64,000 nucleotides of DNA, taken from contig NC_092677.1 of NCBI RefSeq assembly GCF_964355755.1, forward strand, positions 5,585,001-5,649,000. The letters are read 5' to 3'. A model generated the notes under the pieces. It was not told the origin of the DNA. It did not search any database and was given only the letters and a program-made list of their open reading frames with translations. Numbering within the stretch: the stretch's first letter is position 1; every line of letters begins with the position of its first letter. This stretch comes from Antedon mediterranea (lineage: Eukaryota; Echinodermata; Crinoidea; Comatulida; Antedonidae). Of this stretch, positions 1-64,000 are shown in pieces. The translations under genes were made by a program, and so were the position numbers.

Positions 1-1335
1 ATACCACTTGGAAAACAATAAATTGTAGAATAACTGAGGCTTGATTGTTGAAATATAAAGGGTTCTTTGTAAGGTCATTAATAATATATTGATATAAACA
101 CGATCATCATACTTTTCATTTGACATTCAAATACAGTCTATCTCGAAAAGAAGCTCATACTATCACCTTTTCGAGGTTTTACGGTATTCCATAACATGTA
201 TGTTATTTCCTCTGTCAAACTATTAAAACTTTTAGCGAATCAGAAGGTGCCAACATCATTGAACTAATGGTACCACCAAGCACAATGTTTACCAATTTTA
301 TGTACTATATACAATTTAAGTCCATTAATCATTTAATATAATTACGCCTATCAGGTCAAAGTTCAAAGACCAACAAAAACCACATACAGTATATTCACCT
401 AATTAAAAATCAATAAATAAATGTCAAACGTCATAAATTGTATTTCCGATCATTTTATGTGAAAATGTTTCATTACTACAAATATAAATGTATTTATTCT
501 GAACAAAATGACACCAAAATCGATTGAAAATGACCAGTAGTTACAGAGATATACAAATACGAGGTCAAAGGTCAAACTGAAAGAAACGTCATTTCCGGTC
601 ATTTTTGGACGAAAATTTTTATTAGAGCAAATAGAAATATATAGTTTGTGAACAATTTGAGACCATAATTAAGTCTCTAATGTGTATAGTTGCCAAGATA
701 TGAACATTTTTTGTTTTTATGGTGGCCATTTTGAATTCAAGATGGCCGCCATACCGGACGTTGGACGCTTGGCACCTCCCGATATTTTGAATCTAAATAC
801 ATTAAAGAAACTTTGTGCCAAGTTTCATGCTTTGGTAATAAAATGCACAGCTCATGTCATTAACTGCTCTACTATCTCCCGTGTAGTAGCATTCTGAATG
901 AGCAGATAGGTGAAAGATATATAACTTATATTAATCTATTTTTACCTATTCTTTCTTTTCATTGATAACGTTGAGATTCCAATGGAATTCATCAAGTTAA
1001 CAAGTCTAGGAGCCTAAATCTAAGCGACGACTATGAATTTGATGAATACGTGCCGGATCAAAATGCTTAGGCCTATATTCCTATTTTTCTTTGAGTATTT
1101 GTACTAGGTAGTAGGTAGTAGGCCTAGGTACTAGTTATTTCAACTTACCGGATGGCAGGTCCTGTCCAAATGTGACATAAGCGTACGTACAGTATACCAA
1201 GTCTGTTTAAAAGAGAAATTAAATTAAGCCTAAATTAAAATCTTTAAATTGTAAACCAAAATTAGTTTCAGCAGTGTTTTTCTGGCATCGTGTGACTATG
1301 TTGTTTTCTATTGCTTTAATATTAATAACAATAAA

Positions 1336-1830
1336 CCTATTTTCTTTTTTCTTCTTTTTTTTCAAATCATTTTCAATGTTACAACGTTCTTATGGTTATT
1401 TTTAAAGATATAATTGAGAGGTTTTATTAGTTGCTTTATTAGGCTAATTAGCAATAGTTTTAATAACTTGATTATTATGTCGAATGGTTTTTTTTTATTA
1501 AATAAAAATTTCTAACTATAAACCTATTTTCTTTTTTCTTCTTTTTTTTTCAAATCATTGTCAATGTTACAACGTTCTTATGGTTGTTTTTAAAAGATAA
1601 AAATTAAAGATTTTATTAACTGCTTTATTAAGCTAATTTACAACAGTTTTAATAACTTGGTAATTATGTCGAATGGATTTTTAAAACATTTTCAATGTTA
1701 CAACGTTTTTATGGTTATTATTACAGATATAATTGAGAGCTTTTATTTATTATTAGGTTTATTAACAATAGTTTTAATAGCTTGATAATTATGTCAAACG
1801 GTTTTTTCTTTTAAATAAAATTTCCAACTA
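1336..1830. repeat. tandem triplication of a roughly 170-190 bp AT-rich unit
   Basis: Three successive diverged copies begin near 1336, 1524 and 1683. Each contains the landmarks TTTTCAATGTTACAACGTT (TTGTC in the second), then TTATGGTT, then a TTAATAACTTGAT-like segment, then ATTATGTCGAAT (ATGTCAAAC in the third). Divergence shows an old local duplication. No coding potential was seen. Confidence 0.75.
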
Positions 1831-2309
1831 TAAGCAGTTAGAAAGTTGGACATCGTTAACAAAAAGTAAATAAAACCAAAGTAATTATAAAGATAAATAA
1901 TACTTACATATATAAGTGAAAAACATACTAAATTCTATTACATGTCTTCCCAGGTAAACTAACGTTTTACCTTTACTATAACTTTAGTGAACATGGCTCT
2001 ACAAGGTATCTATAATTGATATTCATTACGATATGAAATCTATATAAAAAAAGTCAATAACATCGTTAAGTTATTTATGATACCACTATGTAGTGTTTTC
2101 AGTTTAATTACCGTAAAGCCAGAAAGAAGTTCAATAATTGTCTACCCACGTACAATGATTTAATATTGTTTGAATTTTCCGTAGAAAGAAGATAATTTAA
2201 TTAAAACTTATTTCACCATGCTCCCCTATCACAATACTTACTATTGATTGATTGATTGCATTTATTTTAGGAAGAAAATCTAGATATGCACAGTAACTTA
2301 AAGACACGT

Positions 2310-2460
2310 TAGCCTTGTTCCTACTATAAAACAATTACGTAAGTGCAACGCAATGGAGTTGACCAATCGATAGTTCGAATGATACATCGTTTTTGATTGG
2401 TCAAATCGTTACACTTACGTCCATGCGTTGGATTTCTAGTGACAAGCGACAGTTAGTTCG
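2310..2460. mobile_element. degenerate copy of a Harbinger-like MITE family
   Basis: The segment has the order seen in better copies at 18.1 kb and 49.3 kb: a CCTTGTTCCTACT-like left end, CAACGCAATGGAGTTGACC, a short centre, then ACGTCCATGCGTTG and a TTTCTAGTGACAAG-like right end. Both ends are mutated. Assignment to the family is by comparison inside this window. Confidence 0.5.
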
Positions 2461-3149
2461 CATAATTCATTACTTGTGATTGATGTTTTGCACTTACATC
2501 CTTGCCTTAGGTTTTTAGCGACAATCAACAGTTCGAATACTCCATCGCTTGTAATTGATGCGTTGCGCAATAAAATCAATCAATCGTTCGATTCATATAG
2601 CGCCATTTAAACACGTCAATTAAAGATAACATATATGAATAAGAATTAAAGTTCTTCTCGGCCATTGTTCATTACAACATATGTACTGCATCACTTACCT
2701 CCTCCTCCCCCCCCCCCCGCCCACCCCGAATATATCTGACTTACAGATATATTATATATGATGATTTTCTGATATCTGATTCTCAGTCTATTACTGTATT
2801 TTTTCCAGTATTATATCCAACATCTTTCTATTATACAAAACATAATATGTAGCATAAGTCTAACCAACTCTTCATTTAAACAATTTACTTGGAATTAATG
2901 TTATAATTTAACTTTCTATTTGAGTACATATAAGTGTTTTTGTTTTAAAAGTAAAGTATACTGTATAGTGTATCGATGTTTATTTAATGTAAGAATACAA
3001 ACGGAAGTCGAACTAGTCTAATGTTTCCTGAACCACTCTTGTACTGTTTCCTGTGCCACATCATGTCAATTGGTATTCTTTTCTACACTTTCACTACATT
3101 ACAACGGAACTGCTGCATCGGCAAAACATTATGGCATTCTAAGACCAAA

Positions 3150-6100
3150 ATGTATGCTCGCGCATTGGCTTTGCTATCTATCCCGTGTATTTTCGGTAAG
3201 TCGCCGGCAAATGTATTATATGTGTACAATATATGTGTAAAATAGTGTGTAAGGAATTAACAGTAGGCCTACGTAAACTTACATATTATCCACTATTTTG
3301 TAACTACGGTAGAAGGCCTGAATAGGCCTAATGTCAATTTTCACCTTTTCTTTCATTGATGTTTTGATGTTTACTTGATACATATGTACATTAGTAGGCC
3401 TACTTGTTCTCGTGGGAGTATTCGGTACACCACTATATAGTTTTGAAAAAAACTGTTGAGTTTCTCGACGTTTCGATCAATATTCTTTGATCGTCCTCAG
3501 GAGTGAGAATATGTTGGTACATATTACAACACAAATTCTGTATCTTAAGTCAGTGTATTAACATCTGATAGCACATTGCACAAAAGTCTCAATTCAACAA
3601 AAAGACAAAACTCCATGAAAAGATCCTAAGCTAACCAAGTAGCGCATGATAAATTAATTAAGAAACAAGTTGGGTATTTTCAGCATCTACGGTCGTCACA
3701 CCACCTTTCAATCAATATGTGAAATACAACCTTCAACTTATTTGTACGGATGATGACAGGGACTCTACTCAACCGGAATGGATTTCACCCTCAAATACAA
3801 AAATAGATACATTTAAGTCACCAGGAGGTAAGTTATGAAAGGGATCACGTAAGTGTGTTAACAAGCAACAACAACAGGAGGCTGAGCTCAGGAGATCAAA
3901 GGGTATATCTGTGGCTGCGACACGATCAATTCCACGCCCCTTAACAGACACCACTCGCCGTGCACATAGTAGTACTGTTGGTATTTGTCGCAGCCAGACA
4001 TAAAATCAAAGGACTGTTACGAGTTCCTATATTGTCAAGGCGAGCTCAGTGTCCTTGGAACGTCGAAGGTACATAACTGTACCCGATCGCATGTGATGCA
4101 ATTTATTATTATGATTAAATAATAATAAGAAAAAAAAACACAGGATTTAACAGGATAATAATAATAATGATATAATACGCACAGTCCTTGTGCAAAACAT
4201 TATATTATTATTGTTCCGGGGTACAAACATTTTAATACACCATAGTTAGGGCATATTTCAATTCAAGATGAAAAGTGTGGTTTATTATGATATTGTTTAT
4301 AATGTTTATCATATTTATTTTGTAGCTAATTGTGATAATACAGCAGCCTGTAATGCCGAATTTGGTCATTACTGTGAAAATGCATTTGCTGATTGTGTTG
4401 ATGGACATTGTATCTGCCAGCAGTTTGGAATTGACCCATGTTCTTGTTTAGGTATTGTATTATTATTATTACTATCAATTCAATTCAATTCAAATAAACA
4501 TTTATTTCTTTCATTCATATTTGAGTAAAAAACATTATAATTTCTGATATTTTATATATAAATATTTTTTTTAGAGATATAATACATTAAATCATAATGT
4601 ATAAAAAAAAAAAAAAAAAACTATCGTCGATTTAAATACACGTAGCAGGAAGGTGTAATGTTTTATGTGATTATTTTCAATTGTAATAAACTATTTCTAG
4701 AGGGGTGTATTAGTTAGTAGAAGTTATTTCAGTAAAGACATACCGGGAATAATCTCCTCTTCAGTAACAACAGTAATGACGAAGAAATAAATTTGCCATT
4801 TCACAAATGTCATAGGCCCTAATGCAGATACTTATGTTTTTTATTCTACATGAGTTATACTTAAAAGCAAAAGTACTGTTAAAAAAATATCTCATTATAT
4901 TCGAGGTAATCCAACAACAGGATGCTCAGCTCCGGAGATCAAAGGTGTTATATGTGGCTGCGACACGATCAGTTAAGTTCCACGCCTCATAGCAGACACC
5001 GCGCGCCGCGAAGAATATGTACATTACAGTACTGGTTGGTATTTGTCGCAGCCAGACAACTGATCAAATGACTGTTACGAGTTCCTATCTTGGCACGGCG
5101 AGCTCAGTATCGTGTTGTTAGACTGTCTTGCTATATTGAACGTGTTTTCAAAGTGAATTATCGAATGGGTGTAAGAGGCTTCGATTGGTGAACTTTTCTA
5201 TGATATATGTTTTTTTAATGTGTCTAATTTTGTATTTCAGTTTCACTTAATGATTGCTCTATGGTAAGAGGAAACGATGGAACAATTTCTGTCGCTACTT
5301 CGGTTAATACTGAGCCTATCCAGTACACAAGCTGTAGATCTGAGACTTCAGCAGTTACTGAGGTCTACATCATAGCAATGGTGTATGGAATTGCATCTCC
5401 AAGCTTCACGAACGTTAATGTCAACATATTAAACCGAAACAACCGTACAGATAAAGAGATTGTAATCGTTTTGGTTTCGGATCGACTCGTGTTTTGGAGA
5501 GTAAATATTAACAATAATGAGACGATACATAGGTTGGTGCATGTATGTACACATTCAACTATTTTTAGAAACATGATTTCTAAAACCCCTCCTGAAATAA
5601 AATAAAAACAATCTATACACATTACTGAGACTTTAGAACAAGCAGAAACTGCAATCAAAATTGTATTGTACTTGGGAACAAAACAATAATGAACACCAAA
5701 CAAATGTTTATTATAAAAAAGTAATTGACATTCACAGTTGAATTAATAAATATAAGTACCACGTATTCATTCAAAAAAGTGAAAAACTTCTCCTTAAAAT
5801 TTAAACATTCTTACATGCAAATGAGTACCACATGGAGAATGTGTCATCATTTTATGTTCCTATGTTAAGATTAGTTAGATAACTTTTTAATAACATTCAA
5901 CCAATTGATTTATTTGCAATATCCAGCTTTCAAGATATCAAGATGAAAATAATTTTGAAATCCACGGTCAGGTTACCGCTATTCACAAGCCAAAGGGTGC
6001 ACCATACGGGATCGGAGACGATGCAATATATGGTGGGAAAACAGTCGATATGCTGCTTTACCTAAAAGAAAACTACGGTCACGTGTCCTCCTTCACAGGA

Positions 6101-9100
6101 ACTTCCACAGCTACCTCGTGGGACATTTCCATAGACTTGGCAAGAACTAGACAGTCTCGAAATGGAAATAATCCTACAGGTCTGATATTGCTTAAGTTAT
6201 TTGAAGTGGAGGTCTACACTTAACGATAACAGAATTAAGTGTTGATTTTGTGACTGATTCTGAGAGAAGTTTTATATTGTAAAATGTTTTTATTTTCCAG
6301 TTGTTTTTACTGAAAATGTATTCCCGTGGAAAACGAAGCTGACGATAGTTGGATTACGGGAGCCCAAAGATTATGGCAATTACACTTGCAGAGGCAAGAA
6401 CTCCCAAAGCAATGTGCAAATAATTAAAAAAGGTAACCATTTTCAATATTTGTTTTATATAAGAAAATAAGATTCCAGGTTCTCATAAACATAACTTATT
6501 AATATATTACTGTACACACTATTCAAAATATATTTTTCAAACAATTATTGTAGGAAGTGTCTATATATAAAAGTATGTAAAATCAAATCAGTAATCCATA
6601 TAATATCAGTATAATATAGATTGTTTTTTATTCATTATTGGTTAATTTGGTTACTTGCATTAAACTTTTCCTAGCCAATATATCCTATATATATATAATT
6701 AATTATGCGATAATAAACCTGGAATAAAAAATAATTTATCATATTTTTTGTTTAATGTTAGAAAGTACAGTGGTAGAAGCACCACATCGACAGAATCTTA
6801 ATTTTGGAGAAGATGGAATTATAATGTGTAATGTTACCGGTATTCCAAAACCAACGGTATCATGGACATTCAATGGAAACTTAATCAGTGAATCAGGTAA
6901 AAACCATATGTCAATTATATCATTTAATATGTTTGATTGGATTACATACTTCCCACTACGTGATAACTTGCTTTTTACGCATTAAAGTTTATATTTCATT
7001 TATGTAGAACAATATACAATACTATCAGAAGGCTCTTTGAAGATTACCAAGGTGGACAAAGATGACTCTGGCACTTACGAGTGTCGAGGAGTTCAGTCGG
7101 AAAATGATCCAAGTTGTGAAGAAACAATCCAAGTTACACTTACACAATATAGTAAGTTTAGTTGTCATTGTAGAATAATAACATTTCTTGATCAATCTCA
7201 ATTGATAATAAATATATTTACTTACTGGACCTGACTTTGCCGGTGGTTTCTTTTTTTTTCTTTTTAGTCGCGTGGAAGCGACTCTATAGTTCACTATGTC
7301 GGTCGGTCGGTCTGTCTGTCGGTCGGTCTGTCTGTCGGTCTGTCTGTCTGTCTGTCGGTCCGGTATCACTATGCGTTTTATCGCTTTCTGACCTTATCTT
7401 GATATCAGTTTAATCTAGCTAGGTCAATTTTTCACAGTATATTCCTTATGGCCAGGAATCAATGTGGTTATGTTTTCACGGTGCGCAATAAAAAATTACG
7501 CGGTCTACGCACGATTTAACGAAATCACGTTTGTAATCATATCTTCACAACCATGAATCACAATTAAATAAATTTTGTACTCATAAATTTCAGGGCATAA
7601 ATCATCATATGACAATACAATTACGTGCGTAGCGCATGTAACGCATGCGTACGCGCGCTTAACATTTTCAAAATTTATTTTCGATGAAATAAGAGTACAT
7701 TTCAGGCAATTTTAAGCGTTTACAAAATTGCCATGAGTGCGCATATTTTTGCGCGCGCACTGCGCGTTAAATGTTATTGCGCACTCTTTTTGCCCGATTT
7801 CTGTTTTCTTGACTTACTTTTCAACTCGAAATTACGTTATACGAGCACGTCGAAAGTGACAGGCTACGCACGTGTAAATTTAAAAAAAATAAATGTTTTT
7901 AAACATTTCAACATTTTTAAACATGTTCAGTAATTTCGGTCAGTATAGTTCACTATGTCGGTCGGTCGGTCTCTCTGTCTGTCTGTCTGTCGGTCTGTCG
8001 GTCTGTCTGTCGGTCTGTCGGTCTGTCTGTCGGTCCGGTATCACTATGCATTGTAGCACGCGACTTAATGGCTGTTGGCCTTGTTTGTTATTAGTTTATT
8101 TTTTTTCGTTTTTTCCCTTTTTAGTCGCGTGGAAGCGACTCTATAGTTCACTAAGTCGGTCGGTCGGTCTGTCTGTCTGTCGGTCTGTCTGTCGGTCTGT
8201 ATGTCGGTCTGTCTGTCTGTCTGTCGGTCCGGTATCACTATGCGTTTTGTCGCTTTATGACCTTATCTTGATATCAGTTTAATCTAGCTAAGTCAATTTT
8301 TCACAGAATATTCCTTATGACCAGGAATCGATGTGGTTATGTTTTCACGGTGCGCAATAAAAAATTACGCGGTCTACGCACGATTTAACGAAATCACGTT
8401 TGTAATCATATCTTAACAACCATGAATCACAATTAAATAAAATTTGGTACTCATAAATTTCAGGGCATAAATCATCATATGGCAATACAATTACGTGCGT
8501 AGCGCATGTAACGCATGCGTACGCGCGCCTAAAATTTTCAAAATTTATTTTCGATGAAATAAGAGTACGTTTCAGGCAATTTTAAGCGTTTACAAAATTG
8601 CCATGAGTGCGCAGATTTTTGCGCGCGCACTGCGCGTTAAATGTTATTGTGCACACTTTTTGCCCGATTTCTGTTTTCTTGACTTAATTTTCAACTCGAA
8701 ATTACGTTATACGAGCACGTCAAATGTGACAGGCTACGCACGTGTAAATTAAAAAAATATAAATGTTTTTAAACATTTCAACATTTTTAAACATGTTCAG
8801 TAATTTCGGTCAGTATAGTTCACTATGTCGGTCAGTCCGTCTGTCTGTCGGTCTGTCTGTCTGTCAGTCTGTTTGTCTGTCGGTCCGGTATCACTATGCA
8901 TTGTAGCACGCGACTTAATGGCTGTTGGCCTTGTTTCAATTTGTTTTTCTTTTCTTTTCTTTTTTCGTTTTTTCTTCATTTAATGTTTATCCTATTTGTA
9001 GCTAATTGTGATAATACAGCAGCCTGTAATGCCGAATTTGGTCATTACTGTGAAAATGCATTTGCTGATTGTGTTGATGGACATTGTATCTGCCAGCAGT

Positions 9101-10861
9101 TGGGAATTGACCCATGTTCTTGCTTAGGTATTGTATTATAAAATTATTGCAGTCGTCGATTTAAGGAAGGAAGGTATAATGTTTTATGTTCTTGTTTTCA
9201 ATTTAATAAACTATTTCTAGAGGGGTGTATTAGTTAGTATAAGTTATTTCAGTAAAGACATACCGGAAATAGTCTCCTCTTCAGTAACAACAGTAATGAT
9301 GAAGAAATAAATTGTTTTAAAGGCAATTTCACAAATATCCGTCATAATTCATTTTCTTGTTTTTTTTTGTTTTCTTTTTTCTAGGTTTTTTTTTTCTATT
9401 TTTCTTTTCTTCTTTGTTTAATTTTTTTTCCTTTTTTTTTTATTTTTTCTTTCTTTTTTCCTTTGTATTTTTTTATTTTTTATCTTTTTTTCCCTTCATT
9501 TTTTAAAATGTTATTTTTATTTTCTTCTTTTTTTCTTTCATTCTTTATTTCTTTCTTTTTTTCTTTTTGTTTTTAATTTTGTTTATTCCTTCTGTTTCTT
9601 TCCTTTTTTTTTTCTTTTTTTAAAAAATATATTAAACGTTTATTATTTTTTCAGAAAGAAGTATCAAACAAGTTGACATAAACACCCCAACAAAACTAGT
9701 TAAGGTGAAATGCAGTGCCAAGCTCTGTTTCAGAAAATGTGTTGTTTTGAATATTGACAGTTTTCCGTTCAAAGGTGAAGTATAACAAATTAGTATTACA
9801 TAAGAAGTTCAATTAATCTGAGAATTATTTCATCAATTGTTATGGAAGTTTTGTATCATATTTTTTTATATTCAATACTGGTCAGTTTTGTTTGAAGATA
9901 CATGTATTTATTCTATGTACTATAATAAAAAAAGTTGAATTAAAATTAAAGATATTAAATAAAAAAACAAAATGAATGGTTGAAATATCCAAACTAGAAA
10001 GTAAAACTTGCCTTATTAGGATATTTTGTTAATTAAGTAAAGAAAGACAACACATAAATAAAATAATAATCTTTCATAAAGAATAAGTTTAATCAAGTTA
10101 GAACGATAATGCAATATATTTATCTTTCTTTGTTTTAACACAGGCTATAATACTACACGTTTCCTGTTTACAAATTGCACTCAAGCTACTAACAGGACAT
10201 TTAAATGCTCTGGGTTTAAATGTTACAATAGTGATATATATTCAAACATTCCTGTAACAATTAAGGTACGTCTTGTTAGTACCTAGACGAACAGCCATAT
10301 GATAGATACAGATGTTTCTCCTTTAAGAAAAAATGAACATAACTGATCATTTTAAGTTATTAATAAATTTATCAATATTTGACGACTTATCACCATATCC
10401 ATCGAACAATGCTCACTCGACGAATCGTAATGACATTCGTTTTCATATGTGTGCGCACACACATACCCGATTTTTACTCATGCGTACAACTGCACATTTG
10501 GACATGGATACTTAAGTTTGACATTTTATATCGTTTTCTCCTTTACAATTATAGTTTATGAAAGAAACCAATATGTAGGGTATTGAATGCACAAAGTTGT
10601 AGGATCATAGACATTTATTTAATTATTCAATAAGTAAAAACAATATTTTTAATTTCATTTCAGTTTCAATCAAATGTTTGCACAAGCATATGGTTTGATA
10701 GAAAAACTCAAACGCAAGGGCCTAATATTTTCGTACGTGTTTCAGGTGGCCAGAACAAATTAAATGGTACCAAGAATACTATATCCAATGTTATCCAAAA
10801 GAATCAATCCAATGGTACTACCGACAACAATGAATCAAATGACACCCGCAAGAACAATTAA
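3150..10861 (+). CDS. secreted multidomain protein: Cys-rich module, unnamed domain, Ig, Cys-rich module, novel C-terminal region
   Basis: Eleven exons: 3150-3195, 4326-4451, 5241-5532, 5935-6179, 6301-6432, 6762-6896, 7008-7151, 9002-9127, 9655-9774, 10144-10265, 10664-10861; total 1686 nt, 561 aa. Exon 1 encodes a short signal peptide; an in-frame ATG at 3021 would add 43 residues, but 3150 has the better context. Exons 2 and 8 are near-identical 42-residue modules with eight cysteines (EB/EGF-like). Exons 3-4 form a domain I cannot name, with FWRV, GIGDDAIYGG and YGHVSSFTGT. Exon 5 is an Ig C-terminal half (YGNYTCRG). Exons 6-7 make a full I-set Ig (MCNVTG, VSWTF, DSGTYEC). Exons 9-11 are cysteine-bearing and unrecognised. 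The tail has five N-glycosylation sequons and no membrane helix. An AATAAA signal lies at 11265-11270. Exon 8 could be optional, because skipping it keeps the frame. The function is unknown. Confidence 0.8.
3420..3512 (-). repeat. repeat with hammerhead-ribozyme-like core (Penelope-like element type)
   Basis: Read on the minus strand: CTGAGGA (3500-3494), a stem CGATC/GATCG with an AT-rich loop, then GAAACGTC (3474-3467), then GAG pairing with the CTC that precedes CTGAGGA. This follows type I hammerhead order with a 4-nt palindromic stem III, which can only pair in a dimer. One base after CTGAGGA has no partner, so activity is uncertain. A related copy lies at 55.6-55.74 kb. It sits in intron 1 of the secreted multidomain gene. 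Confidence 0.5.
3871..4050. mobile_element. short foldback-type element, copy 1
   Basis: About 180 bp. The ends carry CTGAGCTC and GAGCTCAG as short inverted repeats, and the interior holds TGGCTGCGACA and TGTCGCAGCCA, which can pair as a hairpin. A second direct copy with the same order lies at 4914-5110. The two flank exon 2 of the gene. No open frame is present; a non-autonomous element is inferred. Confidence 0.6.
4290..4810 (+). repeat. exon-bearing segmental duplication, copy A
   Basis: Exon 2 (4326-4451) and its downstream intron match 8975-9345 closely, including the intron landmarks CTATTTCTAGAGGGGTGTAT, AAGACATACCGG and CCTCTTCAGTAACAACAGTA. Copy A has extra simple-sequence DNA just after its splice donor (TTA repeats, CAATT repeats, a long A-run). 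The coding part differs only slightly between copies (QQFG here, QQLG in copy B), so the duplication is recent or recently gene-converted. Confidence 0.9.
4914..5110. mobile_element. short foldback-type element, copy 2
   Basis: Direct repeat of the 3871-4050 element. It shares the AACAACAGGA start, GGAGATCAAAGG, the TGGCTGCGACACGATCA hairpin arm, TTTGTCGCAGCCAGACA, TGTTACGAGTTCCTAT and the GCGAGCTCAGT end, with moderate divergence. Confidence 0.6.
7265..8065. mobile_element. interspersed repeat with internal GTCGG/GTCTG microsatellites, copy 1
   Basis: Begins AGTCGCGTGGAAGCGACT and ends GCACGCGACT, so AGTCGCGT/ACGCGACT are short terminal inverted repeats. Both ends carry TTCACTATGTCGGTCGGTC followed by GTCTGTCGG runs and CCGGTATCACTATGC. 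The centre is CpG-rich (GTGCGTAGCGCATG, TTGCGCGCGCACTGCGCG). A second copy follows about 60 bp downstream in the same orientation. The open frames inside it only read the microsatellite. Confidence 0.75.
8123..8915. mobile_element. interspersed repeat with internal GTCGG/GTCTG microsatellites, copy 2
   Basis: Near-identical to 7265-8065 over about 790 bp, differing mostly in microsatellite length. The pair lies in the intron between exons 7 and 8 of the secreted multidomain gene, immediately upstream of duplicated exon copy B. A small related fragment, reversed, lies at about 49228-49280. Confidence 0.75.
8975..9345 (+). repeat. exon-bearing segmental duplication, copy B
   Basis: Carries exon 8 (9002-9127), a near-copy of exon 2, plus the same intron sequence. 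Splice acceptor (TTTGTAG) and donor (GGTATTG) are intact, and phase 1 at both ends lets the exon be spliced in or skipped without a frame change. Confidence 0.9.
9341..9653. repeat. long T-rich tract before a splice acceptor
   Basis: About 310 bases are overwhelmingly T with scattered C, ending at the TTTTTTCAG acceptor of exon 9. It is probably an expanded polypyrimidine or simple-sequence tract; no other function is visible. Confidence 0.8.
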
Positions 10862-11594
10862 AGGGTTAGGCCTAGCAAAAACAAAACATCAATTTGTTGA
10901 AAAAACGTTGAGTGATGATCACCTAGAAAGCTCAATCAATCATGTGCACACCACGCACATTTTTTAGTCTTACGCAAATAATCAAATTTCGCTAGATTTC
11001 ATTCCTACCAATAAATATGCTTTAAACTCCATTAAAAAAAATGAATTACTCTCAAAACCTATGTTCATCATTTATTTATGCTTGTATCACGTTAAATTTG
11101 TAATATTTAGTAACATGTGTACGAAAATCAACGTACTTCTTCAAAACGTTCCTAAGTATACTGCCCTCTATTGGAATTATAATTTTGATCAAATTCTTGC
11201 ATTGTTCAAACTTTTACGAATTTCCTGATAATGTTCACGTATATGTATATTTTTTTAATGACATAATAAATATATTCATACTACAGTTGTGTTTATTTCT
11301 CTGACATACATGGACAAAATAACAAACACATAGTAGTAATAGGCCGAATTTAAAATTATGCAGCGTTGCTACTCTATGACGTGAAGTACTATACTTCCGG
11401 CAAATTTCATACATTAGTTTAAAACCCCCGTTACGGAAGTGTGCAAGTTAGTGTCAAGAAGAGAAGCACGTCACACAGTGTCACAATAGTGCTTACTATA
11501 TCAAAGAATATCACATATTGTGTAAATGTGAATTTCAAAAGGAATTCAATGCGGCATTGTTTTGCCAAACGGAGTAAGATATTCTCATCCTACT
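10862..11594 (+). promoter_or_regulatory. compact intergenic region with candidate promoter of the receptor kinase gene
   Basis: Only about 730 bp separate two plus-strand genes. It holds the upstream gene's 3' UTR and AATAAA (11265-11270), then a CRE-like TGACGTGA at 11377-11384, an inverted ETS-like ACTTCCGG at 11393-11400 and a direct ACGGAAGTG at 11433-11441. A short upstream ORF begins at ATG 11549 and overlaps the receptor start in another frame (stop at 11603-11605). The motifs are visible; their use is inferred. Confidence 0.35.
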
Positions 11595-14500
11595 ATGGCG
11601 AATAAATCTTACATTTTGCTTGGATTTTTAATTGTGCAAGGTAAGAAAATCCACGTTATTTTAAACGCAACAATGATTCATAAGCCATATCATAATTATT
11701 CAACAGTATATGTAGGCCTACTTTTATACCACTGTCTATACGTGATAATAGGTGGGTACACATGTGTATAACCCTATAGCTATAGATTCTGGTAATTTCA
11801 ATAATGATCGTCTTTCAACTTAAGATTCTGTGAACAGAAAATAAGTACCATGTGAATGGAACAGCAACGTAACTTATTGTTGAAGTAGTTAGCCTAATTT
11901 ACATACACATAGTATCATACTGTTGTTACATTTGCGGCACCTAGAATATTAAGATAAGTTAATAATAATAATAGCATACCTACGATATATACACGGTCTA
12001 CATTGATTATTGTAGTGTGGTAATTCAAGGAATGTAATGTTATAGTAGGTTTGCCTTGGGATTTTACCAATTGAATACTAACAAATCTAGGCCTACTGAG
12101 TAGTGTATCTGTAATGTAAGGCTAAAAGAAGCACTATGACCCCCGAAAACAGCTCTCTGTCTCAACTGGGTAGGCCCTATGGATGTTTTGGAAGAGGTCC
12201 ACCTCCTCGAAGCGATATATGATGTTTATTGTCACTTTCAAAGATTACCTAGGCTGGAGTTTTTATCCAAAGGAATGGATTTTGTCATCTAAGATGTAAA
12301 TGGAAAAATACGTAAACATTTACTCAGGTTATTTTGAGAACTGAGCAAAATCTCAGAGTTATAATTTTTGTTTTGCTAAAAAAGTTTTTTTTTAAATTGG
12401 CCACATGGTTAGTGTAACATAATTTTAACGAACTTAAAGACGTTGTTTTGGGGGTTAGGGAAACATTGCCAATCTGCTGTTATTATCAAATTTATTACAT
12501 TGACATTGGTATTTGTATGTGATGGAAACAGATTAACATTTTATAATAATCTATAGTCCCTCTCATGTATACTTTACTAAACTACAAACCTGCCAAACAT
12601 ACAATGTATACAAAAAAATAGAGATACCGATTCCGGACACGCGCTTCCTGCTGCAGACAAGTTAAAATTATTAGTCATGATAATAAGACAAATTTGGAAA
12701 GGACTTGCTCACAGATGACAAGACAACATCATGACACATAAACATGGTGGATCCTCATTGTATCTATGGTAGAAAACAGGTTCATGTGCTTCAGTCAAAT
12801 TAGGTATTGAAATCATGGTAATGAGTTTACCTGATTTTACACATTTTTTTTTATCTTGAATAAAAAATAATAATTGTAACGCCTAGAAGACCTCTTCTCT
12901 AAATTGTCACCTTCTTTATAACACATTCCACTACCATGACTAATCAAATTAAATGTACGGTATGCTATATATATATATAGATTAGACGGGTTACGTCATT
13001 TCACCTATTCTCACAAGATCTAGAAACTCCTAGGTTTGATACAAAAGAAACCCTCCGAGCAAACCATCGAGGGCAATGAATAGTATCTTAACACTATGTG
13101 AACATTTTGGTAGATCCCGACGTTGCCTCCTTTAATATGACTATATACTAATTGATAAAACCATTGAGGTAAAACATTGTTTAGACAAATATTATTTTTC
13201 CTCCGTAATAAAACAAAATGCTTTCTTTGTCGATATAGGTCTTGGTTGTGCACTTTCACAATCAGTTGATGTTACAGCTAATCAGCGAGTGGTCAAAGGT
13301 CAACGAGTTAGTATCACGTGTCGGATAACCAGTAGAAATCTACAATACGATGTCCGATGGTCACTTGGTGATCAGTTAGTAAGTAGTTAGTTGTCGTGCC
13401 TAATTTACCTGGAAAAACCAAACGTAGTCATCGCTCTCTCCGGGAAGATGATAATGATACAAAAAGTGTCTTGATCAACCCTTCGCCATAATAGATTAAT
13501 CCGTTCAAAGACTACCATCACCACTGTTGGTTTGTGTAATTTAGATGAAATCAATACCAAAAATATTGTCAATGATCTAACCACTTCACAATTTAAAAAT
13601 CAAAGCATATAATAGAAAAATAAAAATAAGGATAAGTAAGGATACAATTATGTGTATTATTAAATTATTATTTTTCTATAAATAGATTACTAACAATACA
13701 ATAGTAACGTTTAAGGAGCGTAGCAACCGTTATCAAGTTATACACCAAAGTATTGGCATTTGGGAATTAGTAATCCATAGTGCTCGACTTGATGATAGTG
13801 GCAAGTGGAGATGTACGAAGATGTCATCAAAACCTCCAATATCCGACTCCATGGAGTTGAGTGTCAATGGTCCAGGAGGTACGTATGTAAATGAAGATGA
13901 GAACAAAATAGATTGTATTCGAATGACTGAGGCAAACCGTGGACATACAATCAGCACAGAACAAGGCTCTCCTCGACCGTAGGTTTGGTTTTAGAACAAG
14001 TCTACTTAACACTGGAGGTCCAGTGTATACTTGCTCGTGAGCACACTTCCACTTTTAAGAACGCAGTGCATGTCTCAGAAAAGATAGGTGTTTACCCCGG
14101 TGTACTTACAGTAGCCAATCATCCCTGTTGGCCGTGGTTCCATGGAGGGTATAATCCGAATTTTCTCAGTTTACAGTTAATCTTGATGACAATTATTATA
14201 ATTAAACTTAAAAGAAATCAAAAGTGTCTCTAAAATGTGTATTCCTGCTACAAAATAAGTATTTATTTGTTCTTTAGTGGCTCCAGTGATCAAGTGGATC
14301 ACACCCACACAGAATGTCAAAGTTGGAGATTACGTTCGCTTAGAGTGCAATGCAACAGGAGATCCATACCCAACAATAATGTGGTACAGTCCATCAAGAC
14401 AAGTCTTGCCAACAAACATTATCTCTTTTACTGGTGAAGTATACCAGTTTGTTGTTGACCGTGTTGACATTATTGACATCATCACCTGCTTTGCCAAAAA

Positions 14501-17500
14501 CACCATTGGAAATATGTCAAAGACTGTTCGTATTAATGTACTGTGTAAGTTTTACTGAATCAATAAAGGATCGTATCAATATTAGCCTACTGCAGTTACT
14601 GCAGTATTTATTTGCTGTAATATTGCAGTTGCTTTGTTTATTTGATAGTTTGGTTTACTTATTATATTAAGATGGTTTTAATTCTTTTTCAGCTAAACCA
14701 TTTCTCAGGTCTAAGGAAAGCAGTCGATTTTTAATACCAACGTGGGCTCTACTGAACACTACCCTCACTTGTAAATTTGGTGGACATCCAAAAGTGACCA
14801 TAACATGGCTTCGATGGAACGGCACTCTATTTGAGTCGGTTCCAATTAAATCTACACAAATATTATCAATAAGTACTATAACCGTTCCTGTCAAAACAGT
14901 GACGGATTTTACCAGATACCAATGCAGAGCTGAAAATCAACTAGGAGTTGCTCAGCACACAATGAGACTTGTTCCGGGTGGTAAGAATTTCACATTTTCT
15001 TTCTTTCGTATAACAACTTTGATAGACTACAGATCGTGTACCAACCGCGATTTGATACTCGTTCCAGTCGGTACCTCTCCTTTGGGTAAACTTATTCCAA
15101 AGATTGAAAGACATTACCAGGTTTTGAAAAACTATTACGTTAATGTGATAAATCAACAGATGAGGAACTTTGTTATAGTATTATATAATATGCCTCTCTG
15201 ATTGAATAAATAGACTTATTTATTATCATTAAATAATTATTATAATATAATAATTATGTAATGATAATAAATAGGGAGAGGGGATGTAAGGACACGAGGA
15301 AGGAAATTACCAAAATGTCAATGATACAACTTTACATATCATTTTTTTAATTTATTTTTATTACATTTTAAGGCTGGAGTATGGATGTATGTATCGGTGT
15401 AACCTTGGAATTTATTATTACTAGCATGAAATAGCATTAATAGCTTTGTTGTTCATTTGTATCATGATAATTATGTTGTCACAAAATTGTTGAAGTGACT
15501 ATTATAAATTATATTTTATTATTATAAGTATTATAATATAATTTTTATGATAGTCACTTTAACAATTTTTTGACAATATAGTTATCATGATACAAACGAA
15601 CAACACAGTTATTAAAGCCATCGTCATAACTGGCAAGGTTACACAGATACATACTACATACTGCAGTCATAAAATGTAATATTTGTTAAAATGATATGTA
15701 TCATTGAAATTCTGGTAATTTCCTTACTCGTGTCCTTACATCCCTCTCTCTTAAGTTGGATAATTATAGACTTTTGTAGATTAATTAGAGATAAAGGATT
15801 TTTGTAGTAGGGGAAGCCACATGCATCCTGTAGAGAATTCTCTTACCCTTCGGATTCTATGAATTGTCAATTCATAGTCTATTTTGGTTTCATAATGGGA
15901 ATCCAGTAGGCTACTTTTAATAGCATTCTTTTGTTTTAACATCGATGCGCGCGTGCATTTTTTAAGTGGAAGTCGAGGACTAAACTTTTCATAAGTTTTG
16001 ACCTTGCCTTTCGCACGAATAAAATACGTTAGTTACACGAAAAATACATATAAATACATCAGTACCCGCTGTATATATTTGACAATATTTATAATTTTGC
16101 ATTTATTACATTGTTGAAAAAAAGTTGTTGCTATCAATGAGTGAGATCAATCTTTCAAAATTCTTCTAAAACAAATTCTAACCATTGTACCATTTGTTGC
16201 GACAAAATTAGTGATGTTGGTTAAAAATCTTAAATCGTTCGTTTTCTTAGAAGCCATTTATTCCTAATCAATATATTATTATTATGTGTATGCTTTTGTT
16301 GAATTTGGTTTTGCATGGCTGTAGCACTGCTGCATTGGTGTTTTATTAAAATATACAATTTGTTCAGATACCAAATGTTATCAGTTCCAACACCCGCAAA
16401 CCAAATATAATTTTAATTAATTTGAAATCTACGGAAACGATCGACTCTTATTGGAGAGCAGGTCGAACGATGGCTAATCCAAAATGCTTAAACGGTCATA
16501 GATGATAAACAGGTACTGAATGAATTATTTTTGATTTTTACATTTTAACTTTTCTATTGTTATGGCCTATAATTTTTGCGCAAATTGTCTTTATTTAGTT
16601 TTTAATTTAGTACAGAAGTTTCATGTAAAATTTATATTTGGTTCATTTCAAACAATTACAAATCTGAAAATTTACAACCATTGCCAACTAAAAGTGAACC
16701 TAAAACGTGCTGTACTAAAATTTACTAACATGTAGGCTAAACCTGTTGTGTTATGCACGCACGTAATTATATATTGTAGTATTAGGCTTATTTATTGTTT
16801 TAACGATTTTATTCGAAATTATAGAATCATAGTATTGAAGTCTATCACAATAATTAAACTAGTCTATTAAAAAATGTACAACTTCCGTTAAAATAGTTCA
16901 ATTGGTTGAATTATGCACGCAATGGGGGTAATTACGGGGTATTAATAACAGCATACAAAAAGAATGAAACACATTATCTACTGTCTTTCGTTTTTTTACA
17001 TTTATTTGTACTTGAAGGTCGCATTGATAAAGCCCTTAATTAGCACTTCCGATTTTTACTTGTTACCGCCTTTTCGTGCCAACTTGTTCAAGAGTAAGAG
17101 ATTGTACTTGCGTATACAAAATTAATAATATTCATAAATGCCTATAATAGGTATCAACCCGGTGAGAGTGCATGTATAACAATGATTTAGAAAACTTGTA
17201 AAGCTGTAGGCCTAAGAAAGTGACCGATCATTTAATTCTTCAAGCATAGAACAGTACTACATTAGTAGAAGTCTCTCCCCCGGGATACTATGTTATTCAG
17301 GGGTACCATTATCTGTTAACACTTTCTCTTGAAATGAACGAGAGAACTCATATGTATTTGTTAACACTACGGCTAACCTCTTTTAAGGAACACTTTTAAT
17401 AATTGGTAACTTGGTTGCTGAAGGTATCCCCTTAATTGTACTGGAATTCCAAATTATTTAAGACCACCAACTTGATTGCTTCAATTAAACATAAGTAATT

Positions 17501-20500
17501 ACAACCGCAATTGCCGTTACCAATTGACATTTAACTGAAACAGATAAAATCAATTTCTTATTTGCTGTACTTTCTATTCAGAAAATTGTTGTTGTGCGTT
17601 GAATGTAATGTAGTCTACTTTTGAGGTGCATGTTGGGAAATACAGTGTAAGAAAATACATATTGAAATACTGTACCCCATATGTATATGTGACGTGTTGG
17701 TGCATTCGTGTATTTTGTACAATGCAGTACCCCACACTAGGCCTTCTATACAAAATGTTCGGACGTTAGACAAATATTATTGAGGATAACACCCCAGGAT
17801 ACAATTTGCATATATTAATTTTTGACAGCTAAATTATTATAATTTTAACGCTGAGCTTTGAATCATCAGTTCTTGTTCATGTAAACAAATAGTATCCTTT
17901 AATATTAATTATAAATTGAATAGGCTAGAATTTTAGTCTAAATAAATAATTACGTCGTTATTTTTTATGTTATTTAAACCCCACTTTGTAATGATAACAG
18001 TTTACCCACACTAATGTTTTAAAAATAGTTTGATTAGTGATATCATTCTTATAGCTCTGTTCACACTTGGACGCAACGCAATAACCTGACGTAAACGCAC
18101 AGTGAAGCGTGGTTCCCACTAGCGACGCAACGCAATGACGTAACGCAACGCAAGTGAATTGACCAATCACAAGCGATGGCTTATTCGATTGTGATTGCGA
18201 ACTGTCTATAACTAAGTTTGTCATTGGTTAAAACGCTTGCGTTGCGTTTACGTCCTTGCGTTACGTTCTAGTGGGAACCAAGCTTTAGTAATTTGAGCAA
18301 TCACAACGACACGCGGATCATCTGAAACACTGCTTACGTTGCGTCTGCGTATCGTTGTATTGAGTTCAAGCATGGGAACCAAGCTTTATTTAAATGTATT
18401 TAATATAACGTAGCGTACGTACATTTTACTTCCACAAGTGTAAGTTTATTTATATTTTCGATACACTGTATCTTTATAGGATGTCTGGTAATTAATTGCT
18501 TCCAATTATGATATTAGAAAATTTGATTAAGACCAGAATGACGGTTATTCATTAAACAGTTTTCAAATTTTCAAAAATATTTAGATTTACTTTTTAAATG
18601 ACAGCTTATAACTTAACATCGCGGAACACTGGATAAAAATATTTAGAAAACTGATTGATCTTGAAAAAAAAAGCGTTACTTAAAATGATCGCTAATTCTT
18701 TCAATTTAAATTGTTTCCGCATTCCACATACCAAGTTATTTATGGAAAAGGTATAAACGTTGAGACCACGGTAAACAAAAGTCAATTTTAACCACTGTAA
18801 TGACATATTGTCCTTCAGAACTGTGTAGAAACATTACTATTTTTTATATAAATTCCCAGCCATGGGGTTTTAATTTAACCATATTTTTTTTTTTTTTTTA
18901 TCTTTTGTGGTTAACTACCACCTTTATTCAACAATTACAGGATCTCATATATATATTTACATTATTTTCTTCATATTTTTTTGTTATGTTATCTATTACA
19001 AAATATATTGCATGTTTAATGAAAAAAGTTGTTTAGTTATGACACGTTTGTTAACTTATTTATCATAATTTGTGTATCTTTCAGTTTATATATTTGTATT
19101 TGATTTGTCCTTTAGGGAATTGCTTAACAGTTATTGTAGTATACCATGCTGTCACAAGAAATGGCACTAACAAAATTTAAACATATTTATTTAACCATAA
19201 TTATTCATTTAGTAATGACAAATAATCACATGAAGTAACAGTTATTGAAAACTAACATGACAGTAATTCACAATATATCTTCTTTTTTAGAAATTAGATT
19301 TAGTAGTCATGAGACTTTTTAAAGGTATGAAACGCCATATGTACCAAAATCTTTATCTTTTTGCTAATATTAATTCGAAATACGGTCTAGATCTAAATAA
19401 TGCTTATTATTTCCTACAACGCCTGCCATGAACATTTCGAAATGGCCGCCATGATCTGTGTTACCTATCATATAATTGCATTTTGTTCACGTATTTTTCT
19501 TTTTTATCATAGAAAAATAGACATAATAATGATTTTCTTTTTTAGAAATTAGATTCAGTAGTCACAGTTAAAAACTTATGAAACGCCATATGTGCCAAAA
19601 TATTTGTCTTTTTGCTAATATCAATTCGAAACATGGTCTAGAACCTAGACTAGTCATTACCTTGATTTTTACATTAGTAATGATACTGCAAATTGTACCG
19701 GTAACCAGGACCGGTAGTGATACTTTGTAGTTTTTTAAATCAAGATCGATGCGCATAAACCTATTATCGCTTATTAATTTATTTTTAAAAAGGGAACTAA
19801 TTTCGTGAAAAACTTGTGCATTTAAAGTATTATATGTCAGGGACGTATTTATTTACTATGGAGGTTACCTCCCTGTAATTAAAAAATCAATGATTAGACT
19901 TGCCTTAGATTAACTGTCAAGGTGGATTGGTTAGTAACCCATGTTTAGAAATGTCAACCAATCTGTGTCAAATGAACAGAACAGAATTTATGTCAATAAT
20001 AACGTAACCATTCGGAAATTTCAAAATGACTTTAATAAGGAACCATAAACCCAAGTTGTAAAAATGCACACAACTGCTGCCATGCGCATTTCAAAATGCC
20101 ATGATCTGTGTTACCTATCATTATAATAATTGCATAATATTAGTGTTCATTTTTATTTATCTATTTTTATCATCGAAAAATAGAAATAATAATAATAAAC
20201 ATATTTGTTTATTGATCCGCTAGATACTCCTTCTGAACCAATCTTAGAAGAAGTTGAAACAACTCTGACAACCATAAGACTTCTGTTCGATCCACCGAAG
20301 AGTGACGGTGGTCTTGGTATAACATACTATAGAATTGAATACCGTATTGTTGACGAAGGGGAAACAAAGTATAAAGATGTAAAGCCACCAGGCAAGTTCA
20401 AAATATATCACTATTAAACAAAGTATTACGGGAAGCAATGTAAGGCAATTATTATTCCGGCATTTAAGAGTTGAACCATTCAAACGACACCCAATTCTGC

Positions 20501-23500
20501 AGCTGTCAGTAAATTGAGTCTAACTGACTATCGCAAGTCATCTAGATACGGGTCTGGCTGTACACGACATCTCTGTTAGTAGGGTCATATCAACATATAA
20601 GGTATAACGTGGTTCTTGTATTCACAAACGATTATTTTGTTGACGTTCACATACTTTAATAACAATAACATGTGAGTTCAACTGATTCTACCCAGAAAAT
20701 GATTTTAAACATCTTATGTTCAGGTGATTATATGCACAAAATGCATCTAAAAGGATGATACAAAATTGGAACTACAATAGAGATAATATAATAAATTTTT
20801 TTATTTTTGTAACTTTGTAGCAAAAGTATTGGAGTTAAGAAATTTGCAACCGAAGAAGCCATACCGGGTGAGAATAGCTGCAGGTAATGTTGCTGGAACT
20901 GGTAACTTTTCCATAGAAAGAACAGCGTTTACATCACGTGGAGGTAAGTAAGATAGGACTGGAGGATCGTTATTTTTTTTTATTATGGACAAAAATATAA
21001 AGAGTGTTATTATCAGTAACATATATACACTCTTGTACAAATAAGTAACAATGTTATTTATTTCTTTCTGTTTGTTTATTTCAGAAAAATCTCTTTTTTT
21101 TAACAATCAAAGGTTTACATTTTTTTAACGTAATCCTATGTCCCAAGGCGTAGTATTCGTCACACTATATATAAATATAATTTAAATTTGTAATATTTCA
21201 ATCGGCCCCAAGCGTGTTGAGTGTTCTCGTGAGGTTTGCGTCAATGTAATTTTTTATTTACAGCAGAATATTAAAACTAGCATTCATCTTCACATTCCTC
21301 TCTGTGACTAAGAATATAATAGATAAGATATTAATGACATAATTATGTAACGTAGATAAAAGGAAATGACTTAATTTTACAAGATCAATCAATGATTCAT
21401 CAGAAGCAATTATTTATGTCATTTTAATCATACAAATGCATTCTGCCAACAGTAGGGAATTCTTACTTTGTGGTACCAAGTACTGACCATCTGAGCACGA
21501 ATCCTTACATTGAAATCATGTTAGCTTTTTAAATATAATATTTCAAATATTTGAGAAATGTGTTGTTTGTTGTTATGCTATATTTTTTATTAACTAACGT
21601 TTGACAGTTGGTCAAGGGAGTTGTATTAAAAGAACTCCTCGCATAAACTATAAAAACACTTATTTGTTAATTCTTTATTATGGTTCGTCTGATTTAATAC
21701 GAGTAACATTACAGTATTATTATGTTTTAATCATTTATTGACTTGTGTAACATAACAACTGTACATGTTTTCCTTTCTATCATAATTTACAAAACAACTT
21801 AAAAAAAATACATATACTAAACCTTGAATTATAATTGATTAAATAACCGCTAGACATTTTGACGTAGGACCCAAGTTGCCAACGGCACCAGCAGCGACAC
21901 TGGACCCTGATAAACACAATGATCGCACTACTCTGGCGCTCAAGATTGCCATCCCAATTGTGGGTGTTTTCATGGCATTGGCATTTGCAGTATTAATGGT
22001 TCTTGCGATTATAGCAATACGAAAGAGAAAGTGGAGAGTTCTTGAGGTATATATATAATATTTATATAATATTTATATATAATATTCAATTTAATACTGT
22101 ATAAACGCTCATTTGGGAAACCCATATTTAGGGGATACTTATATTAAGAAGATACTCTTCCGAACAATGGAAGAAGGAACAATCCCTATAGAGTTTCTGA
22201 TCTATTTATGTCAATTCATAGACATTCAATAAGCTACTGTACAATAGTCCTATTCGACACTTATAAAACTTTGCATTGTTTTTGTTGTTTCTAGGAGGAG
22301 CAATTGTACCGATTTCACACCGGTAGTTCCAGTGTTGAGAGTATACCTTCTCTTCTGAAAACTATTAGTAGAGTAAGTAAACAAAATACACACAACACAA
22401 ATCAATATTTCTATACATTGTTTATAAGTTTGCATATGAACCTTAATATGTTATTATAATTTTTGGCAGGCATATGTAGATGTTAACATTCCATCGATGC
22501 AGTTTAAAAATTTAACATGTGGTAAAAGACGAAATTTCGAGTTTTCGAGAGATAAGTTAAAACTTGGTAGAACGATTGGCAACGGTTCGTTTGGTAAAGT
22601 AGTAAAGGCTGAAGCTAAAGACTTGATTAGACCTGGTTACGTCACAACAGTCGCAGTCAAGATGTTAAAAGGTAATTTTTAAAAACAGCATGCATAATTT
22701 GAGAAGACTTGCAGTATTATTTGTCATGCCATTTTTAATCATCATACACAAATATTGCACAAGTTTTTTCAATACTTATTGAATTAATCCCAAAGAAGAA
22801 GTTAAAGAAGAAAAAGTTCCACGGTACGAAACAAAATATATATTCTGATGTATTTAAATCAATTTTGGAAAATAATATGATCAAGAAGAACATACCAATA
22901 ACACCTAATTAAAAATAAATGTTTAATTATGTCTTCTTTGAAATATTGTGTTTAGAAAATGCTACTGAAGTTGATCGACAAGACTTGTTAAAAGAACTAA
23001 GGGTTATGAAGTTGCTTGATGTTCATCCTAACATTGTCGTCTTGTTGGGATGTTGTACAGATCGTGGTATGTATTTGTCCATCCTTGACGTAAAAGACAA
23101 TACGATATGTTTACATAATAATAGGGTTTATCCCAAATAGTGTGAGCGATGCATAGCGCCACCAGTATAATAAAACTGTATATACTCCTGGTGGTGGCGC
23201 TTGCACCCAATTTAGGGAGATTTCGTGTCGACGACCTATGATTCATGTAAACTGCATGCTTCTCAAGATTGTGTTTGATGAAAACATTTCATTAATTAAC
23301 ACGTAGGCCTACTTTATAGATATTTCGGACTCTATATCAAACATTTTATATTAACAAAAATAAAGAGTTTAACCATGGACCTATAAATTAGGTCCATGGT
23401 TTAACTACCAACATATCAAGTCAATTTAAAACACGTACTTTAATTTTATAGATTTGTATTTGCTGATATAAATATGATTTAATACAATTTTAAGATTAGA

Positions 23501-25862
23501 TCTATTATTGATTTTTGTACAAGTTTCCTTAGATTGTATATGTGTATATGCTGTTGCCGATAATACGAGGTTAAAGGGTTTAATTGAGAATTGATGTTTA
23601 ATATATTTTCCTTTTATTGTATATTTTATTTCTCTCAATAATACGAGTTTAGTGAAGTTAAGAATAATAATGTAGTGTAGGTTTGTGTTTAAAATAATTT
23701 TGAATTACACTTATCGACGCATTACAAGCATGTTATGTTGTTGCCATTAGGACACGTTACTCTCATATATTTTTTCCAATGAAAATTAACTGTGAAAATA
23801 AGATAACAAACACGTGATGTCAGTTGTATAAAAAGTAATTAGTTGAGTAAACGAGTCATTTATTATTTATAATGAACGTATTAAAATTCCAAGGCAGTTT
23901 TAGATTATTATTATTATTACTATTAGTATTAGTAGTAAATACAATTTCTAGTTGCTAAACCTTTCTTTTTATATATTAAATATTAAATCTGTTTTAAAAC
24001 AATGTGTTCTTATACAACCATTTAGATATAATTTCGAAGTTCGTTTTAAATAGTTTTAGAAATACAACTTAAGTTACTTATTTGATTTCTTTAGATCCAA
24101 TTTATGTTATAATGGATTTCCTACCAAATGGGAACTTATTGGGTCATTTGCGAAGCAGTCGACAGAAGGTAGAAAGTTCCAACCGTACAAGTATGAAAAC
24201 GTATCTTAGTCCGACAGATCTTCTACGATACGCGTATGAAGTAGCCAACGGTATGGCGTATTTGGCATCAATGAAAGTAAGTACCGTAGAATGATGTCAT
24301 ATCACCATATTTGGGCACATCACACTTATAGTTTGGTAGTGTAGACAGAGCTTAAAAATATAATGTTGTTGTTAAAACAAATTTGAAATATTATTTTAAA
24401 GGCAGAACAAGTATTAACAAAATACTATGGAAACATAATGTTTGTTTTTTAGTGTATACATCGTGATCTTGCAGCAAGAAACATCCTGTTATCATGTGAC
24501 TGTGTATGTAAATTAGCAGATTTTGGATTGGCACGTGACGTAATTAATGGCGGGGTTTATCAAAGGAAATCACAGGTTAGGCTAACCAGAATTGTGATGC
24601 ATACAGAAATAATCACCGTAGCCCAACTATGTGTTCCAAACACGTTTTTAATTTGTGACTGTTACCTTCAAAAACCATGCTTGAGTTTCTATCTAGACAT
24701 AACAATAGGTAACTGTTTAAAAAAAAAATAAAAATAAATTTCTTTTTATTTCCAGGGTCGAGTTCCAATACGTTGGATGGCATTAGAATCACTTATTGAT
24801 AATGTTTACACAATACAGAGTGATGTTTGGTCGTTTGGGGTGTTGCTTTGGGAAATTATAACTATTGGTAAATCTTTTACACTTTTGATTATTCTTTGCT
24901 CCTCAAATTATTTTCCGTCTGTCACCTCAAATTGATGTTGTGAGGACCAACTAATAAAATAACTAATACAAATGTTATCCCTTCACTATTTCAAGTAAAT
25001 CACTCTCTTTATTTATAGCACGTATCCGATGCATGTTTCTGGTTTTCTTCTTTCAACTTCAAGACTTTCTGCAGTATAAATTTATATTAGACTTTAGTGG
25101 CCCGTAAGTAAAAAAAAGAGTTTAAGGGTTACTTTCTGTAAAAATTTACCTCAGTTCAACTATAAAAGTAATATTTCGTTAAATCAAGTTGTGTTGATTT
25201 TTCAGGATCATACCCGTACCCAGGCATGTCATCTAAACGTCTTATATCAGATTTACAGAAAGGCTTTCGAATGCCAAGACCAGATCACGCAAATGACGAC
25301 GTGTAAGTTATTCATCAATCATAATAATCCTCGTAAAAACAAGTGTCAACCTCCCTCGTCATTTGCACGATTATAAAACATGTTTTAAATTTTGTTTTAC
25401 TTAGGTATCAGATCATGTTAGAGTGTTGGAACACAAGTCCAGAATTACGACCCAGTTTTTTGGAACTAAAACGCAAATTAGAGATAATGTTATCAGAATG
25501 TAGGGTGAGTGATAAGATTATCGGCGAGCACATTTTATCAAATGTGAATCTCAAGAATTATAACCACTTTATGCTAGCCAATTTATTTACTTGCTTACTG
25601 AATATTATCTACAGTGCATGTAAATAAGGATTTTATTTCACATTTTTTAATTTTTTTTAACAAACAGGAATACATTGTATTAGACGAGCTCGAAGAACTT
25701 GTGTATGACTACGCCTTAATCGGTTCCAACGACATCGCCAAAGAGATATTTCCGGAAGTTGCCGAGAATGATTTAGCGACGACTCGTAAGACCGGGAGGA
25801 GTCTTCGGACTGAGCGAACGCCTTCGGGAAAAATACAAACACCATTCGACTTCCCCTTATAA
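11595..25862 (+). CDS. receptor tyrosine kinase with three Ig domains, one FN3 and a split FGFR/RET-like kinase
   Basis: Seventeen exons: 11595-11640, 13239-13378, 13686-13878, 14278-14544, 14693-14980, 20224-20391, 20821-20943, 21868-22046, 22295-22372, 22470-22671, 22956-23066, 24095-24276, 24453-24575, 24756-24867, 25206-25302, 25405-25504, 25668-25862; 2604 nt, 867 aa. Signal peptide 1-16, Ig1 about 17-126, Ig2 127-215, Ig3 216-311, FN3 312-408, membrane helix about 432-460. The kinase has GNGSFG (531-536), VAVK (Lys558), HRDLAARN (Asp664), DFG (682-684), a single activation-loop tyrosine (GVYQRKS, about 695), PIRWMALES and [13 protein letters not shown] short kinase insert (about 20-25 residues) lies in exon 12. 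The kinase resembles FGFR/RET/VEGFR members, but three Ig plus one FN3 fits none of the vertebrate families. The C-tail has YIVL and VYDYAL. Active catalysis is expected. The FN3 intron uses a GC donor. Confidence 0.95.
11641..13238. other. intron 1 of the receptor kinase gene
   Basis: Non-coding. No repeat family, RNA gene or additional exon was recognised. The short open frames on either strand, including 13020-13259 minus, show no domain. Confidence 0.5.
15274..15752. mobile_element. foldback element with roughly 220-bp inverted arms
   Basis: The left arm starts AGGGAGAGGGGATGTAAGGA and the right arm ends as its complement (TCCTTACATCCCTCTCTCTT). Pairing continues inward through GAAATTACCA, ATCATGATA and GTGACTAT landmarks to an AT-rich centre near 15515. 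The arms have diverged by substitutions and small gaps. The transcript of this intron could form a long hairpin. Confidence 0.8.
18104..18287. mobile_element. Harbinger-like MITE
   Basis: The left end AGCGTGGTTCCCACTAG and right end CTAGTGGGAACCAAGCTT are inverted repeats. Subterminal repeats of the ACGCAACGCAA type and a GACCAATCACAAGCGATGG core recur in copies at 2.3 kb, 49.3 kb and 49.6 kb. A second right-type end (ATGGGAACCAAGCTTTA) lies at about 18370-18387. Family assignment is inferred; no transposase is present. Confidence 0.65.
19283..19650. repeat. two tandem copies of a diverged interspersed repeat
   Basis: Units at about 19283-19395 and 19533-19650 share CTTTTTTAGAAATTAGATT, ATGAAACGCCATATG, CCAAAAT..TTT and TTTTTGCTAATAT. 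A third, more diverged copy lies at about 32560-32640 in a BACE intron. The intervening GGCCGCCATGATCTGTGTTA segment recurs near 20090-20120. Confidence 0.6.
20392..20820 (+). other. GC-AG intron inside the FN3 domain of the receptor kinase
   Basis: Exon 6 ends CCACCAG and the intron begins GCAAGT. The next exon starts after TTTGTAG at 20821. Frame and FN3 homology ([11 protein letters not shown]) fix this junction, so the donor is GC rather than GT. If the intron is retained, translation stops at a TAA eight codons on (near 20415), giving a soluble ectodomain fragment. Confidence 0.75.
23129..23405. repeat. two short hairpins in a kinase-gene intron
   Basis: The first (about 23129-23220) pairs GCATAGCGCCACCAG with CTGGTGGTGGCGCTTGC around an AT centre and looks like a small MITE. 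The second pairs 23367-23383 with 23389-23405 around a 5-base loop (AACCATGGACCTA against TAGGTCCATGGTT). Both lie in the intron between exons 11 and 12. Confidence 0.55.
24293..24352. mobile_element. truncated MITE end
   Basis: CATATCACCATATTTGGGC followed by TTTGGTAGTGTAGACAGAGCTT matches the right half of the complete element at 48151-48312. Confidence 0.55.
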
Positions 25863-28800
25863 ATTATTTTTGTAAATTGTATCATAGGCTGGCTATAAAT
25901 ATTTTGAATTTTCAAAAACGTTTTTTACCATATACATTTTAAACTTTTAATTTAATGATGTCCCTAAATGCAAACAAGGGTATACAGTTTTACCAATTTC
26001 TTTTTATTTTTGTCCAGCTCAGATTACATTTTTTAAAATCCTACATCTGTCATTGGTTTTGGTAATACTGCCCAGATAATTATAAAGTATTACGTCGATA
26101 GGGGGCTGGATATATCCATGCACTACAGCTCAGATTACATTTTTTTCAATCCTACATCTGTCATTGGTTTTGGTAATACTGCCCAGATATAAAGTATTAC
26201 GTCGATAGGGGGCTGGAGTATCCATGCACTACAGCTCAGATTACATTTTTTTCAATCCTACACCTGTCATTGGTTTTGGTAATACTGCCCAGATATAAAG
26301 TAATACGTCGATAGGGGGCTGGAGTATCCATGCACTACAGCTCAGATTACATTTTTTTCAATCCTACATCTATCATTGGTTTTGGTAATACTGCCCAGAT
26401 ATAAAGTATTACGTCGATAGGGGGCTGGATATATCCATGCACTACAGCTCAGATTACATTTTTTTTCAATCCTACATCTGTCATTGGTTTTGGTAATACT
26501 GCCCAGATATAAAGTATTACGTCGATAGGGGGCTGGATATATCCATGCACTACAGCTCAGATTACATTTTTTTCAATCCTACATCTGTCATTGGTTTTGG
26601 TAATACTGCCCAGATATAAAGTATTACGTCGATAGGGGGCTGGATATATCCATGCACTACAGCTCAGATTACATTTTTTTCAATCCTACATCTGTTATTG
26701 GTTTTGGTAATACTGCCCAGATATAAAGTATTACGTCGATAGGGGGCTGGATATATCCATGCACTACAGCTCAGATTACATTTTTTTCAATCACTAATAT
26801 AATTTGTAATCACTTTTTATCGGTTTTGATTGATAGTAGGCCCAATTCAATTAATAATAATAATAATAATTTTAAATTTATAAGATTTTAAAATGTCCAA
26901 GTAATGTTTGGTTTAGGTTTGTGTATATTATTATTTTAAACAATATTCTAATTTGTGTATAAGGTTAAATATCACTTCCATTGTTAAAATTATGTAAATA
27001 TAAGTAAAGTATTAATTATTAAATAGGATTTTTAAATGTGACGCCATCTACATGTTTTGCTTGATAAAGAAAAAAAAAGTAGGATACTAGAAATTAAATA
27101 TCATTTGAAAATAATTCTATGATAGACATACTAAAAGGTGGTTGCTATGTGAAATCTAGGCCTGCATCAAACAATGTAAATAATAGCACATCGTAGTACT
27201 AGTAGTAAAGTTGGGGTCTATTATTAGTAACCCGGTAAAATGCTTTACATGCTATCCATATGAGCTTTTAAAAAGTACAAATTATGTGTCACTAATTAGC
27301 TATGGCCTAGGCCTAAATGCGTTTTAACGGATCTAATGAATGACGCCGTAAAGCCATTTGCCATTATTGCGAGAATAGACCCCCAAAGAGTCAAATAGTA
27401 TTTATAAATGTTTTCAATAAAAACAATACATATAGTAACAACTTGTTTAGTATTTATCTTCAGATGTAATAACAGTACTGTAGGCCTGTTATTAGTACCG
27501 GCCGCCGGCCGCCTGTGTAATACCGAATTGGCCAACTTCGGTGTTCCGCGTCTGGTTTTACGATACTAGGCATACTTTTGTTATTTGTTATTCCATCAAC
27601 TTAGGGGGACTCTTATAGGAAAGTTACATATTTTTTCATATATTACAGTTTCTTTTAGTCAGAAAGATAAGCAGCAATTAAAGTATCATGTTTGGAAGTC
27701 CCACCTGGCGAATTCATGCACAGATGAGGAGCATAACTGCATATATGACTAATTATTTGGGGAATGTTTTAAATTGTATTGGACACATTAAAGATAACTT
27801 GAACTTTCTCTATTTTAAAATATGAGAATTGGCAATAAGATAATTTTATAATAATAATAATTTATTTGGGAGCTACACTTTTGAAATAGTGACACACTTC
27901 TTGAATGAAGGTGCGTCCAGAGTCTAGTAATTGTAAATGATAAAAGTTAGAGAAAACTGATGATGAGAAATAAAATGATTTAACAATAGGCCTATTTACA
28001 AGGAAACTTAAACTAAATTATGTACAAAATATTTTAAAAAATAACATTAACAAAAGTAATGCTTTAAAAACAGTGGCACACTTCTTATACTATTGCATGT
28101 TTGCCTTTATCGATTATTATTATTCTTAAAAATTATGAAGTGGTCTAATAAACAATGTCGCTTACAACAGCCTTCTTTAATTGGAGCAACACCGGGCAAA
28201 TGCTTTGATTGAAAGAAGTCTGTTTACGATTGTATGTATTTTTAAAATTTCAATCCTGACCAATCAAGTTGTTCATAGAACATACTAATCAATAATAGGC
28301 TAGGAACCTGCCGCGTACTCGCCCTGTGTACTTGATTGTTTGGCCGATGCGGATAATTATAAAGATTAGGTTGAAGAAGATGGCGAAAATATTAAACATT
28401 GTGCTATACAGTATCACATGAATTGAAGGCACTGAAATTCCATATATTTGGTCAATTTTTAGTTATAGATTTCTGAAAGAAATTGAACTGGCTGTTTTCC
28501 GTTATGTTCGTTAAATATTTCAATTAACCGTTATTACAAACGTGAAGAACGTTATTAACTCCCGTACTAATACACATACTTATGGTTGGGCTTCATGTGT
28601 TAACATAAACTCAATATACTATATATGCTCTATGGTATCAACATCGTTTAAGTTTAACACAGTATAAGTTAAATATAATACGAAATGGGATAGGCGTATG
28701 AAAACAAATATGTACACAGGAAATAACACTTATGTCTACACTTATTTGGGTTGGTGCTTGAAAGAACTCGGATAGCGTGTGCCTCTGCATTTTGCCAATG

Positions 28801-29749
28801 ATTTCACTTTCGCTTAAAATTTGTCATTTCTTTGATTTTGTCCAGCTCAATTATGAAGAGGAGAAAATACTCGAAGTACCTATGAAAACATGGAATTTAT
28901 TGCCGTGATTTTGTAACAAACACATAACTTCTTACCAATATTTTATCGAGTATGTATGTGAGTTATACTAGTAGTCGTTATTATTTGTATAAAATTCCAT
29001 TATGTTAATCCATACCGTTAGTGCAGTACAGTAAGTGATTTACCATCATTTCACCCCTTAAGCTCCTTAACAAATATTTTGAAAGTAATAGTCTCGTTTG
29101 GTCCAGGCAATTATCGTCTTTCAAAATATCTGACAAATACGTCTAAGTATATCTAATATTATACTTTTAATAATTAGAAAAAGCTCGAGCGATCATAAAA
29201 TTACAATAAATTTATTTTTTTCTTCATTTAAAATTGTAATATTTTGATTATATGTTTGATTAAAAACCACTATTAAGTCATTATGTAAAAATGCTTGTGC
29301 ATTGAACATGTATGTATTCCAATTTGGTATTCGAATATAACCTCGTTTAATACGGACCGTGAACTTAGTCGTCGTGCAGTGTTATTTTATTTATAGTTAT
29401 GTTATTAAAACGCTTAGCACTCCATTTCTTTTAATTATTAATCAAGCGAGGAATCTGATAACCAAGCAATATGTTACTTTATTTTAAAGCTGGTGCTATT
29501 TAGTATATATTGAACAATCAACGTTTAAGTTTATGCTTAAGTCTAGGCCTAGTAGACAAAACGCAAGTACGGCATTTTGTTTTCAGTTATCCGCTAAAAC
29601 CTCATTCTCTCCGGTGGGCCATTTTGCGGTAGGTAACCGTAGCCTAGGCCATCAACCGCAACAACTCGTTCCGATTTTCTAAGAAGAACCGGATTTGTAT
29701 TTGTATGTATAGGTTTCACACCGTCCTAGTCTAACAATTTACTTGTGAA
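25863..29749. other. intergenic region between the kinase and BACE genes
   Basis: Contains the kinase 3' UTR, a 107-bp minisatellite (26016-26790) and about 2.9 kb of AT-rich sequence with no recognised gene. The minus-strand open frame at 27296-27535 shows no domain. No clear AATAAA follows the kinase stop closely, so the transcript end is unresolved. Confidence 0.5.
26016..26790. repeat. minisatellite, about 107-bp unit, about seven copies
   Basis: The start CAGCTCAGATTACATTTTTT recurs near 26016, 26125, 26232, 26338, 26446, 26553, 26660 and 26766 (last one partial). Each unit includes TTGGTTTTGGTAATACTGCC, TATTACGTCGATAGGGGGCT and TATCCATGCACTA. Units differ by single bases and 2-4 base indels, indicating recent expansion. 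It starts about 150 bp after the kinase stop and may lie in the 3' UTR. Confidence 0.92.
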
Positions 29750-39632
<9,883 letters not shown>

Positions 39633-40224
39633 CTGTAATGTGTGTAAGTGGGGGACGATTCAGTATAGGTGAGGCCGGCCGTGGGGGTAGGATTTTTTTG
39701 GAATCAGTTGAAAATAGAGATCAGCTTTCAATAAACACCACCACATTTCAAACATGTGTTACCAGTTAATTCCTCTTTTGTTAAAACACAATAAACTTTA
39801 AAGCCACTAACACATTTTGTCAACACCCTTTTTCCTCCCTCGCACAAACTAAATTCTACAATAACCACGCGTGTAGTCGCCTAATTTATAGGGCCATGTA
39901 TTTGCCTCTTTTATTCAGAATTTTTGAAATGCTTAATTTATAATCAATGTATTCCATAAATATTTGTACTGCATGTATATTGAGAGTATTTATTAAACTA
40001 TAAATACAACTTGCCTTATTTTTGATATCGTATTTAAAACAAATATTATATTAAGCGTAAAACAATACATGGTATATACAAACTATTTGATTTAGGCAGA
40101 CTTAAATTAATTTAGTAGTGTAGTAAGCACATTCCAATTCGATTTTTAGTGTTTATATCATTGTAGTATACTATTAATTATTATTTGCTGTTATTTATTG
40201 TATATAATATTACATATTAATCCA

Positions 40225-40345
40225 GAAAAATGATGTTGTGGGTATCAGTTGCTGGAACTTAATGGAGATACAGGTATATAAAAATAAGCAAAAAAGAACG
40301 ATAAATTAAAACATCCACAAAGAATATTCCAAGCTTTCGGATAAT
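40225..40345 (-). repeat. truncated copy of a hammerhead-type repeat
   Basis: GTGGGTATCAGTTGCTGG, AATGGAGATACA and CCAAGCTTTCGG align, reversed, with the 3' half of the element at 61.5-61.7 kb and with that at 56.55-56.7 kb. The ribozyme-like core is mostly missing here. Confidence 0.55.
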
Positions 40346-41470
40346 ATTATATAATATAATTATTTTTTTTTTTATTTTTTTTTTTTTATTTCAACTTTAT
40401 TTATAGAGGGTAACCCTTCCAGCTGAACCCGCAGGCCAGCTGATATTCAGGGGCCCTCTTAAAAATGACAAAATATATAAAACTATACTTAACTAATAAG
40501 TATATTATATATATAAAGTATAGACTTTTTGTTTATATTAGCGAAAGTGAACATTTGATTACAGCCGGTCAAGTCTGAAACAGAAACAATGTGTTTTACC
40601 TTTTAATCTAAAGTCTCCAATTCGTTCCATATCAATTCTATGTGGAATAAAGATAATATGGCTCTGTTCTTTAACATTTCTTCGTTTCTTTGGAATTACT
40701 GGTCAGTGTGAAAATGGAGCTATACAATTAATGAGTTTATTTTATACCGCCGTCGTGAGAATGTATCATTAACATGTGTCAAAGTTCAGGGTACGTGATT
40801 ATTATTAAGAAAACAGAATGTAAAACCATATCTTCTGGTTAATGTTTACAACAATACACAGTATTATATTGTGTTTCTTGTTATACTCATTATGTTCTAA
40901 TTCTATCATACTTTACGATTAATCATTGTCATTGCAAAACATTGCTTTGTTTTATTAATACATTGTATACTATTCATGGCAATAAACAAAGAAAGACCGA
41001 GAACATGTTTTTTTTACTTTACATTGAAGATATATATATACGTATAGTAACCATTTAAAATACTGTTATTATGCGATAATATAGCCATAATTATATGCGC
41101 ATATATTGCGGTATAATCATCTTATAGACATATAGTAATTTTTTAACCATTTATTTCCAAAAATTAAAAGGTCGAAATTTGGCCATTTTTCGAAAATTGT
41201 TAAATGGCCAAAATACCAGCTTTTTAAAATACTGTTATTATGCAATATTATTGCTATATATAATATATAAATAAATTCCTGTCATTTGATTGTGGGTCAC
41301 ATGGCGTGCAATAGTACGCACTATTAAACGATCGTATAGTACATTTTACACATTTTTGTGTACGAAAAAAAAACGTTTCGCGGATGAAAAAAAAATCTAG
41401 TGTACAAATTACTATGAAATACAACAGCGCCACCTGTTGTCTTGCTTTTTTTGTTCGTAAACACCAATAA

Positions 41471-44068
41471 AGGCTGGTTTCCTGTCGACGTAAGAAGTCG
41501 AATTTTGCAACGATTCTTGCGTTTCATACGTTTCTTACGTCTCTTACGAAAGTTGAGAAAAAATTGACGTCGTTGACGTTAGTCAAGATCGTGTCGGGCC
41601 GCAGAGAAACATCTGTAGTTATGCTGCTCCCGAAAGTTGAAATTTTGGCTGTGAAACACACGTCGTATGCTTACGTCGATTTTAGTGTTGTTACGAAAGT
41701 TGAAATTTTTTTCTTACGTCGGTCGGATTTATGACGTATTTGAAACAACATCTCTGATTGGTGTTTCTTTTTAGAGCGGGTTTTATCATTTTTCGCGCAA
41801 AATGTTGAATGTTGTTATTGTAGCCTACCTGTCAGTGCAGCACACCAACATGTTATTTTCAGTAGATAAGCTAGGTCCTAGTATTAGTAAAATACTTAAT
41901 TAATACTGTATGGTACCGTACTAATAGGAATTGATTTGACCAAATAATCAAACTAGCCTAGGCTAGTAGGCCTATGTATTATTTGTATGAATCAAAATAT
42001 GAATTAATTATCCTGGCCCTCTAGGCCTAGCCTTAAATAGTTTTCAAAATTAAAAAAAGGCAAATCATTTCGAGATTCCTATTATTATTAGACCTACCTA
42101 GGCCCTAGACTAGGCATTGGCCTATTGGCCTATAAGCATATATAATCGAGCATGAGATAGTACTACCGCAGTAAGATACCCATTATTTACAGGCCTAATC
42201 TATATATAAATTTACGTAAGGGCAAAATTCGGTAAATCGCGCTTTACTTCTAGAATTTTTACTCGATGGTATATAAAGTTGGTTCGTACTTTCGGTACTG
42301 ATTTTAACCACCTGATGTAACCCTGTTTACTAATTAAATTAAGTTAGATAATTAGTTATTGACGATTAAAACGAATTTAGGTTCAACGATTTGCCCCAAA
42401 TAGGGGTGTTTTCCGATCGTGGTATACACTGTCTAATAATGGATGTCCATCTTGAAAAATACCCGCCACAAAAATGCGAGGAGGCTTCGCATTTTCCTAT
42501 CTCCTCCTACGATAATTGTTTTTAATAGCTGAAAACCGGTTGAACAGCTAGAGTACAGCATCATAATGTTGAAGACAGGCCGATTTTCTTTAAAAAATAC
42601 TATTTTGATTTAATATACGATTATACAAATGTATTGATTTGCGATGAATGGAACATCCCAATCTCTCAGTCTGCCAGAGTTTGGTTTAACACAAGTAGGT
42701 AAATTTATGAGCCCTTGGTTTAACACATACGGTAGGTAAATATATGGGCCCTTTGAGAATAAACTTGAACAATACTGTAAATACCTATTATAATTACCTA
42801 TTTTTGGTCCTCATTTGAATCGAACATTTCTTACTGTGAATGTTCGTACTGTTAGATGTAATATAAAAATATATACAAATAAACTTATTACTGAGATTGT
42901 GGATAGGCTCTACTGTTAGATATATAAACACATTATTATATACAAATAAACTATACTGACATTTCCTTCTCAACGTTTGTATTAATTAATAATTACCAAA
43001 AATATAAACGTCGTAGTGGTGTATCGTGACTATATTTCAATCGATTATGACAATGACAGTTTTAACAAAGTATTAAATCGCAAATGTTTTACTGTATTTA
43101 GAGGTATATTATTTATAGGCCTATAAAACATGAAAAAAATATTTCGTTACTGAGTGCATAAAGAATATATTTAAAAATTGTTACATCTAATGTTACATCT
43201 CCCTGGTTACATACAAAACACAAATTGGGTTTCTTTAAATGAGTCCAAATCAAAAATTTGGACTCATTTTGTGATAAGTTTTTCCTTCGGAAGTAATTCC
43301 CAGGGTGCTAATTTTTGTTGACTACATAAATCATAGTCCTGCGGTACGTACATTTGAAATCGCCAGTTTTGCTACTCTGAAATTACTATGTATTCGAGAA
43401 CCATCTAGTAAGAATAAATTTAACAAAGCAATATAAATTATACAAAATCAAGCAAACAATTTTTTGTTAAAGTTACATATTAATATTATATTGCTTACAG
43501 GGGCTTTCTATATCTTATCTTGTTGCAAATGTTCATTTTCGCGACGTTTCTACCGATGCTGATTGTTTATTGCACGTCCATAAATAAGAGTATTATATTT
43601 TGATATGAGTTGTAAACTCCCTGATTAGAACATGATTAGGCTAAAATTATAGTAGTAAATACATACAAATGTTATTGTCCGGCTTTATTTCACTATAAGG
43701 ACATACACATTACGTCATAACTCTTGTCGCTCATTGGTTGCTTGTTACGATTGCGCTTACGTCTCTTGCGAAAGTTGACTTCAAGTCAACTTTCGTAAGA
43801 GACGTAAGAAACGTGACGCAAGGGCTTTCATTCAAGCGTAAGATAAAAAATCCCGGTTTCCTGTAAAATCGGAAGAAAACGTCGTAACGCAACAATTGTT
43901 AGGTCATCGGTTTCCTGTAAAATCGTTTGTCGTTACCATTTTTCTTACGTTGCGTCGATTTTATAAATTTTCGATCGTAATCGGTTTCCTGTAAAATCCG
44001 CATTTCTTACGACAAATCGACGTAGTCGCAACAAAAGTGATGTTCTTACGTCGACAGGAAACCAGCCT
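41471..44068. mobile_element. 2.6 kb non-autonomous DNA transposon with 26-bp perfect inverted repeats
   Basis: Left end 41471-41496 and right end 44043-44068 are perfect inverted complements (AGGCTGGTTTCCTGTCGACG and on). TAA at 41468-41470 and 44069-44071 forms a target duplication, matching the TWA preference of PIF/Harbinger elements. Subterminal GGTTTCCTGTAAAATC recurs three times near 43850-44000, and a near-perfect 25-bp hairpin (GACGTCTCTT/AAGAGACGT type) centres near 43780. No transposase frame was found. Confidence 0.85.
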
Positions 44069-44839
44069 TAAGCAGCAACAGATTTTTGTGTACGATTTGG
44101 AGATATATATGTACTAATTTCATTTAAAAATGCATTTAAATTAGCTTTAGATCTTAGATTAGGATTAATTAATGGGGACATCCCTACGTGGAATCGTTGG
44201 AAAAAACATAATTAGCCTATATATAGTTCCAGTTGCCTGTCGAAGTTTCGTATTGCTGTAGGCTACGTGTAGCCTAGCTGGGCCTAGTATTAGGATAGGC
44301 CTTAGGCGTTTTAGACTTGCTAGACCTAGTATTGTTTGGTCGGTTTTTTTTTTACATAATTAACACTACACTACAGTAGGTGCGTTTATAAAATCCATAT
44401 AAATAATAATATTTAATATCTTTGTTAAAAACCAAATGTTACTGTTTTAATCAATGTGAATCAGATGTAGGCCTTGGCTAGGCCTACCTTTTATTTGATT
44501 CAATAGTCAGCTGTGTGACTTAGGCAATTAAGGAGAGGAGACTCATGAATTTTTAAATAAAATAAGAAATACATTTTTATAGTATATTTTTTAACCCATT
44601 TGTTACAAATTCTTTCTCTTTTATTGCTACTTTTCTTTTCTAAAATCATCAGTGTTAATTTTAATCTGAGGAGCTGATGCTATTAAATTTTGTTACTTAA
44701 AGGTAGCACTTTTTGTATATAGATGATATCGACAGCCTCATAACAAAAGTGTCTAAGTCATAATTTTTTTTTCTGCCTAACTCACTGCTTATATCAATAT
44801 ACTATATTTGTTGTGTTTCTGCCTAAGTCAGCATAATAA

Positions 44840-46130
44840 TAGTACAGGGATTTTTTTCGAAAAATGGCCAAATTTTGACCTTTTTATTTTTGGACATAAA
44901 TTGTTACTATAGGTCTATAACATGATTGTAACGCAACATATGCGCATATATAGTAATATTATTGCATAATAACAGTATTTTAAAAAGTGCATTTTTTGGG
45001 CATTTTTTGCCAAATTTCGACCTTTTTATTTTTGGACATAAATGGTTACTATTACTATAGGTCTATAAGATGATTGTAACGCAATATATGCGCATATATA
45101 GCAATATTATTGCATATTAACAGTATTTAAAAAATTGCGTTTGGCCATTTTCTGAAAAAATCCCTGTACTATAGTACATGGATTTTTTCGAAAAATTGCC
45201 AAATTTCGACCTTTTTATTTTTGCACATAAATGGTTACTATAGGTCTATAACATAATTGTAACGCAATATATGCGCATATATAGCAATATTATTGCATAA
45301 TAACAGTATTTTAAAAGGTGCGTTTTTTGGCCATTTTATTGCATAATAAACATGGGAGGAGACGAATAATGGATTCTGCGAATGTCAATTGTCATATAGT
45401 AACCAGTTTTGACATAAATGGTTACTATAGCATAATAATAATCATGCGCAGAGTCGTGTAATGGGTTCTGCGCATGTTAATTGTGCTATAGTAACCAGTT
45501 TTATCGAAAAATAAATAGGTCGAAAATTGGCCATTTTTTGAAAAAATCCATTATAGTACAGGGAAATTTTCGAAAAATGGTCGATTTTCGACCCTTTTAT
45601 TTTTTGACATAAATGGTTACTATTGCATAATAAACATGTGCGGAGACGAATAATGGGTTCTGCGCATGTCAATTGTGCTATAGTAACCAGTTTTGACATA
45701 AATGGTTACTATAGCATAATAAACATGCGCAGAGTCATCTAATGGGTTCTGCGCATGTTAATTGTGCTATAGTAACCAGTTTTTTCGAAAAATACAAAGG
45801 TCGAAAATTTGCCATTTTTTGAAAAACTCCCTGTACTATAGTACAGGGAAATTTTCGAAAAATGGTCGATTTTCGACCCTTTTATTTTTTTACAAAAATG
45901 GTTACTATTGCATAATAAACATGCGCGGAGACGAATAATGGGCTCTGCGCATGTCAATTGTGCTATAGTAACCAGTTTTGACATAAATGGTTACTATAGC
46001 ATAATAAACATGCGCAGAGTCATCTGGTTCTGCGCATGTCAATTGTGCTATAGTAACCAGTTTTATCGAAAAATTAAAATGCTATAGCATAATAAACATG
46101 CGCAGAACCCATTATTCGTGCATTTAAATG
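44840..46130. repeat. tandem array of foldback/MITE units
   Basis: At least three units are bounded by GTACAGGGA-TTTTTTCGAAAAATGG at one end and its complement (CCATTTTTTGAAAA, TCCCTGTACTATAGTAC) at the other, with boundaries near 45168, 45560 and 45840. Interiors alternate TGGTTACTAT, GCATAATAA, TGCGCAGA and TCTGCGCATGT. A reversed fragment lies at about 41080-41270, on the far side of the 2.6 kb transposon. Confidence 0.75.
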
Positions 46131-46424
46131 TGCATTTTATATTGCGTTATAATCATCTTAAATAAAATATTAGATCTATACTGTAGAACATGGACATTTT
46201 TGGAAAGTGGACAAATATCGACTCTTTAAATTGATGTATTCAGTGCAGATCACATTTTCTAATTCTGCGCATGCTATTTTGCAAATAACATGCGCAGCCC
46301 ACATTACGTAATTCTGCGCATGTCATTCTGTCAAAAAAATGTATATGTTTTTTATGTTTTAAGAGAAAAATTTTTAAAGCAAGATATTTCTGACTAATAT
46401 TCTTTTTACTAACTATACATTTTC

Positions 46425-49400
46425 TTACAGCATAGTTTTCACTCCATAATTGCTTTTGACGGTCAGCGTGGCAGATCCTTTGAATAGTTTCATCTGAAAC
46501 GCCCTCATAACTTTACACACGTACTTGCCATCATCTGCCTTGCTGACGTCATTAATGAACAGAGTACATCTTCCATTATCTTCCAACTCCGTGTAATACT
46601 TGCTGCCTGGTTTAGTGACGTCAGTTGTCGAGGCTATGACGGTGCCGTTAAATTTACCATGCTGGTTGTTTCGGTACCACATAACTCCGGTAATTTCCTC
46701 ACCCGGTGGTAGGATTCTGCACTCAATATAGGTACTTCTGTCCCCAACCATTGCCGTCTGATTATATACATGAACTGTTAGGTTACCTGAAAAATAGAAC
46801 CTTTATTCAGTAAGGTAGACACAATTGTATGCAGTTCTGTTGTAATTAATTGTCAGTAGTCAGTCCTATGACAAACAGTATGTAAAATATGCATTTGTCG
46901 TCAAGCTCTGGAGAATCAATTTTTCAATCTTTTTTTGCGACTATGAGACTGTATTTTGTATGTACACATACCTTCTATTAAACAAGAGACAGAGGAAAGG
47001 GACTAATAATACTGTGTGTCTACATGAAAAAAATAGTCTAAGTTTAACTGAATATGTTTAATTCACGTGTAGACTAGGCCTACACGTGACAAACATAGTC
47101 CTTAATAATATGTGTCTCCTAAATGTAAACATATTAATTTGTATTTACAGTTAACAGTAAGAGTCCCCATTCCACTTGCTGCTGCACCGCTGTCGTACTC
47201 TTCCTCCTCACTGTTTACAAAACAAGCATACTTCCCGCCGTCATCAACTTTAACATCCCGGATGATAAGTAAGCCCCTCCCTTTCTCTTCGTCTATAATT
47301 GCCTCGTACTTGGGGGTCCTTTGAACGTAGTCATCGTTGCTAGATGCAATAGCCTCTGTATAATTGTCGAATTTTCGAAACCAAGTGGTGGTCCTGATAG
47401 CGCTTGTTTTGGGGAATATTTCACAGACGATTGAACTACTTTCAGATGCTTCTTCTACCTGCACATTGCGAACATGTGCCACAAGTTTCGCTGAAACAGA
47501 ATTCATACATTTAATATTTTAATTTGTACTAACAATTAAGTTTTTGAGAAAACATTGGTTTAGAAAACATTGGTTTAGAAAACGTACAGCCCAAATCTTC
47601 AACGAAAATAAAAAGAAGATTGGACAATCTTCTCATTCACTCCATCACAAAAACCCTGAAAAATAGTAGCTTTTTTTTAACAGACTCGGCGCATTAGATC
47701 GGATTGATCTTCGTAACACATACATTATTTTAAGATTCCCGAACAATTAAACTGCGTCTAAAGACTGAACTAAAAGATTATGATAAAAAGGATCGTAAAG
47801 AGTACAACCACAAGCCACCACCAGGTGACTACTGCCCTGTAGCAACTTCTACTTACGTTCGACAGAGAGCATAAAGCTTTTTACATGAGTTTCGTCATTT
47901 TTCATCAGAACTGTCAGTTTGTAGAGACCAGCATCATACGGGATCAAGTCATCAATTGTCAATTTGAAAGAACCCGGCTCTCCAAATTCCACAGCATATC
48001 GATTTAAATCTGGACAAAATAAAATCGGTTTAGAAAGTGTTTGTGTACTACACTTTACTTTACGCATTAGGCATTTCTTTAGAAACGTTTCAAATGCATC
48101 ATTCCTCCACTTCCGTTTATTTTTTCCATCAGTACAATATGCAATGTGTAAAGCTCTGTCTACACTATCAAAGTTTATGTGAAAAAACATGTAATAATAA
48201 TGATGATAACATAATGCTGTCATATCACTACCATATTTGGGCATATCACTACCATATTTGGCCACTTTACACTTTTTTTGTCAAATAAGTTTGATAGTGT
48301 AGACAGAGCTTTAAGAAACATCCATTTTACTGAATGATGGAAAACAACAACACTGATGAACAAATTCCTTTTTATTGTACTAAACAATCATTATCTAATT
48401 TTATTTCAAATATTTTTAAACATAAGTGGATTATCATACCTTTATTATCAGATTTCTTCAATGTACCTGACTGATAAAAATATGAAAATTAATTTTAAAC
48501 GTGATTTACTGTGCAAATCTTAGACAAACCTATTGTAGAGCCTGTTTCCTACTTCCCGAATTTATTTGCTCAAATCAATGACCAACATGTATTATAATTT
48601 CACCCACTTTTAGTGAAGCGAAACCAACTAGGAATGCTCGATTAGTGCGAATACATTCGCTTAGTGGAAAAAAGGTTTTAAGTTGAATCTTTATGAAGCA
48701 ATTTAGCAATATCATTATTTCATTTTCTTTTTATTGAGTAAAATGTGTTAATAGCTAAGGAAATAATGCACTACATAAAAATTACTGCAAGACACTTTTT
48801 GACAGAAAGTAAAGAACACAAAATGCATTATGTAGTTTTATCAGGGAAGAAATGAACTTACACAATTTTACTATGTTTTTTTTTAAAAGATATTTTAAAC
48901 ATTATGTAATATAATAAGAAAGTGTATATCGTGATGTAATATAAACAAATATGCTAAGGCGGAAAATACATAACAAAATATTGAAACTGTAATCAATGAT
49001 ATAGAAACTGAAATTTCATTATAATATTTAGATTAAATTATGTTTCGATAACACAGTATTAAAATCATAAAGATAATAGACGTCGATTATAATTACACTT
49101 ACTGTTTCGTATGGAATGTAATCATAGCCCTGCTGTTTATGTGCACTGGTGCTTTGATTATTGTCCTAAAACAATTGTACAGAAATATAAAAGTATGAAA
49201 AACAAGTGGTAAAACAAGGCAATATACCGACGACCGATCAACCGACCGACCGACATAGTGAGCTCTGCACACGACTAAAAAACTAAAAAGGTCCCGGGTA
49301 ATGCTTGGTTCCCACTATAGACGCAACACAATGCAACGTAAGTGATTTGACCAATCACAAGCAAAGGATTTCGTTGCCTCTACATCCCGCATTGCGTTTC

Positions 49401-50722
49401 TAGTGGGAACCGAACTTAAGGGATCATCTGGAGGATTGCTTTCCCTTACTCATGACAGCCTTGTCCATGGCGGGTCTAACCCTGTGTAAATGTGGCGTGA
49501 ACATTGACGGTACATGTACATAAACTTAGTGAAATAAAAATATATAACATAATAATAATAATCAAAAGGCTTGTGACGAAATGTAAGTAATTTGACCAAT
49601 CCGAAAGCGATGGATTATTCAAACTGTTGATTGAACGTCCTTGCTGTGCGTCTCTAGTGGGAACCAAGCTTAACTATGCATATAAATTAAATCTCATTTG
49701 AGGCTTAGGAAGTGGAGTAAAAACAGCCCTTTGCGCCAAAGTATGTTTTGTATTGCACCCTAACACTTGGTCAGGATTGAACCCTTGTTCTTAGGATTAG
49801 AAGGCAAGCAAAAACTCCAGTACTAATTTTTAATGCACAAAAAACAAAACTGTATATTTCCTGCAAAGTTTTAACATAAACAAATGAACAATATTTAAAA
49901 TATTGGATTATCCTTATTATTTGTTAAATCTATACTTTCAATTTGAACATTTTATTGATATAAAACCAGGCGATACATACCTTGATTTCGTCATAATTAT
50001 TATCCAGAATGAAGTAAGGTCTGACTAAATCATTGCTTGATCCATCCATTGGTCCAGAGTAAACGTTTCCTGACCCAATGGCTTTCATACGAGTTCTGAA
50101 ATAAAAAAAAAAGTTTTTTAAAAGTGTTCATGCTAACATTGTGCATTACTTTGTGAAAATCTCAAAGACAACATGTCTTACCGTTTAGCTTCTTTATTTG
50201 TTGTGATAAGGCCTACATTAAAAAAGAATGTATGAAAGTGATTTATTTATAATTGTATATACTAAAACTGGATGTTGAATAGACATATTTAAAAAAGGAA
50301 ATACATATTAATCGTTTAAAAAAATTAATAATGCGATTATTCAAAACTAGAATTATTTTCGAATATCCAGAGTCCAGCTATTTCTATGTGGAACGTCAAA
50401 CATGTACTCAATATTATCTTAGTTGTGTTAGGGTTAAGAATGTGTACGATTTCCAGAAATTGTTGATGTTGTCATCGATTATGATTGGTCAATTCTTTTG
50501 ATTTTGCACTAACTTATAAGACTCAAACTATACCTGTATTAAATGTGACAATGTGATCCGTTTTGTCCTCTTCTTTGTTGATTTTGAACCACGAGATACT
50601 GGCAATCTTGGCATTCATAGGTTCATAGGTCAACACAATGTTTGCTGAAGCACCTTCGTTGAATTCGAAGTCATCGTCAACAAATAGTTTGAACGGCAAT
50701 ATTTGTTTCTTAAATGCTGCAC
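46425..50722 (-). CDS. soluble multi-Ig exons (three Ig domains), alternative 3' part of the CD2/SLAM-like locus or an overlapping gene
   Basis: Exons in transcript order: 50722-50534, 48009-47857, 47490-47149, 46786-46425. The first two form one V-like Ig that has the SISWFK tryptophan but neither canonical cysteine. The third is an Ig with IVCEIF and GKYACF, the fourth an Ig with YIECRI and GKYVCKV. The frame ends at TAA 46427-46425. All junctions are phase 1. The first exon begins after an acceptor, not a start codon, and no signal-peptide exon was found close by. It joins in frame to the upstream Ig exon (51971-51657), giving a 574-aa secreted protein with five Ig domains in the order V-C2-V-C2-C2, recalling the tandem layout of vertebrate Ly9. 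Alternatively a separate first exon was missed. A weak donor (GTAAGA) overlaps the stop codon, so a further exon is not excluded. Confidence 0.7.
48151..48312. mobile_element. MITE with about 23-bp inverted repeats
   Basis: Left AAGCTCTGTCTACACTATCA and right TGATAGTGTAGACAGAGCTT are perfect complements. The interior repeats CATATCACTACCATATTTGG twice. TAA-like duplications flank it. It lies between the last tail exon and the next Ig exon of the CD2/SLAM-like locus. Confidence 0.85.
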
Positions 50723-52903
50723 CTACAGGTATAAACAATAATAATACACAGTAAGTAATAATTAATAATGTCACTAATCAAACAACGTTAAGCTACATTC
50801 ACACGGTTCCATGTTGTTAGATAATGGAAAATAAATCATGTAAGGAGATAATTGAAGAGCCATTTTCCATTCCGTGTAAATGTAGCTTATAATACCACAC
50901 AACTAATCAACGAAATGTGATAAACAACATGTTTATTATTTATTGGAGGCCTATACATATTTCCTTTTTTAAAATTTCATTTAGGCCTACTTTTGTTCTA
51001 AAATTGGAAATTGTTTCATTAGATTATATTGGTCCTTTTAACTTTTGCTATTGGTCTTAGTTTCTTCTTACCTTTGAACATGAAACCCAAAGACATTCCA
51101 ATGATTATAACTACAACGAACACAGATATCCAAATCAAGATAAAGGTCTTCTTCCTATCCTTTTTATCAGAATCTATTAAAAAATAAAAATATATGTATA
51201 ATTTTGTACTATTTAATCATGGTGTTTTTGATGAGATATTTTAGTAATTTTATTTATACCAATGTATATACTGTGTATACTAAACTATACTGTAAAAGTT
51301 TGAAAATTAGCTAATATGCATATTTTACTTTTTTTATTTACTATAATTACAGGTGTAAGTAAATTCCAGAAAATAATGAAAAAGGTGAGGGTAATATAGA
51401 AAGATAATGGATATAATGTATAATATATTTGTGATATATGACGAACGAATAAAAGTTGTAGTTTACACCACAAAAGAGAGAGAATAAAAAAAAGTTTATT
51501 TGTAATGCAGTAACGAATATTGAAAAGAAGAAAAACCCAGAATGAATAGAAAGGAGAAACATATAAAGTGACAGTGCTGACAATTAATCATAGGGCTAAT
51601 AGGCCTAATATAAAAAAAAATAAAATAAGATACTATAATTCTCCGTTTATACTTACTAGATGAGTCCAGTCCTTCTATATTGCTCGTCTGGTTCATAATA
51701 CCTATACCTGTTTCAACACTAATACGACAGGAATAGTTTCCAACATCATCAGTTTCAGATAAAGTATGAATAATGAGCTTAATCCTAGGTTTTTCTTCAT
51801 GTTTCACAGTGTATTTGGACAAAGTGGTATCTAGTATATTTTCATTACGATACCATGTTACGTTTGGTTTCGTTTTGGGATTTATTTCAGACCACTGGCA
51901 GTAAAATATGTTGACATTTACATCGTTTCCAATTTTCTCGGTGGATGCAGTGAGAGTTGGCGTATCCATATCTTTAACAAAAATATCGACAAAATGACAT
52001 AGTAATAATTATTGTTTTTAAAGGAAGAAATCATTATTAATTAATACCTGCTAAATAGCCATTTAGCTGAGTCTATGTTTGGTATGAAATAGAACGGCAG
52101 TTGCAAGAAATAAACGTATAAACTTGATTAGTAGCCAGAGCTTTATGTTTATAATATAATATATATATAATGCACTGTATTATTATACGGAAATATAAAA
52201 TAACTCACAATATACATCCAGGTGATATGTCGTAATGACATCATTTTCCCCGCCACTTTCAACAACTTGAACAGTGTAATGTCCTGTATCCTCTCTGCTT
52301 ACATTTTTTATCCTCAAATCTCCATAGGGATCAACGATCGAAAATTTTGGAGATTTAGTTGTATTACCAGAATTAATGATAATTTGTTTAATATTTATTT
52401 TTTCATCTTTGAACCAACTTATCGATTGTATTTTGTCATTTCGAATACCACCTCCAGCAGGAATTGTGATTATTTCACCTTCAATTATTGACAGTTCTGA
52501 CTGTGTGGCTAGAAAAAAACAACAAAAAAACACAATACAATTTTACCATCTCATTTAGTCGTGTTCGTACTGTAACCTAAACGTAAAGCTAAGTAATACC
52601 ATACTTGTAGGCAGGTGTTTTATATGTACACAGATAATGATTATTAACAGAACAATAAGAGAAAACCCTTTTACTTATACTTGGTATAGTTGGGCTCTTT
52701 ATGCTTGTGATGTCTGATGTCTCAATTTTTAAGAGATTTTTAAGTATTTAATTAGTCCTATGACACTTGCAAGTGTTGCAGTATTGGAATAAGCAAGTCT
52801 ATCATCGGAACAATAACCACTGATGTTTATTAAACTTACCGATGGCATTTTCAATAAAAAACAGTAGGACGTATACGGACAGGAACACAAATTGTGCCAT
52901 CAT
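48372..52903 (-). CDS. CD2/SLAM-like Ig receptor, membrane form with tyrosine-rich tail
   Basis: Exons: 52903-52840, 52508-52209, 51971-51657, 51173-51072, 50212-50182, 50095-49981, 49165-49103, 48470-48372; 1089 nt, 362 aa. Signal peptide 1-21 (ATGATG start). Ig1 (22-121) has SISWFK and EDTGHYTVQV but no canonical Ig cysteines. Ig2 (122-226) has FYCQW, VTWYR and GNYSCRI. Membrane helix about 237-257 after a KKDRKK stretch. The tail holds Y298FIL, Y305DEI, Y323DYI and Y328ET, possible SH2-docking sites. A disulfide-free V-like domain, then a C2-like domain, a helix and a tyrosine tail is the CD2/SLAM plan; orthology is not shown. The last exon is the least certain: it reads to TAA at 48374-48372 with AATAAA nearby, or splices at GTATGA (48439). 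A 5' UTR intron probably ends just before the ATG. Confidence 0.8.
49228..49280 (-). repeat. fragment of the GTCGG-microsatellite repeat
   Basis: CCGACCGACCGACATAGTGA followed by CTGCACACGACTAA is the complement of one end of the elements at 7265-8065 and 8123-8915. Confidence 0.6.
49303..49420. mobile_element. Harbinger-like MITE
   Basis: GCTTGGTTCCCACTATAGACG at the left and TTTCTAGTGGGAACCGAACTT at the right are inverted repeats, with GACCAATCACAAGCAAAGGA inside. About 118 bp. Same family as 18104-18287. Confidence 0.7.
49560..49673. mobile_element. 5'-degenerate Harbinger-like MITE
   Basis: The interior TTTGACCAATCCGAAAGCGATGG and the right end TCTCTAGTGGGAACCAAGCTT match the family; the left end is decayed. 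Confidence 0.6.
50789..50890. mobile_element. short MITE next to an Ig exon
   Basis: TTAAGCTACATTCACACGG at the left pairs with CCGTGTAAATGTAGCTTATAA at the right, and TTCCAT..AATGGAAAA pairs inside. About 100 bp, located 70 bp upstream (in transcript sense) of the exon at 50722. Confidence 0.7.
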
Positions 52904-54261
52904 CTAAAGAAAAGAAATATTAGTTTTACCAAGTTTATGACATTGACTGAATAATGTAATGTAATAGTAATACTTACAAATCCGATTTGACAGTGGTTAT
53001 AGGCCTACTTTTGTTATGTGGCATTTTAAACGTTTTTTTTTTTCGATTTAACTTCTCAATAATGGTACTTGAACGGGAAACATTGCAAAACCGGGAAGTT
53101 TGAAAATGTTAGTGGCCTTTCAACTAATATACCATCCTACTGTATACTGTAGACATACTCATATTATGATCCGTATGAATGAGACGTGCGTCAGCATCAA
53201 CATGGTAACTTGTACCACAAGAATTAACCAAATATTGGTATATTCTCGAGGGCATGAAACTGTAATTAAACTAGATTATTATTGAAACAGTAAAGTAATT
53301 TACACAAAAACGGTCATATAAGAAATAAATAATACTCACTACACCAAAATGCTTCTTGTATCAATGTAGAAAACACAATAACACGATAGTGAAAATAATC
53401 ATCGCCTACATTAAATCTTTATAACATAGTTTTATTTTCAGTTTCCATAATTGATTTTGCACGAATTAAATTAAAGCGTATTATCAAAAGTAATTTAATA
53501 TTTAATTTTCTTCCGGGTAGAAAAAATACCTGTTTTAACTAATATATTTTAGAACTACCATAAGTGTCAGAATTGTTTTAAACATGAATATTGGTGAAAC
53601 TACATCATGTACACAAATAAATGTATATACTCTTTTATTAAAACAAAATAAAACATTTATATTTTTTTTAAATATGCCTTTATTATCACATTGTCTACTT
53701 CGGTTTAGATAATTGCTGTTGTATTATTATTGTATTAACTTTATACAATTTAACATTTAAAAAGTTCATTACAGTAGTTTTACAACGACTGAATAATATA
53801 TTATTCTTAATGTCGTATGCTACTTATTTTCTATATTCTACGCGATACATTGTATTACGACTTCATTTTATCCTATACTATTTAAATACAACAATGACAA
53901 TAACACCAATTAGTGGCTGATAATAAATATTATAATTAGTATGCCTAAAACTAGAAATCACAGTTTATAAAAATTAGTGTATAAAGAAATTTTAAACTTG
54001 ACTGAAATGAAAAGTTGCGACGATAAGACAATTTTTAAATTGTTGTATTGCCATTGTGGTCGTGCGATGTAACGGCACATTATTATTCAAACTTGGTGTC
54101 TGTTAACACATAGGCCATTATATCTTTTTCGGCGTACTTAATAGAGTACACACTTCTAGAAATAGGTCTATTGTTTAAAAAAAAAAAATTCATTTTAAAC
54201 TAATTTTGTTCGGTTTTTATATGGTGTTAACATTTTACTTTTTCATCATTAAAATCCTAAT
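52904..54261. other. region upstream of the CD2/SLAM-like gene
   Basis: Probably holds its promoter and a non-coding first exon. A minus-strand donor GTGAGT at about 53340 could pair with the TTTAG acceptor just before the ATG. The rest (to 54261) is AT-rich with no recognised feature and includes the 3' side of the sialidase-like pseudogene. Confidence 0.35.
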
Positions 54262-56305
54262 CTATTTAACCTTTTGACTACTACTATCATCAAGTAAAGC
54301 TATGCTCTCTGCATTACACATTTCTCTTTTTAGCTTAAATTCTTTCTTAGAAATCGGCTGCATTCCAATAGTATACTCCTTTGTTTCTGAACCATAACTG
54401 TAAACACACACTATTCCTTTTGCTTCTTCTTTCCCTTCTTTTATACTGTAGTAAGCTAGGTCAGATTCTTCTACATTCACTGCACCTAGTGTGTTAAACT
54501 GACACCAGGTTTTACAACCATCTTTATTCAAATAAAGTGTAAGCTCCTTATTTGTCTCATTTCCATGACTTGCCATTACTATTTGGTAGAACTCATCTGT
54601 TATTCTGTCTTTGTTGGTAAGCGTACAATACCACCCTTGATAATAATAAGAAAATATCATTATATAACTAGAATTGAGTTCGTCACTTTGACCAATTATA
54701 GATGATCATTTTATAATTTTACTTACATTAAGTTTAAAAAAACGATGCATGTACAGTACGTTAAAATACGACCACAAAATGTTGATGTATGCCATACTAT
54801 GAGATGACCTGATGCAAGTTTGTGTATAGTGAATTTAATTGATATTTGATGATGAATTATGGAGATATAATTGATAGTGTAATTTCACAAAATGGAGCAT
54901 AAATGACGTCATGGATGAGTGATCACGCTGAAAATACAGTATTTGAAAGATATTGTGAAATTTTGGTGATTATTGACATTTAAATCTTTGATTTAATTGT
55001 TACACAAAATACAGAGAAATAAAGAATAAAGATTTTATACATTAACAATAGGTGATCATTTTATTCTAACTGATCACCTAATAATTATGAAAATGCAAAA
55101 ACAAATCATTTCAAATGTCACAGGAAAGGAGTACCTGGCATTCTGGATTAGCTTCCAACATTGTTTTATTCCCAAAATCATGTATGAAATGCTTCATCAC
55201 TGTATACATGAAAACGTTGCTTAGAGTCCTCCAATGAACAGCTGATGTTAACTTTGTGCATACTCAACAGCCTGATAAAAAATCATATTATAGGCCAAAG
55301 TGGAATTTAAAGCTAACTAACATATGTGCTTACTGTGGGTTAAAAAAGTTGCTATATTAATACAAATCTAATCTTAAATAATCTATTATTTTCAAGATAG
55401 GCTTCTTAATCATACTTGTGTGTGTCCTCCTAAAGTATCATCAGGTGGTTGAACAGTGGTTACAATATTCCAGGTGTCATCATCATTAGTACTTGTTATC
55501 AGAAATACTTTTTCTGCGAAGCAATTTACATTAATTTATAATCATTTTAAATCAACTATTCATTAAACAGTATGTTGATTTATTGTTTGAAGGTTTGCAT
55601 GGCGAAATCAAATGTTGATATAAAGTTTGCGGTACACCACATGTATTAGTTCTGAAAAGAACTGTTGAGTTTCTCGACGTTTCGATCAATATACTTCGAT
55701 CGTCCTCGAGGAGGACGTGGTGAACCGCAAACTTTATATCAACAGTATGTTGATTATTTCTACTATTCAATGAATTATTAACCCAAACTTAGTATCTTAA
55801 TATTTTGATTATTCCAAAAAAACCAACAAAGAAAAACATTTTATGAATGTTTATGAAATAACTTACTTTCTATACTCTCAACATTTGTCCAACTCCAAAC
55901 TCCTGCAACAATCAAAAGCCTTGAATTTAAGCATGTACCATCACCAAGATCTAAAATAACATTTGATTGTTAGTATTGATTACCCTTTACAATAAATGTT
56001 TCATTATAAGAAAACGGAAATACTTAAATAAGAAGAAGACATATTTAAAAATTATTTTAAAGCAATTTAAATAAAAGACAAAAAATGTGTTATATTTAAT
56101 TAAATTACATTGTAAAAAAGTAATAACATAGACTTACTCCGACTAACTCCTGGAAAGCCTTTCAAATCAAATTGTACATCTTCTGGTTCTGTCCAGTTGG
56201 CACCATTATCACAGGTTTTCATCATTATTATATTCCTCTCTTTTGTGATATTATTTTGTGTAAAACACATTCAAATCAATTTTCCCTTTTTCTAATTTGT
56301 CATAA
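54262..56305 (-). pseudogene. partial, inactivated copy of the sialidase-like propeller
   Basis: Five exon-like blocks (56305-56138, 55950-55867, 55513-55416, 55271-55135, 54635-54262) match exons 5-9 of the intact gene at 58720-57020 in order, spacing and intron sequence. Damage: the first block has an early in-frame TAG and another stop; the fourth has a small deletion and an in-frame TGA; the fifth has an insertion of about eight bases after ACAAAGACAG that shifts frame. Ig exons and the FRRP exon have no counterpart here. Some blocks (55950-55867, 55513-55416) remain open, and the last block is open only from inside. It is best read as a decayed tandem duplicate. Confidence 0.85.
55581..55742. 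mobile_element. insertion with 13-bp target duplication and hammerhead-like core
   Basis: CAGTATGTTGATT occurs at 55568-55580 and again at 55743-55755. The intron of the intact paralogue (about 58134-58160) lacks the insert, so it acts as an empty site. The insert holds long inverted arms (GTTGATATAAAGTTTGCGGT at 55614 and its complement ending at 55743) and the GTTTCTCGACGTTTCGATCA motif shared with 3420-3512. Confidence 0.8.
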
Positions 56306-56544
56306 CTGTTTTTAGAACATTATTCTTTTTTGTTAATATGTCACTTTTTGAAAAGATACATTGTATATTAAAAAAATACCAAGAAAATCTAACTAAAAAA
56401 ATATCATAGAATATATTTCCTAAATACTGCTAATATCTAATATAGCTAAGCATTATTTATACTATTTATAATTTGTACATTCTATGCAACACATTCTATT
56501 ACAACGTATATCCAATATTTTTATATATATCCAAAGGAAAATTA

Positions 56545-56690
56545 CTGAAAAAAAATCAGTGGCTGGATCTCAATGGAGATATAAAAAAAATCGACAAGCT
56601 AAATCAAAACGACAAAATTAAATAGCCAACAAACCTAGCAGTGCTTTTGGGCAACACTAGCCCTTCATCAGTGCAAGTATATTTTTATAC
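56545..56690 (-). repeat. hammerhead-type repeat, degenerate copy
   Basis: Complement of the 61.49-61.69 kb element: AGTGGCTGGATCTCAATGGA, AGCTAAATCAAAACGA, then the reversed core CAACACTAGCCCTTCATCAG. On its own sense strand the core reads CTGATGA, GGGC..GCCC, then AAAAGCAC, so the conserved GAAA is mutated. Confidence 0.7.
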
Positions 56691-57019
56691 ATGTACGCCT
56701 AATCGTAACATTATTATTATTAGTCTCTATTTTAGCATACGCTATCCTGTAAAAATAAACTTGTAGAAATTATTAATAATGATCGTAAGTTAAAATTTAG
56801 TTAATATCGTTTTAGTTTTATGCATATGGTGTTCTAATCTAATTAGAAATTTACATAAATCCTAATTGCATAATATCTCTATTGGAATTGAACGGTGTAG
56901 TTTTCATTCAATTCTGCCATTTGTACACAAGACATTCAATCAGTAAAAACATGTCTTTAAATGTGTGTAACACCACACATACTTTCCAGGGAACAAATTA
57001 TTAAACACTTTGGCTACAG

Positions 57020-60000
57020 TTACTTTAAATAATCATCAAATGAAGCCATGCTCTCTGCTTGAACAATTTCTCTCTTTTTTATTATAATTTCTTGTTTGGA
57101 AATTAACTGCATTCCAATATTATACCCCTTTGTTTCTGAACCATAACTGTAAACACACACTATTCCTTCTGCTTCTTTTTTCCCTTCTTTTACACTGTAG
57201 TAAGCTAGGTCAGATTCTTCTGCATTCACTGCACCTAGTGTATTAAACTGAGACCAGGTTTTACAACCATCTTTACTTAGGTGAAGTGTAAGATCATTTG
57301 TTTTATTTCCATGACTTGCTATTGCTATTTGGTAGAAATCATCTGTTTTTGTTGGTAAACGTACGATACCACCCTTGATAATAAAATAATTTAAATGCAA
57401 TAAAATAATCGGTCATCAAATTACTGTACTGTAATATTAAAAGGCAAATATAGTTTAACCAACTCAATGAGGCAGAACATGTACATGTGTTGCAGCATTT
57501 AAAGATTATATAATTTACAAACGGTTAATATTTAAGAGTGTTATGGTATATTTCCATAATTACTGTATTGTACAAATCAATCAAAACCATTTGTTTTATA
57601 CAACATTTAAGTAGATATTGAAAAGAGTACTGTATTCACATTGTATTAATGACAGGTAGACGTGCTATAATATAGATGAAACTAAAGAAACTGACAGTAC
57701 CAACCTGGCATTCTGGATTTAGCTTTAACATGGCATCCTCATCCCTGACATCAAATGATTTAAATCCTTTATCACTGTATACATGGAAACGCTGCTTAGA
57801 ATTCTCTAATGAACAGCTGATGTAAACTCTGTTATCTGCATATTCAACAACCTATAAACAAATCACATTATGACAAATAGCCATTTAGAGGTAACTAATA
57901 ATAACAAATGCTGCTATGTTACTAATCTAATCTGAAATAAAATCCACAATTTTCAAGTTAGGCTACTTAATCATACTTGTGTGTGTTCTCCTAAAGTAGC
58001 TGCTGGTGGTTTAACATCAGTTACAATATCCCAGGTGTCACCATTATTAGTACTTGTTATCACAACTAGGCTTTCTGCAAAGCAATTTAAATTTACATTC
58101 ATTTATAATCATTTTAAATCAACTGTTCATTAAACAGTATGTTGGATATTTCTACTATTCAATGAATCATTAACCCAAACTTAGTACTGTATATTAATAT
58201 TTTGATTATTCCAAAACAAAAAAAAACAACAAAGAAACAACATTTATGAATGTTTATGAAATAATTTACTTTCTATACGCTCAACATTTGTCCAACTCCA
58301 AACTCCTGCAACAATTAAAAGCCCTAAATTTAAGCATGCACCATCACCAAGACCTAAAAAATATACAATATTGATTACGTTTTATAATAAATGTTTCATT
58401 ATAAGAAAACGGAAATAAGTAAAGAAAACATATACAGTATTTAAAAATTATTTTAAAACAATTTAAATAAAAGACAAAAAATGTGTTATTTTTACTGAAA
58501 TTACATTGTAAAAAGTAATAACATAGACTTACTCAGACTAACTCCTGGAAAGCCTTTCAAATCAAGTTGTACATCTTCTGGTCCTGTCCAGTTGGCACCA
58601 TTATCATCAGATTTCATCCTTATTATCTTCCTCTCTTTTGTGTTGTTATCTTGTCTAACACACATTAGAATCAATTTTCCCATTTTTTCATTTGTCATAA
58701 GTGGTACTAGATTCTGAAAACTGTGTTTAGAACATTATTCTTTTTGGCTAATATGTCACTTTTTAAAAGATACTTTGTATGGTAATAAAATACCAAGAAA
58801 ATCTCAAACAAAACTTAAAAAATAAATAAATGAAAAAAACATAAATTATTTCAGTTCTTGTTCTATGGTCATATCTCAATTTAATACCTTGTATCATTTT
58901 CATATAAAATCAATTTTGTTTTTTCTTCCCATTCAATCAAACTCTTTCCATTCACTCTTCCTCTTCTCATTATTACATCTGAGTTATTTTGCTCAACAAA
59001 GACAAGAACATGAGAATTTATAATGACTACTGCAGGACGTCTATAAAATAAGAGAAAAACAAATACTGTACATCTAAATGCTATAGATAAAAAGATAAAA
59101 AGAAGAATTTGTATAGTTTCCAAATCAAATAGACAAACCTATAGGCCTACTGTATTTGAAAGGCTCTAACTCTAACCCATTTTAATACTTTGTACAGTTT
59201 CAAAGGATGTACAAGCTATTAAATATCATATATTACAGACAATATTTACCTGAAATTGCTACAGGGTTCACTATCAAATGCTGCAGTTAAATAACCTATA
59301 AAAATATATATACAGATATGAATGTATAGGCTACACGACAACTACTGCAACTTCGCAAAAGAAACAACACCTACAGCAAGAGCAGCAACAAACCCAATAA
59401 TAATAATAATTAATTTAGAAAAAAGTAAGATATTTGTAAGATTATTTTCGGAAAAGTATTATTTATCATACTGCCATAGTTATCGTATAATATATTTGAT
59501 AAACTAGCCATGTAGGTGGAAAGATATGATATATTTTTTTAAATAATAATATTCTATTAAACTACTTACATTGTACATGCAAGTGTGCTGATTTTTTTAT
59601 TCCTTTTAATTTTCTTGTGATTTTATCTTTTCTTGTCTTAAGTCCACACATGTACTCTCCAGCATCAGTCAATGACACTTTCTCAAACTTTAAGCTTGTT
59701 TCATTATACTTATAAATTACTTTACATCTTTCAGGTACTTTTTCTTGTTCTACCTTCTTCTGTTGAGATGTATCAGAAGTAAATATCACTTTCATCCCAT
59801 CAGCAGTCTTCTTATACCAATTGACAGCTTTCACTCCTTCTTTAATTGCATACTTGCAAGTTAAAACTGCTTTATCTCCTTGTGTCACAAGACAATCATT
59901 CATTACCATGGCTAAAATATAAATATATTTTAGATGAAATTTAGTTCACAATAAATATACAAACATGGATAAATACTATAGTTAGTTTTTTATCAACACC

Positions 60001-60541
60001 GAAACCAGTATTAGAAATACTGTGCAAATAATTTCAATGTAAATGTTTTTTATATATTTACAAATAACAATAAATTTACTTACAGTATAGCCAAAATTTG
60101 GGAGTTTTTTTTTCTTAATTATAATTTTAACATCCAAATATTTTGAATCTGACAAGTTTTATTTTAGCTTTCATAGCTAAAATAAACATAAAGATATTTT
60201 TTTTTAGTGAAAAGAACAATGGTAATAAATATCCTTGTTATACTTACAGCCTTCAATAACTTCCAACCTGCTTGTTGATGAATAAGTTACACTATCTTTT
60301 TCTTCTTTCACAAATCCGCAACGGTAGTCACCAGTATCAGAAATGTCAACGTTTGAAATTGTAAGAAAATATGTCTGATTTTTCTTACTATATTCAAACT
60401 TAAATCTGTTGGTGTCAGCAATTTTCTTCCAATCGTCAGATTCAAATTTATATAAGCTAAATTCCTCAATTTGTTTTGAAATACAAAAATTAATCCTAGC
60501 AGTGCTTCCTGCAACAGAGTATACAGTATTTGAAACTGGAT
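57020..60541 (-). CDS. Ig-Ig-sialidase-like propeller protein (5' end missing)
   Basis: Exons: 60541-60248, 59911-59570, 59295-59250, 59040-58888, 58720-58533, 58353-58270, 58074-57977, 57851-57705, 57373-57020; 1706 nt, about 568 aa after a phase-1 start, so a signal-peptide exon lies upstream. Ig1 has NFCIS and DYRCGF; Ig2 has LTCKY, VNWYK and EYMCGL. The rest resembles animal/bacterial exo-sialidases: SNFRRPAVV in the place of the F/YRIP motif, Asp boxes SDDNGANW (58611-58588), STNNGDTW (58054-58031) and SKDGCKTW (57277-57254), GLLIVAG, and NPECQ holding the conserved Glu. The usual second arginine (NAR) reads SCS, the third appears as Lys (GNKTND), and the Glu after the C-terminal strand reads Ser (CVYSYG). 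It may bind glycans without cleaving them. No membrane helix was seen. Sialidase-family assignment is confident; loss of activity is inferred. Confidence 0.83.
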
Positions 60542-62877
60542 CTGAAATTTAAAAAAAAAGATTGATAATTAATATAGTAAAAATATAACCCATTAAGTCA
60601 ACAATTAAAAACATTTCTAATGGGGTCCAAAAAGATTAAAAGGATTAATAATTCAGCTAGACTCTATCTTTTTAAATCAGTAGTTGGAAATGAACTGATC
60701 AATAAAAACATATTGTGTATGGAACACATATGCGAAGGTGAAATAAAAAATTATACAATATAGTTAAATGTTGTACACTTTATAAATGCTTATAATTGTT
60801 GCGCAACATTTTCAAAACGGGTATAAAACAAGTAACACAGCAAAATCACAATAGGTGTACCAAATAAGCAATTAACAAGAATAAATAGATTGAAAAAAAC
60901 AATAAGATGAGATAGAAGAAGGATGTTTAGAGTGTTTCAAATCAAAAGCATGCAACATAGAACATTTGTTGCAAAACGTGACTTTTTAAAGAAAGTAATT
61001 TCAGGTGCAAAACTCAACTTTTTTAAGAAAGTGTTTCAATCACAGCACAGTTTTAACTATGAATACTACACTTACTTTACAATCAATCCATGATGACTAT
61101 TTTAGTCTTTAGAAAAAAAAACAATAGTTATTCAAAGAAACTCAAGGGTGATTAGGAAAAAAACCCAAAAATTCAAAATTCCAGAATCTGCTTAGAATAG
61201 ACTAAACAGGCTGAGTTTGGTGGTTCATGGCTAATACATGGTAGCCATTGAAGTATATAATTACTTGACTCAACAATTCAGCCCTCAACATATTTCTGGA
61301 AAAATATACTTTGTATTTAATCTAGGTGAGGTGTATTAAAAATCATGCAATTTACAGTATAACAAATATAATATATATATATATAAATATAATACTCTTA
61401 TTCAGATAATACTCTTATTCAGACTCCACCCTGGCTCCCTTTGTTATATTTCTTTTATTCCTGTCCACCCAGGCAGCACTTGCCAGCTTTATACTATGAC
61501 GTTATCCAAATTCCTTCACTTGCACTGATGAAGGGCTAGTGTTGCCCGAAAGCTCTGCTAACTTTTCTGGCTGTTTACTTTATCGTTTTGATTTAGCTTT
61601 TCGCTTTTTATTTTTGTATCTCCATTGAGATCCAGCCACTGATACCCACAGCATTGTCATTTTTTTCAGTAATTTGCCTTTGGATTTATAATATATATAT
61701 ATATATACATACAGGATAACAAATATAATATATATATATATAAATATGTAATATCAAGAGTAGTGGTGATTATATAATCTAGAATTAATATAGTAATTTC
61801 AGAAGATGCAACCATGTGTAACATATTCACAAACTAAAACATTTTCTGGTTAAAGCATTGCATAGTTAAAGCATTGCATGCTTAAAGAAAGGCAACATAT
61901 GGAAATTCCCAACAAAAAGAAAAACATTTTAGCACTTTATTCTAAATTCCAAAAAAAAAAGAGCAAAAAAAAGAAATTAAAATTGTACATTCTCATCTTT
62001 AAAAAAATGCAAGCACTACAGCAGTTTTATGACAAAAATTAGGAAAATTATATGTTCTTGGCATTGATAATAAAAACATAGCATTTTTTACTGTCCTAAC
62101 GATTATGTAAATGCAGCCTTCATCATACATTGTTACTACCTGTCTTCATCTTGAGCTGGTAAATACAACAGTAATAGCAGAAGTGGAGAAAGGCAGGAAA
62201 CGTTCACGATCTATTTGCTCATAAAACACACTCAGCATTTGAATAACCTTTTTTATGTTGCTCTTTCAACAGAATTTATCATAATTTCCCATCACTTGGA
62301 ACACTAATAACAGTATAATTAGCTTGATGTGGCAGAATTATATTAAACCAATGACATCCTCTGGTTGGCAGAAACTGTAATATATGTGACAAATTGGTTG
62401 ACAATCTTTAGTGAAAAAACGTTTCCTTCCGCAGTTTTTGGGACCTCTTAAATGGGAATTGGTTACTGTCTCCCTTTGGAATTGTTTTCCTACAGTATCT
62501 TTATCCGTCTGGCAACTTTGATTGCTAAAACTAATTTTCTTAATCTTCTGGTATTTATTTGTTATTAAGTACTTTGAGGCTTTTAACATTATGCGCTACA
62601 TAATCTAGAATTATTATTTTTTTTGTTGGGAACCAATAATTACTACTTTACAATAAACAAAATTACTATCCTTATAAAGAGCAATTGAAAAAAACATATT
62701 TTTATTCGAAATTTGAACTTTAATTCATACAATTTACATAACATGCAAAATACAACACTAAATTAAAACAAGACAAATTTATAATCACTCAAATATCTAG
62801 TAGGTTAATGAGACGTAATCTCTTAAATACATGATGAGCATCTAATTTATGGATCCACAGTAACAATGAGACTAAAA
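60542..62877. other. non-coding interval upstream of the Ig-sialidase-like exons
   Basis: Contains a hammerhead-type repeat (about 61490-61690) between ATATAT tracts, and AT-rich sequence. No signal-peptide exon for the Ig-sialidase-like gene was identified. The open frame at 62338-62589 minus shows no domain. Confidence 0.5.
61490..61690 (+). repeat. hammerhead-type repeat, best-preserved copy
   Basis: Core: GCA (61522-61524), CTGATGA (61525-61531), one unpaired A, GGGC (61533-61536), loop, GCCC (61544-61547), GAAA (61548-61551), palindromic AGCT (61551-61554), C55, then TGC pairing with GCA. This is the type I hammerhead order with a minimal palindromic stem III. It is followed by GTTTTGATTTAGCTTTTCGC and TATCTCCATTGAGATCCAGC. 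Copies lie at 56545-56690 and 40225-40345. Similar cores are known in Penelope-like retroelements. Confidence 0.6.
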
Positions 62878-63278
62878 TCAAAAAAGACCCTGTGCATACA
62901 AACTGTAATGATCATCTGGCATTTGTATATAAATTTCAACTAATAACATTCCACAACAACTGTATATTTTCTGTCTTCCTTCAACTTCTACTTCACATAT
63001 GTATATTCCTTCATCTTCAGATTTAATGTTTCTGATTTCAAGACACACCTTATTCTTATTAATATATGCACATTGACAGGGTAATCCTAAATTGGTTTTT
63101 AAATTTTCAGGTGAGTTTATTGATGTCAGGAAGGTCTTTGCTTCTCCTCCAGCATGCTTATACCACTTGATATCGGATATTACAGCTGAATCATCAAAGT
63201 ATGTTATATTTAAAAACAATTCAACATATTTTCATCCCTCATTAGTAGTAACATCAGGAATCTCCATTTTGAGAGCAG
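62878..63278 (-). pseudogene. Ig-domain exon with an in-frame stop
   Basis: After a TTTTTATAG acceptor (63280) the frame reads ALKMEIPDVTTNEG, then TGA (63234-63232), then continues in the same frame through ISDIKWYK, VCLEIRN and EDEGIYICEVEV, ending at TGA 62880-62878. It has Ig strand C and F features, while the strand B cysteine is not visible in this frame. Two compensating one-base shifts around the stop would restore a cysteine-containing strand. It may be a decayed Ig exon, the last exon of a gene extending past 64 kb, or a sequence error. Confidence 0.5.
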
Positions 63279-64000
63279 CTATAAAAACAAGACCAGGAGA
63301 CAATAATTCTTTAAAACTGAATTTTATTACTGGACTTGATTTGCAGTATTTAGCTTAAAAAATGCTTTACCTACTTTATTTAAGAAATTGCATTTGACTA
63401 TTTTAAAATCATTCATATAATTATTAATTGTATAGCATTTTATTTTATCTTTATCTGTATTCTGTTGAGTTTTATGTTGTCAGATGAATTTGAGATCTAG
63501 AAATTAAATTTCTAATATAGTTGTCAACTCATAATGATTAATGGAAGATACACACTTGGAGAAAAATAAAATGCATTACCTTATACACAGAAAAATAGAA
63601 TAGTAGTACTTTAGGGTTAAGTGTCTTTAGTTTTGGGGTTTTTCAATGCCTTGGGTATTTAATAGAGGTAACTAATACAGTATTCATGAGTGTTTTAAGC
63701 ACTGATTTGCCACCACCACACAATGTGAGAAGAGCTGCTTTAGATCTAGGTGATCAAGATAGTAATAAGTTTTGGATTATTTAAAAAACCTAAAAAAAAA
63801 AGTTTTCCTTGGTATGTACAACCATAATGACTAAATATTTTACTTTAACAATACAAATTTAAGGTCTTACTTTCCTAGATAGAAATTGTACTGATATCCT
63901 AATATTTAGAACTGTCAATTCAATCTTGTCTTTTGTCCGTAACGTACATATTTTCGCAGTTCTATTTTTAGCAACAGGATTCTTTCACATTAACTTTTTT
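63279..64000. other. non-coding right end of the window
   Basis: No exon, repeat family or RNA gene was recognised. The signal-peptide exon of the Ig-sialidase-like gene could lie here or beyond. Confidence 0.4.

Follow-up and report, generated by a model that had tools for sequence, protein, structure and literature searches.

Exon anatomy of the locus

The window in this study, a stretch of 64,000 nucleotides (G000:C8:5585001-5649000; GC content 31%) from a genome of 354 Mb in 18 contigs, carried a series of immunoglobulin (Ig) exons on its minus strand, which an earlier note had described as one Ig locus with interleaved membrane-form and soluble-form exons. All 12 exon coordinates were recomputed from the sequence and were exactly as first given, with AG/GT at every internal exon end of the locus. 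Exons E1, E2, E3, TM and T5-T8 are referred to here as gene A, and exons I3a, I3b, I4 and I5 as gene B.

E1, 52903-52840, minus strand: signal-peptide exon MMAQFVFLSVYVLLFFIENAI; ATG directly after an acceptor; donor TCG/gtaagt; layout matching three paralogues
E2, 52508-52209, minus strand: V-type Ig domain without canonical cysteines; 300 nt; family profile 127.8 bits
E3, 51971-51657, minus strand: second Ig domain, cysteines present; 315 nt; phase 1 at its end; family profile 118.4 bits
TM exon, 51173-51072, minus strand: membrane helix; 102 nt; phase 1-1; donor AAG/gtaaga
Inverted-repeat (MITE-like) element, 50889-50789, minus strand: between the TM exon and I3a; read directly in the sequence
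Signal-peptide-like stretch LVTLLIITYCVLLLFIPV(G), 50777-50723, minus strand: open in the I3a frame; lacks an ATG; GTG at 50774-50772, stop at 50780-50778
I3a, 50722-50534, minus strand: first half of the third (V-type) Ig domain; 189 nt; weakest donor of the locus, weak acceptor
T5, 50212-50182, minus strand: cytoplasmic tail exon
T6, 50095-49981, minus strand: tail exon with motifs YFIL and YDEI
T7, 49165-49103, minus strand: tail exon with motif YDYI
T8, 48470-48372, minus strand: last tail exon, probably coding only to 48441, the rest doubtful; AATAAA at 48376
I3b, 48009-47857, minus strand: second half of the third Ig domain; 153 nt
I4, 47490-47149, minus strand: fourth Ig domain (V-set); 342 nt
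I5, 46786-46425, minus strand: fifth Ig domain (V-set); stop within donor-like GCT/gtaaga

The interleaving of membrane and tail exons with an intron-split third Ig domain was real at the exon level, and the Ig exons were more than a chance finding. The Pfam Ig gathering score was reached by E2, E3, I4 and I5. Joined, I3a and I3b scored 25.2 bits, 0.8 bits short of the Pfam cut-off of 26, and because the joined halves spanned nearly the whole V-set profile (positions 7-105 of 109), I3 reads as one domain in two exons. Its type was V, at 20.6 bits against the family V profile compared with 4.1 bits against the C profile. The TM helix had a hydropathy of 2.95, and the frame used in T6 and T7 was the best-scoring coding frame. 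The last 69 nt of T8, past 48441, scored as non-coding and began at a donor-like AAG/gtatga, so the C-terminus of the 362-aa protein modeled from gene A is uncertain.

Splice sites were scored with a matrix trained on family sites, with a generic prior from general knowledge. The donor-like site that overlaps the I5 stop scored 7.7, inside the family range, and for this reason the label “soluble”, which the earlier note had given to the product ending in I5, depends on the absence of a further exon. No TM exon in phase 2 worth keeping was found downstream of I5 in a search down to 39640.

Inverted and tandem repeat arrays (ACTGGTTACTATAGCACAATT...) lay directly 3' of I5, at window positions 44800-46300, and palindromic elements also occurred at 48351-48115 and 51415-51191. 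A search for duplication remnants inside the locus showed nothing but inverted repeats and, within an intron, a single short direct repeat. A DNA search of the genome, which skips common words, yielded no second copy of the MITE-like element, and the genome protein searches revealed no processed copy keeping splice junctions.

The next gene upstream, also on the minus strand (window 54262-63231), had V-type Ig exons at 63231-62878, 60548-60204 and 59945-59562, followed by a sialidase-like Asp-box exon at 58638-58573 and perhaps also at 57412-57020 and 54705-54262. Locus L050 showed a similar order, its Asp-box exon matching BNR_2 at E 1.1e-4, under the curated cut-off. With these exon orders, tandem copies of an Ig-sialidase fusion are possible. 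Many further V-set exons, with dozens of weak I5 matches, were found at G000:C8:0.55-1.7 Mb and 4.7-5.4 Mb, and some of those around 5.121-5.141 Mb look like near-identical tandem arrays. By eye only, plus-strand open reading frames resembled a receptor tyrosine kinase with Ig and EGF-like parts (window 4250-25627) and a beta-secretase-like aspartic protease with a C-terminal helix (window 29735-39632). Cellulose synthase, a mark of tunicates, had no match in the genome when searched with a bacterial model.

Gene A within a tandem receptor family

A genome search with gene A led to a tandem cluster on the opposite strand (C8:5798756-5855023; L042-L047) holding about ten V-C units, to which the V and C exons of A were up to 65% identical (127.8 and 118.4 bits). 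A phase-1 donor and a signal-peptide exon with an acceptor directly before the ATG were shared by the window and three paralogues; in the legible family starts, the acceptor of a presumed 5' UTR intron stood directly or three bases before the ATG. Gene A also shared the cluster plan of a separate TM exon after the C domain, followed by a tail with tyrosine motifs. A is an ordinary type I receptor: its signal peptide is followed by a disulphide-free V domain, another Ig domain, one helix and a YxxI/L tail. The N-terminal V domains of the cluster were mostly without canonical cysteines, and its members included 2-Ig, 4-Ig-like and 5-Ig forms.

The tail of A differs from those of its kin, because four small exons encode it and no homologue was found elsewhere. 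All four legible paralogue tails contained an ITIM, while the A tail held no canonical ITIM, only YFIL, YDEI and YDYI; the ITIM is common in the cluster but does not define homology. If A instead ended early, with the TM exon read through to GKKKLRPIAKVKRTNII and cut at the AATAAA at 50944 or 50937, then A and B would be plain tandem genes and T5-T8 would go unused. Two paralogue units with TM exons and no tail exon before the next gene would be in keeping with such an end. However, the TM donor was strong (9.1), T5-T7 had good donors and a coding score, and legible paralogue tails sit in a separate exon, making an early end of A very improbable. In L043-L044 (cl 11185-16109, where cl is the position along L042-L047 joined), two receptor units had TM exons with no tail exon found nearby, only some 200 bases separating the end of the first of these TM exons from the next signal peptide; these units may have just a short tail, or a tail exon farther away may serve both.

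The first cluster unit ran from a signal peptide (cl 2219) through V, C, V', C and C domains to a TM exon (7970) and a tail (8639). This 5-Ig paralogue (cl 2219-8845) lacked a TM exon between Ig 2 and Ig 3 and is therefore a plain receptor, not a switch. The V'-C-C triad also occurred by itself, at L049, where it had a signal peptide of its own and a candidate TM exon; V-C units and triads thus occur both apart and fused in the family. Given such modularity, a 5-Ig protein is the kind of product that the window could plausibly encode, and two separate genes are just as plausible. The introns between the TM and tail exons of the paralogues showed no interleaved Ig exon.

Reading frame, splice sites and putative start of gene B

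The earlier note reported that E3, the second Ig domain, ends in phase 1 and joins in frame either to the helix exon or to the third Ig exon, and both joins were reproduced, giving open models of 1089 nt (362 aa) through TM and 1725 nt (574 aa) through I3a. It also drew attention to both models summing to whole codons, which is true and does not discriminate between readings. Six exons (E2, E3, TM, I3a, I3b and I4) consist of whole codons and are phase 1-1, and all 128 of the 128 chains made by keeping or dropping these six and ending in T5-T8 or I5 were in frame, including chains that place the helix mid-way among Ig domains. Because any mix of 1-1 exons stays in frame, the frame fit is no evidence for a switch. 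Joining E1 to I3a was also in frame and would yield a secreted 3-Ig product fitting as well as the 5-Ig one, a product absent from the readings offered in the earlier note.

That note left two readings, a switch or two interdigitated genes; for the switch, the sequence offered nothing more than frame, which does not discriminate here. As one gene, the locus would use shared exons E1-E3 (or E1) followed by TM and T5-T8, or by I3a, I3b, I4 and I5, to make a 2-Ig receptor or a secreted protein with five (or three) Ig domains. Beyond the automatic frame fit and the lack of a TM exon downstream of I5, three observations argue for this: between the upstream gene and I3a, no signal-peptide exon other than E1 was both well formed and equipped with a good donor, the reading frames of B were intact, and the paralogue at cl 2219-8845 fuses a V-C unit to a V'-C-C triad in a 5-Ig receptor. 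That paralogue, however, has no TM exon between Ig 2 and 3, the triad elsewhere forms a separate gene that has a signal peptide of its own, and interleaved soluble exons were seen in no other family member. We considered a membrane/soluble switch possible but on the improbable side. Its fullest form, in which one reciprocally interleaved pre-mRNA would give a 2-Ig signaling receptor or a longer secreted decoy of three or five Ig domains whose binding domains differ in part, seemed doubtful.

GC3 was 0.45 in B (343 codons) vs 0.32 in A (295 codons), a gap of z about 3.4 in a simple two-proportion estimate, with the other Ig exons measured ranging from 0.19 to 0.42; this counts against a single gene, although GC3 can vary among exons of one gene. 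The genome protein searches found no close paralogue of B. Every other V-type domain examined (nine cluster V exons, E2, the triad V', I4 and I5) was one open exon, and the nearest relatives of I3 had one open frame across the position of the I3a/I3b junction. I3 alone was split, and its dividing intron contained the tail exons of A.

The I3a acceptor scored 4.8, less than all 26 family acceptors (5.3-15.9), and its donor scored -0.1, less than all 20 family donors (6.5-12.5). These weak sites are moderate evidence, because the family sites trained the matrix and because the acceptors of T7 and I4, at the same locus, scored under that of I3a. They speak for two genes and against a switch; weak splice sites are also common in regulated exons, and in that respect they count for a switch.

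Upstream of the acceptor at 50722, the frame remained open for 18 codons, reading LVTLLIITYCVLLLFIPV and then GAAFKKQ. The 12-residue hydropathy of this stretch was 3.02, the top value among the 23 acceptors tested, with an equal or higher value in 8 of 981 pyrimidine-preceded AG-by-frame cases. By its residues, the stretch resembles a signal peptide ending just before a V domain. The earlier note had named a separate promoter and signal-peptide exon feeding only 50722, with no junction from 51657, as what would refute its reading; of this, a hydrophobic, in-frame stretch was present just 5' of I3a, without an ATG; a GTG stood in its place, with a stop two codons earlier, and the inverted-repeat element ended about ten bases upstream of that stop. 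An upstream exon ending in A and joined at 50773 would create an ATG, as in the family UTR introns. The acceptor at 50773 was weak, at 0.5, a score exceeded by 26% of AGs. The likeness to a signal peptide may be due to chance, because T-rich introns often translate to hydrophobic residues. Either the start of B is unusual, or it has been lost, or the likeness arose by chance. An alternative signal-peptide exon in the introns of A was rejected, the candidates having only poor donors.

The missing ATG, the weak donor and acceptor of I3a, the split V exon and the lack of a TM or tail exon are also what would be expected if B were a relic of a neighboring Ig gene, its start codon lost and its V exon broken by the tail of A, with only A functional. 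Against this, the four exons of B were open over 343 codons with no stop or frameshift, and the splice sites of I3b, I4 and I5 were mostly sound. Because the frames are intact, B is unlikely to be long dead, and we regarded the relic explanation as unlikely, noting that it overlaps in part with a reading of two interleaved genes.

A proposed pair of interleaved genes, and known systems

The reading we favored, at close to an even chance, was that two neighboring same-strand Ig genes are interleaved and that B is possibly damaged; a tangle of two genes was at least as likely as a switch within one. Under the favored reading, A and B would be neighbors in one tandem Ig-receptor region that are now interlaced on one strand, with B encoding three V-type domains and no anchor. 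The original first exon of B probably began near 50773 and would have encoded the signal peptide and the first V half, so that the “acceptor” at 50722 would be a cryptic site within it. A local rearrangement, such as duplication with reciprocal loss, may have put the tail exons of A into the V exon of B, and B, lacking an ATG and having a weak new donor, may now be damaged. Any joining of E3 to I3a would then represent read-through splicing. We infer the separate transcription of A and B, the rearrangement and the start of B.

The interleaving of two genes is also suggested by gene A keeping the full paralogue plan (UTR acceptor by E1, V, C, TM and tyrosine tail), by the I3 relatives that are open across the junction, and by the independent triad gene at L049 with its own signal peptide, together with the weak I3a sites, the GC3 difference and the hydrophobic stretch described above. 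On the other side, B is without its own ATG, the 50773 acceptor is weak and E1 is the sole good start exon found upstream.

Animal genes seldom have coding exons that are reciprocally interleaved on one strand. If the switch is true, the locus would show an immune-type receptor gaining a decoy with extra domains; if two genes are tangled, it would be a caught intermediate of the rearrangement that builds the multi-Ig receptors of the region. In both cases, it cautions that in-frame phase-1 exons are no proof of alternative splicing.

CEACAM- and CD2-type proteins carry an N-terminal V domain without the usual disulphide, followed by a disulphide-bearing domain, and gene A likewise places a V domain without canonical cysteines before a cysteine-bearing Ig domain. 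The best PDB sequence matches of A were CEACAM6 (E 1.6e-9) and CEA (2.8e-9), with CD2 weaker; the similarity was low and mainly over the V domain. The membrane and secreted splice forms of Ig-superfamily receptors, such as those of PD-L1 and Dscam, share nearly all ectodomain exons. Like the soluble forms of those receptors, the product ending in I5 would lack the TM exon; unlike them, it would gain three domains, from exons straddling the tail exons.

Same-strand gene overlaps in Metazoa have been described as rare and under-represented, in nested, embedded and partial classes (PMC2330155). Two overlapping genes here would resemble those cases, and their rarity counts against the favored reading; literature searches brought up no description of coding exons interleaved reciprocally. 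A closer precedent, and one in favor of two genes, is fuhc of Botryllus schlosseri, first read as one gene spliced to secreted and membrane forms (PMC3691228; reviewed in PMC12065747). Northern blots and RNA-seq demonstrated two genes 227 bp apart with rare chimeric transcripts, and the supposed alternative exon started 19 bp within the true exon (PMC3691228). As with fuhc-sec and fuhc-tm, a membrane form and a putatively secreted form of the Ig superfamily are neighbors on one strand at the present locus; the Botryllus genes, however, lie end to end with the secreted form first, whereas here the exons interleave, and fuhc-sec has EGF domains. By analogy, a one-gene reading of the window could repeat the fuhc misreading, the displacement here being about 50 bases (50773 to 50722).
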